From positions 1 through 57,490 of IMG/VR virus record IMGVR_UViG_3300042988_000148: a DNA stretch of 57,490 nt. The stretch is one strand, 5' to 3'. Shown here in pieces: positions 1-57,490 of the stretch. The DNA comes from a virus. The notes under the pieces were generated by a model. That model had not been told where the DNA came from, searched no databases, and worked only from the letters and a program-made list of their open reading frames with translations. Position 1 is the first letter of the stretch. Every line of letters begins with the position of its first letter. The position numbers and the translations under genes were made by a program.

Positions 1-2
1 GT

Positions 3-230
3 CAAGAACTGATAGCTGACATTGCTGTTGCTTTAAAGCAAGCAAGGGATAGTGAACTTACTGATGAAGAACGTCAGTGGGTTCGCCTTGCCATTGCCGC
101 AGAAGCTAGAAAAATCAAATTCCGTGACGCTGTTATTGAAAAAACGCTCACGGGTTTGACTTGGTCTGGCATTGTTGGTCTTGGTTACGTATTCCTAGAC
201 TTTTTCCGAAATCACGGATTAAAAGTATGA
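3..230 (+). CDS. Small membrane protein, 5'-truncated by window edge
   Basis: An open frame enters from the left edge (first full codon at 3) and ends at TGA 228-230, giving about 75 visible residues. The N-terminal part is charged and helical. It is followed by one hydrophobic segment (LTWSGIVGLGYVFLDFF) and a short basic tail, so it looks like a single-pass inner-membrane protein. Its stop overlaps the next start (ATGA), so the two are translationally coupled. Position upstream of secreted and lysis genes would fit an accessory holin-like or membrane protein, but no family is firmly recognised and the true start lies outside the window. Confidence 0.7.
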   Translation, partial: QELIADIAVALKQARDSELTDEERQWVRLAIAAEARKIKFRDAVIEKTLTGLTWSGIVGLGYVFLDFFRNHGLKV

Positions 231-751
231 ATCGGTTTGTAGCAACCTGTCTGATTGCAACATCATTCAGTGTTGCTGCACAACCTATTGAGACAATTTC
301 AAACAACACCAGTACGGTGACGACAAACGGTAGCATGACTACTGTTGTTAAGTCTCCACCTCCGTCTGCAATATCACCTCAGATCGGCGCTAATGCGTCA
401 TCTGACCTTTGTACGGTTGGAGTTGCTGGCGCTGTTCAAACTCAGATTTTGGGTATCTCTGCTGGTACAACATTCACTGAAGACAACTGTGTCCGTTTAA
501 AGAACGCTAAAACGCTTTACGACATGGGCATGAAAGTCGCGGCTGTCTCTGTGATGTGCCAAGACAAAAAAGTCTTTGATGCAATGATGCATGCAGGTAC
601 TCCCTGTCCTTATGACGGAATGATCGGTCCTGCTGCTAAAGCTGCTTGGCAAGCAAACCCTAAACAAGAGGAAGTGAAGAATGAAAAGCCAACTTCGATA
701 TTCAACACTGGCTACATTCTTGGCGTTTTGGGCCTCTTGTTGTTGTTCTGA
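227..751 (+). CDS. Secreted phage protein with signal peptide
   Basis: The product is 174 residues. The start at 227 is preferred over an in-frame upstream ATG at 161 because it overlaps the previous stop as ATGA and begins directly with a signal peptide (MNRFVATCLIATSFSVAAQ, cleavage after AxA). The mature part is Thr/Ser/Pro-rich, then carries a cysteine-containing region (LCTVGVAG, DNCVRL, VMCQDKK, GTPCPYDG) that suggests disulfides. A hydrophobic C-terminus (YILGVLGLLLLF) could anchor it. It is the first of a run of exported proteins. I recognise it as a type of conserved phage protein of unknown role; an envelope or lysis-related role is inference from context. Confidence 0.75.
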   Translation: MNRFVATCLIATSFSVAAQPIETISNNTSTVTTNGSMTTVVKSPPPSAISPQIGANASSDLCTVGVAGAVQTQILGISAGTTFTEDNCVRLKNAKTLYDMGMKVAAVSVMCQDKKVFDAMMHAGTPCPYDGMIGPAAKAAWQANPKQEEVKNEKPTSIFNTGYILGVLGLLLLF

Positions 752-1523
752 GCCTTACACCTATGGTGTCACGAAGAACGCTGCTGCTGCAGGTTTGACA
801 TGGGACATGAGCGTATTGCCTAAGGAGACAGGTTTAACGGTCAACGGTGTTGTTTATCAATACACAACTGTGAAGCGTCCAGAGGACAACATGCTTGTTC
901 ATGTTCGAAATCTAAATGCCAGAGGTGATGGTTACATCTTCAGAGAAACCGATGATTGGTCTAAGCTTCCGGGCAACACAATCAATAAAGTAGTCTCTGT
1001 TGATAATGTTCCTATTGGATATTGGGGCAAAGGGTCTATTGATGTTGAGGGACAAGGTAGAGTTGAGAAACCAAGTGTGGTCTACACCTATCGAGTAGAT
1101 CACTGTTTCAATGCAGAGATAACGCCGGGTTGTCCCGGATATAAACCAATTGTTCCAGAACAAAAGATTGAAACATATAACGCTCTTGATGATAGTGCTG
1201 TGAAGCAAGCTACCAAGAAAACAGAACAAGAATATAAGCAGGAAGTACAGAAACGAGAAGCTAAAGAGAAGGCCCTCTCACAAGCTGGTAGCGCAATTGA
1301 AGAAGCAGGTAAGTTATCACAAGAGTCATTGCTTCAGGCGATGAATAACATGACATCGTTTAGTAGTTATTATTCACTGGCAATAAAAGGTGGTGCTTAC
1401 AAAGACTCTCTAGTTCTTCTCGACACTAAACTTCCTGAAAATAGAACCGGTCTGCGAAACGGATTGGCTCAACAAGTTCTTCATACGAAGATGATTGATT
1501 TGCAATATGAAAGAAAACCATGA
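681..1523 (+). CDS. Secreted or lipoprotein-like protein, function unknown
   Basis: This 280-residue frame overlaps the preceding gene by 71 nt. Its start sits behind GAGGAAGTGAAG, a good ribosome site. The N-terminus is a signal peptide (LATFLAFWASCCCSEP) with a Cys cluster that could be a lipobox. The first half looks beta-rich, with paired cysteines near HCFNAEITPGCPG. The middle (roughly residues 170-215) is a charged Lys/Glu-rich coiled coil, and the end is mixed. It belongs to the run of exported proteins at the left end. The function is not recognised; the coiled coil suggests an elongated periplasmic protein. Confidence 0.75.
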   Translation: MKSQLRYSTLATFLAFWASCCCSEPYTYGVTKNAAAAGLTWDMSVLPKETGLTVNGVVYQYTTVKRPEDNMLVHVRNLNARGDGYIFRETDDWSKLPGNTINKVVSVDNVPIGYWGKGSIDVEGQGRVEKPSVVYTYRVDHCFNAEITPGCPGYKPIVPEQKIETYNALDDSAVKQATKKTEQEYKQEVQKREAKEKALSQAGSAIEEAGKLSQESLLQAMNNMTSFSSYYSLAIKGGAYKDSLVLLDTKLPENRTGLRNGLAQQVLHTKMIDLQYERKP

Positions 1524-2005
1524 AGTATTTATTTCTACTCCTGTTACCCTTCGCCGTATGTGCTGAAGAAGTTCCAATCATTGGGAATGTTCAGTCTAAA
1601 TGTGTCATTACAACAGACACCCCCGGCGTATATGGTAACCCCACTGCTGATAAATTAAGCACATCACCTGTTGATGGTGGTGTAATGCCTATTGTTCGCT
1701 ACGATGTCTCCATTGCTAATGCATACAAGGCCCGTATCAGTACCCCTACTAGCTTCTCTACCAGCCCTTCGTTGAACGATACGGTGACATGGACAGGTTC
1801 TACTTCTATCAGTTCTGTTTCCGATGCACAAATGTCTGGTTATGAAACAAACAAGATTGTGTATGACAATGCTACCGAATACAACCTAGCACTTGCTGGT
1901 TCGACATGGTTTAAATCAAGCTCTTCCGCCAAGTACGGTTTCAATAAAGCCTTTCCCGGTGGTACATATCGTGCTGTGGTGTACGCTGAATGTATCGCTC
2001 GTTAA
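1520..2005 (+). CDS. Secreted beta-rich protein, function unknown
   Basis: This 161-residue protein is coupled to the upstream gene by an ATGA overlap. A clear signal peptide (MKYLFLLLLPFAVCAEE) is followed by a Ser/Thr-rich, probably beta-sandwich mature part with two cysteines near its ends (SKCVITT and AECIAR) that could form a disulfide. The pattern resembles small pilin or adhesin-like beta proteins, but this is shape rather than demonstrated homology. It is the third consecutive exported protein in the cassette. Confidence 0.75.
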   Translation: MKYLFLLLLPFAVCAEEVPIIGNVQSKCVITTDTPGVYGNPTADKLSTSPVDGGVMPIVRYDVSIANAYKARISTPTSFSTSPSLNDTVTWTGSTSISSVSDAQMSGYETNKIVYDNATEYNLALAGSTWFKSSSSAKYGFNKAFPGGTYRAVVYAECIAR

Positions 2006-2361
2006 TATTGCTGCTGCTTGTGACCTGCGCACATGCACATGAAATGGTTCCTGCATATCCAAAGATGGAATCGTCCCATGTTGCTGGTGTTAGCAAAACT
2101 TCGGTTGAAGTATTCAATCGTAGAGAAGATGTGCAATATTATGAAGTTGGTGTATTTACAAAAGACTGGACACCTGTTCGGTTCGTAACCGCATACAACA
2201 TTATCAAGCTTAACTATCTAGGTCGAGTCAAGATTGATGTGTACATACGAGATGAGGATGTTGCTTCTGCCACATATATATGCTCTCAATCAAAAATTAG
2301 AAGTGATATGAACAATACAACGGCGGTGTCGTCGAAGATTTGTTCTAAGTTGATTAAATGA
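1990..2361 (+). CDS. Secreted protein, possible chaperone-like beta fold
   Basis: This 123-residue protein overlaps the previous gene by 16 nt. The signal peptide is MYRSLILLLLVTCAHAHE. The mature region (SKTSVEVFNRREDVQYYEVGVFT and following) alternates hydrophobic and polar residues like an Ig-like sandwich. The arrangement recalls the N-terminal domain of periplasmic pilus chaperones, but only by pattern, and the key residues of that family are not confirmed. Two cysteines (YICSQS, KICSKL) could pair. It sits next to the beta-rich secreted protein, so a chaperone and subunit pair is conceivable. Confidence 0.7.
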   Translation: MYRSLILLLLVTCAHAHEMVPAYPKMESSHVAGVSKTSVEVFNRREDVQYYEVGVFTKDWTPVRFVTAYNIIKLNYLGRVKIDVYIRDEDVASATYICSQSKIRSDMNNTTAVSSKICSKLIK

Positions 2362-2771
2362 AAAAGTCAGTACTGGCATTGTTGTTTGCTTGTGTAAATG
2401 TGTTTGCACAGAACAGTTCATTGAACTTGCAGATGCCCTACGGTTTTTCAAACTATCAGTCTGATAAGTTCAGAGCTGGCGAACTGGATTGCTCAAACGC
2501 TATTGGTGGTGGAAAGAATCTTGAGTTTGGTGTAACAAGTATTCTTAATAACACCAGTGGTATTTTGACTAGCTCCGATCCTAGTGTTCCGAAATCAAAA
2601 GATGTTGGTGTGTATGCGCGTATCACAATTCCAATTGATGAAGTTCCTGAGCGTATCAACTGCAATTCTCTTTATCAACTTGAGCTGAAAAAGAAACGTG
2701 TTGAGATTGAGAAGCTTGAGACAGAGCTTGATAACCTACGCAAGCTAAAGAACGGAAAGTTTGAAAACTAA
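2358..2771 (+). CDS. Secreted protein with C-terminal coiled coil
   Basis: The product is 137 residues and starts with an ATGA overlap. It has a signal peptide (MKKSVLALLFACVNVFAQ), a central Ser/Gly/Asn-rich region with one Cys pair (LDCSNA, INCNSL), and a C-terminal heptad-like helix (YQLELKKKRVEIEKLETELD). The coiled coil suggests oligomerisation in the periplasm. It is the last exported member of the cassette before genes for cytoplasm-anchored membrane proteins. No family is recognised; a spanin-like role cannot be excluded, but the size and order are not diagnostic. Confidence 0.75.
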   Translation: MKKSVLALLFACVNVFAQNSSLNLQMPYGFSNYQSDKFRAGELDCSNAIGGGKNLEFGVTSILNNTSGILTSSDPSVPKSKDVGVYARITIPIDEVPERINCNSLYQLELKKKRVEIEKLETELDNLRKLKNGKFEN

Positions 2772-2772
2772 T

Positions 2773-3297
2773 ATGGCTGATCTTGGTGAAGAACTTAAGA
2801 AGGTTGAAGACCTTAAAAAGAAGGAGTTCACAGTCTTCGGATTGAAGATGACCCCTTTGACTATTGGTGCTTTATTCACATTGTTATCGACTGTCATCGG
2901 GACAATGTATGGTGGTTTTGTCCTGTATAAGAAGGTTGTCGCTGTAGCCAATCTTGACCTTGGTGAGTATCAACAGAAGATGGATCTGATGGATGCCAAA
3001 GTTGAAGAGGCTCTGAAGTATGCCAAAGATATTAAAGATGGTATGCGCGGTGACATCATGCGTGTTGAGTCTGCTGCTGAACGAGCCAACAATAAAGTTG
3101 ATTCTGTGTCCATGAGAACTGAAGGCAAGGTAGATCGTTTGGAAGAAAAGATGCGTAAGCTATTAGACGATGCCGATGCTAGATTTGAATCGCAACGAGA
3201 GAAGCTACGCAGCTCTCAGAAGTCTGATACCAAAGAACTAGAAGACCGCATTAATGCCAGAGTTCAAAAGGCTCTGGATAATCCATTGTCGAAGTGA
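2773..3297 (+). CDS. Membrane-anchored coiled-coil protein
   Basis: From ATG 2773 the protein has 174 residues. An in-frame TTG lies at 2761, but ATG 2773 falls just after the upstream stop and has a GGAAAG-type site. A short charged N-terminus precedes one or two hydrophobic stretches (LTIGALFTLLSTVIGTMYGG), followed by about 120 residues of charged helix with heptads (KVDRLEEKMRKLLDDADARF). It therefore looks like an inner-membrane protein with a long coiled-coil tail. Its place just before small TM genes and the holin suggests envelope remodelling or lysis. The family is unknown. Confidence 0.75.
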   Translation: MADLGEELKKVEDLKKKEFTVFGLKMTPLTIGALFTLLSTVIGTMYGGFVLYKKVVAVANLDLGEYQQKMDLMDAKVEEALKYAKDIKDGMRGDIMRVESAAERANNKVDSVSMRTEGKVDRLEEKMRKLLDDADARFESQREKLRSSQKSDTKELEDRINARVQKALDNPLSK

Positions 3298-3307
3298 AAG
3301 GTAAATA

Positions 3308-3493
3308 ATGTACGAATTTGAAACATGGTGGAAAAAACATTGGATTGATAAACCGCACTGGTTGCATAGACAATGCTTCGAAGAAGGTTATAACTGTGCT
3401 ATGGCGCAAACCAAGAAAGAGAATGTGCGAATAGCTATTGCCTCTGTTATTGCGCTTGTGGTCCTTGTTGGCCTATATTTCATTAAAGGATAA
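3308..3493 (+). CDS. Small single-TM protein
   Basis: This is a 61-residue protein with an aromatic and charged N-terminal half (YEFETWWKKHWIDKPHW) and a C-terminal transmembrane helix (IAIASVIALVVLVGLYFIKG). It starts 10 nt after the previous stop. The tail-anchored topology and place among lysis genes suggest an inner-membrane accessory protein. The function is not recognised. Confidence 0.7.
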   Translation: MYEFETWWKKHWIDKPHWLHRQCFEEGYNCAMAQTKKENVRIAIASVIALVVLVGLYFIKG

Positions 3494-3498
3494 TCGAT

Positions 3499-3795
3499 AT
3501 GACTAATATGCGAATGACACCAGAGGATATCGAAATTCGAGTTTGGGCATTTATTGTTGTATGCATTATGACAATGCTGTTTGTTATTGCCCTTGGTATT
3601 TTGTGGGCTGTTGCTTTTGAAACACAAACAATGGAACTCGCACCAATTGATGGTATCTTCCTTGAGATCTTGAAGGCTGTTGCTTACATGAGCATCGGTA
3701 CTCTTGGTGGTATTGCTGGTCGTAAAGTAGCAGCAAAGGCTGGTGCTGCTCTTGGTGAGGAAGACAAAGATGATTCCAATCCCAGCGCTGCTTGA
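3499..3795 (+). CDS. Two-TM membrane protein, holin-like
   Basis: The product has 98 residues and follows an AAAGGATAATCGAT ribosome site. Two hydrophobic segments are visible: residues about 14-40 (VWAFIVVCIMTMLFVIALGILWAV) and about 55-78 (FLEILKAVAYMSIGTLGGIAG). A charged, acidic C-tail follows. Its 3' end overlaps the 3-TM holin gene by 26 nt. Small size, TM content and adjacency to holin and lysin genes fit a second holin or antiholin, which is an inference. Confidence 0.65.
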   Translation: MTNMRMTPEDIEIRVWAFIVVCIMTMLFVIALGILWAVAFETQTMELAPIDGIFLEILKAVAYMSIGTLGGIAGRKVAAKAGAALGEEDKDDSNPSAA

Positions 3796-4195
3796 GGTTG
3801 GCGGTAAGTTGCTGGATCGGTTTATGCCAGATCCTGCAGCTGCTGCTAAGGCTAAGGCTGATCTAGAACAGATGGCTGCTCAGAACAAACTGGCAGAACT
3901 CAACGTCGATCTTGAAGCATACAAGACTGAACAGAACAATCTCACAGAGCGCCTTAAAGCCGACATGGCTAGTGACTCTTGGTTGTCCAAAAACATTCGA
4001 CCATTGACGTTGATCTTCATTCTCTTTGCCTATTTCACTTTTGCAATGATGTCTGCTTTTGATCTTGAGACACGTGGCAATTATGTTGAGCTTCTTGGTC
4101 AATGGGGCATGTTGATTATGTCGTTCTACTTTGGTGGACGAACTCTTGAAAAAATCATGGACATGAAAGGAAATAAAAATGAACCTGACAAATAA
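3770..4195 (+). CDS. Holin, 3-TM/GTA-type family
   Basis: The product is 141 residues. The start at 3770 is chosen because GAGGAAG lies at good spacing, whereas the upstream in-frame ATG at 3743 has none. The N-terminus (MIPIPALLEVGGKLLDRFMPDP) and the long amphipathic helix rich in Ala, Lys and Gln are typical of the holin family with three TM segments associated with gene transfer agent release. Hydrophobic segments at about residues 85-106 and 112-130 (LTLIFILFAYFTFAMM, WGMLIMSFYFGGR) follow. It would permeabilise the inner membrane to release the lysin encoded directly downstream, whose start it overlaps. Confidence 0.8.
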   Translation: MIPIPALLEVGGKLLDRFMPDPAAAAKAKADLEQMAAQNKLAELNVDLEAYKTEQNNLTERLKADMASDSWLSKNIRPLTLIFILFAYFTFAMMSAFDLETRGNYVELLGQWGMLIMSFYFGGRTLEKIMDMKGNKNEPDK

Positions 4196-4643
4196 CTTCT
4201 CACTGAGTGAATTGACTCACAGCGACACTGCTGTCAAAAAAGGATTGGACAACACTCCAACGCAAGAGATTATTGATAATCTGAAAGTGCTTTGTGAGAA
4301 AGTGTTGCAGCCTGTGCGTGAACATTACGGCAAGAGTGTTAAAGTTAATAGCGGCTATCGTGCTCCTGAAGTGAATGCATCGGTTGGTGGTAGCAAGACT
4401 AGCGATCACTGCAAAGGTCAAGCCGCTGACATTGAAATTGTTGGTATTGCCAACGGTGATCTTGCTAAATATATCAAAGATAGCTTACAATTCACACAAG
4501 TCATTTTGGAGTTTTATACTCCCGGTATTCCCGACAGTGGTTGGGTACACGTGTCATACGACCCTAAAGATTTGAAATGTCAGGTGCTGACTGCTACGAA
4601 GAAAGACGGTAAGACTGTCTATCTTCCCGGTCTGGTGCTTTAA
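4179..4643 (+). CDS. Endolysin, M15-family peptidase
   Basis: This 154-residue protein matches the zinc D,D-/L,D-carboxypeptidase-like family (Peptidase_M15_3). The visible zinc set is H77 and D84 in SDHCKGQAADIE plus H124 in GWVHVSY, with E111 in LEFYTPG as the likely catalytic acid and R61 in SGYRAPEVN preceding. The length is usual for the single-domain phage enzymes. It cleaves peptide bonds in peptidoglycan. The lack of a signal peptide means release through the holin encoded immediately upstream. The start follows AAAGGAAATAAAA. Confidence 0.93.
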   Translation: MNLTNNFSLSELTHSDTAVKKGLDNTPTQEIIDNLKVLCEKVLQPVREHYGKSVKVNSGYRAPEVNASVGGSKTSDHCKGQAADIEIVGIANGDLAKYIKDSLQFTQVILEFYTPGIPDSGWVHVSYDPKDLKCQVLTATKKDGKTVYLPGLVL

Positions 4644-4655
4644 TAAGGAATGAGC

Positions 4656-4985
4656 ATGGAATTTACAGCTAAGCAAAAAGAGATTGTTGCACGTAAGATG
4701 GGCTATGATGGCCCTATGCAAATGTTTGATGAGTTCCTTGCCGCATCCCCTTCTGACTCTCAGCGTTATTCTGCACTGACTTCTAAGTTTGCTGAGCGTA
4801 TGGCTAAAGGCGGTTTCGTTAAGAAGTACGCTGCAGGCGGTGTTGTAACAAAGATCAGTGATGCCGAGATCAAAGGGTTCTATGAACAGAACAAGGGCAA
4901 TCCGGAATTGTTGAAATCTACTGCTGCACAATATGGTGTTTCTGAACAAGACATCACCAGAGCTTTGGGTATTTCGATTCGATGA
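4656..4985 (+). CDS. Small phage protein with AKGG motif
   Basis: The product is 109 residues from ATG 4656. ATG 4650 is also in frame but lies only 2 nt after AAGGA, too close for translation. The N-terminus is helical. The centre has MAKGGFVKKYAAGGVV, a Gly-rich motif that recurs in other proteins of this genome, and the C-terminus looks like a small helical or HTH-like domain (TAAQYGVSEQDITRALGI). The context lies between lysin and virion genes, so a minor structural role is possible. The function is unknown. Confidence 0.75.
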   Translation: MEFTAKQKEIVARKMGYDGPMQMFDEFLAASPSDSQRYSALTSKFAERMAKGGFVKKYAAGGVVTKISDAEIKGFYEQNKGNPELLKSTAAQYGVSEQDITRALGISIR

Positions 4986-5380
4986 AATTTGAGGTTGTAT
5001 TAGATATCGATAGTGTTTGGGATGATGTTGTTGGTTTCATAGATAGCACCATTCCTTATGTTCATGGTGAATTCACAACACAAGATGTCAAAGACAAATT
5101 GTTGGATAACGAGTATAACCTAATCGTTATAAGTAATGATGATAATATAATTGGTGCTATTGTTTTTAGCACACATTTTGTTGCTAATAAAAATACTGCC
5201 TTCATTATCATCACTGCAGGCAGACACATAACAAACGATGATGCTTGGCAAAAGTTAAAAACTTTGTTTAGTAATCTTGGGTATGAATACATTGAAGCAG
5301 GAATGCGTGATAGCACCATGCGACTTTGGTCAAAGCTGGGCTTCAAAAAGAAATACAACATAGTTGGAGTTGATATATGA
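4982..5380 (+). CDS. GNAT-like acyltransferase domain protein
   Basis: This 132-residue protein has a GNAT-like order: N-terminal helix, the strands NLIVISNDDNIIGAIVF and NTAFIIITAGR, then a helix and the C-terminal LGYEYIEAGMRDSTMRLWSK followed by LGFKKKYNIVGVD. This end pattern is usual for phage GNAT proteins. The acetyl-CoA pyrophosphate loop (Q/RxxGxG/A) is not obvious, so activity is uncertain. It is coupled by ATGA overlaps on both sides and lies directly upstream of the virion genes. It might modify a virion or host protein. Confidence 0.65.
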   Translation: MKFEVVLDIDSVWDDVVGFIDSTIPYVHGEFTTQDVKDKLLDNEYNLIVISNDDNIIGAIVFSTHFVANKNTAFIIITAGRHITNDDAWQKLKTLFSNLGYEYIEAGMRDSTMRLWSKLGFKKKYNIVGVDI

Positions 5381-7269
5381 GAAATGATGTGCTGTTGTCG
5401 CTCGGTATTCCTGAACTGGATACACGAGCTTTTTCGCATGATGGCGATAGGAAGATCAAACTATACGGTGGCGGCACCACCTATGTTGATCGACCAACCG
5501 GTATCACACAGGAACAGCTTGATGCTGCTAATAAAAAAGCTGCAGATGCTGAAGCTAAAGCCGCCGCTGATGCCGCTGCTGCTGCCGAAAAAGCACAAAA
5601 AGAGCAAGCTGCTGCCGTAGCCAAAGCCGCTGCTGATGCCACCAATGCTGAACGCTCTGCCAAGCCTCAGATGGATAACACAGGCACTTATTACGAAGCT
5701 GCAACAACCGACATGGCTCCCGGTATGCAGGCTACAGCACAGACAGCAGGACCAACTACAGCTGCTACAGCCGCACAGATTGATCAGACCGCTGGTGTTG
5801 CTGCTCCTAAAGCAATCACTGCCCCTACGATTACGGCAGCAACGGCAGCACCCGCTGTCACTAAAGCACTTGAGGGTGTCACGGCTGAGCAAGGTGCTGT
5901 ATCTCAACAAGCACAGGTCACTGCTGCTACACAGGCTCCTGAGACAACCGCTGTTGCTGGAGTTGAAGCAGCACAGGGTGAAGCTGCTACCGTTCAGGGT
6001 GCTCCTACTCGCACTGTTCAGGAAGGAGAACTTGTTTCGGGCTCTGCTGTTGATATGGCAAAGGTTGATACTGAGCTTGCCAAGACTCAAGCAGCACAGG
6101 GTGTTGTCACGGAAGAGATGACAACTCAAGGCCAGCTAAATAAGTTACTGACTGATTTTGATGCCGGTGCTCCTCCACCTTGGGCCGCTGCCTCGCTTCG
6201 TACTGCAACAGCACAACTTGCTGCCCGTGGTCTTGGTGCATCTAGCTTGGCTGGTCAAGCAATCATTCAGGCTACGCTTGAAGCTGCTACACCCATTGCT
6301 GCCGCTGATGCTAAAGTGTTTCAAGAGATGGGTTTTCAAAACCTATCAAACCGTCAGGCTGTCGCATTACAAGTTGGTCAACAACGCGCCCAGTTTTTGG
6401 GTCAACAATTTGATCAAGAGTTTCAGACAAAGGTGCTGAATGCCGCAAAGATTGCTGACATTGCAAACAAAAACTTCGATGCTCAGACAACCATTGCACT
6501 TGAGAATGCCCGTCTTGCTAACACAATGAACGTTGCCAACTTGTCTGCCAAGAACGCTGTTGTTCTTGAGAAGGCAGCTGCTATGTCTCGTCTTGAGACA
6601 CAGAACCTGAGCAATCGTCAACAAGCAGCTGTACAGAATGCGCAAGCTTTCTTGCAGATGGACATTAAGAACTTGGAAGCTCGTCAACAAACTAACTTGT
6701 TCAAAGCTCAAGAAATATCCGATGCCATTGTTAGTGATGCCGGTTTTGAAAATGCCGCACGCGCAACCAACGCAACCAATGCGATGGAAGCAGCTAAGAT
6801 TTCTGAAACACTAGCTCTCACTGCAAATCAGTTCAATGCAACCGAGCGCAATAAAATTAGTCTTGCTAACATGAATGCTGCCAATGAGTTGGCTAAGTTC
6901 AATGCGCAAGAAGCCAATGATCGTGCAGAGTTTAACTCTCGCCTCTCTTCTGAAATCAATGTGGCTAATGCTAAAATCTTGGCAGACATTTCGACAGCTA
7001 ATACTGCCGCTATCAATGCTGCATATGCTGTCAATGCTAAGAATGCCACCGAGTTGTCGGCAGCTAAATACGCACAGCAATCTCAAACCTACCGTGACTT
7101 GCTTGAGTATTCTTGGAAGTCTGGTGAGAGTGAAAAAGATCGAGTGACAAACATTGCTGTTGCATCCATTACAAAGAGCGCTGCCGTTGCTGCTGCTGAG
7201 ACTACAGCAAATGCCGCATCCAACGCTGCATGGGGTAAGCTTGCATATGAAATTATCAAGGACTGGTAA
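5377..7269 (+). CDS. Ala-rich helical virion protein (internal virion-like)
   Basis: The product has 630 residues. After a short head (HDGDRKIKLYGGGTTYVDRP), residues about 45-95 are an Ala/Lys coiled coil, and about 100-230 are Ala/Thr/Gln-rich low complexity. The remaining C-terminal region is long helix with imperfect repeats around NLSNRQ, NLEARQ and similar units. No enzyme motif is visible. The helical length and position before two more large proteins fit an ejection or internal virion protein or an elongated tail component. The function is inferred from context; coding is certain from length, codon use and coupling (ATGA). Confidence 0.8.
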   Translation: MRNDVLLSLGIPELDTRAFSHDGDRKIKLYGGGTTYVDRPTGITQEQLDAANKKAADAEAKAAADAAAAAEKAQKEQAAAVAKAAADATNAERSAKPQMDNTGTYYEAATTDMAPGMQATAQTAGPTTAATAAQIDQTAGVAAPKAITAPTITAATAAPAVTKALEGVTAEQGAVSQQAQVTAATQAPETTAVAGVEAAQGEAATVQGAPTRTVQEGELVSGSAVDMAKVDTELAKTQAAQGVVTEEMTTQGQLNKLLTDFDAGAPPPWAAASLRTATAQLAARGLGASSLAGQAIIQATLEAATPIAAADAKVFQEMGFQNLSNRQAVALQVGQQRAQFLGQQFDQEFQTKVLNAAKIADIANKNFDAQTTIALENARLANTMNVANLSAKNAVVLEKAAAMSRLETQNLSNRQQAAVQNAQAFLQMDIKNLEARQQTNLFKAQEISDAIVSDAGFENAARATNATNAMEAAKISETLALTANQFNATERNKISLANMNAANELAKFNAQEANDRAEFNSRLSSEINVANAKILADISTANTAAINAAYAVNAKNATELSAAKYAQQSQTYRDLLEYSWKSGESEKDRVTNIAVASITKSAAVAAAETTANAASNAAWGKLAYEIIKDW

Positions 7270-7271
7270 TA

Positions 7272-7475
7272 ATGAAACACATCAAAGACTATATGAAGAA
7301 GATTGAAGCAATGCTGCTTGATCGAACTAAAGAAACTAAGTCAAACAAGAAAGGCTTGCTTGCTCCTACAAAGCCTTCAGTTGAGAAGAAAGAACAACGT
7401 AGCGAACTATCCACCATTGCTGACTTTGTGTACGGCATTCGTAGCGCACGAGAGGAAATGAAAAATGGCAAATAA
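7272..7475 (+). CDS. Small basic protein, unknown
   Basis: The product has 67 residues and starts 3 nt after the previous stop, with AAGGACTGG upstream as a ribosome site. It is Lys/Glu-rich and probably helical (MKHIKDYMKKIEAMLLDRTK), with an Ala/Pro linker in the middle. It overlaps the next gene by 11 nt. The context suggests a virion-assembly accessory protein; no family is recognised. Confidence 0.7.
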   Translation: MKHIKDYMKKIEAMLLDRTKETKSNKKGLLAPTKPSVEKKEQRSELSTIADFVYGIRSAREEMKNGK

Positions 7476-7968
7476 GCTTTCTGCTGCCGATGTGATTAAA
7501 CCAGTTCCTGCTGGTATTTCATGGACTGCTCCACCTAAGGGTCGTCCTTGGTCTAATCCTCCTAAGTTTGTTGATGTGTCTGATGTAGCTCAGCAATACA
7601 TCGACAAGCTTTCATCGTCTGATATTGTGAACAATGTACTTGATGCTATCGAAACTAAAGTGCCGTTGGCATCTTTGGCTGAGGCTTTGATGCTCAGTGG
7701 TGTCAATGCTGGTGCTCACAGTTTGGACACTGGTATCTTGGTGATGCCTGTTATTATTGAGATGTTGAAGACTGCTGCCGAGTTACACAATACCGATTAC
7801 ATTGTGTTTGCCGAAGAAGCAACAGAGGGTGATGCTGTTCCTGAGCGTGTCATTCGTCAAGCAATTAAAGAAGCAGCAGAGAAGAAAGACTCTTCTAACG
7901 AAGTGGTAGCGCCACAGGTCGAACTGTCTGGATTGATGTCCAGAAAACCTAAGACGGAGATTGCATAA
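7465..7968 (+). CDS. Conserved virion-associated protein
   Basis: This 167-residue protein has the pattern PPKGRPWSNPPKFVDVSDVAQ, then a helical region (SSDIVNNVLDAIETKVPLAS) and GVNAGAHSLDTGILVMPVIIE. I recognise this layout from conserved structural-block proteins of marine and freshwater phages, including cyanophages, whose exact role is not established. It is placed between large virion genes and is coupled to both. A hydrophobic helix near residues 85-105 may contact membrane or partner proteins. Confidence 0.75.
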   Translation: MANKLSAADVIKPVPAGISWTAPPKGRPWSNPPKFVDVSDVAQQYIDKLSSSDIVNNVLDAIETKVPLASLAEALMLSGVNAGAHSLDTGILVMPVIIEMLKTAAELHNTDYIVFAEEATEGDAVPERVIRQAIKEAAEKKDSSNEVVAPQVELSGLMSRKPKTEIA

Positions 7969-9314
7969 TGGGTTTCAATTTTACAGCGTTTGGTGGTGGC
8001 TTTGCTGAAGCTGCTGTCGAGGACATTCAGAAAGCAGAGAAGCTTGCTGCTGCTCGTGGTGCAGCTGGTGTTAAGCAACTCACAGAGAGCTACAAAGCTG
8101 TTGTTGAAGAGAACAACAAAGCTAAGAAAGAGTTGAAAGAGAACATCAACTTTCTTCGCACATATGATCCTACCGCCACAGAACAAGAGCTGTTCGAGGT
8201 TGCAAAGTCTAAAGCGTTTATGGGTATGATTACTGAGCGAGTTAAGAAGGATGACTTCGACGCTAGTACATTTAAGATTTCGAACTTTGCTAAGGTTGCT
8301 CAAGACAACGTTCAGTCCACAGCCTTGGAGCGTGCTGATCAGATGTTCAAGATGGCACCGGCTGCTAAGGTTGCGTTTGAGGCAGTGAAGAAAACTGGTA
8401 ATCCTTTGCGGGATCTTGCAGCCACTGCTGGCGCTCGTGCGTCTGAGCAAGCTGCCCGTGACACTGCTGCCGCTATGGGTGTTTCACTTGAGGAATTGCA
8501 GGCAGCTAAGCAATATGCAAAGCCTGTGTTGGAGAGTAATGCCACATTTAACATGGGCGCTGCTATTCGTACAAAGACATTTGATCAGCAACTCAATGAT
8601 GCGCAGGTCGCTCTGGTTAATGCTCAGAAATCTGGTGATGCTAATAAGATCAACTTGGCTAAAGCAGATCTGTTGGTGTTCAAGACTGTCAAGGATAGTA
8701 TGAGTCCTGAACAGACAACGTTTGCCAACAAGGTTGCTGACCTCAAGAACAAGATTGCTTTCGGTACTCCTGACGAGAAGAAAGCGGCGCAAGGCGAGTT
8801 CAACAAAGTGTTGCAGATCGAGCGTCAAGAAGCTCTGGCTAAGAAGACAGGTGACGGTGAAGGTAACATTCCTAAGCTAGGTACACTGAACACGTTTACG
8901 TCTGGTGCTGTTGCTCGTAAGGTTGCTGAAGTTCACGGCGATCTGATTCGATCTAAACAGCTTGCTCTGATCGAGAAGCCCGATGGCAGTGTGTCGCTTG
9001 AGTACACTGGTGACAATCCAGAAGCTCGTGCTAAGATTAATAACACAGCATACGATGCTGCTAAGAATGCTTTGTCGCTCTACACTGCGCCTAACGGAGA
9101 ACCTATGACTCGTGATGTTGCTGCTGTGTTGAACACATATGTTCCTAAGTCGGTGATGAAAACTCCTGCTGATCAAACACCAACGCCTGCCAAACCTGCC
9201 GCTCCTGTAGCCGCAGATCCAATCCGCAAAGAAGCAGAAGCCGCCATTGCCAACGGTGCTGATCGTGCCGCTGTTGCCAAGCGATATAAAGAACGAACTG
9301 GTAAGGATTTCTAA
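7968..9314 (+). CDS. Internal virion-like helical protein
   Basis: The 448-residue product is mostly predicted helix. The N-terminus (FTAFGGGFAEAAVEDIQKAEK) leads into a Lys/Glu/Ala coiled coil. A Pro/Ala linker follows near residue 395, and a small C-terminal helical domain (IRKEAEAAIANGADRAAVAKRYKERTG) of SHOCT-like appearance ends the protein. Lack of enzyme motifs, helix content and adjacency to the 1724-residue protein suggest a core or ejection protein comparable in position to T7 gp15. That equivalence rests on gene order, not on sequence. Confidence 0.75.
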   Translation: MGFNFTAFGGGFAEAAVEDIQKAEKLAAARGAAGVKQLTESYKAVVEENNKAKKELKENINFLRTYDPTATEQELFEVAKSKAFMGMITERVKKDDFDASTFKISNFAKVAQDNVQSTALERADQMFKMAPAAKVAFEAVKKTGNPLRDLAATAGARASEQAARDTAAAMGVSLEELQAAKQYAKPVLESNATFNMGAAIRTKTFDQQLNDAQVALVNAQKSGDANKINLAKADLLVFKTVKDSMSPEQTTFANKVADLKNKIAFGTPDEKKAAQGEFNKVLQIERQEALAKKTGDGEGNIPKLGTLNTFTSGAVARKVAEVHGDLIRSKQLALIEKPDGSVSLEYTGDNPEARAKINNTAYDAAKNALSLYTAPNGEPMTRDVAAVLNTYVPKSVMKTPADQTPTPAKPAAPVAADPIRKEAEAAIANGADRAAVAKRYKERTGKDF

Positions 9315-12300
9315 ATGGGAATGTTTGATGATCTGCTTCCGTCTTCGGGCGGAGGTAACACCTTTGACGATTTGATTCCTGCAAAGCAGCCACAACCTGT
9401 CGCTGCAAAGCCAGAAGAAGATCTCACAAAGCCTGCCTTCTTGACACCGAAGCAACCAGCTAAGGCTCTCAAGGAAGTGCAGACTGCTGCTGTTGAAGAG
9501 CGCAACAAACCAAAGTTTGATTATCAAGAACTCTACACCAATCCTGACTTGTTTAAGATTGTTCAAGACTATTCGAAAGCGTCAACTGGTGCTGTGTACA
9601 AAGAAGGTGAAGACAAAGAGAAGTTCACTGCCAACTTCATGACCAATCTTCGTGGTCAAGACTGGAACACATTCAGCAACATTGCATATCTGAATAAGCT
9701 GAAGAATGCTCCAATGGAAGACAAAGAGAAGTTGGCGCTTGGTCGTCGTCTCTTTGATCAGGTGAAGGATGCTACAGAGGCGGGTGGTCAACCCGGTGCT
9801 CGACCATTCTATGACATGGCATCGTCTGCTCTGACAGACTTGACCAACTATGTGGGTCTTGGCGTTGCAACGTTGGGTAAGAAAGCGGTCACTAAGGCAG
9901 CAACAACCACTGCTTTGCAACAAGCAGAAAAGAGCATTGCCGCTAAAGCGTTGACACCCACCACTGCCAAAGTTGTTGGTGCAACCACTGCTGTTGAGGG
10001 TACCATCGGTGCAGGTCAAAACGTTCTACAACAGAAGTCTCAACAAGAGGTGTCTAAAGCGCTTGGTGAAAAACCTTCCGATCTTGACTATACACAAGTT
10101 GGTGCCGCTGCTTTGTTGTCAGCTGTATTTGGTTTTGGTGAAGCTAAAGGTACTGCGGCAATGAAGCCTGCTCAGTCTGGTACTGAGAAGCTCAACGAAA
10201 TCTTGAAGAGTAAGGTGAAAGCGCCTGCCGATCCTAACGCACCACCCACTGCTGTTGAGCGTGTGCTGACAGATCCTGTTCAAGAGAACATGGACACTGT
10301 TGTTGAAGAGTTTATGAACATCCAAGGCGGTCGCATCTTGGACGACATCAATCCTGCTACACCGCTGACAGATGCGAAGGTGCAGAAGGACTTGTCTGGT
10401 CGCGCTGTTCGTGTTGCTCTGTATGTTATGGAACAAGACCCAACATTCCGTGTCAAGCCCGGACAGAAGACAAGCACCGCCATTGCTGAAGTGTTCTCCA
10501 ACTTGGACAAGGTTGATGATGTTGCCCTTGAGCAAGCCATTCGTAAAGAAGGTTTGACACCTGAAGAGTTTGCACAGGCTAACAAGCTGACAGTGACAGA
10601 AGCTGCTCAAGTGATGCAGCAATATTCTGCTGCCGCTAAAGCTATGTCGCGCCTGTCACAGATTGATCCTGCCTTCAAAGAACAAGCTGATCTGTTGTTC
10701 GGTAAACCTGACGAGTACACATCGGCGCTTGGTCGAGTTGGTCAGATGGTGTCCACTGTCGAGCGTGAGTCTAAGGCTTGGGTTGTTTCTGGTATTGGTA
10801 CCACCGTGCGTAACATCATCGGTACTGGTGTTGGCCTGACATACAACTCTGCTGCATCGCTGATTGAAGGTAGTCTCTACACTGTTGGTCGCACTGCCGC
10901 TGCTGCTGTCAATCCCGGTGGTCTTGGTATCAAAGACACTTTCAAGAAAGGTGTCAGCGATACAATGAAGGATGCGTTCGGTGTGTATGGACAATTGCTG
11001 CGGTCTGATTTGTCTGCTGCAACCACTGACACTTTGTTGCAACACAATCCTGCATTGCGTAACAACATCTTGAGTGCAACACAGGAAAATGCAACCAATG
11101 ACATTTCCAAAGTGGCTAAGCTGTTCAACAGTTTGAACGTTGCACAGGATGCTTTCTTCCGCCGCGCCATCTTCAACGCTTCTGTTGATAAGAACATGCG
11201 TAAGCTTGGCTTGGATATGTATGAGACTGTTGCTGAAGGCAAGACCATTCCGGCATCAATCTTGAAAGAAGCCACTGACGATACGCTGAAGGCTACGTTC
11301 TCATATACACCCAAGCAACAAAAGCACGGGATTAAATCGTTCGAAGCTGGTGCTGAAGGGTTAGGTAATTTGTTTGTTAAAGCTGCAGAGTTCCCCGGTG
11401 GTTCTTTGCTGGCAACCTTCCCTCGCTTCATGTCTAACGCCATCGCATTCCAATATCGCTACAGCGTCTTTGGTGGTGCATCTGGTGTGTCGGATGTGTT
11501 GGCTGGTTCGAAGAAGCTTGCTGCTGGTGATGAAACTGGTCGTGCTCTAGTCAACAAAGGTATGGAGAATTTCTCCAAAGGTGTTGTTGGTACAGCCGCT
11601 CTTGCTGCTGCATACGACTATCGATTGAACAACCAAGACACCGAGTGGTACAACTTCAAGACCGAAGACGGCACCACTGTCGATACTCGCGCAATCTTCC
11701 CTCTTGGTCCTACATTGGCGGTTGCCGACTTCATGGCAAAGCGTAAACAAGGACTTGAGCCAAAGACTGCAGAGATGGTGGAGTCCATTGTCGGCATGAA
11801 GATGCCTGCTGGTACACAAAACCAATTCCTTGATCAGGTGTTTGCCGCATTCTCGTCTGAGAAAGAAGCTGACAAAATGGAAATTGCTGTTGGTAAAGTG
11901 CTGGGTGATTTCACTGCACGTTTCTCTCAGCCGTTCCTGTTCAAGAGTGCCTACGAATTCTTTGACCTGTTCCGTGAAGAAGGAACAATCCAGCGCGACC
12001 CCAACGTAATTAAGGCTCAAGAGAGCGGTGATCGTTTCATTGAAGCCGCTGTCAATCGTGTGCAGTCTAAACTGCCGGTGGTGAAAGAACAACTACCTGC
12101 TGCTGTTCCTCGCCTGCGTGAAGGTCCAGTGTACAAAGAAGGTGAATTCTTCAACAGCTTGATTGGTGTTCGTGAAGCAACTGAGAAGTCTCCTGTTGAG
12201 CAAGAGATTACACGACTTGGCATTGACCCTTATCGTCTGTACGGTCCCTCTTCTGGTGATCGTGAATATGATCGTGCGTTTGTTGAAGCTGCTAACCCAA

Positions 12301-14489
12301 TGGTCATTAAGACTATTCAGCGTGTTATGGCAAACGAGCGTTATCAGGCTCTGCCAATTGCTGAACAAAAGGTAGCGTTGGCTAACACTGTTCGTGACAT
12401 CACATCTATTGCTCGTGACAAAACTGACGCTAAGTTTACTGCACAGGATCTGGACCGTGTCAAGAAGATGCGTTTCGATAAGTTGTCTGGTGAAGTGCGT
12501 AAGGTGATCAATGACCGCTACGCCAAAGACCATGATGGTGTCACTCTGGAACAAGCCAAAGACTATCGTGCCGTAGACAAGTACGAAGCTATGATGGGAA
12601 ATCTGCAGTTTGCTGCCGGTGGTTTGGTTCCTGCATTTGCCGGTGGTGGTCTTGCTGCTGCTAAAGCTGTTGGTAAAACAGCTATCAAAGCGGCTAGTGA
12701 ATCTGTGTTGGACACAGCAAAGCGCCTCGGTGGTGCAGCGGCAGATGTTGCCGATACTGAAATTGACTCCATCATCAATAAGAACTTAGGTGTTAAAGCA
12801 ACACCTGCACCGTCTCCAGTAATGGAGCAGATGACTAACGTGTTGTCTAAACCCAAAGCTGTTCCAAAACCTTTGCTGCCTGCAACGCCAGCAAAGGCAC
12901 CTGCGGCGCTTCCGACAGAAGAAGCAATACCTACCCTGACAACACAGGCGATAGAGGCTCCTGCGCCCTCAAAAGCCTTTGCCGATGAAGACTATGTCAA
13001 GGGTGAAGAGTTGATGAAGGAAAACTACGACGAGGCTTTCCTCAAGTCGTGGAAGATTGCTAATCCAGAAGATTATGAAAACACTTTGCATTCCTATACG
13101 GGTCAAGCTAAGGGTCTGAAGTATTCTGAGATGCCACCGGTTCCTTTTGCTAAGAAGATCGATGAGTCTGCCGAGTCTTTGGTGGATGAAGTTGTCTATG
13201 ACATTGACGGCAATCCAATTGTCATTGGTCAAAAACCTGCGCCTGTGAAGGAAGTGGTCGATGACTATTACGGTGTTGATGAAAAGTATTTGTCTGGTGA
13301 CATGAACGCTGTTGCTGGAAAGAACAACATTGCTCGTCGCAACGACACTATTTCTGCAATCAAAGAGAAACGCGAAGACACCTTCTTCAAGCTGCGCAAC
13401 AACACAAAGTTTGCTGACATTGATGATGATGTGTTGGGTGTGGTGTTGGGGGATTATCGTTACTCTCGTGGTGTCGAAATCAACGCCAAAGATTCTACGA
13501 TGCTCGACGATGTTGTGAAGATGGCTGGTCAGTATCAGAAACGCCTTGATGCTTTGCGCGAGAAATACAAGGATGTTCCGCCAGTGAAGTTGTTCCACGG
13601 ACAGAATGTTGAAGAAGACATCAACAAACTCAAACGAGAAGGCTTTAAAGACCCTTCGAAGCTTGACTACTTCCATTCTGAGATGATGGTGGGTGCCCCT
13701 TCGTTCACTAAGGATTTGAACCTTGGTTTCCGTGGTGGTCCTTTCGGCGGTACAAGCCCTGAGAAGTATGTTGTCACAGAGATTCCATATGCTGATTATG
13801 TGTTCAACAAAATCAACATGGCCCCTGAGAAGTATGACAACAAAGATCTGAACACAATCCTTCGTGCTGTGACTGGTGCGCCCGGTGTTGTTCGTCCTGT
13901 TGGTCTGCCACGCGCCGGGTTCTTGGAGACAGAAGACATGATGGTAGAGGCTGAGAAACTTCGTGTTAAAGGTAAAAGCGCAACATTGCGTGGTGCCGAA
14001 ACAGACATTTCTGAAGCTCTGCAACGTGGCGGTAAAGATGTCATTCGCAGTGAGGTGAAGAAGAACGAAGAGATTGTTTCAGAATACATGAAGCAGGCTC
14101 GTCAGTCTAGCGACCCTAAAGAGCGAATGAAGCTGGCGTACATGTCGTATGGTGGCATCAAGGATTTGATGAACAGCTACTTGGGCATGGGTAAAGTGAC
14201 ATCGACAAAGACAGGTCTTGGTCAACAGTATCAGGCGGCGATGAATCATCTTGCCGACTACACTGGTATTCAACGTCAGATGCGAGAAGTCGGTGATATT
14301 TTGTGGGATGGTGGAGCCAAACAGAAAGCACAGAATCTGTATGAACTCAGCGACAAGTTGAAGAAGTTTCAACAGTCGGAACCTGCAATCTCCACTGCCG
14401 CTGATGAAGCCAAACGAGTGAAGCCTCTTGATGAGGTGAGGAAGTTTGTGCCAAAGCTGGCGAAGGGTGGACTAGCAACTCGTCGGTAA
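9315..14489 (+). CDS. Giant polyvalent virion protein with ART-like C-terminal domain
   Basis: The product is 1724 residues. The N-terminus has two FDDL motifs (MGMFDDLLP, NTFDDLIP). The first half is helical. Around residues 485-535 lies SGIGTTVRNIIGTGVGLTYN followed by hydrophobic helices. Near residue 790 the segment WYNFKTEDGTTVDTRAIFP resembles regions of LPD38-type large polyvalent phage proteins. Glycine motifs follow near residue 1098 (AAGGLVPAFAGGG). Residues about 1420-1550 (KLFHGQN with H1428, APSFTKDLN, ETEDMMVEAE) look like a divergent ADP-ribosyltransferase fold. The protein ends in LAKGGLATRR. Size and position suggest an ejected internal virion protein acting in the host early after infection. 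Confidence 0.8.
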   Translation: MGMFDDLLPSSGGGNTFDDLIPAKQPQPVAAKPEEDLTKPAFLTPKQPAKALKEVQTAAVEERNKPKFDYQELYTNPDLFKIVQDYSKASTGAVYKEGEDKEKFTANFMTNLRGQDWNTFSNIAYLNKLKNAPMEDKEKLALGRRLFDQVKDATEAGGQPGARPFYDMASSALTDLTNYVGLGVATLGKKAVTKAATTTALQQAEKSIAAKALTPTTAKVVGATTAVEGTIGAGQNVLQQKSQQEVSKALGEKPSDLDYTQVGAAALLSAVFGFGEAKGTAAMKPAQSGTEKLNEILKSKVKAPADPNAPPTAVERVLTDPVQENMDTVVEEFMNIQGGRILDDINPATPLTDAKVQKDLSGRAVRVALYVMEQDPTFRVKPGQKTSTAIAEVFSNLDKVDDVALEQAIRKEGLTPEEFAQANKLTVTEAAQVMQQYSAAAKAMSRLSQIDPAFKEQADLLFGKPDEYTSALGRVGQMVSTVERESKAWVVSGIGTTVRNIIGTGVGLTYNSAASLIEGSLYTVGRTAAAAVNPGGLGIKDTFKKGVSDTMKDAFGVYGQLLRSDLSAATTDTLLQHNPALRNNILSATQENATNDISKVAKLFNSLNVAQDAFFRRAIFNASVDKNMRKLGLDMYETVAEGKTIPASILKEATDDTLKATFSYTPKQQKHGIKSFEAGAEGLGNLFVKAAEFPGGSLLATFPRFMSNAIAFQYRYSVFGGASGVSDVLAGSKKLAAGDETGRALVNKGMENFSKGVVGTAALAAAYDYRLNNQDTEWYNFKTEDGTTVDTRAIFPLGPTLAVADFMAKRKQGLEPKTAEMVESIVGMKMPAGTQNQFLDQVFAAFSSEKEADKMEIAVGKVLGDFTARFSQPFLFKSAYEFFDLFREEGTIQRDPNVIKAQESGDRFIEAAVNRVQSKLPVVKEQLPAAVPRLREGPVYKEGEFFNSLIGVREATEKSPVEQEITRLGIDPYRLYGPSSGDREYDRAFVEAANPMVIKTIQRVMANERYQALPIAEQKVALANTVRDITSIARDKTDAKFTAQDLDRVKKMRFDKLSGEVRKVINDRYAKDHDGVTLEQAKDYRAVDKYEAMMGNLQFAAGGLVPAFAGGGLAAAKAVGKTAIKAASESVLDTAKRLGGAAADVADTEIDSIINKNLGVKATPAPSPVMEQMTNVLSKPKAVPKPLLPATPAKAPAALPTEEAIPTLTTQAIEAPAPSKAFADEDYVKGEELMKENYDEAFLKSWKIANPEDYENTLHSYTGQAKGLKYSEMPPVPFAKKIDESAESLVDEVVYDIDGNPIVIGQKPAPVKEVVDDYYGVDEKYLSGDMNAVAGKNNIARRNDTISAIKEKREDTFFKLRNNTKFADIDDDVLGVVLGDYRYSRGVEINAKDSTMLDDVVKMAGQYQKRLDALREKYKDVPPVKLFHGQNVEEDINKLKREGFKDPSKLDYFHSEMMVGAPSFTKDLNLGFRGGPFGGTSPEKYVVTEIPYADYVFNKINMAPEKYDNKDLNTILRAVTGAPGVVRPVGLPRAGFLETEDMMVEAEKLRVKGKSATLRGAETDISEALQRGGKDVIRSEVKKNEEIVSEYMKQARQSSDPKERMKLAYMSYGGIKDLMNSYLGMGKVTSTKTGLGQQYQAAMNHLADYTGIQRQMREVGDILWDGGAKQKAQNLYELSDKLKKFQQSEPAISTAADEAKRVKPLDEVRKFVPKLAKGGLATRR

Positions 14490-14513
14490 TTGTTGATATG
14501 TACCGACAATAAG

Positions 14514-14541
14514 AAAGGGGAGCCTGTGTAGCTCCCCTTTT
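14514..14541 (+). terminator. Rho-independent terminator between converging arms
   Basis: A 10-bp stem (AAAGGGGAGC / GCTCCCCTTT, loop CTGTGTA) is followed by TTTTG on the plus strand. It lies 25 nt after the stop of the giant virion gene. On the minus strand the flank is also T-rich, so it may stop both converging transcripts. Confidence 0.85.
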
Positions 14542-14544
14542 GTT

Positions 14545-14621
14545 TGGGCAGAAGGACGAGAATCGAACTCTATCTACTTGTTTCACAGACAAGTGTGCTA
14601 AACCATTACACTATCCACTGC
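14545..14621 (-). tRNA. tRNA-His (GTG), structurally irregular
   Basis: The minus strand gives an anticodon arm CTTGT-CTGTGAA-ACAAG with anticodon GTG, a D-arm (GTGT...GCAC with GG in the loop) and a TTCGATT T-loop. It ends in encoded CCA, and a 5' extra G lies opposite C73, the hallmark of tRNA-His. The acceptor stem has an unpaired T region and the T-stem has only about three good pairs, so the gene may be divergent or partly degenerate. It is first in a three-tRNA cluster. Confidence 0.65.
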
Positions 14622-14629
14622 ATATTATT

Positions 14630-14705
14630 TGGGATACCGGGTGTGAGTCGAACACACAACCTACGGATTTGGAATCCGTTGCTCTGCCAGTTGAGCTACC
14701 GATAT
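14630..14705 (-). tRNA. tRNA-Trp (CCA)
   Basis: The full cloverleaf is visible on the minus strand: acceptor ATATCGG / CCGGTAT (one G-U), D-stem GCTC/GAGC, anticodon arm ACGGA-TTCCAAA-TCCGT with anticodon CCA, T-arm GTGTG-TTCGACT-CACAC and encoded CCA. It is separated by 7-8 nt from its tRNA neighbours, consistent with co-transcription at the end of the leftward operon. Confidence 0.93.
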
Positions 14706-14712
14706 ACATGAA

Positions 14713-14787
14713 TGGCTCCAAAGGTAGGGATCGAACCTACGACCAACAGATTAACAGTCTGCTGCACTACCGCTGTGCTACTTTGGA
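14713..14787 (-). tRNA. tRNA-Asn (GTT)
   Basis: The minus strand gives acceptor TCCAAAG / CTTTGGA (7 bp), a D-arm GCAC...GTGC, an anticodon arm CAGA-CTGTTAA-TCTG with anticodon GTT, a T-arm GTAGG-TTCGATC-CCTAC, discriminator G and encoded CCA. All canonical stems pair. Confidence 0.93.
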
Positions 14788-14802
14788 AAGGGTATTGTTA
14801 TA

Positions 14803-15186
14803 TCACACTTTGAACGCTTCTTTCAACTGCTCTGTAGCAATCTCCACAAGCTCAGGATGACGGAACGGGTACTTGTCAGGAATCTGCAGCACATGACATT
14901 CCATGTTGTCGATCATTCCACCATAAGTGAAACGAGCAACGCGATGGTTGTCTGCGTCAACAAACACCACAGCATCGGCCCAATGAAGCTGCACCTCATC
15001 CAGAGGGGTGAGAGCATATTCACTAGATGTACCAACAGCACGAGTGTTGTAGTTGAACGGATCGTTAGACAATATCCAAGCCAACGTAGGACTACGCAGC
15101 AATCCTGCTGAGCATATACACAGCACTTTCTTTGCAGTACCCTGATGTGGGTTCTTCATATTGTGAAGACGATTGAACGATGTCAT
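14803..15186 (-). CDS. Low-molecular-weight tyrosine phosphatase-like protein
   Basis: The 127-residue product carries the phosphatase P-loop signature CSAGLLRS (C-x5-R-S) after a hydrophobic strand (KKVLCICSAG). A later strand (DAVVFVD) and an acidic loop (IPDKYPFRHPEL) could supply the general acid. The order resembles LMW protein tyrosine phosphatases and phage relatives rather than dual-specificity enzymes. Substrates are unknown; host signalling or nucleotide or sugar phosphates are possibilities. Its start overlaps the stop of the 57-residue gene upstream. It is the last protein gene before the tRNAs at the end of the leftward operon. Confidence 0.75.
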   Translation of the reverse strand: MTSFNRLHNMKNPHQGTAKKVLCICSAGLLRSPTLAWILSNDPFNYNTRAVGTSSEYALTPLDEVQLHWADAVVFVDADNHRVARFTYGGMIDNMECHVLQIPDKYPFRHPELVEIATEQLKEAFKV

Positions 15187-15356
15187 TTCAGTTTCTCAAG
15201 ATTGTCAAAGTAGGCACGGTCCCAACCACGCTGCCACTCTTTACCGGCTGTACTATCAGCATCATACTGATTGCTCAACCATCCGCGAGTGAAAGCGTAA
15301 TAGCCTTGACCATACTGAATCTTCAGAGGCGCTGGGCGTTCTTGTTTAATCTGCAT
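15183..15356 (-). CDS. Small protein, 57 aa, strong ribosome site
   Basis: The frame ATG 15356 to TGA 15183 encodes MQIKQERPAPLKIQYGQGYY, then an aromatic-rich region with W-GW-D spacing (GWLSNQYDAD, EWQRGWDRAYF). It is preceded by GAAGGAGATATCT, an optimal Shine-Dalgarno with the same AAGGAGATAT core as the T7 gene 10 leader. It overlaps the Gp49-like gene upstream by 11 nt and the phosphatase downstream by 4 nt. Codons fit the operon. The function is unknown. Confidence 0.75.
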   Translation of the reverse strand: MQIKQERPAPLKIQYGQGYYAFTRGWLSNQYDADSTAGKEWQRGWDRAYFDNLEKLK

Positions 15357-15645
15357 AGATATCTCCTTCTTTCAAACGAGTTGCGAGTACATAGCCTTCA
15401 AGTTCCCATAGCTTACTGATGGCATCTTCATAGGCATACTTTTCACCGAGAGCTTGGTTGAACTTCTTAGGATCAACACAGGCGCTCTTACCAATCAACA
15501 GAAAACCATTGTCGAGATACATCAAGCACAGAGTGGTTGTTGAGTCTTCGACACGTTGATAAGCTGTTCGCTTAATCTTCGATGTGATGCCTGTAATGGT
15601 ACAGGTTGTATCACGCAGCTTAGGCTCATTCGGTTGGTTCATCAA
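15346..15645 (-). CDS. Phage Gp49/Sf6 gene 66-family protein
   Basis: The 99-residue protein has the typical core of the N4 Gp49 / Sf6 gp66 family: NGFLLIGKSACVDPKKFNQA followed by ISKLWELEGYVLATRL. In that family an Ala/Cys-V-D-P-x-x-F segment and a terminal WELEGY motif are conserved. The function is not established. An alternative ATG at 15642 (MNQPNE) is equally possible. Overlaps on both sides place it firmly in the operon. Confidence 0.8.
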   Translation of the reverse strand: MMNQPNEPKLRDTTCTITGITSKIKRTAYQRVEDSTTTLCLMYLDNGFLLIGKSACVDPKKFNQALGEKYAYEDAISKLWELEGYVLATRLKEGDIYAD

Positions 15646-15808
15646 TCACCTCTGTGCCTTCTTTAACAGCAATGTTTCGCATCGCTTCTACCGCCACATA
15701 TGCCATGTAGTGGGCAGAGCTGTTTGAGTTGACACCTCCTTCACCGAAGTCAACATTGACACCAGTGGTGGTGTCTTCATCGGTGATGGTGATAATTACT
15801 TTACTCAT
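15626..15808 (-). CDS. Small acidic protein, unknown
   Basis: This 60-residue protein begins MSKVIITITDEDTTTGVNVD, a beta-strand followed by an acidic Gly/Asn turn, then a helix (AHYMAYVAVEAMRNIAVKEG). The N-terminal strand pattern is common in small phage proteins with no assigned role. The start is coupled to the nuclease-like gene by an overlap of one base, with a AAGGAAATCTA site upstream. Confidence 0.75.
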   Translation of the reverse strand: MSKVIITITDEDTTTGVNVDFGEGGVNSNSSAHYMAYVAVEAMRNIAVKEGTEVIDEPTE

Positions 15809-16302
15809 TAGATTTCCTTTGTGATAGAGCTATGCTCTTTGAGTTGATGGATAGGAAGATTGTAGCAATCGCTTTTGACAACATAACCATTGCTGGTATC
15901 TATTGTACCCTTTTTCATGAACACCGCATCTTTCATATAGTCTTCTTTAGGGTATATACCTAAGAACCAACCAACAGTGAAGTCGTTCTTGACACGAACA
16001 AAAGCATAGTAGTCACACTTCTGAGTTGTGTTTAAGTTTGCAATCGAGCACTCATAAGTTACAAGTGGTTTAACACTGGTCTGCTTAGTCTTCACATCCA
16101 CTGATTTGCCGTTGCACAGGATGAGATCATAGTCGTAGGTGTTTGCTAACACACCACCCATGACCTGTTGAGCAATGGCTTCACCAATGAAGCCAGCGAT
16201 GTTGCCAGCACCGTTGATGATGCTATTGCGTAGCTTACCCATTGATGCCGCCTTATCACGTGCTTCAACAAGCATGTCAGCTGAGATTGTCACTTCAATC
16301 AA
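15808..16302 (-). CDS. Predicted PD-(D/E)XK-type nuclease-like protein
   Basis: The 164-residue protein shows an N-terminal helix with a conserved Glu (AGFIGEAIAQQVMGG), then YDYDLILCNGKSVDVKTKQT. This is a beta-hairpin ending in D-V-K-T-K, the layout of the restriction endonuclease-like core (E... D ...D/E-x-K). A later strand (KCDYYAFVRVKN) and GWFLGIYPK fit the fold. No partner methylase is seen. A role in host DNA breakdown or recombination is inference; catalytic residues would be D in YDYD, D in VDVK and the Lys. Confidence 0.6.
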   Translation of the reverse strand: MIEVTISADMLVEARDKAASMGKLRNSIINGAGNIAGFIGEAIAQQVMGGVLANTYDYDLILCNGKSVDVKTKQTSVKPLVTYECSIANLNTTQKCDYYAFVRVKNDFTVGWFLGIYPKEDYMKDAVFMKKGTIDTSNGYVVKSDCYNLPIHQLKEHSSITKEI

Positions 16303-16505
16303 AACGACCCCTGTGTAAGCTCTATCGGCTTGACGACATATCTGGACTGCTCACCAAAAAGTGTCTTATTACTACGCCAACCTTGTTGTGTGTTCCAAGC
16401 ATTCTTGGCGTTGCCGACTTTCGTCCACGCAGCCTTGTGATTGATCGTCACAAACTCATTTGTTTCTGTGTCAACAATCACGTAAATGATTTTGTAGTTT
16501 GTCAT
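16299..16505 (-). CDS. Small protein, unknown
   Basis: This 68-residue protein starts with a beta strand (YKIIYVIVDTETNEFVTI) and continues with a basic aromatic part (AWTKVGNAKNAWNTQQGW). The start has an AGAAAGAATGTA leader. The 3' end overlaps the next gene by 4 nt. It resembles small conserved phage proteins without an assigned function. Confidence 0.7.
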   Translation of the reverse strand: MTNYKIIYVIVDTETNEFVTINHKAAWTKVGNAKNAWNTQQGWRSNKTLFGEQSRYVVKPIELTQGSF

Positions 16506-16523
16506 TACATTCTTTCTAAGAAG

Positions 16524-16541
16524 AAGGGGCCGAAGCCCCTT
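16524..16541 (-). terminator. Hairpin terminator downstream of nrdJ
   Basis: On the minus strand the stem AAGGGGC / GCCCCTT encloses a TTCG tetraloop and is followed by CTTCTTAG. It lies 7 nt past the nrdJ stop. The T-run is interrupted, so termination may be partial, consistent with continued transcription of the small genes downstream. Confidence 0.7.
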
Positions 16542-16547
16542 TGTTGT

Positions 16548-18464
16548 TTAGCGAATAGGGCATGCACCAGAAGCGCATTCACTATCGTCCAAGCCAATGT
16601 TGGCCTCTTCAATCGATGTGATCAACTGAGTGCTGGCAACCATAGCATTGTACTGCTCTTCAGTGATCTCTTCCAGAGGTGCCTGCTTAAAGCCGTGTTC
16701 ACTGTGCAGCAAGAAAGACAAGCTCTTATGACTGTTCTTGTAATGCTTCTTCAGATACTTACGAATCTCAGGCAACTCTTCCTTGCGGTAGTAGACAGTG
16801 CAGCTAACGCTGTTGTCGCTCCACACTTCTTGCAACCACTTCACAGTTTTGAGTTGATCAATGGCGGTCATATCCTTAGCTAACACCGCATTGTCAGGAT
16901 GTTTGAATGGGAACGACACCACCACTGTGGAATGGTCTTCGCTACCGTCAAAGTTCTGTTGATATTCAACAGGATATCCGTGATCACGACACACCTGCAC
17001 CAAGCTGTGATTGGCAGCGATGCGGATACGACGAATCATATGACGAGCATAGGCAGGGTGGCAACCGGGAGTGACACCGGGCAACAGCGACAGAGTGCCA
17101 GATGGCTTCACCGTTGTCAGCTTCACAGACTTATTGAAGCCATGCTTCTGGCTGTACCATTGATCGAAGTTACGCAGCTTCTTGTACGTTGCATCAAGCC
17201 AGCTCTTTTGTTCTGACGTTGCTTGCAGCACACCGGTGATACCAATACCCATGCGCATGTTCTCATGAACGATTGCCTCAGTAGATTTCAAATGGCAAGG
17301 TAGTGCAAGACTGTGTTTGTTGATTCGATACAGCAATGCCGCAAGTTCATACAACTCATTCTCACTGGCGATGTTAGGCAGATAGATTTCTGCAAGGCAA
17401 CATGTTTCTTTATCGGCAAGACTCTGCTCAGCACAGGGGTTGTAACCCATGACGTTTGGATCAGGGTACTGAGTCTCGCCCAAGCGACCAATCTTACGCG
17501 ACAACTCCAAGTTGATCAATCCATAGGGCTCACCCTTGCCTTCATAGCCATCCCAAAAGAAGTCATGCAGATCAGAGATGTCATTGCAAACAACAGAGTT
17601 GTTCGACATAGCTCGCCATGATGGAATGTTACCCAAGTCCCAGCGCTTAGCCAGCAAATATTCAACATCGTTTGCATCACCAATGGCGATCTGTGCAGAG
17701 CGACGAACGTTACCGGCAACAACAATAGAGCCGATGATGTTCATGATGTCAAGGCAATCGATTGGGCGCAGTTGTTTGCCTGCTCGTTTCTCCAGCACAG
17801 TGGAGATTTTGTTGATGCCGTCACACAGATCTTCGGGACCAGATGCAACACCACCAAAGCCTTTGATTGCAGCACCCTTGCCGCGAATCAGCTGTGTGCT
17901 GTAGGTGAAGGTGGCGGTCTTGCTTGTATCGCTCAACAGCGCCGCTTTAAGCGTTTTACCGAGTAGCTTAACCCAGCCCTCACGGCTATCGGGAACAATA
18001 AAATCAGCGTCAGCATTGTCGCTACGAGTAGGACGTACAAAATTAGGATTGACTGGAGGAATTTTTCTAACGTTTTCATTCTGGATGTTATAGCCTACAC
18101 CGCTACCTAGCATCAACAAATCCATAGCCCATGTGAATGGCTCAACTGGTTTATCCACCACAGTGAAGGCGCAGTTTTGCAGACTAGACAGACCCAAACG
18201 GTCAACGGTGGGTGTACCAAGCTGCCACAAGAATCGACCAGCAACAGTACCTTTCAGCTGCAACATGTAGTTGCGAAGCTTTGCTTGCTCCTCTTCGGTG
18301 AAGCCGCAACCAAGCTGCTCATTAGAGGCGGCAATGACACGATTGATTGTGTCTTCGAACTCCTCAGTTGGACCGTTCAATTGGCTGTCATCAAAGCGTC
18401 GAGAATATGTACGCTTATAAGTAATGTAACCAATGGTTGACCAAGGAATGATTGTGTTACTCAT
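16548..18464 (-). CDS. nrdJ: Class II (B12-dependent) ribonucleoside triphosphate reductase
   Basis: The 638-residue protein is a monomeric adenosylcobalamin-dependent reductase. Visible features are Cys98 in LQNCAF (first redox cysteine), the active-site loop N342-P-C-A-E346 with the thiyl Cys344, a second cysteine pair near 355 and the C-terminal C630/C635 pair (CASGACPIR) that re-reduces the active site. The glycine-rich GVKPSGT-like loop appears as TTVKPSGTLSLL. It makes dNTPs from NTPs without an iron or radical-activating partner and depends on host cobalamin. It is slightly shorter than cellular homologues, as is usual for phage versions. Terminators flank it on both sides, making it a semi-independent unit. 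Confidence 0.95.
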   Translation of the reverse strand: MSNTIIPWSTIGYITYKRTYSRRFDDSQLNGPTEEFEDTINRVIAASNEQLGCGFTEEEQAKLRNYMLQLKGTVAGRFLWQLGTPTVDRLGLSSLQNCAFTVVDKPVEPFTWAMDLLMLGSGVGYNIQNENVRKIPPVNPNFVRPTRSDNADADFIVPDSREGWVKLLGKTLKAALLSDTSKTATFTYSTQLIRGKGAAIKGFGGVASGPEDLCDGINKISTVLEKRAGKQLRPIDCLDIMNIIGSIVVAGNVRRSAQIAIGDANDVEYLLAKRWDLGNIPSWRAMSNNSVVCNDISDLHDFFWDGYEGKGEPYGLINLELSRKIGRLGETQYPDPNVMGYNPCAEQSLADKETCCLAEIYLPNIASENELYELAALLYRINKHSLALPCHLKSTEAIVHENMRMGIGITGVLQATSEQKSWLDATYKKLRNFDQWYSQKHGFNKSVKLTTVKPSGTLSLLPGVTPGCHPAYARHMIRRIRIAANHSLVQVCRDHGYPVEYQQNFDGSEDHSTVVVSFPFKHPDNAVLAKDMTAIDQLKTVKWLQEVWSDNSVSCTVYYRKEELPEIRKYLKKHYKNSHKSLSFLLHSEHGFKQAPLEEITEEQYNAMVASTQLITSIEEANIGLDDSECASGACPIR

Positions 18465-18490
18465 TTATATTTACTTTCTGTTAAGTGATG

Positions 18491-18511
18491 AAAAAGGGAG
18501 CCGAAGCTCCC
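18491..18511 (-). terminator. Terminator upstream of nrdJ
   Basis: The minus-strand stem GGGAGC-TTCG-GCTCCC (extended by a C:G-rich flank) is followed immediately by TTTTT. It lies between the MazG-like gene and nrdJ and would attenuate readthrough into nrdJ. Confidence 0.85.
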
Positions 18512-18544
18512 GAGGAAAAACGCGGACGGTAGTTATATCTTACA

Positions 18545-18859
18545 TCAGCGATTGTCGCCTGATCCTTGAAGCATGTCACGTTGTTTTCGTGACCACAACT
18601 TCTGCAGATTTGATTGACAAATTTCAGACATAGACAATCCATTGTCCTTAGCAACTGCGGCAACCTGCCACAGGATGTCACCAAGTTCTTTCTTCATGTC
18701 TTGTTTGTAAACGTCAACATCTCCACCGTCACGGATACGCTTTGCTGCCTTGCCACAAGTCTCACCGGTTTCGGCGGCAAGATTGAGTAGAGCATACATC
18801 GCGTCTGCGGTGGGCAAACGAAGCTTCATTGCTTCTTCTTGATAGACATCAATGTTCAT
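18545..18859 (-). CDS. MazG-like nucleotide pyrophosphohydrolase
   Basis: The 104-residue protein has the compact all-helical MazG pattern: NLAAETGETCGKAAKRIRDGG (E-x2-E) and, one helix later, KKELGDILWQVAAVAKDNG (K-E-L-G-D-x-x-W). These acidic residues bind magnesium in the all-alpha NTP pyrophosphatase superfamily. It probably hydrolyses non-canonical or excess (d)NTPs, or affects ppGpp as proposed for phage MazG proteins. The start overlaps the small TM gene as ATGA. Confidence 0.85.
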   Translation of the reverse strand: MNIDVYQEEAMKLRLPTADAMYALLNLAAETGETCGKAAKRIRDGGDVDVYKQDMKKELGDILWQVAAVAKDNGLSMSEICQSNLQKLWSRKQRDMLQGSGDNR

Positions 18860-19017
18860 TTCTTTTTCACGTAGTAAGTAGCTATGGAAAACAACACAGT
18901 AATCATCATCACTGCGTCAACAATCATTGGTGACACTACCCACCACCACGACCAATCGATGAAGTTCATCAGCTTCAGAGCAATGAACAACAGAGTGAGT
19001 ACAGATAGAAAGCCCAT
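18856..19017 (-). CDS. Small two-TM protein, Trp-rich
   Basis: The frame ATG 19017 to TGA 18856 encodes 53 residues: MGFLSVLTLLFIALKLMNFI, then DWSWWWVVSP and a second hydrophobic helix (MIVDAVMMITVLFSIATYY) with a KKK end. The L-K-x-x-x-x-I-x-W-S-W-W-W-V-x-S-P pattern is widespread in phage and prophage small membrane proteins (annotated in places as transmembrane Fragile-X-F). The role is unknown. ATGA overlaps on both sides support it. Confidence 0.8.
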   Translation of the reverse strand: MGFLSVLTLLFIALKLMNFIDWSWWWVVSPMIVDAVMMITVLFSIATYYVKKK

Positions 19018-19904
19018 TAGAACAATTCCTTTTTCAGTTCTTTAATCTTCGCTGTCACATAGTGCGACAACACCTTGAAGTCAACCTTTGGATTCTTAAA
19101 CTCCTTGATGAAGTTCCAAGTTTCTTCAGTGACTACGTCATAGTATACAGTATGAATGAGACGAGGAATATACTTCGACGACCATCCATCCATTTCGTTG
19201 ACGATCTTTGCCTGCACCTTATCGACCAATGCTTGCGTCACATACCGAGCAGCAATCTTCTCTTCAATGATTTCACCACCAATGATGGGCGCACCCATAG
19301 CAAGGTGATGTTTAGCTTTGAATTCGTTGGCAACAATCTTGGCCCAAGTCTGACGACCATATCGGTTCTTGTAGTCGTAGTTCTTGATGACAACACCCTC
19401 ACCAGCGCCTTCACCGTCCTTCACCAAGTAGTGTGCCTTGCTCAGACACTCGGTGAAGTGGTCTATGCTGCCGTTCTTGATGATGGCAATGGGGGCAATG
19501 ACGTTGATGCCAGCAGCAATGAGCGGTGCTGAGTATTCGTCATAGCTAAGCAGTCGTTCTTTCTTGCGGTCAAAGACATCGAACACATAGAACTTACGCC
19601 ACGCATCATCGTTGTAGGTCTTCAGTGTATGCGGCACAAGCCATTCACCGTAGAGGATGAGGTTGCGTTCATTGTTCAGAAAACTAGTGATGGCTTTATC
19701 AATCACCATAGCGTTCATGAAACCAGCGTTGTCGTTGTCTAGTGCAAGCTCACGATTGCGACTACCTGCTTTGACACCATCACCCCACCAGACACTACCA
19801 TTGGTACCGTCCAGCTTAGGAAAGATGTAGCATGTACCAACCTCAATGCCTTCCACTTCGGTGTTGCCGTAGCGTTCGAGGTGTTGATATTTTAGGAAGC
19901 TCAT
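19017..19904 (-). CDS. RNA ligase, Rnl2-like
   Basis: The 295-residue nucleotidyltransferase shows motif I FPKLDGTNGSVWW with adenylylated Lys30, motif III-like LILYGEWLVPH, motif IV GEGVVIKNYD and motif V WAKIVANEFK. The C-terminal third is a helical domain, as in Rnl2-type and related phage ligases. It seals 3'-OH/5'-P ends in RNA; in phages such ligases counter host anticodon nucleases by repairing tRNA. No polynucleotide kinase gene is seen nearby. The first residue overlaps the following gene and an HNH gene lies directly downstream in sequence (upstream in transcription). Confidence 0.9.
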   Translation of the reverse strand: MSFLKYQHLERYGNTEVEGIEVGTCYIFPKLDGTNGSVWWGDGVKAGSRNRELALDNDNAGFMNAMVIDKAITSFLNNERNLILYGEWLVPHTLKTYNDDAWRKFYVFDVFDRKKERLLSYDEYSAPLIAAGINVIAPIAIIKNGSIDHFTECLSKAHYLVKDGEGAGEGVVIKNYDYKNRYGRQTWAKIVANEFKAKHHLAMGAPIIGGEIIEEKIAARYVTQALVDKVQAKIVNEMDGWSSKYIPRLIHTVYYDVVTEETWNFIKEFKNPKVDFKVLSHYVTAKIKELKKELF

Positions 19905-20263
19905 TTCTTTTTCCTTTCAAGTTTCTCTTGATCAGTTTTGATTTTATGACAAGGCTTGCATAGAGTTTTCAAATTATCTTGATCACAAAATAATCTGTCA
20001 ATGTAGGTGTTCCAGTCTACAAATCCTGTCGCTGTATCAACAACAGGATTTGTATGATCGACTTGAACATCCGCACTTACAAACTGACCGTGACAAGCTG
20101 CACACTCGTAATGATAAGCTAATTTGCCTGTTTTAGCATTCACCTTTCTACCAACTAATGCATTCTTCAGCGCGTCAAACTTTGGAGGATAACGCCTAGA
20201 TGCATTGCGTAACGCAGATATGATGAATGATTTTCTAACAGCATCGGTCCATTTACGTTTCAA
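19901..20263 (-). CDS. HNH endonuclease
   Basis: The 120-residue protein carries a treble-clef HNH domain: CAACHGQF, DVQVDHTNPV (the D-H pair), then DNLKTLCKPCHKIKTDQE with the second zinc CxxC and final His. The N-terminal half is basic (KRKWTDAVRKSF, RRYPPKF). Phage free-standing HNH enzymes of this type nick DNA in homing or packaging. It overlaps the RNA ligase by 4 nt and the AP2-HNH gene by 11 nt. Confidence 0.88.
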   Translation of the reverse strand: MKRKWTDAVRKSFIISALRNASRRYPPKFDALKNALVGRKVNAKTGKLAYHYECAACHGQFVSADVQVDHTNPVVDTATGFVDWNTYIDRLFCDQDNLKTLCKPCHKIKTDQEKLERKKK

Positions 20264-20774
20264 GGTGTTCCTTCTTTGCTTTCATGTATGTTACATGCGC
20301 CTCAGATGGGGTGTCAAATGTCCCCAAGTATAGTAGCTCATCACGAACCCTCAACCGTGCAACATATCTATTACCAGAAACACTAACTCCTAAAAATCCA
20401 CAGGAGTTATTCTTGTGTGCTTTCTTTTTGTTGTACATGTTAATGGTCTGAGGAACATCCCTTAGGTTACTAAACTTGTTATTCAGTTTGTCACAATCAA
20501 TGTGATCAATCTGACCTTTAGGCCACTCCTTTGTTACATAAAACCAAGCAAGTCTATGTGCTTTGTAGCGCACATAGTCAATACTGATTCGACAATATCC
20601 TTTGTTGTCAATGGAACCAGCACAGCCTTGTGTTTTATTCCACATGAATATACCAGTGTTAGGATCGTAAGTGACGAGAGTTAGTAACCTCTCGTGTGTT
20701 ACGTTGTTGTTTGTATTACGCCTTGTGTTATCGGTCACGTGGTACAGCTTCGTAAGCAAGATGACCCAAGTCAA
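20253..20774 (-). CDS. HNH homing endonuclease with AP2-like domain
   Basis: The 173-residue protein contains the HNH_3 core: IDYVRYKAHRLAWFYVTKEW, QIDHIDCDKLNNKFSNLRDV and NMYNKKKAHKNNSCGF. An AP2-like DNA-binding end follows (GFLGVSVSGNRYVARLRV, YLGTFDTPSEAHVTYMKAKK). Homologues usually start near THERLL, so an alternative GTG start at 20738 is plausible; from ATG 20774 it would overlap the upstream 62-residue gene by 47 nt. It is a typical mobile homing endonuclease inserted between small genes. Confidence 0.88.
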   Translation of the reverse strand: MTWVILLTKLYHVTDNTRRNTNNNVTHERLLTLVTYDPNTGIFMWNKTQGCAGSIDNKGYCRISIDYVRYKAHRLAWFYVTKEWPKGQIDHIDCDKLNNKFSNLRDVPQTINMYNKKKAHKNNSCGFLGVSVSGNRYVARLRVRDELLYLGTFDTPSEAHVTYMKAKKEHLET

Positions 20775-20916
20775 TTGGGTCTGGATTGGTTAGGACGGTT
20801 TCAATAATGGCGCACACATCACCAACATCAAGGGCAACATAGTAATAGCTAAGGTCATCGCTTTCCTTAACATTCACCACAAACCCGTTCTCTGCATTAG
20901 TAACAATAATGTTCAT
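20728..20916 (-). CDS. Small protein, unknown
   Basis: The 62-residue product (MNIIVTNAENGFVVNVKESD...) is beta-rich at the start with an acidic centre. It overlaps the 57-residue gene upstream by ATGA and runs into the homing endonuclease gene. The C-terminus may have been altered by endonuclease insertion. No function is recognised. Confidence 0.65.
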   Translation of the reverse strand: MNIIVTNAENGFVVNVKESDDLSYYYVALDVGDVCAIIETVLTNPDPIDLGHLAYEAVPRDR

Positions 20917-21086
20917 TCACAACCCTCCACATCAACCTTACTGAACGTCACATCAGCATCGAGTCGATCCATCGCATAGTTGATATGCTCTTTAATCGCT
21001 TCGACCAGATAGTCTTCATTGTTGTATTCAATACCGAGATCATCAACATCAATCTCGGCTTCAAAGGTAACAACCACTTTAGTCAT
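20913..21086 (-). CDS. Small acidic protein, 57 aa
   Basis: The frame ATG 21086 to TGA 20913 encodes MTKVVVTFEAEIDVDDLGIE followed by a helix (EDYLVEAIKEHINYAMDRLD) and a final strand. The beta-alpha-beta pattern is typical of small phage proteins. It is coupled to its neighbours on both sides and has GAGAACATA upstream. The function is unknown. Confidence 0.75.
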   Translation of the reverse strand: MTKVVVTFEAEIDVDDLGIEYNNEDYLVEAIKEHINYAMDRLDADVTFSKVDVEGCE

Positions 21087-21594
21087 TATGTTCTCCTACC
21101 TCAAAGGCCAGTAAGTATAGCAGGCAACAGATAGCGTGAGCAAGATGACTCTTACCAGTTTCACTATCGAGCTTTTCACCACCAGCATAGGCAGTGAAGT
21201 GTCTAAATCCCGCATCGATGTATCGTTGTTTTGCATTAGGAACCTTCTTCCAGTTATCAGGCGCATACTTCTTTGCGCCATAGGTCAACACATCCACCAC
21301 TTCTCGCAAAGCTTTGAAGGGTAGCAACGACCACTGTGGTTTGCCGCTATCGAACTTGATGCCAGTAGCACCAGCAATTACACCTGTGTCGATGCGCCGC
21401 TGTTCAACTCCCGTGAAAGCCACATCTCGCGGATCATATTGCAGACGAGCAGCCATGTTCTCACCGTGGTTGTCAATGTTCTTGAACACATCTCTCGACA
21501 CCCACTTACTATACTCAACACAGCTAACACAGACAGGATTTTCAAAACCATCTAGTGTCTTTCCAGCATTGAAGCAAGTGTTACATGTTTTCAT
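21079..21594 (-). CDS. dATP/dGTP diphosphohydrolase-domain protein
   Basis: The 171-residue protein has an N-terminal zinc-ribbon-like CxxC...CxxC (CNTCFNAG, VCVSC). The family core follows: GIKFDSGKPQWSLLPFKALR, YGAKKYAPDNWKKVP, AGFRHFTAYAGGEKLDSETG and SHLAHAICCLLYLL. This is the MazG-related dATP/dGTP diphosphohydrolase family that includes cyanophage S-2L MazZ. It would hydrolyse purine dNTPs and shape the nucleotide pool. The zinc ribbon is an extra element. It starts with ATGA coupling to the 111-residue gene. Confidence 0.85.
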   Translation of the reverse strand: MKTCNTCFNAGKTLDGFENPVCVSCVEYSKWVSRDVFKNIDNHGENMAARLQYDPRDVAFTGVEQRRIDTGVIAGATGIKFDSGKPQWSLLPFKALREVVDVLTYGAKKYAPDNWKKVPNAKQRYIDAGFRHFTAYAGGEKLDSETGKSHLAHAICCLLYLLAFEVGEHND

Positions 21595-21926
21595 TGAATG
21601 CCTCCAACAGTTTTGGTGTCCTCTGTTAATGCTTCAGTCTTTGTCTGATCAACAACCACTTCGTTCATCAACACATAGCCACCATCTTCATAGATCTCCT
21701 CACACTTCTTCATCAGCAACTCTGTGAAGGGTTTGCTTTCTTCCATCAAAGGGACGGCAGACGCAAGCAAGCTAGCGATGCTAACCAATGTTCTGATTTC
21801 TTCTTGAGGCAGTGTGATTGGTCCAACAACACTGACCATCAATTCAAAGTCACCATTACATGTACCGTCTTTGATGACTGGTCGCAACACTACAGCGACA
21901 TCGTTTGGGTTAAAGGGGGTTGCCAT
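21591..21926 (-). CDS. Conserved protein, unknown
   Basis: The 111-residue protein starts MATPFNPNDVAVVLRPVIKD behind AAGGACAAAC. An early beta region (DFELMVSVVGPITLPQEEI) precedes a helical middle and an acidic Thr-rich tail. It overlaps the exonuclease gene by 37 nt. No motif is recognised; co-location with replication genes suggests a nucleotide or replication accessory. Confidence 0.7.
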   Translation of the reverse strand: MATPFNPNDVAVVLRPVIKDGTCNGDFELMVSVVGPITLPQEEIRTLVSIASLLASAVPLMEESKPFTELLMKKCEEIYEDGGYVLMNEVVVDQTKTEALTEDTKTVGGIQ

Positions 21927-22603
21927 GTTTGTCCTTCGTGTCTTCGTAAAAAAAGTAGACGGGCATTCTCAATTACCCTGTCTTCGTTACCATCATAGGC
22001 AAGTACACAACGGTGATACAACTCAGCTTCATCAACAGCATCAGTCAACATTTTTCGTGCCTTCACGTTTCCTGTGCCGTGCAATCCAATGATGTTATCT
22101 GCAGTGTCACCAGTGAGTATCTGCATATAGAACCTCAACATCCCTTCTTCAGGGGTGATGTAGTAGGACTCTTTCTTGACAAAGTTGTAGTGATATCCCG
22201 CAACCTGATCTAAGTCTTTGTCCAACGAAACAATGACGCAATCGTCACCAAGCTTTGTAGCTTCAATGGCAATTGCGTCATCTGCTTCTTGTCCTTCAGC
22301 GACAACAGCGTCCCATTCCTTAATCATATGCTCACGTAATGCAGGCAGATGTTCAGGCTTAGGAGCCACCCTGTTTCCCTTGTAGACCGCTGTTGTCGCA
22401 ATTGCCTCACGGAAGTTTCCTTTACCAGTGAGAAACAATTGCCAACGATCTACAAAGCAACCGGGGTAGGCGTTGTCTACTCCACACATAAGGATGTCGG
22501 TGATGTAACTATCCAAGCGATACTTGGCAATCTTCTCATCTTCATCCTTACATGCAAAAGCTATGCGATAACCCAGTATGTCTGAGTCAAGCAATGCTTT
22601 CAT
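21890..22603 (-). CDS. 5'-3' exonuclease (flap/T7 gp6-like)
   Basis: The 237-residue protein has the PIN-like 5' nuclease motifs: ALLDSDILGYRIAF (metal Asp), AEGQEADDAIAIEA, VIVSLDKDLDQVAGYHYN and the helix-three-turn-helix TGDTADNIIGLHGTGNVKAR. It removes RNA primers and degrades DNA in recombination and host-DNA breakdown, as T7 gp6 does. It is coupled by ATGA to the 61-residue gene and lies in the replication cluster with SSB-like, polymerase and primase-helicase. Confidence 0.92.
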   Translation of the reverse strand: MKALLDSDILGYRIAFACKDEDEKIAKYRLDSYITDILMCGVDNAYPGCFVDRWQLFLTGKGNFREAIATTAVYKGNRVAPKPEHLPALREHMIKEWDAVVAEGQEADDAIAIEATKLGDDCVIVSLDKDLDQVAGYHYNFVKKESYYITPEEGMLRFYMQILTGDTADNIIGLHGTGNVKARKMLTDAVDEAELYHRCVLAYDGNEDRVIENARLLFLRRHEGQTWQPPLTQTMSL

Positions 22604-22788
22604 CAGTCACTCAAGCCAGCAGACTCTGTAGCTTCAGCTTTAGCAGCAGCCTGTGCAGCATCAAACTGAGGTGCTGCCTGTTGCTGAATAACATTGATGT
22701 GTTGTGCAGCAAACTCATAAGGCAATTTGCCAAGAGCGGTCAAGCAAGCATTGACTGTATCGAGATGGAGGTCTAGTTTAATTTGCAT
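22603..22788 (-). CDS. Small Ala/Gln-rich protein
   Basis: The 61-residue protein has an N-terminal strand and helix (MQIKLDLHLDTVNACLTALG) with a central KLPYEFAAQHINVIQQQA and an Ala/Glu-rich tail. This pattern recurs in small phage and bacterial proteins with no known role. The start follows AAAGGAAACATT, a good ribosome site. Confidence 0.75.
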   Translation of the reverse strand: MQIKLDLHLDTVNACLTALGKLPYEFAAQHINVIQQQAAPQFDAAQAAAKAEATESAGLSD

Positions 22789-22806
22789 AATGTTTCCTTT
22801 GTTGTA

Positions 22807-23217
22807 TTACAGAACGTCTTCGTCGTCAGCAGAGATGTTGCTATCACTACCATACGCAACCAAGTCGGTGATGACCAACTTAGCAAGTGAAGGGCTAACG
22901 CCTTTCTTATTCTTGTAGGTCCAGCTATAAGCACCAACCAGACAGACAGCTTTGCTGCCGTTACCAATGTCTTCGACAATGTCGATGCCATCAGTATCAA
23001 ACGCCTTGATTGGTTTCTGAGACTTGCAAGTAATGTACTTACCTTGCTCTGGTTTATTTTCGGCATTCTCCTGAACAGAGATACCCATGTCTTCCAGTGC
23101 CGCTACAGCTTTGTCAGACAGATTACACAGATCAATGGTGTACGCATCAGCCATCTCATTCTTACGATTGATTTGTGCCCAATACACATCAGCTTTGATT
23201 TTCAACTTATCACTCAT
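22807..23217 (-). CDS. Single-stranded DNA-binding protein-like
   Basis: From ATG 23217 (behind CGAAGGAAACTCAA) the protein is 136 residues; an upstream in-frame ATG at 23280 lacks a site. It begins MSDKLKIKADVYWAQINRKN, is beta-rich with a Lys-containing centre (ITCKSQKPIKAFD), and ends in a short acidic tail (SADDEDVL). An OB-like beta barrel with an acidic tip resembles phage SSBs such as T7 gp2.5 in design. It is encoded between polymerase and exonuclease. Sequence alone does not prove DNA binding. Confidence 0.65.
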   Translation of the reverse strand: MSDKLKIKADVYWAQINRKNEMADAYTIDLCNLSDKAVAALEDMGISVQENAENKPEQGKYITCKSQKPIKAFDTDGIDIVEDIGNGSKAVCLVGAYSWTYKNKKGVSPSLAKLVITDLVAYGSDSNISADDEDVL

Positions 23218-23238
23218 TTGAGTTTCCTTCGGTTTAAT

Positions 23239-23263
23239 GCTGACCAATTTAACAGGGGTCAGC
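23239..23263 (-). other. Intergenic hairpin between polymerase and SSB-like genes
   Basis: A perfect 7-bp inverted repeat (GCTGACC / GGTCAGC, 11-nt loop) occupies the only sizeable gap in this cluster. It has no T-run, so it may stabilise or process the mRNA rather than terminate it. Confidence 0.55.
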
Positions 23264-23276
23264 TTCCTGCATAGCG

Positions 23277-25346
23277 TCATTGTATCACTAGCTTTGCAGC
23301 AGCGTCAATGTAGTATTGATGATCAAGATCTTTCCATGTGAAGTCATTGATATCGTTGCATGTCCACATACCGTAGCCTTCACCAATACCTATACGGCGT
23401 GGCTCAGCTTCTTCCTTCAGAGGTGGCATCACTTTGACAAGGCTACCACCGGCATTGCATGCATAGAACCTGCACATATTCTGTTGAACAACCTCGGTGC
23501 CATCAGCCATAACCATGACAAGCTTACTGCTGCGTGGCACTTTAACACGCAGCATAAAGTCATACATGTTCTTATGACCCTTGACATATACATCAAGAGG
23601 AATGCCGTGAAGCATTGCAGCCTCAGCAGCTTTTGGAATGATGAGCCCACCTTGATCTTGATGCCAACCCAAGTCTTCGTACTGATACGCACCCTTGCGT
23701 TTCACCTTACCATTGGTATACACAGCAATGTAGTTGTTCACATCACGGATGATCATCTTGGAATACTCAGCATACTCAAGCTGCAAACCAACTTGTCTCT
23801 GCCAAGCATCACAAATGTTGATGTAATCATCGTGCTTACTGCGTGGCAGCTTCACAGTGATACCGTCAGTGTTGACCTGCACAATGGACAAGCCTTCAAT
23901 ATCCATTAGCTTCTCAGCCAACAGACACAGACTAAGCTGACCGTTGATGGTGATTGACATCGTATACTGAGGGTCATAGAAGGGACTGTACCGGTTGTTG
24001 CTATCACCGTACACACCGTTCAATGCTAGCTTCAGCATGGCATTCTCAGCACTACCTTTAGGGTAGCTCTTGCGCTGATTGTATACATCCTGATAGATGT
24101 CACAGAACTTCTCAGACAAGTGCTCGGGATAGACACGGTTAGCAATGGCAATGTTTGGATACATCGAAGCAACGTCAGCGTCAACGATCATGTGAGTATC
24201 ACTGTCACTGACAACAGCGCTTTCGATAGACCCGTGAATGCCACCAGTGCCAAAGTCGAAACGAAAGCCATTGATCACAACGTTCAAGTTGGTAGCAACT
24301 CTCCAGTTCTTCCAATAGCTATACTGCTTCTCACCCTTCTTCTTAGCCTTCAGCTCTTCCTCTGATACCCACCCCATTGGATGCTGTTCTTTGAACAAGG
24401 CAACAACATCATCGCTTGGCTTGTTGAACCACTTCTGACGCTTTGTCACCATCTCAGCATAGGCAGCTAAGTCACCGAGGTCATGCTCTTCAATGTCCGA
24501 CAACGCGCCCTTTGTTTCTGTCAAAGACTGTGCAGCAAACCAGTCAAGTACAAGCTTGAACTCGGGACGTTTGAAGTCGTAGTAGTTGAACAGACAGTCC
24601 TTGATGTGAATGACATCACGTTTAGTTTGGTTGAGGTGGCGCTCACCCTTCTTACCAACACGATAGCAACTACCCGGCATGTCCTCTTCAAGGCGCATGA
24701 TGAAGTAGTCTTTACCAATCTTGGTATCGTTGTGGTTGAGGAAGTTGCGGTTGTATTTCACAGACAACTCTTCACGGAACGTGATTTGTGACAGGCATTC
24801 TTTGTAGAATAACAAGGTCATCTTCACATCGTGCATGTTGTACACAAGCAACACATCCACTTCATCGTCCGTCAAATCACTGTGTGGATCATAAGGCAGA
24901 TCAACAATACTGTCGGCTTTCATATTGAACTCAAGCGCCTTCAATGATGTGGCTCGTGAGGGATTGTCGAAGTGCATGATCTTGAACAAGTCAACTTGCT
25001 GCACATAACATTGGTTATCACGAATGATGTGACCAAACCTGTCGTCGCTACCAATGATCGACTGAGCTTTCTTGTATGCACGAGTAGCAACAGCCTTACC
25101 AGATACAGTGAGGGCTTTGTCACGCACAGACAGCAGATCATGCAACACAGGGTAGTCAAAGCCTATGTTGTTGTAACCCACCATCCTGTGCTTCTTACGC
25201 TTCAGCTCGTCAAGGAAACTGAACAGCTTGTCGGCTTCATTCTTTCGATGTGAGCATTCAAACGAAACAGCATGTGACTCATCAGCGCTGATCGCTGAGA
25301 ACGTGAAGGCCGTCTTGTAAGTTTCTATGTCCCATACGTAATCCAT
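23277..25346 (-). CDS. DNA polymerase, family B-like with 3'-5' exonuclease
   Basis: The 689-residue protein has the DEDD exonuclease motifs: VWDIET (D6, E8), GYNNIGFDYP (D64) and YNMHDVKM (D173). A GGIHGS motif lies at about 368. The polymerase motifs are family B in form: motif A DADVASMYPNIAI with D391, motif B LKLALNGVYGDSN with K439, and motif C VQVNTDGITV with D494. Motif C is NTDG instead of the usual DTDS. It would replicate the phage genome. Its 5' end overlaps the upstream small gene by 65 nt. Confidence 0.88.
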   Translation of the reverse strand: MDYVWDIETYKTAFTFSAISADESHAVSFECSHRKNEADKLFSFLDELKRKKHRMVGYNNIGFDYPVLHDLLSVRDKALTVSGKAVATRAYKKAQSIIGSDDRFGHIIRDNQCYVQQVDLFKIMHFDNPSRATSLKALEFNMKADSIVDLPYDPHSDLTDDEVDVLLVYNMHDVKMTLLFYKECLSQITFREELSVKYNRNFLNHNDTKIGKDYFIMRLEEDMPGSCYRVGKKGERHLNQTKRDVIHIKDCLFNYYDFKRPEFKLVLDWFAAQSLTETKGALSDIEEHDLGDLAAYAEMVTKRQKWFNKPSDDVVALFKEQHPMGWVSEEELKAKKKGEKQYSYWKNWRVATNLNVVINGFRFDFGTGGIHGSIESAVVSDSDTHMIVDADVASMYPNIAIANRVYPEHLSEKFCDIYQDVYNQRKSYPKGSAENAMLKLALNGVYGDSNNRYSPFYDPQYTMSITINGQLSLCLLAEKLMDIEGLSIVQVNTDGITVKLPRSKHDDYINICDAWQRQVGLQLEYAEYSKMIIRDVNNYIAVYTNGKVKRKGAYQYEDLGWHQDQGGLIIPKAAEAAMLHGIPLDVYVKGHKNMYDFMLRVKVPRSSKLVMVMADGTEVVQQNMCRFYACNAGGSLVKVMPPLKEEAEPRRIGIGEGYGMWTCNDINDFTWKDLDHQYYIDAAAKLVIQ

Positions 25347-25470
25347 CTTGCTGTTCCTTTTCTTCTCTCAGTCGTCGTTCAAGTTTACTTTCGCCAAAGA
25401 TGGTGCGATAGTTGTTGTCCCATTCCTTAGAGCGTGGTCGCTGGGTATGACCTTTACCACCGTCACTCAT
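25282..25470 (-). CDS. Small conserved phage protein, MSDGGKG type
   Basis: From ATG 25470 it encodes 62 residues starting MSDGGKGHTQRPRSKEWDNNY and continuing RTIFGESKLERRLREEKEQQ. The initial S-D-G-G-K-G-x-x-x-R-P and the W/F-x-x-I-F-G segment are a widespread phage pattern of unknown function. The gene overlaps the polymerase start by 65 nt in a different frame. A longer in-frame start at 25524 is unlikely because it runs through the neighbouring gene. Confidence 0.75.
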   Translation of the reverse strand: MSDGGKGHTQRPRSKEWDNNYRTIFGESKLERRLREEKEQQDGLRMGHRNLQDGLHVLSDQR

Positions 25471-25579
25471 AACGATGCTCTCCAAGTCTTTGCAGATCAT
25501 CAAGCTTAGCATAAAGCTTAGCAAGCTCTACGTCACCATTGATGTAGGCTTCACGTTCAAGTTCTTTGTAGGTTTTCAT
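25463..25579 (-). CDS. Microprotein, 38 aa
   Basis: The frame ATG 25579 to TGA 25463 gives MKTYKELEREAYINGDVELA and KLYAKLDDLQRLGEHRYE, a highly charged helical hairpin. Its stop overlaps the start of the MSDGGKG gene by 8 nt. It starts 2 nt after the stop of the 157-residue gene upstream. Coupling and codon use support it. The role is unknown. Confidence 0.6.
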   Translation of the reverse strand: MKTYKELEREAYINGDVELAKLYAKLDDLQRLGEHRYE

Positions 25580-25581
25580 GG

Positions 25582-26055
25582 TTAGTCCCAAAGGTTCTGA
25601 AAGAAAATACCAAACAGCTTAGTGCCGTTGGCAACACGCATGCGGTGTGCTTCCAACGCAGGGTAGTCACACTTGATTTGTGCAAGCTGCTCAAAGATGT
25701 CAACTTCTTCATTGACCTCAGAGTGATCAAAGAATTGGTCTTCACCGTTATCACTAACGATCTGTTCCATTGCCCAAATCATTTCATCAAGTACATAGTC
25801 CCATCGTTTGAAATGATTGTTGTCAGTGTACCACTCATTCTCTTTAAGTGGTGCTGCTGTAGAGCGAAGATGCTCTGGCACATACTCGTCAGCAATCAAT
25901 GGCGCACCATGCTTTGTGACCTTCAATTGCTTGAGCATCGGCACAATCAGCAAAGCTAACGTATGATCCATGTTCCATGAATCGTAGGGGTCGATGGTGA
26001 TTTCAACTTGACGAGGGGTGTCATCATCCGGATAGGGTCCAATATTTACTTTCAT
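25582..26055 (-). CDS. Conserved phage replication-cluster protein
   Basis: The 157-residue protein starts MKVNIGPYPDDDTPRQVEI and contains IDPYDSWNMDHTLALLIVPM, LKQLKVTKHGAP and an acidic C-terminal half (DNGEDQFFDHSEVNEEVDIF). This Y-D-x-W-N-M-D-x-T-L-A-x-x-I-x-P-M-L pattern is common to many phages including T4-like cyanophages, always without assigned function. Position between primase-helicase and polymerase suggests a replication accessory. It overlaps the primase-helicase by 4 nt. Confidence 0.8.
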   Translation of the reverse strand: MKVNIGPYPDDDTPRQVEITIDPYDSWNMDHTLALLIVPMLKQLKVTKHGAPLIADEYVPEHLRSTAAPLKENEWYTDNNHFKRWDYVLDEMIWAMEQIVSDNGEDQFFDHSEVNEEVDIFEQLAQIKCDYPALEAHRMRVANGTKLFGIFFQNLWD

Positions 26056-27653
26056 AATACATCCTGTTCCACTTCAACTTCAAACATTCTACCTGTCTCT
26101 TTGTTGTACAGCAAGTGACAAGCAGGACCAGTGACACCAGCGTATCGGTTCTTCAGAACACGAACGTGTGTGGTGTTGCGCTCAATTGGATCTTCGGCTT
26201 GACCATTACGCTCCAATCCAAGCACCATGTCGCTAAGCTGTGCAATTGATGCTGAGCCGCGAAGCTGTGCCAACGATGTGGCTGCACCTTCCTCATGACC
26301 CTTATCAGATGGTCGCTTCAAGTGGCTGACCAAGATGAGAGCAATGTTGGTTTCTTGCACCAGCATTCGCAGCTTCGTCATCACTTCGTCCAAGGCTTTG
26401 CGTTCATCACCGCTCTCTTGGCTAGAGATGATGATGGACAAGTGGTCGAGGAAGACATACTTGCACGACATACCCTTTGCCAGATAACGAACACGGTTGA
26501 CGATGTTCTCAATGCTCGTGCTTCCGAAGTGGTCGAACAGGTACAGGCGACCAGTGCCAAGCGTTGCATCGAAAGCGTTCTTGCGTTCTTCATCAGACAA
26601 TGTGGCATCAGGCAAATGCAGCGGCGCATTGGCAGCAAGCGACATCATGGACAGCGCAGTCTTACGAACACTCTCTTCCAAGAACATCAAGCCAATGTTG
26701 TCCTGTGTGTTCTGAATCAGATGCCACACCAACTCACGCAACACCTGTGACTTGCCCAAACCTGAGCCTGCTGTGACAGTGACAAGTTCACCAAGTCGAA
26801 TGCCATAGGTCAGTTCATTCAAACCTTCCCACGGATACTTGCAATCTGCAGGTGCCATTGGCTCAGCAACCAAGTCCCACAGCGAACTACCAGAGACGAT
26901 GCCGTCTGGTACAAACTGTTCAGCCCTCCACCAGCGATCAACAAACTGTGCTTCCTTGCTTGCTGACAACCAGTCACATGCATCCTTCATGTCAGGCATG
27001 GGTTTGAAGATCTTGCACTTGCTACCAAACAACTCAGCCACTTCCTTTGCAGCCTTGATGCCGGGTTCATCGCCATCAAAACAAACAACAACAGTTTCAA
27101 AGCTGTTGATGTATTCGTAGTTGGCCTTGCAATCTTTCAATGCAGAAGCCGCACCATTACGAATGGATACAACAGGCCATTTAGATCCTGTCATTTGGAA
27201 TGCAGCCAGTGCGTCGAACTCGCCTTCGGTGATGGTCAAGTATTTACCACCAGAGGGATAGAGGTTTTGACCGAACAGCGTTGCAGCTTTCCAGCTACCG
27301 ACAGCGCTGAAGTCTTTGCGATCAACAGGTCTGACCTTTGCTGCCACCAGCACAGAGTCTTTGTCGTAATAGGGGAAGTAGTATTTCCCGTTGTCACGAA
27401 CAACGCCATACTTCTCCATTGTTGTTTTGGTGATGCGTCTTTCTGACACAGACACTGAGTTGCCTGTACTGAAAGCTTTGATGAAGCTGTTGTCTACAGC
27501 TGCGGGAGTGATAGGTTCAACCACAATGATTCCTTCTGTACCGGGGGTGAGTGTTGAGCAGACAAAGCAATAGGTGCTACCGTCTGCGTTGATTGATGCG
27601 CCATCACTGCTGCCACAAGCAGGACATGACACATGGGTTTTGATGAATGTCAT
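26052..27653 (-). CDS. Primase-helicase (T7 gp4/Twinkle-like)
   Basis: The 533-residue protein has an N-terminal zinc ribbon (C10, C13, C29, C32) that reads primer sites and a TOPRIM primase core (LTITEGEFDALAAF, VVVCFDGDEPGIKAAKE). A RecA-like DnaB-type helicase follows, with Walker A TAGSGLGKS, Walker B YVFLDHLSII and QLRGSASIAQLSDMVLGLER. It makes primers and unwinds DNA at the fork. Both domains are intact and of usual length. It lies next to polymerase, exonuclease and SSB-like genes and is ATGA-coupled to both neighbours. Confidence 0.94.
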   Translation of the reverse strand: MTFIKTHVSCPACGSSDGASINADGSTYCFVCSTLTPGTEGIIVVEPITPAAVDNSFIKAFSTGNSVSVSERRITKTTMEKYGVVRDNGKYYFPYYDKDSVLVAAKVRPVDRKDFSAVGSWKAATLFGQNLYPSGGKYLTITEGEFDALAAFQMTGSKWPVVSIRNGAASALKDCKANYEYINSFETVVVCFDGDEPGIKAAKEVAELFGSKCKIFKPMPDMKDACDWLSASKEAQFVDRWWRAEQFVPDGIVSGSSLWDLVAEPMAPADCKYPWEGLNELTYGIRLGELVTVTAGSGLGKSQVLRELVWHLIQNTQDNIGLMFLEESVRKTALSMMSLAANAPLHLPDATLSDEERKNAFDATLGTGRLYLFDHFGSTSIENIVNRVRYLAKGMSCKYVFLDHLSIIISSQESGDERKALDEVMTKLRMLVQETNIALILVSHLKRPSDKGHEEGAATSLAQLRGSASIAQLSDMVLGLERNGQAEDPIERNTTHVRVLKNRYAGVTGPACHLLYNKETGRMFEVEVEQDVL

Positions 27654-27907
27654 CAGGCTCCAGCCTTGCTATAGATGTGAAAGAGTTTTGATCTGATCAC
27701 AGCGTCCTCTCGTTCTTTAACCAAACCGTAGATTGTGCCATGATTTGCATTCTCTGCTCGTTTCTTTTTCACAACCTCAGTCATGATTTGTCCACTCGTC
27801 AAAGCGCTGTTGGTCTTTGCCTTGAAGGCAGGATCATCGGCAAAGATGGATGGTCGAATATTTTCTTTCCAATGGAATGGAGAAGAGGGGTGGCAATTGC
27901 AGGTCAC
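27653..27907 (-). CDS. Small protein, unknown
   Basis: The 84-residue protein begins MTCNCHPSSPFHWKENIRPS and continues with a basic, helical C-terminal part (VVKKKRAENANHGTIYGLVK). A Cys-x-Cys-His cluster at the N-terminus could bind metal. It sits between thyX and primase-helicase with 4-nt and 1-nt overlaps. No family is recognised. Confidence 0.7.
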   Translation of the reverse strand: MTCNCHPSSPFHWKENIRPSIFADDPAFKAKTNSALTSGQIMTEVVKKKRAENANHGTIYGLVKEREDAVIRSKLFHIYSKAGA

Positions 27908-28548
27908 GATTGTTCCTCAAAGAAAGCAGACATGGTAACTGGTGCAACATCACGCAACACCACCAACACATCCTGTGCAACTTGTCGATGTTCCTTTTGT
28001 GTAGCTACATCGAGTCGTGCTTGCAGATAAGTAATCCAGCTACGCACAGTACCAGTGATGTACAGCTTAGATGGTGTCAGTCCTTCAGGCAACAGAGCAC
28101 GAGCCTGTTCTTTGGCAATGCCACGCTTGAGCGCTTCACTATACAGGAACTGAGTCTCGTCAATCATCCTAGCTTGTACTGCGTCCCACCAAACGATGAG
28201 GGCAGAGTCGTCTGTTGCTAAAGAGTTCTGACGATTCTTGTTGTCCTGCATTCGGCATTCTCGAATAGCGAATTCACCAAGCTGTGTAGCGTCAGCATAG
28301 CGCTGGCTAAATTCTTGGAAGCTGAAGCTGCGATGACGCAAGAGTTGTCGTGCAATATCGCGGGTGGTGGACACTTCAATACATGCACTTGCCATTTCAA
28401 ATACAGACCAGTGTGCGTTACGAGCGCAGTAGCTGAGCAGTCCTGCCACGTTGGGATTGTCTTGGTTAGCAGGGTTGCTGACACGGGCGCAATAGCCGAT
28501 GTGTTTGTCAGCATCAGGTGTTGCCCAAATAAGTTTTGCGGTTGTCAT
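27904..28548 (-). CDS. thyX: FAD-dependent thymidylate synthase
   Basis: The 214-residue protein carries the ThyX signature RHRSFSFQEFSQRY at about residue 70 and the C-terminal LPEGLTPSKLYITGTVRSW region. It makes dTMP from dUMP using methylene-tetrahydrofolate and FAD/NADPH, supplying thymidine for phage DNA. It is intact and of normal length. It works with nrdJ and the nucleotide hydrolases in dNTP supply. Both ends are coupled by ATGA overlaps. Confidence 0.95.
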   Translation of the reverse strand: MTTAKLIWATPDADKHIGYCARVSNPANQDNPNVAGLLSYCARNAHWSVFEMASACIEVSTTRDIARQLLRHRSFSFQEFSQRYADATQLGEFAIRECRMQDNKNRQNSLATDDSALIVWWDAVQARMIDETQFLYSEALKRGIAKEQARALLPEGLTPSKLYITGTVRSWITYLQARLDVATQKEHRQVAQDVLVVLRDVAPVTMSAFFEEQS

Positions 28549-28820
28549 TTTGTTTCTCCAATTTGTAGTGGTGACATGCGGCGTGAAATGTCTAATGCTG
28601 CTCTTTCGACGAGCCTATAGAAATCATCAACGTCAGCAACAATCACACGACAAGAGTATGTCGTGGAAAAGTCACCGACCTCTTCTTTGATTGTGCAGTC
28701 GGCAATATGCCGTGCCAGTTCTTTTGCAATTTGATCACGCACGAGGTATTTAATACGAACTTGATCAGTGTTTTTTTGCAGATTACTGACGACATGTTGT
28801 ACTGAGAATGTTTCTTTCAT
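28545..28820 (-). CDS. Small protein, unknown
   Basis: The 91-residue protein (MKETFSVQHVVSNLQKNTDQ...) has alternating helix and strand with a central basic part (VRIKYLVRDQIAKELARHIA) and ends in SRRMSPLQIGETK. It is upstream of thyX and coupled to it. No motif is recognised. Confidence 0.7.
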   Translation of the reverse strand: MKETFSVQHVVSNLQKNTDQVRIKYLVRDQIAKELARHIADCTIKEEVGDFSTTYSCRVIVADVDDFYRLVERAALDISRRMSPLQIGETK

Positions 28821-29005
28821 GTTGCTGCCACTCCACCGGCTAAGAACAGTCCGAAGAGTGCTCCGATAGCTGCGGTTGTACCTCTATCAATAGCGTTCCA
28901 GTTACCGGGGTTGATGTCCCATTGAATGAATGAACCAAACAAATAGACAACAACGTTAGCACCAGCAAAAACAATCAATACGTTTCTGTCTTTCTTATGC
29001 ATCAC
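28817..29005 (-). CDS. Small two-TM protein
   Basis: The 62-residue protein has two hydrophobic helices (VLIVFAGANVVVYLFGSFI and TTAAIGALFGLFLAGGVAAT) separated by a polar Asn/Asp/Trp loop. An alternative ATG at 29002 gives 61 residues and the usual 4-nt overlap with the recombinase. It is a probable inner-membrane protein of unknown role. Confidence 0.7.
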   Translation of the reverse strand: MMHKKDRNVLIVFAGANVVVYLFGSFIQWDINPGNWNAIDRGTTAAIGALFGLFLAGGVAAT

Positions 29006-30084
29006 ATCATTCCTCTCATTTCTTGTGCAACTGTTGCACTCTTTAGTGTGTGTTTCATATATGGCACCAAGCTTTGTGGTGTGGCATGTCCTGTCAAAGA
29101 CATGATGTTGGGTACAGGTACACCAACAGATACCATCTCAGTCACTGCTGTCCTGCGTAGATCCATCAGCTGCAACTCTTCAGGAAGACCTGCTTGTTCC
29201 ATCAAAGCACGACCAGCCTTAGCCAAGCCCGTCAGTGTATACGGTTTCATCTTCTCAGGCAAGGGGAACATGTATTGTTGCCAACCAAGTTCGTCGTGTT
29301 GTTGCTTCAACATTTGCTGCAGGTCTTGCGGCAGTGGCACTGACACCCTAGCTCGTCGCTTGCTTTGCTCCAACTGCAGCACACCAGTGTTAATGTCGTA
29401 GCTGCTCCATGTCAGCATACGCATATCACCTAAGCGCTGTGCTGCACAATAGGCAGTGTAGATAATGAGTCCCAAGCTACGGGTTGCATAGTTGCTGAAC
29501 GCCACAGACATGAAAGCCTTGATGTGTTCACGCTCCCACACTACTCGTCTACTCTTCACAGCCTGTGTCTTCACCGCCTTGAACGGATTGAATGTAGTGA
29601 AGCCATTGCGAATGGCATAGCTTAGCATCAGCTTGTACACAGCAAGTGTGTGGTTGGCAAGGCTTACACTATGCGCAGCAAAGCCATCATACAAGCGCTG
29701 ACATATTGGTGCAGACAAGTCACACAGTCGTGTCTTCAATAGCGTTGCACCGGCTGTCTTACCAGCGAACCACCCTTTCACGTAGTAGGGGTAGTCGTAT
29801 TTGCTTTTGTCAGACAGCTTGTTATAGTCAAGGCTATTGATGTAGCTTTTATACAGGTCTTCGATTGTAGATTTCTCAGACAAGTTTTTGAGATAGCGAT
29901 GTTCTCTTCGCCACTCATCAAGCTTTTCATTCTCTGTGTTGCAAAAGTTGACGGCATCACACAGGTTAGGACCAAGTGTGACACGCTTAACAATGCCTGC
30001 TTCAATGGCATCGGCGGGTGGGTTGTATCGATAGGACACGACACCAGCCCTGTCAACAAGCTGCATGTATCGTGCAAGTTTCAT
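29002..30084 (-). CDS. Tyrosine recombinase/integrase
   Basis: The 360-residue protein has an N-terminal SAM-like core-binding region (about 75-170) and a catalytic domain: Arg217 in AAQRLGDMRML, Arg310 in LMDLRRTAVTEM (box II has Asp308 where His is usual), His333 in LTGHATPQ and Tyr342 in LVPYMKHT. It is full length. It would support integration or resolution of concatemers or dimers. No repressor or obvious attachment core is identified nearby, and it is embedded in a replication operon, so the lifestyle is uncertain. Confidence 0.9.
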   Translation of the reverse strand: MKLARYMQLVDRAGVVSYRYNPPADAIEAGIVKRVTLGPNLCDAVNFCNTENEKLDEWRREHRYLKNLSEKSTIEDLYKSYINSLDYNKLSDKSKYDYPYYVKGWFAGKTAGATLLKTRLCDLSAPICQRLYDGFAAHSVSLANHTLAVYKLMLSYAIRNGFTTFNPFKAVKTQAVKSRRVVWEREHIKAFMSVAFSNYATRSLGLIIYTAYCAAQRLGDMRMLTWSSYDINTGVLQLEQSKRRARVSVPLPQDLQQMLKQQHDELGWQQYMFPLPEKMKPYTLTGLAKAGRALMEQAGLPEELQLMDLRRTAVTEMVSVGVPVPNIMSLTGHATPQSLVPYMKHTLKSATVAQEMRGMM

Positions 30085-30746
30085 GTGTTCTTCTCCTTGA
30101 GTTTGGCTTCGATGGCTCTCAAAAACTGATGCGCCGTCTGTGCCGATTTCATGTATTCATTTTCGAGTTCGTCTATGTTGAAATCACTAAGCCCAACCCA
30201 TTGCCGCTGTGCTGCGGGTGGGGTGGTGTTGGTCAGTCCTTCCCAAGTTCCTGCGTTGTTGTTCCAGCGCCATTCGGTGATTGGAATCCACGCCACAGGC
30301 TCCTGCACAGGTGCTGCAACTGGCACTGCATACTCAAGCGGACCAATGTCTTTCTCGTACTTCGCCACCCACATTTCACTGCGCCGCTTTTCCTTCTCGT
30401 ACATATCTTTCCAGTCAACATCCTGCACAGGTGCTGCGGGTGGCAGGCTGTGATACTCATGCGGCCCCGGCCCCCAGTCTTCTTGCACAGGCGCTGGCTG
30501 TGCGGGTGGGGTGGTGTAGAGCGTGTGCTCTCCGTCTGGCAGCTTAAACAACCCAAGCTCCCAATCCCCCAGCTCGGCATGTCGATCGCCGTTCATGTGC
30601 CATGTACGAACAGTTGCCACAGGTTCCTGCACAGGTGCTGCAAGGGCTTGCTTGATGGCGGTGATTAGCTCAAACGCATCTTGACCTCCAAAGTGATTTG
30701 CCTCTACAAACTTTAGCGCCTGCTTCAATGCTTCGTCTTTATCCAT
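30081..30746 (-). CDS. APVQEPVAW-repeat protein, copy 1
   Basis: From ATG 30746 (GGAGAAGAACA site) the protein is 221 residues. It starts MDKDEALKQALKFVEANHFG and contains several copies of a Pro/Gln unit (ALAAPVQEPVA, PAPVQEDWG, AAPVQDVDW, AAPVQEPVAW). It ends with AHQFLRAIEAKLKEKN. This modular type is frequent in phages of Burkholderiales, which is why I infer that host group. It is paralogous to the next gene. The function is unknown. An in-frame ATG at 30815 lies inside the paralogue and is unlikely. Confidence 0.8.
   Translation of the reverse strand: MDKDEALKQALKFVEANHFGGQDAFELITAIKQALAAPVQEPVATVRTWHMNGDRHAELGDWELGLFKLPDGEHTLYTTPPAQPAPVQEDWGPGPHEYHSLPPAAPVQDVDWKDMYEKEKRRSEMWVAKYEKDIGPLEYAVPVAAPVQEPVAWIPITEWRWNNNAGTWEGLTNTTPPAAQRQWVGLSDFNIDELENEYMKSAQTAHQFLRAIEAKLKEKNT
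30086..30118. repeat. 33-nt direct repeat, copy A
   Basis: This stretch is identical to 30747-30779. It encodes the shared C-terminal IEAKLKEKN of the two paralogues plus the ribosome site of the next gene, showing that they arose by tandem duplication. Confidence 0.9.
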
Positions 30747-31248
30747 TGTTCTTCTCCTTGAGTTTGGCTTCGATGGCTCGGGCAAAGTCATGCTCAAAGC
30801 GGATTGAGTCGCCATGTTGTATTACGGCGGCTACGATGTCATCCATTGAAATCCCAACCCATTGCCGCTTTGCTGCGGGTGGGCTCAATTCATTGGTGCT
30901 ATCAATCGTCATTCGATTAACCCACGCCACAGGCTCCTGCACAGGTGCTGGCTGTGCTGCCAGTGGTGTAGCCACGTTGGGTGGGGTGGTGTAGAGGGGT
31001 TTTAGCTTGCGTGACTTCTCAGGATATGTCATGTTTAATCGCTCAAACTCCAGCATTGCCTCGTCTTTGTTCATAAACACCAGAACAGGGCCATGCGTCC
31101 AGATGATCCACGCTACAGGCTCCTGCACAGGTGCTGCAAGGGCTTGCTTAATGGCGGTGATGGCTGTGTCCATTTGGTGGATGCTGAACTCCTCCTTTAC
31201 TCGCAACAACGCCTCCAGTGCCAGCTTCAATGCTTCGTCTTTGGTCAT
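30739..31248 (-). CDS. APVQEPVAW-repeat protein, copy 2
   Basis: The 169-residue protein begins MTKDEALKLALEALLRVKEE and has ITAIKQALAAPVQEPVAWI, then AQPAPVQEPVAWVNR, and ends RFEHDFARAIEAKLKEKNNG. Both head and tail match the downstream paralogue, with an 8-nt overlap between them. The middle region differs (MNKDEAMLEFERLNMTYPEK). Repeated Pro-rich units joined by variable segments suggest a flexible modular protein. The function is unknown. Confidence 0.8.
   Translation of the reverse strand: MTKDEALKLALEALLRVKEEFSIHQMDTAITAIKQALAAPVQEPVAWIIWTHGPVLVFMNKDEAMLEFERLNMTYPEKSRKLKPLYTTPPNVATPLAAQPAPVQEPVAWVNRMTIDSTNELSPPAAKRQWVGISMDDIVAAVIQHGDSIRFEHDFARAIEAKLKEKNNG
30747..30779. repeat. 33-nt direct repeat, copy B
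   Basis: This is the identical partner of 30086-30118, 661 nt away, at the end of paralogue copy 2 and the start of copy 1. Confidence 0.9.
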
Positions 31249-31544
31249 TTGGTTTCTCCAATTTCTCGAATTACTTCGGCGCAGTTTTCAGCGAAATTCA
31301 TAGGATGGCTGCTGTTTTTCGCATACATATCACACACCTTTGCACACGCCTCACGTTCAGCTTGCACAATGGCTTGTTCGTATTCAGTCCAGTGTTCTTG
31401 CGTCCATGTGCGGTTGCGCTCATCAGCACGAACAAGGGCTTCAAAATCTTTAATGCAGGTCATGTATTCTTCCGGTACGCTGCTCCAGTCATCGCGTCCA
31501 TCCAATAGCCCGACCTCACGAGCCATGTCTATGGTGTCTCTCAT
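31245..31544 (-). CDS. Conserved phage protein, MRDTIDMARE type
   Basis: From ATG 31544 it is 99 residues starting MRDTIDMAREVGLLDGRDDW, with FEALVRADERNRTWTQEHW and QAEREACAKVCDMYAKNSSH. This D-x-I-x-M-A-R-E ... L-V-R-A-D-E ... E-R-E-A-C-A-K-V pattern is frequent in phages of Burkholderiales and often accompanies the EPVAW proteins. The function is unknown. The start choice gives a 4-nt overlap with the HTH gene; the longer frame from 31574 has no site. Confidence 0.8.
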   Translation of the reverse strand: MRDTIDMAREVGLLDGRDDWSSVPEEYMTCIKDFEALVRADERNRTWTQEHWTEYEQAIVQAEREACAKVCDMYAKNSSHPMNFAENCAEVIREIGETK

Positions 31545-31831
31545 ACTACCTCCCAAGGTACAGGACCACGCCATACAGATTTGTACTTTGTTTCAATCTT
31601 CATTACAAAATTTTCAGAATAGCCAATCAAGCACCACTTATTTTCAGTGGCAGCACCACGACCATGACGAGAAACCTTACCCATCTTCTTGATGAGATTG
31701 TCTTTCGCAAGAGTCTTCAGGTAATACTTAACTTGATCAGTCGAATACGATGTTGCTTCACGCAACTGGCCTGTTGTGTATGGCTTATGTTTAAGCAGAG
31801 CATACAACTCATTACGAATATTGTGTGTCAT
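31541..31831 (-). CDS. Winged-helix-like DNA-binding protein
   Basis: From ATG 31831 it has 96 residues. MTHNIRNELYALLKHKPYTT, GQLREATSYSTDQVKYYLKT and LAKDNLIKKMGKVSRHGRG form a helix-turn-helix with a following wing, as in MarR- or ArsR-like regulators. The C-terminus is mixed. It could regulate the early operon or host genes. The upstream in-frame ATG at 31900 would overlap the zinc-finger gene almost fully and is not preferred. Confidence 0.7.
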   Translation of the reverse strand: MTHNIRNELYALLKHKPYTTGQLREATSYSTDQVKYYLKTLAKDNLIKKMGKVSRHGRGAATENKWCLIGYSENFVMKIETKYKSVWRGPVPWEVV

Positions 31832-31985
31832 GTTCACCCAATCGTTTCTTGCATTGAACAACACAGACACCACAGATATATTTACCAGAAGTGCCTGCAA
31901 AGAATTGCTTAGCTACGCTCTTTGGTGTGCCACAAAAGCTACACTTAGGATCGTGCTCCTTGAAAGGAACAATGTTATTTGTCAT
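31812..31985 (-). CDS. ClpX-type C4 zinc-finger microprotein
   Basis: The frame ATG 31985 to TAA 31812 encodes 57 residues: MTNNIVPFKEHDPKCSFCGT, then KSVAKQFFAGTSGKYICGVC and VVQCKKRLGEH. The C-S-F-C-G ... I-A/F-A-G ... Y-I-C-x-x-C-V pattern matches the N-terminal zinc domain of ClpX, here without any AAA+ module. In ClpX this domain dimerises and binds adaptors and some substrates (for example lambda O). A free-standing copy could act as an adaptor decoy. It overlaps the glycohydrolase stop by 4 nt and the HTH start by 20 nt. Confidence 0.8.
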   Translation of the reverse strand: MTNNIVPFKEHDPKCSFCGTPKSVAKQFFAGTSGKYICGVCVVQCKKRLGEHDTQYS

Positions 31986-32806
31986 ACGTTACCCATGTCA
32001 TAGAGTTTGTTGGCTGTGCTGAACAACACATCGTGCTGCATCAAAGCATCAAGCCAGCGTTGAGGAATGCTGTTGTACCCATAGATACGACCAGCAATCA
32101 TACCTGTCACAGCACCAACTGTATCAGCGTCACCGCCCTTGTTGACAGCGTGAATGAGAGCGTCTTCGAAGGACGATGTTGCTGCGACAGATTGCCACGC
32201 CGATGCATAACATCCCATCACTGTGCCGCTTTCTTCCTTGATGCCTTTGTCGAACAGGTCTTGGTTGCCTACGACAGCACCATCGAACAACTCTTCAGCC
32301 AGTGCAGCACTGTAGACAACACACTTACCAGTGCCGTGAGTGATGAGCCCACCAGCAACAGACTCAGCAATCGCCATCGTCTTGTTGTTGTGGTTGAACA
32401 GGATGTGTGGAGCCATTCTCATGATCGCACCGTTACCGTCTGTCATGAGAGCACAAGAGCCACCATAGGGACGCTTGTTGGACGATGCACTCAGCGCTTC
32501 AGCAGTAGTAGTTCCAATATCAAAACAATAATTGCGAGTACCGAAAGTTCCATTGTTTCTCCACTGTTTGAAGTTCTGTGCAATGATGCCGGGAGCAAAG
32601 CGTTTGTAAGCAAGGTAGCTGTCAGCAATAGCCATTGCCATAGCACCATCGTCTGTCCATTCACCCGGTGATGTTTCATGAACACCGCCACCGATCATAT
32701 CCTTGAGTGGAGAGCCAGTGTTTGGCTCAGTGAATTCCAGTGGGGCACCGAGTGCATCACCGATGAACAGACCCATGAACATACCGATAGCGTTGTCTTT
32801 ATTCAT
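31982..32806 (-). CDS. ADP-ribosylglycohydrolase (DraG/ARH family)
   Basis: The product is 274 residues from ATG 32806, which sits at good spacing from AGGAAATGTTA; ATG 32812 overlaps the site itself. Motifs are GLFIGDALGAPLEF, GEWTDDGAMAMAIADSYL (T-D-D metal ligands) and NKGGDADTVGAVTGMIAGRI (the second metal-binding GGDADT). It removes ADP-ribose from proteins or nucleic acids, or acts on related ribosides. It may reverse host or phage-made ADP-ribosylation. It is located just before the tRNA-Ile2 gene in the operon. Confidence 0.92.
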   Translation of the reverse strand: MNKDNAIGMFMGLFIGDALGAPLEFTEPNTGSPLKDMIGGGVHETSPGEWTDDGAMAMAIADSYLAYKRFAPGIIAQNFKQWRNNGTFGTRNYCFDIGTTTAEALSASSNKRPYGGSCALMTDGNGAIMRMAPHILFNHNNKTMAIAESVAGGLITHGTGKCVVYSAALAEELFDGAVVGNQDLFDKGIKEESGTVMGCYASAWQSVAATSSFEDALIHAVNKGGDADTVGAVTGMIAGRIYGYNSIPQRWLDALMQHDVLFSTANKLYDMGNV

Positions 32807-32834
32807 TAACATTTCCTGTGCTGAGTGTGTTGAT

Positions 32835-32909
32835 TGGTGTTACGTACTGGATTCGAACCAATGACCAAGCGATTATGAGCCGCCTGCTCTACCACTGAGC
32901 TAACGTAAC
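32835..32909 (-). tRNA. tRNA-Ile2 (CAT, lysidine type)
   Basis: The minus strand gives acceptor GTTACGT / ACGTAAC, D-stem GCTC/GAGC, anticodon loop CTCATAA, T-arm ATTGG-TTCGAAT-CCAGT, discriminator A and encoded CCA. The anticodon is CAT. The D-to-variable region (AGAGCAGGCG then CTCATAATCGCTTGGTC) follows the bacterial tRNA-Ile2 pattern rather than elongator tRNA-Met. It therefore probably carries lysidine and reads AUA. Confidence 0.9.
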
Positions 32910-32984
32910 AAGTGCATGTCTCTCCATGCTGTCACCGATTGTCTAACCAGAAGAACCCCATAGCGGTCAAGGCCATTCAACAAA

Positions 32985-33785
32985 TCATTTAACGTGGATG
33001 AACGGTGTCACACCGCCAGCATTTGTAGTGGGCAGCTTACCGTCCCACTTCTTGATCGCCTCAAGCTCAACGTACTCTTTACCACCCTGTGCAGAGATGG
33101 CCTGTGCCTTGATGCGGATGGCATCAGCAATACCTTGTGCTTCAACACGATTGCGTTCAGCCTCAGCCTTAGCAAGCTCCACTTCTTTTTGCTTTGCAGC
33201 AATTTGGAAGTTGCGATTGGCAGCTTCTTTGATGGACGCTTCCAGTGCAGGATCTGTCACGAGGTTACGAACGTTAGCAGAGCGAACAAAGAACCAACCC
33301 TTAGCGCTTGCATCCAACTCAGCCTGCAACATCTTCACAATGTCAGCAGAGATTTCGTTGCGCTCAGTGTGGACAGTGGCGCTACCTCGTTTGGATACAG
33401 CGTTGTAGATAACCTCACGGGCTTGACGAGTGGCGTAGTTGAAACCGACACGCTCAGCGTCTTCACCCTTCACCTCAGAACGATCACCGGGCCAACGAGT
33501 CAGGATGGCAGGTGCCTTCGACGCATCAATCTGCAGGTAGATGTCAACGTCCATGTCAGCCAGTGTAATTTTGTCACTGGTCTGTGGCTTCATGTCATTC
33601 AGTTGTAGCGGCAGCTCTTTGCCTGAAACTTCAATGACTTTCTTGAACAGCGTGAAGTAGGTGCCGGGTGACAATGTCTGGTCTTTGACCTGACCCATCG
33701 TAGATTCAACACCTACGTTGCCAGTATCAATTTGTGTACAGGCAGCAAGGCTAGCAACAAGAGAAGCGAGAATAAGTTTTTTCAT
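32985..33785 (-). CDS. SPFH/prohibitin-like lipoprotein
   Basis: From ATG 33785 the protein is 266 residues. It begins with a lipoprotein signal, MKKLILASLVASLAACTQ (lipobox LAAC). The SPFH domain follows (KQTLSPGTYF-like strands, ITLADMDVDIYLQIDASKAP), with a long Ala/Glu/Lys-rich C-terminal coiled coil (KQKEVELAKAEAERNRVEAQ). Such proteins form ring-like membrane assemblies. A phage copy may protect or remodel the envelope or inhibit superinfection; this is inference. The longer in-frame start at 33923 contains a His/Cys-rich segment from the overlapping gene and is rejected. Confidence 0.85.
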   Translation of the reverse strand: MKKLILASLVASLAACTQIDTGNVGVESTMGQVKDQTLSPGTYFTLFKKVIEVSGKELPLQLNDMKPQTSDKITLADMDVDIYLQIDASKAPAILTRWPGDRSEVKGEDAERVGFNYATRQAREVIYNAVSKRGSATVHTERNEISADIVKMLQAELDASAKGWFFVRSANVRNLVTDPALEASIKEAANRNFQIAAKQKEVELAKAEAERNRVEAQGIADAIRIKAQAISAQGGKEYVELEAIKKWDGKLPTTNAGGVTPFIHVK

Positions 33786-33973
33786 AAAATTGCAATCGAA
33801 ACAAGGTTGAGTTGAACCACCAGCACAACAAGGATGGTGGTGATGATGAACGCTACCACAGGTAGGTGCTCTGACAAGAAGCGCTTGGTTGCCTTCTTGT
33901 CTTTGCTCGGCAGGTATGACCATGAGAAGTACATGATCAACGACATGATGACGAGTAGTGCAAGATGCTTCAT
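33782..33973 (-). CDS. Small two-TM protein paired with SPFH protein
   Basis: The 63-residue protein has hydrophobic segments at about 3-20 (HLALLVIMSLIMYFSWSY) and 38-60 (VVAFIITTILVVLVVQLNLV) with a basic loop between. It is ATGA-coupled to the SPFH gene, so the two probably act together at the inner membrane. No family is recognised. Confidence 0.7.
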   Translation of the reverse strand: MKHLALLVIMSLIMYFSWSYLPSKDKKATKRFLSEHLPVVAFIITTILVVLVVQLNLVSIAIL

Positions 33974-34806
33974 GCTGTCACCATCTCGTCAGCAATATTC
34001 CACAAGGCAGTGTTGATGCGCTGGTGTTCCTTGATCGAGTTGACTGGTCGAGCCTTACGCATCACACCCTCAGGATGTGTCTCGGTGATTGACCTGATCA
34101 TGGCATTGCCACGAATGACACCTTCTTGAATGCGATTGAACACGGTCCAAGCATCGTAGCCTTCGTCACCAACACGGCGGACATTCATCACATCCTTGAC
34201 GGTCTGTGCAACAGCATAAGCACCCTTGGTTTGACCTGTGTAGTCAGCCCAACGAGTAGCTACACCAGCAATTGCCATGTCGTGTGCCTCACCAGTGGTC
34301 AGGGTAAGACCACGCATCTTCTCAATGCGATCCATCAACAGGGGCAGGGTGGCTGTAGTGGTACGCAACATCTCTTCGAAGCCGTTCAATGCTTTGCTGT
34401 GATAGATGCGAGACTGGAAACCATCACCTGCCACGATGCCGTTAGAGCAGATGAAACGGAACAGACCAGCGAACAACTTCACAGAGCCTGTGCCATCGTG
34501 AGAGTTGTACAAGATGATTTCAGGACGAACATCACCAGTCTCTGCAATGTCATGAGCACTGCTGAAAGCAAGCATGTGGGCAGTGTGTTCCGGTGAAGCT
34601 TTGCGACTACGCTTTTGTGCAGCCTGTGTTGGGAAGTAGCCATAGTCCGCCATGATGGGCAGCACATCGCTGGTTGTGAGGGATACGTAACGATCTGACA
34701 AGCGCTCAGCTTTGGTTGTGCTGAACACGGCAGGAGCACGATGTTGAATCTGTTCGGGTGTCAGGATGGAGTTGTCAGCGTTGCGAGAGAAGATAACGTG
34801 AGCCAT
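33970..34806 (-). CDS. DUF932-family phage/plasmid-like protein
   Basis: The 278-residue protein matches DUF932: MAHVIFSRNADNSILTPEQ, RPEIILYNSHDGTGSVKLFA, GLFRFICSNGIVAGDGFQ and the C-terminal WTVFNRIQEGVIRGN. These are conserved landmarks of a phage and plasmid family of unknown biochemical role, often near replication or early genes. A promoter lies just upstream (-10 at 34857-34862), so it is first in a sub-operon. The site TAAGGAAACACA precedes the start. Confidence 0.85.
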   Translation of the reverse strand: MAHVIFSRNADNSILTPEQIQHRAPAVFSTTKAERLSDRYVSLTTSDVLPIMADYGYFPTQAAQKRSRKASPEHTAHMLAFSSAHDIAETGDVRPEIILYNSHDGTGSVKLFAGLFRFICSNGIVAGDGFQSRIYHSKALNGFEEMLRTTTATLPLLMDRIEKMRGLTLTTGEAHDMAIAGVATRWADYTGQTKGAYAVAQTVKDVMNVRRVGDEGYDAWTVFNRIQEGVIRGNAMIRSITETHPEGVMRKARPVNSIKEHQRINTALWNIADEMVTA

Positions 34807-34856
34807 TGTGTTTCCTTAGCGAGAGAGTTGTGGCAACATTGCCGAGATGGGCCTTC

Positions 34857-34886
34857 AGTGTAAAGGCTTTTGAAAGGTGTTGTCAA
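34857..34886 (-). promoter_or_regulatory. Leftward sigma70-like promoter
   Basis: On the minus strand TTGACA (34881-34886) is followed by 18 nt and TACACT (34857-34862). It lies right after the terminator of the preceding gene and drives the DUF932 gene and onward. The spacing equals that of the other early promoters. Confidence 0.65.
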
Positions 34887-34887
34887 A

Positions 34888-34911
34888 TAAAAACCCAACA
34901 AATTAGTCGGG
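34888..34911 (-). terminator. Terminator after the 79-aa gene
   Basis: The minus-strand stem CCCGAC-TAATTT-GTTGGG (one G-T pair) is followed by TTTTTA. The gene's stop codon lies in the loop. It separates the upstream and downstream early sub-operons. Confidence 0.75.
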
Positions 34912-35142
34912 CTTTGCTTTCTTCACAAGTGGAATTACCTGTGCTGTTGCGCTGATGTGCAACAACTCATTGTTCATGTTCAGGCAATAGCTGTACATAC
35001 CGTCGATGTGATCAAAGAAGATGACCTCATCAATGCCTGTGCCTTCCATCCACGGCAGCTTGATGTAGCTACGTGGCTTGGTCTTGTACAACTCACGCAG
35101 TGGCAGCTGTTCGTAGTCGGCTAGATCGAATTCGTTTATCAT
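34903..35142 (-). CDS. Small protein, unknown
   Basis: From ATG 35142 it is 79 residues (MINEFDLADYEQLPLRELYK...) with a central IKLPWMEGTGIDEVIFFDHI, beta-rich, and a basic end (VKKAKPD). An in-frame TTG at 35148 is less likely. It overlaps the 71-residue gene by 50 nt, an unusually long same-strand overlap. The function is unknown. Confidence 0.7.
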   Translation of the reverse strand: MINEFDLADYEQLPLRELYKTKPRSYIKLPWMEGTGIDEVIFFDHIDGMYSYCLNMNNELLHISATAQVIPLVKKAKPD

Positions 35143-35308
35143 GTTCAATGTCTTTCTGTGTCGAGGCTACACCGTCTGCATAGCCTTTGTTGTATCGGTT
35201 GTACTCATGACAACCAACGGGAGAGAAGATGTAAGCATGGTTGATCTGTCCTCTCATACCGTGTGCCTTACCTACCATGTAGGCAATGTCACGAGACGTG
35301 TCACTCAT
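35093..35308 (-). CDS. Small phage protein, unknown
   Basis: From ATG 35308 it is 71 residues, MSDTSRDIAYMVGKAHGMRG, with HEYNRYNKGYADGVASTQ and a basic tail. The Y-x-x-G-Y-x-D-G motif suggests a helical hairpin seen in several small phage proteins. It overlaps neighbours on both sides (8 nt and 50 nt). No function is known. Confidence 0.7.
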   Translation of the reverse strand: MSDTSRDIAYMVGKAHGMRGQINHAYIFSPVGCHEYNRYNKGYADGVASTQKDIEHDKRIRSSRLRTAATA

Positions 35309-35510
35309 CTCTGATCTTGCACAAGGCATCAGCAATCTTGTAGCAGTAGCGACTCAGCGCCGCAGCATCCGATACTTCTGCACCACTGGACAACACACCC
35401 TTCATAAGTTCAAGGGCGAAGTCGTCTCGCAATTCACGTGGTGCCTTCTCAGCATAGGCAGGACGACCACGACTACGTGTTGTTTTCTCTGGAGTTGCTT
35501 CATCGTTCAT
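35301..35510 (-). CDS. Small Arg/Ala-rich protein
   Basis: The 69-residue protein has a basic head (EKTTRSRGRPAYAEKAPREL, with an AT-hook-like RGRP) and a helical tail (AAALSRYCYKIADALCKIRD). It might bind DNA. It overlaps the hydrolase stop by 11 nt and lies behind AAAGGAAAATCAA. The function is unknown. Confidence 0.7.
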   Translation of the reverse strand: MNDEATPEKTTRSRGRPAYAEKAPRELRDDFALELMKGVLSSGAEVSDAAALSRYCYKIADALCKIRDE

Positions 35511-35955
35511 TTGATTTTCCTTTGTAAAAAATGTGGTTGTTTATGACAACAACTTTGTCCAGTGCTTTGCGCCACACCGGCTTAACCTTTGTGGTGTGGT
35601 AGTGGGTGGCACCACCGGTGAAGTCATGCAAGGTGCCTGTCATAGCGGCTGACGCTACAGCATAAGCATCGTTGATGTTGCCGCTGAGCGGCTTGTCACG
35701 ACCCTTCGCTGTGTTAGCCCAGCTAAATTGCTTACGCTGGTACACAACATCACACACTGTTTTGTTTTGCTGAGCAGCCCTGTTCAGGGTGACCAGTGCC
35801 ACAGACTGCATACCTTCAACACCTTCACCACGTGCTTCGTGATAGATGTTCTTGAGCATACACATAAACTGCGTTGCCTGTGCTGTCGATGGCGGTGCTT
35901 TGTGAGTGCATGATGTAGCAGACAAGAGCAGCACGACAGCGACAACCACTCTCAT
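35500..35955 (-). CDS. SleB-like cell wall hydrolase, lipoprotein
   Basis: The 151-residue protein begins with a lipoprotein signal (MRVVVAVVLLLSATSCTH). It then shows the Hydrolase_2/SleB domain: MLKNIYHEARGEGVEGMQSV (catalytic Glu in HEARGE), ALVTLNRAAQ, CDVVYQRKQFSW and TGGATHYHTTKVKPVW. It ends NNHIFYKGK. This family cleaves peptidoglycan glycan strands. In an early operon it may act in envelope remodelling or as a second lysin. It starts right after an apparently frameshifted upstream gene. Confidence 0.88.
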   Translation of the reverse strand: MRVVVAVVLLLSATSCTHKAPPSTAQATQFMCMLKNIYHEARGEGVEGMQSVALVTLNRAAQQNKTVCDVVYQRKQFSWANTAKGRDKPLSGNINDAYAVASAAMTGTLHDFTGGATHYHTTKVKPVWRKALDKVVVINNHIFYKGKSNER

Positions 35956-35978
35956 TCACACACCCTGCTCTTCAGCCA

Positions 35979-36257
35979 TCAGTGCTGCCCATTTGAGCCA
36001 CATGTAACGCATACCTTGAACAGCTGACTTGATGTGGTGTCACAACCCATCGCTCTTAACCCTTGAAATACAGTACTGAGCGGTACTTTCAAAGCAACAG
36101 CGGCATTACACACAGCAACGCAGCTATATCGAACAGCACAGGGGCTCGTGTCGTAGTGATGATTGTCAGCGGCAAGGTATTTGTCAGCAGCCAAGTGCAA
36201 CACATCTGCAATTGTCGCGTTGCTTCTTGTCACTGCGCTCCGGTTGTTCTTTGTCAT
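35979..36257 (-). CDS. Phage protein, probably frameshifted at its 3' end
   Basis: The open frame gives 92 residues with AADKYLAADNHHYDTSPCAV, RYSCVAVCNAAVALKVP and QGLRAMGCDTTSSQLFK, ending in an unconvincing tail. In the -1 frame from about 36012 the sequence continues MRYMWLKWAALMAEEQGV and stops at 35956-35958, directly at the hydrolase start. That is the expected operon junction and a plausible C-terminus. I infer a one-base indel or frameshift near 36013. The function is unknown. Confidence 0.65.
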   Translation of the reverse strand: MTKNNRSAVTRSNATIADVLHLAADKYLAADNHHYDTSPCAVRYSCVAVCNAAVALKVPLSTVFQGLRAMGCDTTSSQLFKVCVTCGSNGQH

Positions 36258-36349
36258 AACGGTGCATCCTCATGGTTGTTGGGGTTGAACGGTGGACGTT
36301 TCCGTCCGGTGTCGAGTGGATTAGGAAATGCCGGAAACGGCCATGTCAT
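36254..36349 (-). CDS. Microprotein, 31 aa, Pro-rich
   Basis: The frame ATG 36349 to TGA 36254 encodes MTWPFPAFPNPLDTGRKRPP and FNPNNHEDAPL. It is preceded by AGGGAGAGCAAA and its stop overlaps the next start as ATGA. It also overlaps the upstream 103-residue gene by 29 nt. The role is unknown. Confidence 0.6.
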   Translation of the reverse strand: MTWPFPAFPNPLDTGRKRPPFNPNNHEDAPL

Positions 36350-36632
36350 TTTGCTCTCCCTTGTAGCCGTATTCATATCGAATATAGCTACGTATACGGC
36401 TATCTCGGTCGGTGTGCTTCTCAACAAACTTGACTCGGGTGTCTCGTTCGTTCAGTGCCATGCACAAGGTGGTCAGGTCACAGTCTTCTTCGAGATAGGC
36501 ATAGTCGCCACGCTGGTAGCTGTAGCGGCTAATCTTGTCGGCAATGCCGAGGTTGATCAGCACAGACTTCTTAACCTTTCCCCAAGCATGACCGGGGTCA
36601 GCGTAGACGATGATGGTGAATGTTTTGCTCAT
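36321..36632 (-). CDS. Conserved phage protein, unknown
   Basis: The 103-residue protein starts MSKTFTIIVYADPGHAWGKV, with INLGIADKISRYSYQRGDYA, YLEEDCDLTTLCMALNERD and a basic Tyr/Arg region. The D-P-G-H-A-W-x-K-V start and Y-S-Y-x-x-G-D-x-x-Y-L-E-E-D-C-D pattern is a common small phage family with no known function. It is ATGA-coupled upstream. Confidence 0.8.
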   Translation of the reverse strand: MSKTFTIIVYADPGHAWGKVKKSVLINLGIADKISRYSYQRGDYAYLEEDCDLTTLCMALNERDTRVKFVEKHTDRDSRIRSYIRYEYGYKGEQNDMAVSGIS

Positions 36633-36817
36633 GCTTGTTCTTTCTTCTCAAAGCCTGTGCAATTCTGCAACCAGACAGGATCAAAGTTGATGGGCCAGAA
36701 GAACCACCCATTACGTACACCGTGTGCATTGCCTACAACTTCAGCTTCGCCATTAGCACAGCGAGAGTGACAGTTTCCGGGAAGATCACGACGATGTTTA
36801 CATTCGTAGCAATTCAT
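36629..36817 (-). CDS. Conserved phage zinc-binding-type protein
   Basis: The 62-residue protein has MNCYECKHRRDLPGNCHSRC, then NAHGVRNGWFFWPINFDPVW and LQNCTGFEKK. The C-x-x-C-x-H-R-R ... H-S-x-C ... N-G-W-F-x-x-P-x-N-F-D-P-V-W-L pattern is a recurrent family in phages of Proteobacteria. Cysteines and histidines suggest a metal site. The function is unknown. Confidence 0.85.
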   Translation of the reverse strand: MNCYECKHRRDLPGNCHSRCANGEAEVVGNAHGVRNGWFFWPINFDPVWLQNCTGFEKKEQA

Positions 36818-36868
36818 TTTGTTTTCCTACGGAGAAGGACGTTAGTCCAACAACTCAACAGCGAGTCA

Positions 36869-36895
36869 GTAATGCTACTGATGCAATAGCATTAC
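36869..36895. other. Perfect inverted repeat in intergenic gap
   Basis: The 9-bp arms GTAATGCTA and TAGCATTAC with a 9-nt spacer lie in the 87-nt gap between the NinX-like gene and the zinc-binding-type gene. There is no T-run; it could be an RNA processing or stability element or an operator. Confidence 0.6.
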
Positions 36896-36904
36896 AAAGC
36901 GCTG

Positions 36905-37267
36905 TCACATTAGATTAGACGGTACATCTACTGTGTCACCCAGCTTGGATGCGACATAGCAGCGCATAGCGGCGATCAGGGGTGTGGGGCCGTAACACAT
37001 TGCACTTTGATTGCTGTCGCAGCTTGCGCACCATATGGTTAAGTCTGAATCGATGGTTATCCTCTCCCGCTCAATGATCGGTCCGCCTTGTGCCCAGTCT
37101 GTTGAGGGTGCAAAGTTGACGCCGATTTGTTGGAGTCCCTCCGTTTCATAGATACGCTTGGTGTTAGGGTTGAAGCATGGGGAGCCGTATTTGTGACGCT
37201 TGATGGTGTGCTCACACTTCGCCACTGCCCAATCAAGGGCGGCTCCTGTCAGTTCTGATGTTTTCAT
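36905..37267 (-). CDS. NinX-like protein (DUF2591)
   Basis: The 120-residue protein begins MKTSELTGAALDWAVAKCEH, the diagnostic start of the P22 NinX / DUF2591 family. It continues with STDWAQGGPIIERERITID and LIAAMRCYVASKLGDTVDVP. The family is frequent in the nin regions of lambdoid phages and in other Proteobacterial phages; the function is unknown. It starts 1 nt after the stop of the 128-residue gene. Confidence 0.8.
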   Translation of the reverse strand: MKTSELTGAALDWAVAKCEHTIKRHKYGSPCFNPNTKRIYETEGLQQIGVNFAPSTDWAQGGPIIERERITIDSDLTIWCASCDSNQSAMCYGPTPLIAAMRCYVASKLGDTVDVPSNLM

Positions 37268-37268
37268 A

Positions 37269-37655
37269 TTAGTTCCAGACGTTGATGCTAGGGCGACTAC
37301 TGTCGTTTGTTGTCAGTGCCACAAGACGGGCAAGACCGACAGGATGCTCACCGTGACGATGCACAAATGTGCTGTACTTGTATGGGTTGTAGGTGATGGC
37401 AGAGCCATTGGTGGCGACCATGTCGATGGTGACGTTGTCACTGCTACTGTCAGTCCAGTCACCGACAACACCGGCATGGACATTCTTGCGTTGCTCTTTC
37501 AAGACACGCTGACGACCCGCCTCAGACACCTTGAACTTGGCATCGAAAAGCAAAGCTTGGTCACGATGTGCAATGACACGACCTTTCATCGCACCCTCAA
37601 GAGCTTTAATGCTAAAGCATTTCTTATGCAGGTTGAAGTAGACGAATACTTTCAT
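37269..37655 (-). CDS. Conserved phage protein, KVFVYFNLHKKCFS type
   Basis: The 128-residue protein starts MKVFVYFNLHKKCFSIKALE and has GRVIAHRDQALLFDAKFKVS, EAGRQRVLKEQRKNVHAGVV, SAITYNPYKYSTFVHR and an Arg/Ser end. This is a common family in phages and some plasmids, of unknown function. It is the first gene behind the 37939 promoter, with a long untranslated leader. Its ribosome site is in a small hairpin (37662-37674). Confidence 0.8.
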   Translation of the reverse strand: MKVFVYFNLHKKCFSIKALEGAMKGRVIAHRDQALLFDAKFKVSEAGRQRVLKEQRKNVHAGVVGDWTDSSSDNVTIDMVATNGSAITYNPYKYSTFVHRHGEHPVGLARLVALTTNDSSRPSINVWN

Positions 37656-37661
37656 GTGTGT

Positions 37662-37674
37662 TTCCTTTCAGGAA
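37662..37674 (-). promoter_or_regulatory. Shine-Dalgarno hairpin, TTCCT-GAA-AGGAA form
   Basis: The minus strand reads TTCCT-GAA-AGGAA just before the 37655 start, so the AAGGAA site is the 3' arm of a 5-bp stem with a GAA triloop. It has the same architecture as the hairpins at 38775, 39093, 39399 and 39602, but different stem bases. Confidence 0.65.
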
Positions 37675-37932
37675 GGTTGGCTTGATATAAACCCTGTAAC
37701 ACTGTGTCACAAGGCTTATGAAAGCCACATCGTCTAGCGCCGACCCCAACGCCACGATGTGATTCCTATGCACATTATCATCCTCATGTGCTATGAGCAG
37801 TGTAAGACGTTACGTGCTTACAATCACGCTGATCTATTTCAGGCGGCAACATGTTTTGTTGTACATGTTGCATCCATACTGATATCACGCTTGCTTTTTA
37901 AAGAACAATTTGGTGATGCCGATGCATCGATG
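37675..37932 (-). other. Long structured untranslated leader
   Basis: About 260 nt lie between the inferred transcription start (near 37932) and the hairpin before the 128-residue gene. No supported gene is present. Two inverted repeats are visible: 37726-37733 with 37754-37761 (CACATCGT / ACGATGTG) and 37847-37854 with 37863-37870 (CAACATGT / ACATGTTG). The region may be a regulatory RNA or attenuator. Confidence 0.5.
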
Positions 37933-37938
37933 GCCTCA

Positions 37939-37968
37939 ATTATGCAGACCTTTACAAAACCCTGTCAA
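37939..37968 (-). promoter_or_regulatory. Leftward early promoter
   Basis: Minus strand: TTGACA at 37963-37968, 18-nt spacer, CATAAT at 37939-37944, then TGAGGCCA. Spacer and downstream bases match the promoters at 39136 and 39646 closely (GGGTTTT...AGGTC in the spacer), showing a repeated early promoter unit. Confidence 0.8.
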
Positions 37969-38031
37969 GCAATACCTGACCATTTTGTAGGGGCTTTGTG
38001 AAGGGGGCTGTATTGCTACAACCCTCATGCA

Positions 38032-38769
38032 TTATGCACTGATGTACTTAGCACCAGTGCCATGTGCCACAACAGCAATCGACTTGGCTTTCACGCTGGT
38101 ACCAGCACACAATCCGCACTGTTCGCATGTCGTCTTCGCACCGCCTTCTGGTGTAGCAGGACACACAATCTCGCTACCCTTGACTACGTCATTGACGCTA
38201 GTGACAATGCGGAATGTACGACGACCGACTGACCAAGACAGCGAAGCTGCAGCGACAGACTCCACGCTTTCCATGTAAAGCGATGCATCGAATGCAGCAC
38301 CTTCGGTGTTAGCTTGGTGACTGTAACCGGTGTGACCTTCAGCTTCGCTGAGTAGCTCATTCCAGACCGATGCAGGCACTGCAGCACCATCACCGTAGGT
38401 GCCGATTCTCACCATACGACCCTTACCGACAGCGGCAAGGCTTTCAGCCTTAGGATATTTGCCAGCGACAAAGCCTTTGTAAACAATGACCGGGCCTTGA
38501 CCAATGACGACATAGCATGAACGATTCTTTGCCAGCTTCGCTGTAGGGTCATCGGTGGCAGTGCCACGGTGTGGACAATCGCCACAAATAGCCCTGTCAG
38601 CACCGGTTTTGGATGCATCACGTGGGTCCATATCGCTACGGATGATGTATGTCTGCACCATGTCGGCTGTCTTGGTATTGCTTGACTTCGTCAAGGCGAT
38701 GGCGACAATTGGGCTGCCATCGATCAGCGATGGGCCTTCATATACTACGTATCCGGTTGGTTTGCTCAT
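38032..38769 (-). CDS. Conserved phage protein with two Cys clusters
   Basis: The 245-residue protein starts MSKPTGYVVYEGPSLIDGSP. It has CGDCPHRG near residue 62, RSCYVVIGQGP, and near the end TTCEQCGLCAGTSVKAKSIA. The paired Cys clusters suggest metal binding. It belongs to a phage family (DUF7227-like) of unknown function. It follows its own promoter (38819-38848) and a Shine-Dalgarno hairpin at 38775-38787. Confidence 0.8.
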   Translation of the reverse strand: MSKPTGYVVYEGPSLIDGSPIVAIALTKSSNTKTADMVQTYIIRSDMDPRDASKTGADRAICGDCPHRGTATDDPTAKLAKNRSCYVVIGQGPVIVYKGFVAGKYPKAESLAAVGKGRMVRIGTYGDGAAVPASVWNELLSEAEGHTGYSHQANTEGAAFDASLYMESVESVAAASLSWSVGRRTFRIVTSVNDVVKGSEIVCPATPEGGAKTTCEQCGLCAGTSVKAKSIAVVAHGTGAKYISA

Positions 38770-38774
38770 GTTGT

Positions 38775-38787
38775 TTACCTTCGGTAA
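38775..38787 (-). promoter_or_regulatory. Shine-Dalgarno hairpin, TTACC-GAA-GGTAA form
   Basis: Minus strand TTACC-GAA-GGTAA, with the GAAGGT site inside the stem-loop, immediately before ATG 38769. It is identical to copies at 39093-39105 and 39602-39614. Confidence 0.75.
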
Positions 38788-38818
38788 GTGACAGCGACCA
38801 TCGCCGTCGATGCTTTCA

Positions 38819-38848
38819 ATTGTACGTCAAGTCAAATAACCAAGTCAA
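38819..38848 (-). promoter_or_regulatory. Leftward early promoter
   Basis: Minus strand TTGACT at 38843-38848, 18-nt spacer, TACAAT at 38819-38824, then TGAAAGC. The spacer sequence differs from the other early promoters, but the hexamers and spacing are conserved. It drives the 245-residue gene. Confidence 0.75.
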
Positions 38849-38856
38849 GCGAAGGG

Positions 38857-39087
38857 TTATTTCGAAGCCTTCAACGCAACGAAGTTGCCACGGCGGTACA
38901 CAGTTGCAACGTCATAGCATGCAGCCCATGTCACAGCTTCGCTGAATGTGAAGGTGTAATGACGCTTGGCAAAGCCTTGACCGATGACAGCAAAGCCAAA
39001 GGCTTTTTTGAGCATCAAAGCGATTTCGTCTTGCACCATGTACAAAGCAATGGCGGCTGATGTGAGGGAAATGAATGCATAAATCAT
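38857..39087 (-). CDS. Small membrane-anchored protein
   Basis: From ATG 39087 it is 76 residues: MIYAFISLTSAAIALYMVQD forms a TM helix, followed by a basic aromatic domain (KAFGFAVIGQGFAKRHYTFT) and VYRRGNFVALKASK. It is preceded by the hairpin ribosome site at 39093-39105 and by the promoter at 39136-39165, which makes a very short leader. The function is unknown. Confidence 0.7.
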   Translation of the reverse strand: MIYAFISLTSAAIALYMVQDEIALMLKKAFGFAVIGQGFAKRHYTFTFSEAVTWAACYDVATVYRRGNFVALKASK

Positions 39088-39092
39088 GATGT

Positions 39093-39105
39093 TTACCTTC
39101 GGTAA
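39093..39105 (-). promoter_or_regulatory. Shine-Dalgarno hairpin, TTACC-GAA-GGTAA form
   Basis: This is identical to the copy at 38775, with ACAT between hairpin and ATG. The stem covers the GAAGGT ribosome site. Confidence 0.75.
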
Positions 39106-39135
39106 GTGTCGCAGCAAAATCGCTGCATGGCCTCA

Positions 39136-39165
39136 ATTATACAGACCTTCGAAAAACCCTGTCAA
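39136..39165 (-). promoter_or_regulatory. Leftward early promoter, consensus
   Basis: Minus strand TTGACA at 39160-39165, 18-nt spacer (GGGTTTTTCGAAGGTCTG), TATAAT at 39136-39141, then TGAGGCCA. Both hexamers are perfect sigma70 consensus, making this the strongest promoter in the window. Confidence 0.9.
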
Positions 39166-39191
39166 GTGCAGGGTCTTTCAAAAGCTCTGCT

Positions 39192-39395
39192 TCAATACGC
39201 AATGTCTGTATCGATTGTGAGCATCACGGCATTATGCAACGCATAGCTACGTTGCAATTGACGACCGATGATGGCATTGACAGTGAAACTGTCTGTCGCT
39301 TTTTGCTCAGCAAGCAAAGCTTGAATTCGGTCACGGATGATGATTTCAAGCTCATAAGCTAAAGCTTTGTCGATGGTGATGTTGACGTTTTGCAT
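39192..39395 (-). CDS. Small helical protein, unknown
   Basis: The 67-residue protein (MQNVNITIDKALAYELEIII, then RDRIQALLAEQKATDSFTV) has a short beta start and a long helix. It follows the hairpin at 39399-39411, which overlaps the stop of the upstream gene. The function is unknown. Confidence 0.7.
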   Translation of the reverse strand: MQNVNITIDKALAYELEIIIRDRIQALLAEQKATDSFTVNAIIGRQLQRSYALHNAVMLTIDTDIAY

Positions 39396-39398
39396 TGT

Positions 39399-39411
39399 TT
39401 ACTTTCAGTAA
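39399..39411 (-). promoter_or_regulatory. Shine-Dalgarno hairpin, covarying TTACT-GAA-AGTAA form
   Basis: Minus strand TTACT-GAA-AGTAA. Compared with TTACC-GAA-GGTAA both sides of the closing pair have changed (C-G to T-A), so pairing is kept. It contains the TGA stop of the upstream gene (39405-39407) in its loop region. Confidence 0.75.
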
Positions 39412-39596
39412 GTGAAACCGACGACGACGACTTTGTCGGCCTTGACGTAGATGCAACGGCAAATGTCTTCGACATCCTTCAGCTCAAACGACTTCGTCGT
39501 CTTGTCGTATGCACCTTTGATGTACACCTTGGCGGCATCGGCTTTCCGTTTGACGTAGTCACCGGGTTTGACGTTTCGCAGAGTGATGTTTTGCAT
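39405..39596 (-). CDS. Conserved small protein, KPGDYVKRKADA type
   Basis: The 63-residue protein MQNITLRNVKPGDYVKRKAD continues AAKVYIKGAYDKTTKSFELK, DVEDICRCIYVKADKVVVVG and ends FTY. The I-T-L-R-x-V-K-x-G-x-Y-V-K-R-K-x-D-A ... V-F/V-G-F-T-Y pattern is a widespread small SH3-like phage and bacterial family of unknown function. It is the first gene of the leftward operon, behind the 39646 promoter and the 39602 hairpin. Confidence 0.85.
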   Translation of the reverse strand: MQNITLRNVKPGDYVKRKADAAKVYIKGAYDKTTKSFELKDVEDICRCIYVKADKVVVVGFTY

Positions 39597-39601
39597 GATG
39601 T

Positions 39602-39614
39602 TTACCTTCGGTAA
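39602..39614 (-). promoter_or_regulatory. Shine-Dalgarno hairpin, TTACC-GAA-GGTAA form
   Basis: Third identical copy, 5 nt before ATG 39596. It is the first translation-control element of the leftward operon. Confidence 0.75.
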
Positions 39615-39645
39615 GTTGTGACAGCACCGCTGCTGTCTGGCCTCA

Positions 39646-39675
39646 ATTGTAGCGACCTTGCAAAAGCCCTGTCAA
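39646..39675 (-). promoter_or_regulatory. Leftward early promoter, most upstream
   Basis: Minus strand TTGACA at 39670-39675, 18-nt spacer (GGGCTTTTGCAAGGTCGC), TACAAT at 39646-39651, then TGAGGCCA. It is a close relative of the 39136 and 37939 promoters and starts the leftward operon. Confidence 0.85.
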
Positions 39676-39789
39676 CTGTAGGGCTATTTAACCTTGTCGA
39701 TTGTAGGGGCTTTGTTGGCTGTCTCGCGTGGGTGATCTTCGATGGACTGGGTAGGTCGATAGGAAATCTCTATCGTATACCGCCCTTCG

Positions 39790-39818
39790 ATTGTACCCGG
39801 TATGGCTGCAAATGAGAA
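39790..39818 (-). promoter_or_regulatory. Candidate additional leftward promoter
   Basis: Minus strand TACAAT at 39790-39795, then CGAAGG, resembles the early -10 regions. With a 17-nt spacer the -35 would be TTCTCA (39813-39818), only a partial match, and it falls within the Fur-box-like palindrome. It could be an activator- or repressor-controlled promoter. Confidence 0.35.
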
Positions 39819-39826
39819 TCATTCTC
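39808..39826. promoter_or_regulatory. Fur-box-like palindrome
   Basis: The 19-mer gcaaatgagaatcattctc matches the classical Fur consensus (GATAATGATAATCATTATC) at 15 of 19 positions. It contains a perfect GAGAAT-C-ATTCTC inverted repeat. It overlaps the -35 of a candidate leftward promoter. Confidence 0.55.
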
Positions 39827-39842
39827 AACAACTTATCATTCG

Positions 39843-39865
39843 GAAACCGATTTCGAATCAGTTTC
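39843..39865. promoter_or_regulatory. Operator-like inverted repeat
   Basis: The arms GAAACCGATT and AATCAGTTTC pair except for one C-A mismatch around a TCG centre, giving a 23-bp near-palindrome. It lies 16 bp from the Fur-like palindrome. The size and symmetry fit a dimeric repressor site. Confidence 0.5.
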
Positions 39866-40289
39866 TCACATGCGTTAACGTGTTGATTTCATTACACATA
39901 TGCATCATGCGGTAAAAATACACACACACAAGCGTATTACCCAGCGCTGTAAACACGCATGCATGATCGCCTGCGCTGCACGTGCCTAAGGCGGGGGTGG
40001 GCGTGGGCCACCGGGGGTACCCGCGCTAGTTGTATACACGCATTTCCACAGAACAGGTTTTTTAGTCTGTTAACCACTACCAATTCTAGCAACCTACACC
40101 ACCTATAATGCTGCCCCACCAACACAGCAAAACAGCGCTACAATGAGTTTTCACAGACAACCAAGGGCTAGGTAGCTCCACTACGCGATAGCGCCCTACA
40201 GAGCCTTTAAAGCCTTCACCACTCATACAGGTGTTGCAAAGCTACAACACTGTATGCAATTACAGTATTGACAAGATTGGCAATAACGG
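39866..40289. other. Gene-free control region, possible origin part 1
   Basis: No supported gene is present. It has a CGTTAACG palindrome near 39873, a CA-repeat and a GC-rich block (about 39985-40030). It also has two sites one mismatch from the DnaA-box consensus TTWTNCACA: ATTTCCACA at 40042-40050 and GTTTTCACA at 40147-40155. A TTGACA at 40268-40273 could be a rightward -35, but no convincing -10 lies at normal spacing. Confidence 0.45.
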
Positions 40290-40562
40290 TAAAACTATAG
40301 GCAATGAGGGGGTAGGGGGAGTGATATAGCTCTATAGAGCCCTATAGCAATATAGAGTCCTTATAGAACAATTAACCATATAGACAATAACAACCTATAT
40401 AGATATAGTCTATACAGTCTATATAACCCCTAAAGCAATCTCGACTATAAACATTTTTGTTTCTCTTTTTGTTTCTTTCTTTTATTCTTCTTCTTGTTGT
40501 AACTTAGTGATATACTCTTTTATAGCAAGCCTACACAATATCAATAGGCAGCTATAAAGACT
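40290..40562. other. TATAG-dense A+T-rich tract, possible origin or promoter region
   Basis: About ten TATAG pentamers occur in 270 nt, many within CTATAG-type contexts, plus TATATA and TATAC variants. A pyrimidine-rich run lies at about 40453-40500. An extended -10 (TGATATACT, 40508-40516) could start rightward transcription. There is no gene. It might be an unwinding element next to the near-DnaA boxes. Confidence 0.45.
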
Positions 40563-40569
40563 ATACAGT

Positions 40570-40869
40570 ATGAAACCAAATAGAAAATCTCTTATTGATT
40601 TGTTGCTTAGAAAGAGTGAGTTGTTGCTTTCTAAAGCTGAAGTAGAAGCTAAAGGTTTGTTGTCAGTACCACCCTATTCTGTTGTATCGACAATATATAA
40701 AGCGTTGCATCGTGGCAATTTAGACAACGTTCACATTCCTCATTCAGATGTTTATTATGTAAGGTGTGCTGTTGAACAACATACAGGATATTACTTCCCG
40801 TTAGATGTTGTTGAAGAAGCCATGAGAGCTAATGGATGGCGAGATAGACGTAATACGTGGAGATATTGA
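40570..40869 (+). CDS. First rightward gene, unknown
   Basis: The 99-residue protein begins MKPNRKSLIDLLLRKSELLL and has LLSVPPYSVVSTIYKALHRG, HSDVYYVRCAVEQHTGYYFP and a C-terminal VVEEAMRANGWRDRRNTWRY. It looks helical and basic, perhaps DNA-binding, but no motif is certain. It opens the rightward late arm. No strong ribosome site is visible. The next start lies 2 nt after its stop. Confidence 0.7.
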   Translation: MKPNRKSLIDLLLRKSELLLSKAEVEAKGLLSVPPYSVVSTIYKALHRGNLDNVHIPHSDVYYVRCAVEQHTGYYFPLDVVEEAMRANGWRDRRNTWRY

Positions 40870-40870
40870 T

Positions 40871-41125
40871 ATGGCGATAAAGCGTGGTAGTGAAGAATTC
40901 AGTGGCTATAACAAACCTAAAGCAACACCCGATCATCCAACAAAGAGTCATGTTGTGTTGGCTAAAGAGGGTGACAAGGTTAAGTTGATTAGATTTGGTC
41001 AGCAGGGTGTTAAAGGCAGTCCAGATGGTAGTAAGCGCAATGAAGCGTTTAAGGCTAGGCATGCCGGTAACATTGCAAAGGGTAAGATGTCTGCTGCATA
41101 TTGGGCAGATAAGGTGAAGTGGTGA
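40871..41125 (+). CDS. Conserved phage protein (DUF6321-like)
   Basis: From ATG 40871 it is 84 residues: MAIKRGSEEFSGYNKPKATP, DHPTKSHVVLAKEGDKVKLI, RFGQQGVKGSPDGSKRNEAF and KARHAGNIAKGKMSAAYWAD. This highly basic family occurs in many phages. The H-x-K-S-H-x-V-x-A-K-E-G and F-K-A-R-H-x-x-N-I-A-K-G-K-M-S-A-A-Y-W-A landmarks are clear. The role is unknown; it is often near terminase genes as here. GGAG precedes the start. Confidence 0.85.
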   Translation: MAIKRGSEEFSGYNKPKATPDHPTKSHVVLAKEGDKVKLIRFGQQGVKGSPDGSKRNEAFKARHAGNIAKGKMSAAYWADKVKW

Positions 41126-41193
41126 GTTGTAGCAATAAGTGCTATAACTAAATGTATGAGGCAATATGTCTCTCTTTAACAAGGAAAATTGAA

Positions 41194-41445
41194 ATGGCTA
41201 CAGAAGCAGAAAAAGTTGCAAAGTATCGTGAGATGGCAAAGGACAAGACGTTGCCTCAAGATGTTCGCAATACCTATTTGGACAAGGCTAACGAGATTGA
41301 GCAGAAGGCTGCTGAGAAAGCTGGTGTTAAGTTTGCCAAGGGTGGCGCTGTTGCTAAGAAGGCTCCAATGAAGGCTGCAGCTAAGCAGCCAATGAAGGCT
41401 CCTGCAAAGCTTGCCAAGGGTGGTATGGCTAAGAAGAAGTGTTGA
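41194..41445 (+). CDS. Lys/Ala-rich protein with AKGG motifs
   Basis: From ATG 41194 (AAGGAAAATTGAA site) it is 83 residues. The helical head (MATEAEKVAKYREMAKDKTL) is followed by VKFAKGGAVAKKAPMKAAAK and a C-terminal KLAKGGMAKKKC. The tail is histone-like in its Lys/Ala/Pro content. Two copies of the AKGG motif shared with other virion-region proteins are visible. It may bind DNA or partner proteins. The function is unknown. Confidence 0.75.
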   Translation: MATEAEKVAKYREMAKDKTLPQDVRNTYLDKANEIEQKAAEKAGVKFAKGGAVAKKAPMKAAAKQPMKAPAKLAKGGMAKKKC

Positions 41446-41446
41446 C

Positions 41447-41602
41447 ATGGCTACAAAGAAACAAACAGCGAAAATTGCTAAAGTGATGGGTGAGTTCAAG
41501 GACAAGAGCCTTCACAGCGGTAAAGGCGGTAAGGTTGTGAAGAGTCCTAAGCAGGCCATTGCAATTGCTTTGTCTGAAGCTAAAGTGAAGGCTAAGAAGT
41601 AA
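41447..41602 (+). CDS. Small basic phage protein (DUF6496-like)
   Basis: From ATG 41447 it is 51 residues: MATKKQTAKIAKVMGEFKDK, SLHSGKGGKVVKSPKQAIAI and ALSEAKVKAKK. The V-M-x-E-F-K-x-x-x-L-H-S-G-K-x-G-K-V-V-K-x-P-K-Q-A-I-A-I-A-L-S-E-A pattern is a widespread small family. It starts right after the previous stop (TGACATGG) and its own stop overlaps the next start by one base. The function is unknown. Confidence 0.85.
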   Translation: MATKKQTAKIAKVMGEFKDKSLHSGKGGKVVKSPKQAIAIALSEAKVKAKK

Positions 41603-41964
41603 TGGCGCTGGGTAACGGTAAAGCTGCCAAGATTCGCAGCATTGGCACCAACTTAACAGCCGGTGTAGCCAATACCATCTACACTTGTCCGCCAAATCAC
41701 ACTGCCAAAGTTGAATTGCTATTTGTTGCTAATACAACCAGTGGTAATAAAACTGTCAGTATCAAATGGCATGACGAAAGTTTAGGTACCAGCTATTACA
41801 TTGTTGGTGGCTATACCGTTTCTTCTTATAGCTTTTTGAAGCTTGATGGTAGTTATTTGGCATTGAGTGCTGGTGACACTATGGTGATTACACCGGAAGC
41901 TGGATCAACAATGGATGCCACTGTAAGTGTTGAAGAATATTTTGATCCTATGAATGGTGGATAA
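41602..41964 (+). CDS. Small beta-rich virion-type protein
   Basis: The 120-residue protein starts MALGNGKAAKIRSIGTNLTA and has GVANTIYTCPPNHTAKVELL, FVANTTSGNKTVSIKWHDES and LDGSYLALSAGDTMVITPEA. It is a beta sandwich by pattern. This is a common phage structural-region protein, possibly a tail- or head-associated trimer. It is directly upstream of terS with a 1-nt overlap. Confidence 0.75.
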   Translation: MALGNGKAAKIRSIGTNLTAGVANTIYTCPPNHTAKVELLFVANTTSGNKTVSIKWHDESLGTSYYIVGGYTVSSYSFLKLDGSYLALSAGDTMVITPEAGSTMDATVSVEEYFDPMNGG

Positions 41965-42332
41965 TGGCTAAAGAACTAACAGAACAACATAAGCGATTTC
42001 TTGAGGTGTTGTTTGCTGATGCACAAGGCAACATCAATCAAGCTATGAAGATGGCAGGGTTCTCTGATGGCTATAGTCGTCGTCAGCTTACCAACTATCT
42101 CAAAGAAGAAATCATTGAAGCAACACAACTCTATATTGCTATGACAGCACCAAAGGCTGCTATGGCTATGATTGGTGCCATTGATGATCCCACAGAGCTT
42201 GGCTTGAAAGAGAAGATGTCTGCAGCTAAAGATTTGTTGGACCGAGCAGGTCTTGTTAAGACTGATAAAGTTCAGGTAGAATCTGGTGGTGGTGTTATGT
42301 TGTTGCCTGTAAAGGAACGTGAGGAAGACTGA
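41964..42332 (+). CDS. terS: Terminase small subunit
   Basis: The 122-residue protein has MAKELTEQHKRFLEVLFADA, then an HTH region (NINQAMKMAGFSDGYSRRQL, TNYLKEEIIEATQLYIA) and a C-terminal PTELGLKEKMSAAKDLLDRA followed by GLVKTDKVQVE. This is the typical small-subunit design: DNA-binding helix-turn-helix then oligomerisation helices. It recognises the packaging site and works with TerL encoded downstream. Confidence 0.85.
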   Translation: MAKELTEQHKRFLEVLFADAQGNINQAMKMAGFSDGYSRRQLTNYLKEEIIEATQLYIAMTAPKAAMAMIGAIDDPTELGLKEKMSAAKDLLDRAGLVKTDKVQVESGGGVMLLPVKEREED

Positions 42333-42784
42333 TGGATGCACTTGGAGTTGGAGTTTGGATATTACCTAAACCAAATCCTAAAAAGGCATATGTCAAAATT
42401 CCAAGAATGGCTCGTACCATTCCTTTTGGATATAAGGTTGATGAGGACGATCCTAAATGGCTTGCTCCTATTCCTGAAGAACTTGAAGCGTTAGAAAAGG
42501 CAAAGCAATACCTAAAGCAATACAGTCTACGTAATGTGGCTGCATGGCTTAGCAAGGTTACTGGCAGAGAGATTAGCCATGTTGGCCTAACCAAACGCAT
42601 AAAGAATGAACAGTCCCAACGACAAAGAACAGCTGCTTATCGAAAGCTTGCCAAGCGGTACAAAAAAGCCCTTGAAAAAGCGCAAGAGTTCGAACAGCGC
42701 ATCGGCACAGCGCAAGACGAAGGATACTTCGCAAGCGACGAATATAGTCGTACAAGAGATAGCTTCGCCAAACTCCCCGATTGA
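42332..42784 (+). CDS. Terminase-linked HTH-type protein
   Basis: The 150-residue protein shows WILPKPNPKKAYVKIPRMAR, TIPFGYKVDEDDPKWLAPIP, ELEALEKAKQYLKQYSLRNV and AAWLSKVTGREISHVGLTKR. The last part is a resolvase/HTH-like segment, and the C-terminus is helical and charged. I know this arrangement from marine phages beside or fused to terminase. It overlaps terL by 179 nt in another frame, where both frames appear coding. It probably contributes to DNA recognition in packaging. Confidence 0.75.
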   Translation: MDALGVGVWILPKPNPKKAYVKIPRMARTIPFGYKVDEDDPKWLAPIPEELEALEKAKQYLKQYSLRNVAAWLSKVTGREISHVGLTKRIKNEQSQRQRTAAYRKLAKRYKKALEKAQEFEQRIGTAQDEGYFASDEYSRTRDSFAKLPD

Positions 42785-44195
42785 AGAAGCAACACCAACT
42801 GAAAACGTCATCTTCAAACCCAACCCCGGCCCACAGACATTCTTTCTAGCCGCTGGTGAACGTGAAGTGTTGTATGGTGGTGCTGCTGGTGGTGGTAAAA
42901 GCTATGCTATGTTGGCTGATCCACTTCGGTATATGGCTCATCCACAGTTTTCTGGGCTGCTCCTGCGTCACACGACAGAGGAACTGCGTGAACTGATTTG
43001 GAAATCGCAGGAGATGTATCCGAAAATCTACCCCGGCATCAAATGGTCGGAGAGAAAGATGCAGTGGCAGCATCCTTCTGGTGCTAGATTGTGGATGTCC
43101 TACCTTGATAGAGACGAAGACGTACTGCGTTATCAGGGTTTGGCCTTCAGCTGGATTGGTTTTGACGAATTGACACAGTGGCATAGTCCGTTTGCGTGGA
43201 ACTACATGCGTTCTCGCTTGCGTACACCTGCTTCAGACCTCCCAATTTTCATGAGAGCCACCACCAACCCCGGTGGACCCGGTCATGCTTGGGTGAAAAA
43301 GATGTTCATTGACCCGTCTCAGCCCGGTAAAGCGTTCTACGCTACCGATTTGGAGACTGGAAAGACCATGACCTACCCAAAAGGTCACAGTAAAGAGGGA
43401 CAACCTCTGTTTAAACGGCGGTTTATCCCCGCTATGCTGACTGATAACCCCTATTTGGCTGAGGCTGGTGACTATGAGACGATGTTGTTGTCTCTTCCAG
43501 AGCACCAACGCAAGCAATTGTTGGAAGGTAACTGGGATATCTCTGAGGGTGCTGCGTTTCCTGAGTTCAACAGGGCAATTCACGTGGTTGAACCCTTTGA
43601 CATCCCTAAAACGTGGGCGAAATTCAGGGCTTGCGACTACGGCTATGGTAGCTATAGCGCTGTTGTGTGGTTTGCTGTCAGCCCAAGTGACCAACTCATC
43701 ATCTATCGTGAGCTTTATGTCAGCAAAGTGCTGGCAAAGGACTTGGCACACATGGTGTTAAGGGCTGAAGAGAACGATGGTGTCATTCGCTACGGTGTAT
43801 TGGACAGTAGTTGCTGGGCAAAGCGTGGTGACACAGGTCCATCGTTGGCTGAACAGATGATTTTGGAAGGATGCCGGTGGCGACCTGCAGATCGTAGCGC
43901 TGGTTCTCGTGTTGCTGGTAAGAATGAGTTGCATCGTCGCCTGCAACTTGATCAATTCACAGAACAACCGCGATTGGTCATCACTAGTAATTGCATTAAC
44001 ACAATTGCGCAGTTGCCTGTTATACCTCTGGATAAAAAGAATTCAGAAGATATTGATACTCGCTCTGAAGATCACCTTTATGATGCTATTCGTTATGGCA
44101 TTATGAGTAGGCCACGTAGTAGTTTGTTCGACTACAATCCTCTCACTACATCTCATGCGGGAATGCGTATGGCAGACCCCACTTTTGGATATTAA
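42606..44195 (+). CDS. terL: Terminase large subunit
   Basis: The 529-residue protein has Walker A GGAAGGGKS (residues 91-99), Walker B FSWIGFDELT (D187, E188), MRATTNPGGPGHAWVKKMF (coupling region) and the RNaseH-like nuclease (RACDYGYGSYSAVVW, GVLDSSCW, RSEDHLYDAIRYG). It packages and cuts concatemeric DNA. Residues 1-60 are Ser/Lys-rich and are encoded in the stretch that overlaps the previous gene. No later in-frame start exists before the ATPase core, so translation inside the overlap is required. Confidence 0.93.
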   Translation: MNSPNDKEQLLIESLPSGTKKPLKKRKSSNSASAQRKTKDTSQATNIVVQEIASPNSPIEEATPTENVIFKPNPGPQTFFLAAGEREVLYGGAAGGGKSYAMLADPLRYMAHPQFSGLLLRHTTEELRELIWKSQEMYPKIYPGIKWSERKMQWQHPSGARLWMSYLDRDEDVLRYQGLAFSWIGFDELTQWHSPFAWNYMRSRLRTPASDLPIFMRATTNPGGPGHAWVKKMFIDPSQPGKAFYATDLETGKTMTYPKGHSKEGQPLFKRRFIPAMLTDNPYLAEAGDYETMLLSLPEHQRKQLLEGNWDISEGAAFPEFNRAIHVVEPFDIPKTWAKFRACDYGYGSYSAVVWFAVSPSDQLIIYRELYVSKVLAKDLAHMVLRAEENDGVIRYGVLDSSCWAKRGDTGPSLAEQMILEGCRWRPADRSAGSRVAGKNELHRRLQLDQFTEQPRLVITSNCINTIAQLPVIPLDKKNSEDIDTRSEDHLYDAIRYGIMSRPRSSLFDYNPLTTSHAGMRMADPTFGY

Positions 44196-44198
44196 TAT

Positions 44199-46277
44199 AT
44201 GGCACTTGCTGATAAACCTACAGATGATAAGACATTGGTTCTTGATGATACAAAGAGTGTTGATGCTCAAGACACATTTAAACCCGGCTCCATCATTGCG
44301 TTTATTAATGAGCGATATTCTCGCTCTGAAGAAAATCGTCGTACCGATGAAGATCGTTGGTTGAAAGCCTACCGTAACTATCGTGGTATTTATGGCAGTG
44401 ATGTTCAGTTTACAAAGACTGAGAAGTCACGAGTGTTTATTAAGGTGACAAAGACAAAGGTGCTGGCTGCTTATGGTCAGATTACCGATGTGTTGTTCTC
44501 CAACAATAAGTTTCCTATCAGTATCGATCCATCTGTGTTGCCAGAGGGTGTTGCTGAGTCTGTTCATTTCGATCCTAAAGATCAAGCTGCTGCCACTATT
44601 CCTTTTGGTGAAGAAGGTAGTGCCAACATTCCAAAAGATTTTGACCTCGACAAACTTGAGGAAATGCTTGGCTCTCTCAAGGATGAGCTGAAAGAAGTTC
44701 CCGGCCTCAAAGTTGGTCCGGGCAAGACAGCATCGTCTGCCACTTTCTATCCAGCACTTGTTGCTGCGAAGAAGATGGAGAAGAAGATTCACGATCAGCT
44801 TGATGAAAGCAGCGCAAGTAAGCATCTACGTGCTAGCGCCTTTGAAGCTGCGTTATTTGGTACCGGTGTGATGAAGGGTCCGTTCGCTGTCAACAAAGAA
44901 TATCCAGATTGGTCAGAAGACGGCACGTATAAGCCTCGCATCAAAACTGTCCCTGAAGCGTCTCATGTTTCTCTTTGGAATTTCTATTGGGACCCTGATG
45001 CAAACAACACAGATGAGTGTCAGTATGTTATTGAGCGACACAAACTGTCGCGCAGTCAGCTTCGTGCGCTGAAGAAGCGTCCTCACTTCCGTAAGAATAT
45101 TATTGATCAACTCATCGCTGAGGGCGAAGGTTATGTCAAGAAGTATTGGGAAGACGACTTGAAAGACTATGCTCCAAACTTTGGAGTGCAGCGATTTGAG
45201 GTGTTGGAATATTGGGGCAACGTTGATGTTGACATGCTCATCGAAAACGAAATCGATATTCCAGAAGAGTTGATGGACTCTGGTGAATTGCAAGCCAACA
45301 TTTGGTTCTGCAATAACAAAATCTTGCGGCTTGTATTGAATCCGTTTAAGCCAGCCAAGATTCCGTACTACGCTGTACCTTACGAATTGAACCCCTACTC
45401 TCTGGCAGGTGTCGGTGTCGCTGAAAATATGGACGACACTCAGACCCTAATGAATGGTTTCATGCGTATGGCAGTGGACAACGGTGTCTTGTCTGGCAAC
45501 CTTGTGTTTGAGATTGACGAGACAAACCTTGTTCCCGGTCAAGATCTTGAAGTGTATCCCGGTAAAGTGTTCCGCCGCCAAGGTGGTGCTCCGGGTCAAG
45601 CATTGTTTGGTACCAAATTCCCTAACGTGTCGCAAGAGAACCTGCAGTTGTTCGACAAAGCTCGACAGCTTGCTGATGAATCTACAGGCATGCCTTCATT
45701 TGCACACGGTCAAACTGGTGTGAGTGGTGTTGGTCGTACTGCTTCTGGCATCTCTATGTTGATGAACGCCGCTGGTGGTTCCATCAAAACTGTCATCAAG
45801 AACGTCGATGATTATCTGTTGTCTCCGCTCGGTAAAGCGTTCTTCAACTTCAACATGCAGTTTGATTTCGATCCTGAAATCCGTGGCGATCTTGAAGTGA
45901 ATGCTCGCGGTACAGAATCGTTGATGGCTAACGAGGTTCGTAGTCAGCGACTGATGCAATTCTTGCAGATTGTTAGCAATCCTGCATTGGCTCCGTTTGC
46001 TAAGATGCCTTACATCATTCGTGAGATTGCTCGTTCGATGGATCTGGACGAAGACAAAGTAACCAATAGCATGGAAGAGGCTGCTCGTCAGGCTGCTCTG
46101 AATCCTCCTGCTGCTCCTGCGCCCGGTGGTGCTCCAGCACAAGGTGTTGCTGCACCTCCCGGTGTTGCTGACATGACAGGTGGCGGTGGTGGTAACATTG
46201 GTGTTGGTGCGGCTCCTACGCCGGGTATGCAAGGATTTAGTGGTAATGCACAACAAGCAGTTCCTCCCCAAGCTTAA
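44199..46277 (+). CDS. Portal protein
   Basis: The 692-residue protein starts 3 nt after terL. The helical core (FINERYSRSEENRRTDEDRW, YGSDVQFTKTEKSRVFIKVT), the wing and stem region (EASHVSLWNFYWDPDANNTD, NPYSLAGVGVAENMDDTQTL) and a Pro/Gly/Ala-rich C-tail (PAAPAPGGAPAQGVAAPPG) fit the podovirus portals found in marine and freshwater phages. It forms the dodecameric channel at the vertex for packaging and ejection. A hairpin follows its stop. Confidence 0.88.
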   Translation: MALADKPTDDKTLVLDDTKSVDAQDTFKPGSIIAFINERYSRSEENRRTDEDRWLKAYRNYRGIYGSDVQFTKTEKSRVFIKVTKTKVLAAYGQITDVLFSNNKFPISIDPSVLPEGVAESVHFDPKDQAAATIPFGEEGSANIPKDFDLDKLEEMLGSLKDELKEVPGLKVGPGKTASSATFYPALVAAKKMEKKIHDQLDESSASKHLRASAFEAALFGTGVMKGPFAVNKEYPDWSEDGTYKPRIKTVPEASHVSLWNFYWDPDANNTDECQYVIERHKLSRSQLRALKKRPHFRKNIIDQLIAEGEGYVKKYWEDDLKDYAPNFGVQRFEVLEYWGNVDVDMLIENEIDIPEELMDSGELQANIWFCNNKILRLVLNPFKPAKIPYYAVPYELNPYSLAGVGVAENMDDTQTLMNGFMRMAVDNGVLSGNLVFEIDETNLVPGQDLEVYPGKVFRRQGGAPGQALFGTKFPNVSQENLQLFDKARQLADESTGMPSFAHGQTGVSGVGRTASGISMLMNAAGGSIKTVIKNVDDYLLSPLGKAFFNFNMQFDFDPEIRGDLEVNARGTESLMANEVRSQRLMQFLQIVSNPALAPFAKMPYIIREIARSMDLDEDKVTNSMEEAARQAALNPPAAPAPGGAPAQGVAAPPGVADMTGGGGGNIGVGAAPTPGMQGFSGNAQQAVPPQA

Positions 46278-46461
46278 AAGTCTACTCAACACCCCACACA
46301 TGTGGGGTGCCTTTGTAGAGAAACTCGAATACGACATTTCGATGCAGCAACGAAAACTAGAACAAGCATCTGAGATGTCGGACGTTTATAAGGCACAGGG
46401 TGCCATTGCTGCATTGCGTCAGCTTAAATATTTGAAGGATGAGATCGATGCTCACAAATGA
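46246..46461 (+). CDS. Small helical virion-region protein
   Basis: From ATG 46246 it is 71 residues: MHNKQFLPKLKSLLNTPHMW, GAFVEKLEYDISMQQRKLEQ and QGAIAALRQLKYLKDEIDAH. Small helical proteins of this sort lie after portal genes in many phages and may be assembly factors. It overlaps the portal by 32 nt and contains the 20-nt palindrome at 46290-46309. The function is unknown. Confidence 0.75.
   Translation: MHNKQFLPKLKSLLNTPHMWGAFVEKLEYDISMQQRKLEQASEMSDVYKAQGAIAALRQLKYLKDEIDAHK
46290..46309. other. 20-nt palindrome inside coding sequence
   Basis: The 9-bp arms CACCCCACA / TGTGGGGTG flank a 2-nt centre. It lies 12 nt after the portal stop but within the next reading frame. It could be an mRNA hairpin lowering expression after portal. 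Confidence 0.75.
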
Positions 46462-48295
46462 AATGAATCAGATGTTCGCTGATGGTGGCGTAATGCAAGA
46501 GGGCGGCACCGTCGATCCTGTATCGGGTAATGATGTACCTCCCGGTGCTATGAAGGAAGAGGTTCGTGATGACATTGACGCTAAGCTAAGCGAAGGTGAG
46601 TTTGTCATCCCGGCTGATGTTGTTCGCTACATCGGTCTTGAAACATTGATGAAGCTTCGTGACAAAGCCAAAGAAGGTCTGAAGCGCATGGAAGAGATTG
46701 GTCAGATGGGTAATGCTGACAGTGTTCCTGATGCTGAAGCAACTCATGGTGGTGCTATGGACGATGACAGTTTTTCTTCTGAGATTGACTCCATCATGGA
46801 AGAAGAACGTCAGTATGCTAAAGGCGGGTGGGTTGCGCCAAAGAATGATGCCGCTCCTGCCTCTTCAAGCACCGAGGCATATATCTTACCTGAGAACAAA
46901 CAGACGTATAGCAACGCACCAATTCGTGGATTTGAAATGGTTCCGATGGTGAACAATGCTGGTCAAACTATTTATATTCCATTTATTAATGGCGTTGCTC
47001 AATTGAGTATTCCTCCGGGTTATACAGTTCGTACCGGTGGTGCTGCCACAACAACTGGTACAGCTTCTACAACAACCGGCGGTACTACAGCAACCGGTGG
47101 TGGTGATAGTGGTGGAGCAGGTGCCGGTGATGGCGGTACTGGTACAGGTACTGGTGTTGGTAGTGGACTTGGTAGTAGCACTAGTGTTGGTCCTGATGGC
47201 ACAGTCAGTGCTAACTCAGTAAGTCCAACAGCAATGGGTATTGCCGGTGCTGTTGTTGGTACAGCGCTTGGTCTTGGTCCTACTCTTGGGTTTGCCATCG
47301 GTAAGGGTATTGCCAACTCCGCAAACTCAGCAGCCGCAACCACTGCTGCAGCCGCTACAGCCGCCAACGTTGATTCTGTTAGTCAGAGTATTGATGGTCA
47401 AAATACTGCAACCGAAGGTGTTGGTGGTACAGGCGGTGCTGCCGCCGCCGCAGCCGCTGCTGCCGCCGCTGCTGCTTCTGCTGCTGGTATGTCTGATGCC
47501 GCAATTGGCGCTGCTTCTCAGGCTGCTGCCGATTCTACTGTTGCAGGTAATGATGCTGCAACTGCTGCCGCTGCCGCTGCTGCTGCAGCTGATGCTGTTG
47601 ATGGCGCAACATCCCCGTCGAGTGCAAATGCTGTAAACGGCATGGATGCACAGAGTGATGCTGCAACTGCTGCTGCCGCTGATGGTTCTTCTGGAGATAG
47701 CAGCACAGGTGACAGTACAGGTGATAGCGGTCCCGGTGGTTCTTCTGGCGACTCGGCTGCTGCTGCCGCTGGTGCCAGCGCTGCTGGTCCGGGCGATGGT
47801 GGTACCGGTGATGGTGGTACCGGTGATGGTAGTTCTGCTGCCGGTGACGGCGGCGCTGCTGCTGCTTCTGGTGATGGAGGTGATGGTGGTGGCGGTGGTG
47901 GCGGTGGTGGCGGTGGTGGTTGCTTTATCACAACAGCTGCTGTTGACTACTTGAATGAAAAAGATGAAGGTGAAACACTGAGTGTTCTTCGAAAGTTTCG
48001 AGACGAATACATGATGAGTGATCCGAAACTTGTTTCAGATATCAAATGGTATTATGATAATTCTCCAACAATTGTTGATAATCTCAATGATCGAGAAGAC
48101 GCACGAAAAGTATATACACGTATCTATCATCAATATCTCCGACCTGCAGTAAGTGCAATTAAAAATGGAGATGAAAAGAAGGCATATTCTTTGTACAAGA
48201 GAGTGATTGAATATGCTGCTGATATGGCTGGTGTTAAAGAAAAAAGCTTTGAGAAACAGACTGAGAAAAAAAGTCTAGGTACTCGTCGCAAATAA
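46448..48295 (+). CDS. Virion-associated protein with low-complexity region and CFI-box domain
   Basis: From ATG 46448 (AAGGAT site at good spacing) it is 615 residues. The N-terminus (FADGGVMQEGGTVDPVSGND, VPPGAMKEEVRDDIDAKLSE, GEFVIPADVVRYIGLETLMK) is a conserved phage module. The middle, residues about 199-491, is Ala/Gly/Ser/Thr low complexity ending in a 12-Gly run. C492 opens a C-terminal domain CFITTAAVDYLNEKDEGETL with LRKFRDEYM, a CFI-box type seen on bacterial surface proteins. It probably forms part of the virion, perhaps displayed or ejected. Confidence 0.82.
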   Translation: MLTNEMNQMFADGGVMQEGGTVDPVSGNDVPPGAMKEEVRDDIDAKLSEGEFVIPADVVRYIGLETLMKLRDKAKEGLKRMEEIGQMGNADSVPDAEATHGGAMDDDSFSSEIDSIMEEERQYAKGGWVAPKNDAAPASSSTEAYILPENKQTYSNAPIRGFEMVPMVNNAGQTIYIPFINGVAQLSIPPGYTVRTGGAATTTGTASTTTGGTTATGGGDSGGAGAGDGGTGTGTGVGSGLGSSTSVGPDGTVSANSVSPTAMGIAGAVVGTALGLGPTLGFAIGKGIANSANSAAATTAAAATAANVDSVSQSIDGQNTATEGVGGTGGAAAAAAAAAAAAASAAGMSDAAIGAASQAAADSTVAGNDAATAAAAAAAAADAVDGATSPSSANAVNGMDAQSDAATAAAADGSSGDSSTGDSTGDSGPGGSSGDSAAAAAGASAAGPGDGGTGDGGTGDGSSAAGDGGAAAASGDGGDGGGGGGGGGGGGCFITTAAVDYLNEKDEGETLSVLRKFRDEYMMSDPKLVSDIKWYYDNSPTIVDNLNDREDARKVYTRIYHQYLRPAVSAIKNGDEKKAYSLYKRVIEYAADMAGVKEKSFEKQTEKKSLGTRRK

Positions 48296-48416
48296 GCTAC
48301 AATATGAATACCAAAATCTGTGGTGGGCAGATTGGTACTCAATAACACCCACCATCATTGGCTACCTGACTCCCCGATGTGTCGGCTACAGCGCAGCCCC
48401 AACTTAAAAGGCATAC

Positions 48417-49286
48417 ATGTCTACTATTGCAACAGAACCAAGTTCGCAGAAAACTGCAGTTCAACCTTTCGGTAAGCGTAACGCAAACCGTGAACGGATT
48501 AATCAAGATGAGGAAGAGCTGAAAGCACTGCTCACTCAGAATAAAGAAGAATCAGATCCGTCTATTAAACCTGATGATGGTGATGAAAATCTGTCACCTG
48601 AAGAGAAGAGTTTTAAAAAGCGTTATGGCGATCTTCGCCGTCATTCGCAACAACAGGCAGCAACTCTGCAGAAACAAATTGATGAGCTGAAAGAACAACT
48701 CACTCAGTCTACTCAGCAACAGATCAAACTTCCAACAAGTGAAGAAGATCTGGCTACTTGGGCAAAGACATACCCTGATGTTGCAAAGATTGTTGAGACT
48801 ATTGCAATCAAGAAAGCCAAAGAACAAGCTGCTGTGTTGGAAGAGCGGTTTAAAGCTTTAGATGAAAAAGAAAAGATGACGGCTCGTGAGTCTGCAGAGT
48901 TTGAATTGTTGAAGATTCATCCTGACTTTGACAAGATTCGAGACACCGACGACTTCCATGATTGGGCTGAAGAGCAACCTAAGTGGGTGCAACAAGCTCT
49001 GTATGAGAATGACACTGACGCTCGTGCCGCTGCTCGTGCCATTGATCTGTACAAAATTGATCGTGGCATTGGTAAGAAAGCTACCAAGAAAGACGACAGC
49101 GCTGCACACAGTGTTGGTGCTCGTAGTGGTAAGTCTGCACCGTCTGGTGAAAGCAACGATGGTGTCATCTATGAGTCGCAAGTGGCTAAGATGTCTAGTC
49201 GTGAATATGAAGCTAGCGTAGAAGCAATTCAGAAAGCTATGCAGACTGGAAAGTTTGTTTACGATTTGTCAGGCAATGCCCGATAA
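48417..49286 (+). CDS. Capsid scaffolding protein
   Basis: The 289-residue protein is acidic at the N-terminus (NQDEEELKALLTQNKEESDP), with a coiled coil (RHSQQQAATLQKQIDELKEQ), more helix (KAKEQAAVLEERFKALDEKE) and a small C-terminal part (SREYEASVEAIQKAMQTGKF). This layout and position before the major capsid gene fit a scaffold that is removed after procapsid assembly. The start follows AAAAGGCATAC. Confidence 0.82.
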   Translation: MSTIATEPSSQKTAVQPFGKRNANRERINQDEEELKALLTQNKEESDPSIKPDDGDENLSPEEKSFKKRYGDLRRHSQQQAATLQKQIDELKEQLTQSTQQQIKLPTSEEDLATWAKTYPDVAKIVETIAIKKAKEQAAVLEERFKALDEKEKMTARESAEFELLKIHPDFDKIRDTDDFHDWAEEQPKWVQQALYENDTDARAAARAIDLYKIDRGIGKKATKKDDSAAHSVGARSGKSAPSGESNDGVIYESQVAKMSSREYEASVEAIQKAMQTGKFVYDLSGNAR

Positions 49287-49289
49287 ATA

Positions 49290-49319
49290 TTGACACGGGC
49301 TAAAAAAGTCTGGTATAAC
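49290..49319 (+). promoter_or_regulatory. Rightward sigma70-like promoter before capsid genes
   Basis: TTGACA at 49290-49295, 18-nt spacer, TATAAC at 49314-49319. It starts right after the scaffold stop and feeds the HNH gene and the major capsid gene. It has the same spacing as the leftward early promoters. Confidence 0.8.
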
Positions 49320-49326
49320 TTTTAAT

Positions 49327-49376
49327 AGGACGAAGAGGGTAGCTCCCCTGACTGTGCTAACTCACAGCCTAGTCCT
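49327..49376 (+). promoter_or_regulatory. Three-way-junction leader RNA candidate
   Basis: P1 AGGAC (49327-49331) / GTCCT (49372-49376), P2 AGGG (49336-49339) / CCCT (49346-49349) and P3 CTGTG (49352-49356) / CACAG (49363-49367) form a three-way junction right at the predicted transcript start. It is followed by 25 nt to the HNH ATG. It does not match a riboswitch class that I can name. Confidence 0.45.
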
Positions 49377-49401
49377 TTGTTGAACCTAGTTAGGGGTTGT
49401 T

Positions 49402-49914
49402 ATGAATGATGTTGTTAAGACTTGTCGCGTGTGTGGCGAGACTAAATTATTGAGTGAGTTTTATGGTACACGTAATGACTGTAAAGTCTGTACTAGAAAA
49501 ACAACAGCTCGTAATAGAATAGGATATGTTCCTCTGCATGAGCGAGATGTTACTTCAAGACTGAAGAACCTTCGAACAAAAGCAAAGCTTAGAACTAAAA
49601 ATTTTAATCTTATAGATCAGGATCTTATTGATTTATGGGATAAACAAAATGGTCAATGTGCTTATACAAAACTGCCGCTGCTTGCAACAGCCAACCAGTT
49701 TAATACAATAAGTCTTGACAGAGTGGATAGCAGTAAAGGGTATGTTGTTGGTAACGTTCAACTTGTCTGTGCTGCTATCAATAAGATGAAGCAAGAGTAT
49801 ACAGAAGATCTGTTCATACTGTTGAGTCATTTTGTAGCGCAAAACAATAAACTGTCAGAAGTACCTGAAGTTTTGTTAGCCCGTTATTTTCCATTGGGCA
49901 CTTTGGAAGAATAA
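49402..49914 (+). CDS. HNH-type homing endonuclease between scaffold and capsid
   Basis: The 170-residue protein starts with a zinc ribbon (CRVCGETKLLSEFYGTRNDC, KVCTRK). It has a central basic region (LKNLRTKAKLRTKNFNL) and an HNH-like core (NGQCAYTKLPL, SLDRVDSSKGYVVGNVQLVC, AINKMKQEYTEDL). The D-R-V-D-x-S-K-G-Y-x-x-G-N-V-Q-x-V-C pattern is common to free-standing phage endonucleases. Its position inside the conserved head block marks it as a mobile insertion. Confidence 0.85.
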   Translation: MNDVVKTCRVCGETKLLSEFYGTRNDCKVCTRKTTARNRIGYVPLHERDVTSRLKNLRTKAKLRTKNFNLIDQDLIDLWDKQNGQCAYTKLPLLATANQFNTISLDRVDSSKGYVVGNVQLVCAAINKMKQEYTEDLFILLSHFVAQNNKLSEVPEVLLARYFPLGTLEE

Positions 49915-49992
49915 TGTACCTAGCGAAGTCAGCCTCTGTAGTGGTGTTAGCGTATTTAACTATATGCCAATATATCTATAGGAGATTTAAAA

Positions 49993-51063
49993 ATGGCTTT
50001 TCCTTCCGCATCCGGTCACGGCTCACTTCCAAATGGTAATTTTTCGCCCGTAATCTATTCCAAGCAAGTACAGCTTGCTTTCCGTAAATCGTCTACCGTT
50101 GAAGACATCACTAACAATGACTACTTCGGTGAAATCGCCAACATGGGCGACAGCGTCAAGATCATCAAAGAACCTGAAGTGTCGGTGCAGGGTTATTCCC
50201 GTGGTACTCAGATCACTGCTCAAGACCTGAACGACGAAGACTTCACCTTGGTTGTTGACCAAGCGAACTACTTTGCCTTCAAGATTGACGACATCGAAGC
50301 CGCTCACTCTCATGTAAATTTCATGCAAATGGCTTCTGACCGCGCTGCTTATCGCCTGCGTGACCAGTATGACCAAGACGTTCTCGGCTATCTGTCGGGT
50401 TACACTCAGTCTGCCAAGCACTCTAGCCCTGACACTGCTCGTACCACTATCCCCGGTACCAAGGCTGTGTCCGCTGCCGGTGCTGACGAACTGTTGGCTT
50501 CGATGAAGTTGAAGAAAGGTAGCTTCGGTAACATCACTACCTCTTCGGCTGGTGATCACTCCATCCCTGTGGCTCCTCGCCTGCCCGGTGCTACTTCGGT
50601 TCCTACCGCTACTGCCTCGCCTTTGCAAGTGATTGCTCGCATGGGTCGTCTGCTGGATCAACAATTCGTTGACTCGCAAGGTCGTTGGTTGGTGGTCGAT
50701 CCAGTGTTCATCGAAATGCTGAAGGACGAAGACAGCCGCCTGTTGAATGGTGACTTCGGTGGTTCCGGTCTGCAAAACGGTCTGGTGATCAACAACCTGC
50801 ACGGTTTCCGTGTGTATGTGTCTAACAATCTGCCTAAGATTGGTGGCGGCGCTGGCACTAGCGGTACTGCTAACCAGAACACCGACTTCGGCGTGATCGT
50901 TGGTGGTCATGACTCCGCTGTGGCAACTGCTCAGCAGATCAACAAGACCGAAACATATCGTGACCCCGACAGCTTTGCTGACGTCGTGCGCGGTATGCAC
51001 CTGTATGGTCGTAAGATCCTCCGCCCCGAAGGCATCGTTACTGCGAAGTACAACGCTGCTTGA
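49993..51063 (+). CDS. Major capsid protein
   Basis: The 356-residue protein matches the podovirus coat type: QVQLAFRKSSTVEDITNNDY, GDSVKIIKEPEVSVQGYSRG, NYFAFKIDDIEAAHSHVNFM, DRAAYRLRDQYDQDVLGYLS, and VVDPVFIEMLKDEDSRLLNG with an HGFRVYVSNNLPK end. It builds the icosahedral shell, probably with an HK97-like fold. It is preceded by an AGGAGAT site and followed by a hairpin. Codon use leans to strongly expressed forms (many GGT, GCT and CGC). Confidence 0.92.
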   Translation: MAFPSASGHGSLPNGNFSPVIYSKQVQLAFRKSSTVEDITNNDYFGEIANMGDSVKIIKEPEVSVQGYSRGTQITAQDLNDEDFTLVVDQANYFAFKIDDIEAAHSHVNFMQMASDRAAYRLRDQYDQDVLGYLSGYTQSAKHSSPDTARTTIPGTKAVSAAGADELLASMKLKKGSFGNITTSSAGDHSIPVAPRLPGATSVPTATASPLQVIARMGRLLDQQFVDSQGRWLVVDPVFIEMLKDEDSRLLNGDFGGSGLQNGLVINNLHGFRVYVSNNLPKIGGGAGTSGTANQNTDFGVIVGGHDSAVATAQQINKTETYRDPDSFADVVRGMHLYGRKILRPEGIVTAKYNAA

Positions 51064-51070
51064 TGAAATA

Positions 51071-51093
51071 GGGGAGGCTCAAAAGGCTTCCCC
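51071..51093 (+). terminator. Hairpin after major capsid gene
   Basis: A 9-bp stem with two G-T pairs (GGGGAGGCT / GGCTTCCCC) is followed by GTTTCT. The short T-run suggests partial termination, giving more capsid than downstream transcript. Confidence 0.6.
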
Positions 51094-51122
51094 GTTTCTA
51101 CATTTTTAAAAGGAAATATTAA

Positions 51123-51611
51123 ATGTCTACTGTTACTACTCTGGCTGCTGGCTACACTGCTGGTCGTACCGCTGGTTCCGTTCCCTACTTGGTTGATGTG
51201 AATATCGACTTCGCTGCTGCCGCTGCTGCTAAAGGCAGTGATTTGGCTGCTGCCGACATCATCCAATGTATCAACGTTCCTGCTAATACCCTCATCCTGA
51301 ATGCTGGTATCGAAGTCATCACCGTCACTGGTGGTGAGTCTTCTGACACCACTTACGACTTGGGCGTGACCGGTGTTGAAGCTGATAACTTCGTTGACGG
51401 CTTTGATGGTGATGCTGCTACTGCTGGTGCCTACGCACAGAACGCTGCTGCTTATCAGCCTCTCGTGAACGCAACCGCCGACACTATCGACTTGCTCATC
51501 GCAACCGCTACCACCGCACCTACCTCTGGTGTGTTCCGTGTGTGGGCTGTGCTGATGGATATCGATGGTCGTATCGGTGCCGCTTCGGTTGACCGCGAAC
51601 AACTGGCCTAA
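51123..51611 (+). CDS. Virion structural protein, decoration-type
   Basis: The 162-residue protein begins MSTVTTLAAGYTAGRTAGSV and has IIQCINVPANTLILNAGIEV, TTYDLGVTGVEADNFVDGFD and VFRVWAVLMDIDGR. It is beta-rich, with a pattern seen after capsid genes in marine and freshwater phages. A head decoration or spike role is inferred from position. It is followed by a strong terminator. Confidence 0.75.
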   Translation: MSTVTTLAAGYTAGRTAGSVPYLVDVNIDFAAAAAAKGSDLAAADIIQCINVPANTLILNAGIEVITVTGGESSDTTYDLGVTGVEADNFVDGFDGDAATAGAYAQNAAAYQPLVNATADTIDLLIATATTAPTSGVFRVWAVLMDIDGRIGAASVDREQLA

Positions 51612-51624
51612 TCTCCAGTGAAAT

Positions 51625-51659
51625 AAAAGGGGAGGGTCTTACTCAAGGCTCTCCCTTTT
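51625..51659 (+). terminator. Rho-independent terminator
   Basis: The stem AAAAGGG-GAG / CTC-CCCTTTT (one bulged T) is followed by GTTG. The T-tract lies in the stem's 3' arm. It ends the strongly expressed head unit. Confidence 0.8.
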
Positions 51660-51684
51660 GTTGTTTATACATACAGGAAATATC

Positions 51685-52128
51685 ATGTCCATTACCTCTG
51701 CCGTCTGCACTAGCTTCAAAAAAGAACTGTTGGAGCGTAAGCACGACTTCAACGCCACTAGCGGTCATACGTTTAAAATTGCTTTGTATACATCGTCGGC
51801 CTCACTTGATGCTTCTACCACCGATTATTCAACCACTAACGAAGTGACGGGTACTGGTTACACTGCCGGTGGTGCTACTTTGACTAACATTGATCCGACA
51901 TCTAGCGGCACTACTGCCTTCATTGACTTTGCTGATGCTACTTGGCCTAACGCTACAATCACCGCTGCAGGCGCTTTGATTTACAACACAACCACTGACG
52001 GTGGTACTGGTACAACCGATGCTGTTGCTGTCATTTCATTTGGTGGTGATAAAACATCTACTAATGGTGACTTTGTTGTACAGTTCCCAGCAGCTGACGC
52101 TTCTAACGCTATTGTTCGTCTTGCTTAA
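51685..52128 (+). CDS. Conserved phage structural protein
   Basis: From ATG 51685 (AGGAAATATC site) it is 147 residues: MSITSAVCTSFKKELLERKH, DFNATSGHTFKIALYTSSAS, LDASTTDYSTTNEVTGTGYT and TWPNATITAAGALIYNTTTD. The F-K-x-E-L-L ... H-T-F-K-I-A-L-Y-T-S-S-A-x-L-D-A-x-T-x-x-Y pattern is widespread among phage head-tail region proteins. It is beta-rich. The role is probably neck or tail connection. Confidence 0.82.
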   Translation: MSITSAVCTSFKKELLERKHDFNATSGHTFKIALYTSSASLDASTTDYSTTNEVTGTGYTAGGATLTNIDPTSSGTTAFIDFADATWPNATITAAGALIYNTTTDGGTGTTDAVAVISFGGDKTSTNGDFVVQFPAADASNAIVRLA

Positions 52129-52141
52129 TAGATAGGCATAG

Positions 52142-53791
52142 ATGTCTACAACAGTTCGTTCTGGCGCTATATATGGCATCGGCACCTATGGTGCTGTGCG
52201 CTATGGTGTCAGTAGCGTTGCATATACACTAGATGGTGTACAGGCTACTGTTACATCCGATAGTGGTGTGATCATTACTGGTGATGCCAATCATGTCGTT
52301 GTCAGTCTTGTCAGTCCCGCTGTTGTAGGCTCAGTTGGTGTTGTCGGTGTTGCTGTCACTAGCGTTGTTGGTGTTCAAGCCACCGCCTATGTTGGTGACA
52401 ATGTAACATTTAGCTTAGGTTGCACAACCAATATAACTGGTCTGTCTACTACATCCTCGATTGGTTCTGTTGTTGTAACAGCCGGTGCTGATGTAGCAAT
52501 GAGGCTTGCTGGTTGGCCCGATGAGTCATGGACTTCGATTTCGTTTGAGCCGGTAACACGAGAAGCGCCATTTACTTATTGGTATAATGCTTATGTTGGT
52601 CCTTCAAGCATGCCAAACGGCGGCCTTGGATATTTACCAACGAATCAAAGCAGCTCTGTTACAACCGGCGCTGATTATATCGGCTCTATTCCACCTTCTC
52701 CTGATATCGGAGAACACATCTACTTCCACAAACGAAGTAGTGTTGGTGGTCCTGTCATTGCTACATATGACTTGGGTGTAGTTGTTGGGTTCCCTTATGA
52801 CTACAGTTACATGTCGAGGTATAGTAGTGTTACCACTACAACGCCTTCTGTATATTTGCCACCAAACTCTGGTGGTTCGTATCCTGTAGCTATCGGTACT
52901 GTCAATAACAAGAGTGTCGGTGTCGTTGTTGTTCCTGATAACACAATCTATCAGAATGCTGTTGATGCTTCTGCTTGGAGTGATTGGGTAAACACTACAA
53001 TTTCTATTGGTGATCCTCTATACCTGACAGCCGGTGGTGTTCGTAGATATTACGGTGTGGTGACGGCTAAGCCGCTAATCACTGGTATGTCTAGCTCTCC
53101 TCAGTATGGGATAACAGTATCCAACCCAGACGCTTATGTTTCAGTATTGGATACTGCAGCGTTGTTTGAAACAACCGACAGTGGTTATGCTCTTGGTGAA
53201 GTTGGTGAAATCTCTATTGTTGGTGATTCCAACACTGACACTATTGGTTCTGACGCAACGTTCAGTGTTGGACAAGTTGATGTTCGTTCTATCAACCGCA
53301 TACCTGTAGATGGTGTTGCTGTTACACTATCTATTGGTAATGTAACAACTATTGCAGCTGCTAACATTGCTCTTGTTACAAGTGCTATCAGTGTTACGTT
53401 AGGTGATGTTGTTGTAAAAGCCGGTGCTACTATAGAAATTGGTAGCGTATATACTTCTAGTTATATTGGTGACGTTGTTGTTGCCAATAACGCTCGACCA
53501 ACATTTGATGGTGTTACTGCCACTGCGTATGTCGGCAATGTTGCTATAACTACTGTAGTATTCAATTACAATGCAATTGCTCATCTGTATGACAGACGAA
53601 GAGTGGCGTATGTAGATAGACGAAGTAGCAGTAGTGATAGAACAATAGCTGTTGCTGCTCACAACCGTACGGTATATGTCGATAAAGTATCTGCTCCATC
53701 AACACGTTCTGTTTATGTGTCGATGGTTGACAGAAAAATGTACACGTATAGAAAGCCAAGCTCATCTGATCGATCAGTGATGGTTGCTTAA
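52142..53791 (+). CDS. Beta-repeat virion protein with inserted domain
   Basis: The 549-residue protein has short beta repeats of the type GVQATAYVGD, GVTATAYVGNV and IEIGSVYTSSYIGDVVV in residues 1-120 and about 345-480. A different, Trp/Tyr/Pro-rich domain lies between them (from WPDESWTSISFEPVTREAPF). The C-terminus repeats a short strand unit (RTIAVAAHNRTVYV, TRSVYVSMVDRKMY, DRSVMVA). It is probably an elongated tail- or neck-attached protein; the function is not recognised. Confidence 0.75.
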   Translation: MSTTVRSGAIYGIGTYGAVRYGVSSVAYTLDGVQATVTSDSGVIITGDANHVVVSLVSPAVVGSVGVVGVAVTSVVGVQATAYVGDNVTFSLGCTTNITGLSTTSSIGSVVVTAGADVAMRLAGWPDESWTSISFEPVTREAPFTYWYNAYVGPSSMPNGGLGYLPTNQSSSVTTGADYIGSIPPSPDIGEHIYFHKRSSVGGPVIATYDLGVVVGFPYDYSYMSRYSSVTTTTPSVYLPPNSGGSYPVAIGTVNNKSVGVVVVPDNTIYQNAVDASAWSDWVNTTISIGDPLYLTAGGVRRYYGVVTAKPLITGMSSSPQYGITVSNPDAYVSVLDTAALFETTDSGYALGEVGEISIVGDSNTDTIGSDATFSVGQVDVRSINRIPVDGVAVTLSIGNVTTIAAANIALVTSAISVTLGDVVVKAGATIEIGSVYTSSYIGDVVVANNARPTFDGVTATAYVGNVAITTVVFNYNAIAHLYDRRRVAYVDRRSSSSDRTIAVAAHNRTVYVDKVSAPSTRSVYVSMVDRKMYTYRKPSSSDRSVMVA

Positions 53792-53810
53792 ATAGTATAA
53801 GAGGAAGTAT

Positions 53811-54128
53811 ATGTCATTTAAATGGCCTTCAAAAGATAAAGATGAAACGCTTGACTATAGTGTTGATTGGTCCAGATTCCTAGATGGTGCAACTATTAGT
53901 TCCGTCACATGGTATGTTGACGATGCTGATGGTATCGCCACTATTATTAGTGCAGGCTCTGTTGTCAACGGTATTCAGAATGTTGCACAGACTATTAGTG
54001 GTGGTGTAGCCACTATCAACCTTGGTCTTGGGACCAACAACTATGACTATAAGTTTACGTGCCGCATATCGGACAGCACAGGTAATGTTGCTGAGCGAGT
54101 TATTCGACTAAAGATTAAGGAACAATGA
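53811..54128 (+). CDS. Small Ig-like virion protein
   Basis: The 105-residue protein starts MSFKWPSKDKDETLDYSVDW and has SRFLDGATISSVTWYVDDAD, GVATINLGLGTNNYDYKFTC and RISDSTGNVAERVIRLKIKE, a clear seven-strand sandwich. The K-W-P-x-K-D-x-D-E-x-L-D-Y-S-x-D-W-S-R-F-L pattern is common in phage neck and tail regions. It is placed 1 nt before the adaptor-like gene. Confidence 0.8.
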   Translation: MSFKWPSKDKDETLDYSVDWSRFLDGATISSVTWYVDDADGIATIISAGSVVNGIQNVAQTISGGVATINLGLGTNNYDYKFTCRISDSTGNVAERVIRLKIKEQ

Positions 54129-54129
54129 T

Positions 54130-54852
54130 ATGGCGTATGACTACATCGGCCTTGTTAATGAAGTGAATCGACGACTCAATGAAGTTGAACTTACGTCCGT
54201 GAACTTTGATAATGCCTCTGGTTTCTATTCACAGATCAAAGACTCTGTTAATTCCGCACTGCGTGATTTGTATGATGCTGGTCAAGACTGGCCTTTCAAT
54301 CATGTCATTGCTGAAGATACATTGTCTGTTGGTGAAACTCGTTATGCTTTTCCGTCTGATGCTTCTACTATTGACTTTGATACATTTCGTATTAAGGCTG
54401 ATGCGACATTGGGTAATGAAACAACGAAGCTTGCGATTATGCAATATGAAGATTATCTTCAGACTGCGGTAGATCAAGAATATTCGAACGACACTTCAAA
54501 GCTTTCTGTTCCAAACAGTGTAGTACATGCTCCTAGTCTGGAATGGCTTGTTGTTCCTCCGCCAGATCAAGAGTATGAAGTTGTATACGAATACTACCGA
54601 GCTCCTGTAGATCTTCTAAACTCTACAGATGTTCCTGCTGTACCAGAACGATTCAGGCATGTTGTCATTGATGGTGCTATGTATCACGCATATATGTTCC
54701 GCAGCAACGAACAGGCAGCTAATCTGGCGAAGAATAAGTTTGAAGAAGGTATCAAGCGTATGCGTACTATGCTTGTTAATCGCGTTAGTTACGTGCGCTC
54801 TACCGTCATTAATCGAGGCTCGTTCTCTGCGTTTGGTGAGAGGGTTAAGTAA
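54130..54852 (+). CDS. Head-tail adaptor / tail tubular A-like protein
   Basis: The 240-residue protein starts MAYDYIGLVNEVNRRLNEVE and has DSVNSALRDLYDAGQDWPFN, TRYAFPSDASTIDFDTFRIK, VYEYYRAPVDLLNSTDVPAV and a C-terminal helix (LAKNKFEEGIKRMRTMLVNR). The layout resembles tail tubular protein A / adaptor proteins that dock to the portal. It overlaps the next gene by one base, and the pair recalls T7 gp11-gp12. The identity rests on order and general pattern. Confidence 0.7.
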   Translation: MAYDYIGLVNEVNRRLNEVELTSVNFDNASGFYSQIKDSVNSALRDLYDAGQDWPFNHVIAEDTLSVGETRYAFPSDASTIDFDTFRIKADATLGNETTKLAIMQYEDYLQTAVDQEYSNDTSKLSVPNSVVHAPSLEWLVVPPPDQEYEVVYEYYRAPVDLLNSTDVPAVPERFRHVVIDGAMYHAYMFRSNEQAANLAKNKFEEGIKRMRTMLVNRVSYVRSTVINRGSFSAFGERVK

Positions 54853-56831
54853 TGGCTGATGGATGGCAAACATATCCCTTTGAGTTTCGAGGAGGTCTTG
54901 TTTCGAACCTGTCACCTCTACAGCATGGAACTCAATTGCCCGGAAGCGCTAGGCTTCTAAAGAACTTTGAACCGTCTGTTGATGGTGGATATCGTCGCAT
55001 TGAAGGTTTTGATAAATACTCAAGCTCTTTTGTTCCAGCTTATGGTGAGCCTGTTGTGCAGGGTAGTGGTCAGACAGGGACAACACTGGTTGTTTCAAAC
55101 TTGTTCACTGCTCCGGTAGACGGTGATACGTTCACTATTGCTGGTGTAACTGGTACATACACGGTTGCTTCTGCCGGTGTTAGCTATAACAGCACATATA
55201 AACAAGCAACATTAACCTTAACCTCGTCATTGGCTTCTAGCCCTGCCGATAAAGCAGTCATTACTTTTACCAGCCATCAAGGACTCATCAAGGGTGTTGT
55301 TGCTTGGAACGAAACGGTATTGGCTTACAGAAACGGCGATATCTATTTCACTACTGGCAACTCTTACACTAAGATAAGTAAGCCTACCTACGGAACCGTT
55401 TTGGTTAATGGTGGTTCTCAGACGGGTACAACACTGGCTATTGACGGCCTTACAAGTGTTCCGCAGATTGGTGATACCTTTGTGGTTGCCGGTATTGAGA
55501 AGGTTTATACGGTATTGGCTGTACCAACCGTTACGTCCACAGCAGCATCTATTTCAATCTATCCTGCTTTAGCGTCTAGCCCTGCTGATAACGCTGCTAT
55601 CACTTGGAAATCTGTTAGTCGTTCTAATGGTGGCGTGATGCGAACTACAAAATATCGCATTGCTGGTGTTGATAAAGTAATGGGTGTTGATGGATACAAC
55701 TTTCCGTTCACATGGGACGGTACAACATTCACTGTACTTTCTTCTGCTCCATCTGATGTGGTTGGTGCTGAGTTTGTTGTCCACCACAAAAATCAGGTGT
55801 TCTTTGCTAAAGGCGAAACCGTAGTGTTCACCTCACCATACACTGACTCAGACTTTTCAGCCGCCAATGGTTCTGGTGTTATTAATGTTGGTGGTGCCAT
55901 TACCGGAATGATCGTGTTTCGTGAGGCACTCATCATCTTCACTGAAAAAACAATCAGTCAGATAACAGGCAATACGTTGCAAGACTTTGTACTGCAGCCT
56001 ATTACACGCAATGTTGGTTGTGTTGCCCCCGATACCATTGAAGAAATTGGTGGTGATGTCATCTTCCTTGGTCCTGATGGTTTGCGTTTGCTAAGCGCTA
56101 CAGATCGAGTTGGTGACTTCAACTTGGGTGTGGTGTCAAAGACTATTCAAGATGAGATGACTTCTTTGATTGCATCCAGTTCGTCTTTCTCAAGCTGTGT
56201 CATTAAACAAAAGAGTCAGTACCGCATCTTTGGATATAACAGTAGCGTTACATCATCGAACGCAAAGGGTGTTATTGGTACACAAACTGTTGGTAATGAT
56301 ACTGGTACCATGTCTTGGGCGGAAACTGTTGGTATCAAAGCCTACGTGTGCGACAGCGACTACTCCAATCAGACAGAGACATTGGTGTTTGCTCACTCCG
56401 ATGGTTATGTTTATCAAATGGAGAGCGGTAATAGTTTTGATGGTAGTAACATCATTGCTTCATTTGCTACCCCTTTTGTTTACATTAATGATCCTCGTGT
56501 GCGTAAAACATTTTATAAGATGGTGCTCTATACCGATCCTCAGGGTGGTGTTACAACGTCTGTTAATTTGAAGCTTGACTTTGACAACACTGGCTCTATT
56601 CAGCCTGCCACCATCAACTTGTCCAATGAGACAGGCACTGTAGGTTTCTATGGTAACAGTGGTGCTAAGTATGGCACTACAGTTTATGGTAGCAAGTTGA
56701 TGAAACAGTTTGAGACACAACTGATTGGTTCAGGCTTTAGTGTTTCGATTCAGTTTGTCTCTGATAGTCAAAACCCACCGTTCTCTCTTGATGCTGCAAC
56801 GATTGAATATAGTACACACGATAGACGCTAA
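54852..56831 (+). CDS. Tail tubular B-like / stabilisation protein with duplicated insert
   Basis: The 659-residue protein starts MADGWQTYPFEFRGGLVSNL with GSARLLKNFEPSVDGGYRRI. Beta-propeller-like units follow (GLIKGVVAWNETVLAYRNGD, FVVHHKNQVFFAKGETVVFT, GMIVFREALIIFTEKTISQI, DVIFLGPDGLRLLSATDRVG). Residues 69-139 and 184-252 are two related copies of an inserted beta domain (QTGTTL...ASSPAD). This is the large podovirus tail-tube or nozzle-type protein. Confidence 0.75.
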   Translation: MADGWQTYPFEFRGGLVSNLSPLQHGTQLPGSARLLKNFEPSVDGGYRRIEGFDKYSSSFVPAYGEPVVQGSGQTGTTLVVSNLFTAPVDGDTFTIAGVTGTYTVASAGVSYNSTYKQATLTLTSSLASSPADKAVITFTSHQGLIKGVVAWNETVLAYRNGDIYFTTGNSYTKISKPTYGTVLVNGGSQTGTTLAIDGLTSVPQIGDTFVVAGIEKVYTVLAVPTVTSTAASISIYPALASSPADNAAITWKSVSRSNGGVMRTTKYRIAGVDKVMGVDGYNFPFTWDGTTFTVLSSAPSDVVGAEFVVHHKNQVFFAKGETVVFTSPYTDSDFSAANGSGVINVGGAITGMIVFREALIIFTEKTISQITGNTLQDFVLQPITRNVGCVAPDTIEEIGGDVIFLGPDGLRLLSATDRVGDFNLGVVSKTIQDEMTSLIASSSSFSSCVIKQKSQYRIFGYNSSVTSSNAKGVIGTQTVGNDTGTMSWAETVGIKAYVCDSDYSNQTETLVFAHSDGYVYQMESGNSFDGSNIIASFATPFVYINDPRVRKTFYKMVLYTDPQGGVTTSVNLKLDFDNTGSIQPATINLSNETGTVGFYGNSGAKYGTTVYGSKLMKQFETQLIGSGFSVSIQFVSDSQNPPFSLDAATIEYSTHDRR

Positions 56832-56862
56832 TGCGTTATAACTAACTAGCTAAGGAAAACAT

Positions 56863-57490
56863 ATGACAGGCTACGTACGTACAGACACGACCAACAACAT
56901 CGCAGACGGGAATATTATTTCAGCCGCAGACCTCGACAACGAGTTCGATGGTATTCAATCGGCGTTCAATAGCTCCACTGGTCACAACCATGACGGTACC
57001 ACTGGTGAAGGCGCTCCTATTCTTGTGTTGGGTCCGACACAGGACGTAGTGGTTGGTGCCACCACTGTCACACCAAAGACAACTAACACTGTTGACATCG
57101 GCTCTAGCTCTCTGAAGTTTAAAGACTTGTTCTTGGCAGGCAATGCTAGCATTGGTGGTACATTGGCTGTTACAGGTGTAGCCACCCTGACCGCACAACC
57201 AATCTTGTCTTCGTTGACAGCCAGCCGCGCTGTGTTCACCGATAGTTCTAAAGGGCTTGTGAGCAACGCCATCACTGGTACCGGTAATGTTGTGATGTCG
57301 GCAAGCCCTACGTTGACAGGCACGATTAACGCTGAAGCGCTGACAACCTCGTCAACTGTGACACTGAACGCTGGTACTGCTAACGGAGTTGCTTACCTGA
57401 ACGGTTCTAAAGCACTTACCACTGGTACTGCGCTGACGTTTGATGGGACGAGGTTGACGGCTACCTACGCTGCAAATTATGTTGCGCGTT
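56863..57490 (+). CDS. Tail fibre/collar protein, 3'-truncated by window edge
   Basis: ATG 56863 follows AAGGAAAACAT. About 209 residues are visible: MTGYVRTDTTNNIADGNIIS, AADLDNEFDGIQSAFNSSTG, HNHDGTTGEGAP, then DIGSSSLKFKDLFLAGNASI and GGTLAVTGVATLTAQPILSS. The first part is a typical virion-attachment head. The later Gly/Thr/Ala strands resemble trimeric beta-helix fibres. The frame is open to the end of the window, so the receptor-binding part is missing. Confidence 0.85.
   Translation, partial: MTGYVRTDTTNNIADGNIISAADLDNEFDGIQSAFNSSTGHNHDGTTGEGAPILVLGPTQDVVVGATTVTPKTTNTVDIGSSSLKFKDLFLAGNASIGGTLAVTGVATLTAQPILSSLTASRAVFTDSSKGLVSNAITGTGNVVMSASPTLTGTINAEALTTSSTVTLNAGTANGVAYLNGSKALTTGTALTFDGTRLTATYAANYVAR

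What the first reader, a model, noticed from the sequence alone, without database searches (positions are those of the whole stretch)
227..3297. Cassette of exported and membrane-anchored proteins
Five consecutive, translationally coupled genes encode proteins with signal peptides, followed by a TM coiled-coil protein and small TM proteins. One exported protein is coiled-coil, one beta-rich with a likely disulfide, and one chaperone-like. This is a large investment in the periplasm or outer surface for a phage and does not match a known spanin set. It may build an envelope structure, block superinfection or assist release.
Basis: inference. Interest (0 to 1): 0.6.

Follow-up and report, generated by a model that had tools for sequence, protein, structure and literature searches.

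The report
Conserved phage cassette of exported proteins
This phage carries a set of six genes for proteins apparently sent into the bacterial cell envelope, and the same set recurs in fixed order in many other uncultivated phages, so it is a real but unexplained unit that may help the virus break out of its host.

Summary
Window 227-3297 encodes five predicted exported proteins (P1-P5) and a transmembrane coiled-coil protein (P6), just upstream of a GTA-type holin and an M15 endolysin.

It is a conserved unit. All six genes lie in the same order and strand in 99 fetched IMG/VR loci (some contigs counted twice). Of 57 P1-fetched loci with enough flank, 29 had all six, 28 only P1-P2-P6, none another subset; 43 of 43 P5-fetched ones had all six. 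P1-P2-P6 is the core; P3-P4-P5 is an all-or-none block whose presence changes once on the tree.

P4 is predicted to be a single PapD-like chaperone domain. No usher over cut-off and no Rz-family match turned up in 36 carrier records, and P1-P5 have no conserved lipobox. So it is neither a known spanin set nor a chaperone-usher system.

Best reading (0.38): a late, lipoprotein-free periplasmic complex that helps breach the outer envelope. Main rival (0.27): a surface or exclusion structure. Conservation is shown, the P4 fold is a confident prediction, function is inferred.

The parts
227..751 (+). P1: signal peptide, domain with four invariant Cys (C62, C88, C111, C127), C-terminal hydrophobic tail; phrog_20531 (unknown function)
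681..1523 (+). P2: signal peptide, beta N-domain (about residues 23-143, jelly-roll-like by its matches), Cys pair C142/C151, charged helical part, conserved C-terminal helix
   Evidence: alignment of 34; AlphaFold pLDDT 81.7, pTM 0.51; fold matches not diagnostic, best Z 8.6
1520..2005 (+). P3: signal peptide, beta-rich by inspection, invariant C28/C158; candidate client of P4
   Evidence: alignment of 30; phrog_25895, unknown; no PDB sequence match, no convincing Pfam match; hhalign with SCPU pilins negative; not folded
1990..2361 (+). P4: signal peptide, one PapD-like Ig domain, invariant C98/C118
   Evidence: AlphaFold pLDDT 87.8; 19 of the 22 Foldseek matches at E <= 0.001 are fimbrial chaperone or chaperone-pilin entries; VIA Z up to 10.8
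2358..2771 (+). P5: signal peptide, Cys pair C45/C102, C-terminal coiled-coil-like helix
   Evidence: alignment of 32; phrog_37374, unknown; weak matches in 25 Vibrio phage records (best E 4e-3, limit 1)
2773..3297 (+). P6: single TM segment, long coiled-coil-like region, C-terminus LDNPLSK
3308..3493 (+). small protein with one C-terminal TM segment; outside the conserved set (2 hits, the window and its own copy)
3499..3795 (+). small TM protein, phrog_25359 (unknown function); 7 hits in the loci
3770..4195 (+). holin, GTA_holin_3TM family
   Evidence: PF11351 37 bits, cut-off 24.8; phrog_3427 holin
4179..4643 (+). endolysin, Peptidase_M15_3, no hydrophobic N-terminus
   Evidence: PF08291 E 2.2e-22; phrog_894 endolysin; hydropathy

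Best explanation
P1-P6 are late proteins that assemble one complex on the periplasmic side of the inner membrane, and the complex most likely helps breach the outer envelope after holin and endolysin act, the job that Rz/Rz1 spanins do elsewhere, but without a lipoprotein. Proposed working: P6 (N-terminal TM) and P1 (C-terminal tail) anchor it in the inner membrane; P2 bridges outward, its C-terminal helix towards P6 and its beta domain towards peptidoglycan or outer membrane; P3 with its PapD-like chaperone P4, and P5, are an add-on that stabilises or extends the bridge. Shown: conservation as a unit, order, co-inheritance. Predicted: export signals and the P4 fold. Inferred: complex formation, topology, bridging and the role in lysis.
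For: Fixed order and strand, all-or-none P3-P4-P5; in loci without P3-P4-P5 the P2 and P6 reading frames adjoin or overlap (4 nt or less apart) in 20 of 31. In a P1+P2+P6 tree of 86 rows the 59 six-gene rows are one side of a branch (SH-aLRT 100; one change of label). Distances between the six proteins correlate, r 0.54-0.75, 0 of 200 permutations as high for each pair. In the window holin and endolysin follow. In 31 loci with 3.5 kb on both sides, 15 have a recognised endolysin downstream and 0 upstream (but see evidence against), of several unrelated types. In pelagiphage HTVC023P a P1 homologue, a large exported protein, a short gene and a P6-like protein run into an M15 endolysin. No Rz-family (PF03245) match in 36 carrier records. 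Kongari et al. [quoted passage not shown]
Against: No component has a conserved lipobox and no outer-membrane anchor is identified. 46 of 85 loci with 3 kb downstream show no recognised endolysin within 4 kb on either side. The endolysin profiles were seeded with genes picked downstream of P6, so the 15 against 0 comparison leans towards downstream. In HTVC202P, Baldr and S28-C10 the P1 gene and its followers lie next to the terminase instead. In most pelagiphages the P2-like and P6-like partners are assigned by position, layout and the NPL tail; the profiles did not find them there (of the named phages in the set the P2 profile rang only in HTVC115P). In pVco-14 P3-P4-P5 lie beside tail genes. 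Flanking charges of the P6 TM are ambiguous (K/R higher on the N side 53, on the C side 30, ties 67 of 150; net charge more positive on the N side 119, on the C side 25), so a cytoplasmic coiled coil is not excluded. Five aligned P1 relatives (HTVC202P, HTVC023P, HTVC033P, Baldr, S28-C10) lack the tail. The window has two lipoprotein-like genes far away, 32985-33785 and 35500-35955, so an unlinked o-spanin is not excluded. PF03245 covers only part of spanin diversity, and most records are fragments or of unknown completeness.
Confidence: 0.38

Rival explanations
1. The cassette builds a structure on or in the infected cell's envelope that blocks superinfection or masks receptors: a chaperone-assisted small fibre or cap (P3 with P4, P5) held by P2 and P6.
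For: P4 has a PapD-like fold; P3 is a small disulfide-type protein encoded next to it; P2's beta domain matches lectins among other jelly-rolls; in pVco-14 P3-P4-P5 lie beside tail genes, away from any annotated lysis gene in the stretch shown.
Against: No usher over the cut-off in 36 records; no match of P3 to pilins; in the window the set sits with holin and endolysin, late, where exclusion is of little use (inference).
Confidence: 0.27
2. The cassette controls lysis timing or the endolysin from the membrane or periplasm (antiholin-like or releasin-like), rather than breaking the outer membrane.
For: TM coiled-coil P6; members of TM families that look holin-like nearby in 70 of 85 loci (unproven as holins); one P6-like relative is annotated DUF2730 in its record, the family of the Mu releasin gp25 (PMC9239132, passages seen).
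Against: Six genes with four soluble exported proteins are more than a timer needs (inference); the window's endolysin has no SAR-like N-terminus; DUF2730 was not listed for P6 nor among the 25 of 67 families shown for its alignment.
Confidence: 0.13
3. The exported proteins end up on the virion, added in the periplasm or at release, for example as extra receptor-binding or protective proteins.
For: Jelly-roll-like domain in P2 and tail genes beside P3-P4-P5 in pVco-14.
Against: Tailed phages assemble in the cytoplasm; signal peptides on five proteins and membrane segments on P1 and P6 do not fit a virion part (general knowledge).
Confidence: 0.08

Closest known systems
Two-component spanins (lambda Rz/Rz1)
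   Same: Late genes next to holin and endolysin in the window; P6 resembles an i-spanin in layout (TM plus coiled-coil-like region).
   Different: No o-spanin-type lipoprotein in the cassette, no Rz-family match, six proteins instead of two.
Unimolecular spanin (T1 gp11)
   Same: P1 has an N-terminal export signal and a C-terminal hydrophobic tail.
   Different: P1 has no lipobox (0 of 156) and has a four-Cys domain.
Chaperone-usher chaperones (PapD, FimC, SafB, FaeE)
   Same: P4 is predicted to have the fold of their N-terminal domain and is encoded next to a small exported beta-rich protein.
   Different: One domain instead of two; no usher over the cut-off in 36 records; P3 shows no detectable pilin similarity.
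Mu releasin gp25 (DUF2730)
   Same: N-terminal TM followed by a charged region; near the endolysin.
   Different: The Mu endolysin is a SAR endolysin, here it is an M15 peptidase without such a segment; similarity to DUF2730 not found for P6.
Pelagiphage genes such as HTVC023P gp45, gp46 and gp48 (hypothetical proteins)
   Same: P1 homologue, then a large exported protein, then (after a short gene) a TM coiled-coil-like protein ending NPL, then an M15 endolysin.
   Different: No P3-P4-P5 seen there; gp46 is much longer, with an acidic, Glu-rich linker; gp46 and gp48 were not found by the P2 and P6 profiles and are matched by position, layout and tail.

Membership tests
Two-component spanin | i-spanin: N-terminal TM with periplasmic coiled coil | tested here: inconclusive
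   P6 has the TM and coiled-coil-like region but flanking charges do not settle its topology
Two-component spanin | o-spanin: outer-membrane lipoprotein in or near the set | tested here: not met
   Strict lipobox in P1 0 of 156, P2 2 of 118, P3 12 of 115, P4 0 of 122, P5 1 of 123. The six-frame scan of the window gave five rows in four places, none within 227-4643; two places look like real genes, both far away
Two-component spanin | Similarity to Rz (PF03245) | tested here: not met
   0 of 36 records at E up to 0.1; window 0 at E up to 10. Other spanin families were not searched
Unimolecular spanin | Lipobox plus C-terminal TM on one protein | tested here: not met
   P1: tail 134 of 156, lipobox 0 of 156
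Chaperone-usher pathway | PapD-like chaperone domain 1 | tested here: met
   P4 model: Foldseek best E 1.1e-4, TMq 0.51-0.63 for ranks 1-12; VIA Z 10.8, 3.5-4.2 A, 101-109 aligned for the two top rows. A fold, not a tested activity
Chaperone-usher pathway | Second chaperone domain | tested here: not met
   P4 is 123 aa with its signal peptide; the listed chaperone rows align it to the first domain
Chaperone-usher pathway | Outer-membrane usher (PF00577) | tested here: not met
   0 of 36 records over the cut-off; one match below it (E 7.6e-4, 12.4 bits, two internal stops) in L019's record. Records may be fragments
Chaperone-usher pathway | Pilin subunit | tested here: inconclusive
   P3: no PDB sequence match and no convincing Pfam match; hhalign against 18 of 19 fetched SCPU matches, probability 0.49%; low diversity of the P3 alignment; P3 not folded
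DUF2730 releasin | DUF2730 similarity | tested here: inconclusive
   Not listed for P6 at E up to 1, nor among the 25 of 67 families shown for A2
DUF2730 releasin | Partner SAR endolysin | tested here: not met
   Window endolysin has no hydrophobic N-terminus
Rap1a/Tai immunity proteins (considered for P1) | Profile similarity | tested here: inconclusive
   hhalign against 14 of 23 fetched matches, probability 0.35%; P1 not folded

The most novel reading that the evidence does not exclude
A widespread, lipoprotein-free envelope-breaching machine of aquatic phages: P1-P2-P6 form an inner-membrane-anchored bridge that replaces spanins, and one lineage recruited a fimbria-type chaperone with its client (P4 with P3) and P5 to build a longer bridge or fibre in the dying cell. 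This would supply an unknown route out for part of the spanin-less phages.
Probability: 0.22. Interest if true: 0.85.

Novelty: new variant of a known kind. Interest (0 to 1): 0.64.

Why it matters
In a published survey 91 of 677 phages had no recognisable spanin, 20 of them on marine cyanobacteria, and the authors say that further experiments are needed to learn how such phages open the outer membrane (PMC6139136, section 15). A PapD-like chaperone domain inside a phage cassette without a detected usher would itself surprise specialists in pilus assembly. If it proves to be an exclusion system instead, it would still be a widespread envelope module that none of the rows listed by my literature searches describes.

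Tried and rejected
Circular genome: the ORF at 56863-57490 joins in frame to bases 3-229 across the record ends, and an early note called the record complete on that ground. The sister locus L096 shows a separate 81-aa small TM gene there, so the join is chance, circularity is not shown, and that note is withdrawn.

Embedded Rz1: the lipoprotein-like ORF at 21378-21551 (minus) lies in another frame of a dATP/dGTP pyrophosphohydrolase-like gene; rejected.

P2 as lipoprotein: the window P2 has WASC near its signal end, but homologues such as L063 and L175 have no Cys there (relaxed lipobox 11 of 118).

P3 as SCPU-type pilin and P1 as Rap1a/Tai-like: sequences fetched (19 and 23 matches); 18 and 14 of them, kept by a simple pattern for plausible ends, were compared by hhalign, both negative. 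The P3 alignment has little diversity (Neff 2.2), so this is weak.

P2 fold: matches (baseplate cup, plant virus capsids, BcsB, lectins, Ena fibres) are at Z 8.6 or lower, a level the tool calls common; no function is taken from them.

Sequence searches without result: Pfam and PDB for P1-P5 and the Vibrio P3- and P4-like proteins gave nothing convincing; tblastn of P2, P3 and P4 in phage records gave no match; a single-sequence P2 scan of viral contigs matched 6 stretches, none confirmed.

Literature: searches listed nothing that by title or start of abstract describes this cassette or a phage-encoded PapD-like chaperone. The lists were capped (for example 10 of 973 papers, 15 of 140), only open-licence PMC papers are held, and I read passages of PMC9239132 and passages plus section 15 of PMC6139136 only.

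Rows dropped: loci L001-L015 were left out of the counts. 23 of 80 P1-fetched and 37 of 80 P5-fetched loci were too short for the co-occurrence count. At least five contigs appear in both sets. The tree used 86 of 129 rows after removal of rows 90% or more identical; it needs one change of the six/three label, which may be a gain or a loss. The crude signal-peptide score (P1 126/155, P2 113/118, P3 115/115, P4 116/122, P5 122/123) also rings for P6 (94/154), so it is not specific. Only P4 and P2 were folded.
Full report
WHAT IS THERE. The window is a whole IMG/VR virus record of 57,490 bases. Terminase, head-tail adaptor/portal, capsid and tail genes and DNA polymerase, primase-helicase, ribonucleotide reductase and integrase genes mark a tailed phage, probably a podovirus (inference). 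Its host is not known to me. At 227-3297 six genes follow each other on the plus strand, with overlaps of 71, 4, 16 and 4 nt and then a 1-nt gap. P1-P5 begin with signal-peptide-like segments. P6 has one TM segment and a coiled-coil-like region. Two small TM proteins, a GTA_holin_3TM holin and a Peptidase_M15_3 endolysin follow. PHROGs knows P1, P3 and P5 only as families of unknown function and gives nothing convincing for P2, P4 and P6.

CONSERVATION. With P5, 178 of 201 were confirmed; 80 loci were kept. Iterated profile searches over all reading frames of 175 loci and the window found P1-P6 161, 151, 120, 123, 123 and 157 times, while five genes downstream of P6 in the window were found 2-8 times. 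Loci with all six genes always show them in the order P1-P2-P3-P4-P5-P6 on one strand: 101 strings, that is 99 fetched viral loci plus the window and its own copy L001, at least five contigs being fetched twice. Of P1-fetched loci with enough flank, 29 of 57 had all six and 28 of 57 had P1-P2-P6 only; no other subset was seen. Of P5-fetched loci with enough flank, 43 of 43 had all six. In loci without P3-P4-P5 the P2 and P6 frames are 4 nt or less apart or overlap in 20 of 31; others have a gap or other genes between. In a tree of P1+P2+P6 from 86 rows the 59 six-gene rows are one side of a branch (support 100), and the label needs one change against 23.2 on average for shuffled labels. The block was therefore gained or lost once in this set; I favour a gain, as the six-gene rows are nested under midpoint rooting, which is only a drawing aid. 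Pairwise distances of the six proteins correlate with r 0.54-0.75, 0 of 200 permutations as high for each pair; shared descent of whole contigs contributes to this. Tight overlap of neighbours is general only for P1-P2 (99 of 99; the other junctions are within 15 nt in 35-62 of 99).

SPREAD. Tblastn found P1 relatives in 14 phage records, among them pelagiphages HTVC023P, HTVC202P, HTVC115P, HTVC033P and Baldr, the Kyanoviridae phage Mosig, the Autographiviridae phage S28-C10, roseophages CRP-207 and CRP-810, and Achromobacter phages JWAlpha and JWDelta (regions). In several of these P1 is followed by a large exported protein and a TM coiled-coil-like protein. Eleven such P6-like sequences, the window's included and picked by position and tail, align poorly but all end NPL or NPM. 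The P6 profile found them in some named phages, the P2 profile only in HTVC115P, and neither rang in JWAlpha. In bacterial genome assemblies 13 of 54 pattern matches were confirmed, all under titles of bins, MAGs or uncultured isolates. Vibrio phages carry a distant P5 (25 records, best E 4e-3 at a limit of 1). In the two inspected, P3-like and P4-like genes precede it and a small overlapping lipoprotein-like gene follows; P1, P2 and P6 were not found in the stretches fetched. In pVco-14 annotated tail genes follow; in K450 the neighbours are mostly hypothetical. P3 and P4 there are assigned by position and weak alignment, not by a significant search.

STRUCTURES. P4 folded with mean pLDDT 87.8. 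Foldseek ranks 1-12 are all entries of fimbrial chaperones or chaperone-pilin complexes (FaeE, DraB, SafB, SfaE), E 1.1e-4 to 3.9e-4, and 19 of the 22 matches at E 0.001 or lower are such entries; the other three are a FixG-related protein, a superoxide dismutase subunit and a human PapD-like domain. VIA-align gives Z 9.4-10.8 for the chaperone rows shown, in FimC numbering aligning residues 16-123 to 1-115, that is domain 1. Exo-chitosanase rows (rmsd above 10) and MSP and ASH domains score almost as high, so the fold is PapD-like but its action as a chaperone is inferred. P2 folded with pLDDT 81.7 and pTM 0.51; residues 23-143 form a beta domain with best Z 8.6. Its matches are mixed jelly-rolls, so I claim no function from it. 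Invariant Cys sets in every exported protein fit an oxidising compartment.

WHAT IT IS NOT. No conserved lipobox in P1-P5. No Rz-family (PF03245) protein in 36 carrier records including the window. No usher over the cut-off in the same 36, one match below it. P3 did not match SCPU pilins and P1 did not match Rap1a by profile comparison. DUF2730 was not listed for P6. Absence in records that may be fragments is weak evidence, and spanin families other than PF03245 were not searched.

HOW IT MOST LIKELY WORKS. In 31 loci with 3.5 kb on both sides, a recognised endolysin lies downstream in 15 and upstream in 0. The endolysin profiles were seeded with genes picked downstream, so this leans towards the result. 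In the larger set 39 of 85 have one within 4 kb on either side and 46 do not; 70 of 85 have a member of a TM family that looks holin-like, nearly all unproven. The endolysins differ in kind (PF00959, PF07486, PF13539, a PF01471-bearing type and the window's PF08291), so where the cassette keeps company with lysis it does so with no single enzyme. In three named phages its P1 neighbourhood adjoins the terminase instead. A complex anchored by P6 and P1, bridging outward through P2, could do what Rz/Rz1 does. Kongari et al. [quoted passage not shown] passages). I rate this reading 0.38. The exclusion or surface-structure reading (0.27) gains from the chaperone fold and from pVco-14. Lysis control (0.13) and virion decoration (0.08) are less likely.

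NOVELTY. Homologues of single genes exist in GenBank as hypothetical proteins, so the parts are not unseen. What I found no listing of, within the capped searches, is the cassette as a unit, its two-module build and the PapD-like member. I file it as a new variant of a known kind (late phage envelope and lysis-associated modules) because the function is unproven. If it breaches the envelope without a lipoprotein it would deserve a higher rank.

Noticed in passing
32985-33785 (minus): Lipoprotein-signal protein of phrog_200 ('lipoprotein'); the SPFH/prohibitin-like look is recalled, not from a call..
   Followed up: no
35500-35955 (minus): Lipoprotein-signal protein matching endolysin families phrog_938 and phrog_15649: a second cell-wall hydrolase candidate, about 31 kb from the holin and M15 endolysin..
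   Followed up: no
29005-30084 (minus): Integrase (phrog_1) in a phage with its own DNA polymerase and primase-helicase genes..
   Followed up: no
9315-14489: 1724-aa ORF, and 448-, 167- and 630-aa ORFs before it, without Pfam or PHROG match at E up to 0.01..
   Followed up: no
L003:3292-3873 and L011:6213-6635: CRP-207 gp73 and CRP-810 gp51 are annotated as lysozyme but match the P6 profile and end NPL: probable misannotation..
   Followed up: partly
3-229: C-terminal part of an 81-aa small TM protein, cut by the record start; whole in L096 at 2894-3136..
   Followed up: yes
L009:5242-5466 and L010 about 5300-5475: Vibrio phage P5 homologues are followed by an overlapping small lipoprotein-like gene; the pVco-14 one ends LDNPI, like the P6 tail, the K450 one does not..
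   Followed up: partly
L062:8812-9426 and 9441-9911: Two tandem P6-type genes in one locus..
   Followed up: no

Follow-up and report, generated by a model that had tools for sequence, protein, structure and literature searches.

Transcription is generally regarded as the main level of control over phage early genes and, to our knowledge, multi-gene translational regulons such as that of T4 RegA are few. Among the described translational controls, the phage operators that sequester the Shine-Dalgarno (SD) sequence, such as the MS2 coat-protein hairpin and the operator of T4/RB69 gene 43, occur at one or few sites per genome and have a known binder. The hairpins described here resemble them in enclosing the ribosome site and in having a loop that is more conserved than the stem, and they share the general features of SD-sequestering operators, with the SD in a hairpin arm by the start codon and pairing kept through compensatory change. 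They differ from the MS2 and gene 43 operators in that up to ~8 near-identical short hairpins mark an early module and in that the binder is only putative. The T4 RegA regulon is alike in that a single control reaches many early genes through their initiation regions, but RegA sites are A+U-rich and without clear structure (PMC3014915), whereas here structure, and not an unstructured A+U-rich site over the AUG, is the conserved feature. In contrast to CsrA/RsmA targets, the GGA lies in the 3' arm rather than exposed in the loop, which is GAA. The promoter early stem-loop (PeSL) cassettes, described by the titles of the papers on them as composite promoter-terminator motifs of T4-like myoviruses, are similar as repeated units of early promoter and stem-loop between small early genes; as far as those titles allow the comparison, our hairpins differ in holding the SD, in lacking a U-run and in belonging to a non-T4 lineage. 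The SD hairpins do not appear to belong to the PeSL, RegA or CsrA systems, and their nearest counterparts are the SD-sequestering translational operators. Literature searches for a described equivalent, in which the PeSL papers were represented by their titles, found none.

The DNA analysed here, which we call the window, is an IMG/VR virus record of 57,490 bases with 46% G+C. The original prediction placed five 13-nt hairpins before five leftward ORFs, and their coordinates were verified on the minus strand. They are listed here with a degenerate sixth copy:

39602 to 39614, minus strand: SD hairpin TTACC-GAA-GGTAA, preceding the 63-aa ORF 39405-39596 (ATG at 39596)
39399 to 39411, minus strand: SD hairpin TTACT-GAA-AGTAA, preceding the 67-aa ORF 39192-39395 (ATG at 39395)
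39093 to 39105, minus strand: SD hairpin TTACC-GAA-GGTAA, preceding the 76-aa ORF 38857-39087 (ATG at 39087)
38775 to 38787, minus strand: SD hairpin TTACC-GAA-GGTAA, preceding the 245-aa ORF 38032-38769 (ATG at 38769)
37662 to 37674, minus strand: SD hairpin TTCCT-GAA-AGGAA, preceding the 128-aa ORF 37269-37655 of the Phage_L5_gp82 family (ATG at 37655)
36823 to 36835, minus strand: degenerate sixth SD hairpin TCTCC-GTA-GGAAA with one C.A mismatch, preceding a 62-aa ORF that starts at 36817

All five hairpins lie on the minus strand 3-6 nt ahead of the ATG. The window holds 22 matches to the motif with at most three mismatches, as against 9.0 in dinucleotide shuffles (none of 100 reaches 22). 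That the hairpin is common to early genes was borne out, but its limitation to five starts was not, given the sixth copy and relatives with up to ~8 copies each. The stem at 37662, which had been called fully different, has only two of its five pairs changed.

Scanning IMG/VR for the pattern, with the loop left open, extends the family to at least about 240 distinct hairpin-preceded starts in at least 56 loci of one lineage of uncultured aquatic phages, many of the matches listed being multi-copy loci; these scans demanded pairing for two stem types and are thereby biased, and four other sides supply unbiased support. Most early genes in the phage family start behind an SD hairpin, and the hairpins are restricted to one early module of 2-6 kb per genome. 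Among the matches listed, nearly all the hairpin-rich loci have genes in common with the window, terminase and portal among them, and in those loci no spread to unrelated phages was seen; 257 Gb of bacterial genomes gave only 43 scattered single matches. The lineage is that of ctYwJ313 (MW202701, from Manatee Spring), the nearest named genome, and its genomes measure about 55-60 kb. Limnohabitans phage DC31 and Curvibacter phage P26059A have the DNA polymerase in common with the lineage and are more distant; from such named neighbours we would guess that its hosts are betaproteobacteria. The closest named phages lack this hairpin form. MW202701, itself without the GAA form, carries GTTC-TAYA-GGAC/T ahead of two or three early ORFs (upstream of 44398, 44595 and 45416), possibly a related, diverged SD hairpin with G-U pairs.

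That the fold rather than the sequence is conserved, and that it encloses the ribosome site, was the central claim of the original prediction, and it holds in several independent comparisons. When starts are picked only by the context AA-AC[AT]-ATG, within the 56 loci, each holding at least three copies, the inner three pairs are formed in 195 of 414, where ~6.5 would be expected at random; some of the starts counted as unpaired have a tetraloop form, TTCC-TAAA-GGAA. The same leaders yielded stems outside the search pattern, namely TTACT/AGTAA, TTTCC/GGAAA, ATCCT/AGGAT, CACCT/AGGTG and TATCT/AGATA. In orthologous leaders the stems differ between relatives and pairing is retained: across 35 leaders from three ortholog groups, a set that represents the triloop form only (tetraloop forms, three hairpin-less leaders and some near-duplicates were omitted), 97.1% of cells are paired, and 34 cells are changed on both sides, compared with 12.8 in shuffles (0/500) and 0-1 in slid controls. 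Pair-breaking substitutions in relatives, which had been named as the sign against the fold, are mostly absent, only the outermost pair being relaxed: among 194 hairpins, breaks at stem positions 1-4, counted from the loop, are very rare and position 5 is relaxed (33/194), while the loop is GAA in 169. Gene by gene, the leaders of orthologs of the 76-aa ORF (window hairpin 39093) keep the hairpin in 16 of 19, with varied stems; relatives of the 245-aa gene keep it in nine at 88-91% protein identity and lack it at 41-64%; and it is absent in about 8 of 38 orthologs of the 128-aa family. Neither the ortholog leaders nor the larger set of 194 hairpins contained G-U intermediates, so part of the stem variation may come from the spread of entire cassettes instead of from stepwise mutation. 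Simple descent of one repeated sequence is ruled out by orthologous leaders that use different yet paired stems, and a chance origin by the window shuffles, the start-context counts and the ortholog covariation. We hold it as almost certain that the element is a selected, RNA-level SD hairpin.

The covariation noted originally, a double change from C-G to T-A in the stem, is indeed a paired change, and can be refined, as it tracks the use of a loop TGA as upstream stop codon. A T at the loop-closing position produces the triplet TGA, and in the hairpin at 39399 to 39411 this loop TGA (39405-39407) terminates the upstream ORF 39405-39596. Of the 38 hairpins of the TACC/GGTA class, in which the loop TGA is missing, 31 are promoter-linked; those of the TACT/AGTA class are promoter-linked in 0 of 6, and the loop stop ends the upstream ORF in 4 of 6; in the TCCT/AGGA class the loop TGA ends the upstream ORF in 62 of 147. 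Since stop and promoter linkage differ in this way by stem class, the double change is best read as a stop codon plus its compensating base.

The promoter-linked hairpins stand in a recurrent leader, the window features of which are the following, together with the promoter of a neighbouring DUF932 gene:

39646 to 39675, minus strand: sigma-70-type promoter TTGACA-18-TACAAT
39620 to 39637, minus strand: 5'-terminal leader hairpin GACAGCA-GCGG-TGCTGTC
39136 to 39165, minus strand: consensus promoter TTGACA-18-TATAAT (12/12)
39111 to 39126, minus strand: 5'-terminal leader hairpin GCAGCG-ATTT-TGCTGC
38819 to 38848, minus strand: promoter TTGACT-18-TACAAT
38790 to 38808, minus strand: 5'-terminal leader hairpin GACGGCGA-TGG-TCGCTGTC
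37939 to 37968, minus strand: promoter TTGACA-18-CATAAT, with a long leader
34857 to 34886, minus strand: promoter TTGACA-18-TACACT of the DUF932 gene 33970-34806

The hairpin module thus has four near-consensus sigma-70 promoters with 18-nt spacers (39675, 39165, 38848 and 37968), and a fifth (34886) precedes the DUF932 gene. The three promoters closest to SD hairpins share one plan, in which the promoter is followed by a first hairpin where the transcript is predicted to begin, then after a few nt by the SD hairpin and the ATG, the last lying 48-49 nt past the -10 box. Among 40 promoter-linked leaders from the relatives and the window, this distance is mostly 47-49 nt and the first hairpin has a stem of at least 5 bp in 34, compared with 7.4 in shuffles. 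Only this first hairpin matches the ompA-type 5' mRNA-stabilising stem-loops; the SD hairpin is a separate second element. The remaining window hairpins are located inside operons. As a side observation, the three 5'-terminal hairpins of the window (39111-39126, 39620-39637 and 38790-38808) have very different sequences and are still paired.

The stem is also a perfect DNA dyad, G-U pairs are absent and the same cassette stands ahead of unrelated genes, all of which would suit a palindrome acting as DNA, either as a repressor operator or as a recombination seam between genes. Against this, every correctly oriented palindrome with an R-N-A loop in 15 genomes (771 kb, scanned for four stem types and the loops GAA, AAA, ATA or GTA) coincides with a ribosome site, the start codon being GTG in four cases; the other matches either read these sites on the opposite strand or, in a few cases, have unrelated loops. 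Moreover, several different dyads are in use and copies lie inside operons, distant from promoters, and we regard a DNA-level role as very improbable. The DUF932 gene serves as an internal control: its leader has a 5' inverted repeat, GGCAATGTTGCC, and no SD hairpin, and a stem of at least 5 bp was found in 0 of 21 distinct orthologous leaders despite a similar promoter and AGGAAACA ahead of the ATG. The hairpin thus belongs to particular genes and does not come with the SD as such. A transcription terminator was also considered and rejected, there being no U-run after the SD hairpins and none listed at these sites by a terminator scan.

In isolation the hairpins are weak, with predicted stabilities at 37 C of -1.8 (TTACC), -0.1 (TTACT) and -2.3 kcal/mol (TTCCT). 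The hairpin at 39602 to 39614 is predicted to fold in its leader context (pair probability 0.96 at 37 C), and that at 39399 to 39411, weak alone, has a pair probability of 0.35. A thermosensitive switch had been suggested originally as a possibility, and a short A+U-rich stem over the SD, with the isolated TTACC hairpin going from -1.8 at 37 C to -5.1 kcal/mol at 5 C, would fit one that opens on warming. Its sharp form finds no support, as the pairing computed in context hardly changes between 5 and 37 C, without cooperative melting, and an Rfam search matched the hairpins to no thermometer family (fourU, ROSE) or other known RNA family; such a switch now seems scarcely credible.

By position and conservation the hairpins are, on the evidence of sequence, translational operators. 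Each comprises a helix of 4-5 bp and an R-N-A triloop, carries the SD in its 3' arm and stands directly ahead of an early-gene start codon, where it would lower new initiation; an arriving 30S subunit would open it and, inside operons, so would a ribosome ending at the loop TGA. A trans-acting RNA-binding factor would recognise the hairpins and shut off the early set together. Such recognition appears most likely in view of hairpins that combine low stability (-0.1 to -2.3 kcal/mol) with a strictly conserved helix and loop common to a set of genes. By the general rule of de Smit and van Duin, hairpins this weak reportedly hardly inhibit a strong SD alone, which counts against the operator reading. 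Searches with tblastn profiles and family models for a regulator among the lineage-common genes brought out no candidate; they returned an HNH-type protein, an SSB-like protein beside the DNA polymerase and unknowns, none of which we propose as the regulator. The RegA profile (PF01818) matched 0 of 17 records, with a control search equally silent, and the CsrA profile matched 0 of 17 phage records with a working control, which leaves room for a CsrA of the host. Taking SD-hairpin operators and the putative trans-acting factor together, we put this full reading forward tentatively, at close to an even chance.

Its main rival dispenses with a protein: the hairpin would act as a passive gate that slightly lowers independent initiation and, through translational coupling, balances neighbouring small genes, a ribosome stopping at the loop TGA melting the hairpin and restarting at the ATG ~14 nt on. 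The stem classes set out above speak for such coupling, in that the loop stop often ends the upstream ORF in the TCCT/AGGA and TACT/AGTA hairpins, as it does at 39405-39407 of the window, and the TACC/GGTA hairpins, with no loop stop, are mostly promoter-linked. However, free leaders that follow a promoter and have no ORF upstream hold many of the hairpins, and the loop of the TACC class stays R-N-A though no stop codon is needed there, and we consider the passive gate rather unlikely. Less probable still is a positive element, in which a weak hairpin keeps the SD from stronger misfolds or nucleases and so allows fast early translation in a new host. The low stability would suit it, as would the strong 5'-terminal hairpin that usually adjoins in promoter-linked leaders, a shape that stabilises mRNA elsewhere, but the DUF932 gene, in the same operon and with the same kind of leader, does without the SD hairpin in every lineage examined. 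The RNA element is tiny and can be counted, and it singles out the early genes that make up a set; the internal controls (the hairpin-free DUF932 neighbour and the stop-linked stem variants) make its function directly testable.

The long leader of the gene starting at 37655 holds two further elements:

37681 to 37832, minus strand: 152-nt structured RNA of the leader, covarying and unmatched in Rfam, immediately 5' of the SD hairpin at 37662
37895 to 37906, minus strand: boxA-like motif GTTCTTTAAAAA, almost unchanged across the aligned leaders

The ~290 nt that separate the promoter at 37968 from the hairpin at 37662 (leader 37658-37968) are 72-87% identical in about fifteen relatives, and the gene downstream varies among them. 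A covariance model finds the RNA once per genome in most of the lineage. In an alignment of 37 distinct sequences fitted to that model, 96.2% of cells pair, 39 of 43 pairs have two-sided changes, and 312 cells are changed on both sides, compared with 75.6 in shuffles and at most 57 in slid controls; a structure-free MAFFT alignment of 15 sequences contains a 5-bp helix in which every pair has two-sided changes. The RNA, which is probably pseudoknotted, adds a strongly covarying structured RNA missing from Rfam. In the window the SD hairpin at 37662 lies directly 3' of it, and 60 of 66 copies have an SD hairpin and start codon within 39 nt downstream. When loci were retrieved solely by the leader-RNA motif, SD hairpins were present in each of the 22 containing the RNA; of ten chance loci, 8 have no hairpin and 2 have one of unrelated loop. 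The RNA was not found in three genomes that keep SD hairpins (G005, G011 and G023), so the two elements are separable.

The motif GTTCTTTAAAAA, which we take to be boxA-like by its resemblance to the consensus, precedes the structured RNA by 42-62 nt in most relatives, and in some it reads CTCTTTAA. A boxA-like motif followed by structured RNA recalls the antitermination leaders (rrn boxA, lambda nut and HK022 put), but the RNA here has its own covarying fold, matches nothing in Rfam and ends at an SD hairpin. Because the boxA-like motif heads the leader and a long leftward operon lies behind it, our guess is that the RNA might serve antitermination of that operon. The composite picture, in which a regulon of SD triloop hairpins with a putative RNA-binding repressor is joined by a boxA-linked, probably pseudoknotted ~150-nt new class of RNA acting in antitermination, is possible, though we lean against it as a whole.

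Elsewhere in the window, a 136-aa protein beside the DNA polymerase (22807-23217, minus strand) has an acidic tail (DDEDVL), is conserved across the lineage and has no family match; it looks like a single-stranded DNA-binding protein. The early and structural modules diverge on either side of an A+T-rich intergenic stretch (40280-40520) that has many CTATATAG-like repeats and may serve as an origin or for regulation. The leftward operon also encodes an ADP-ribosylglycohydrolase and an SPFH/band-7 protein (31982-32812 and 32985-33923, minus strand), a seemingly unusual cargo for a phage of this size.
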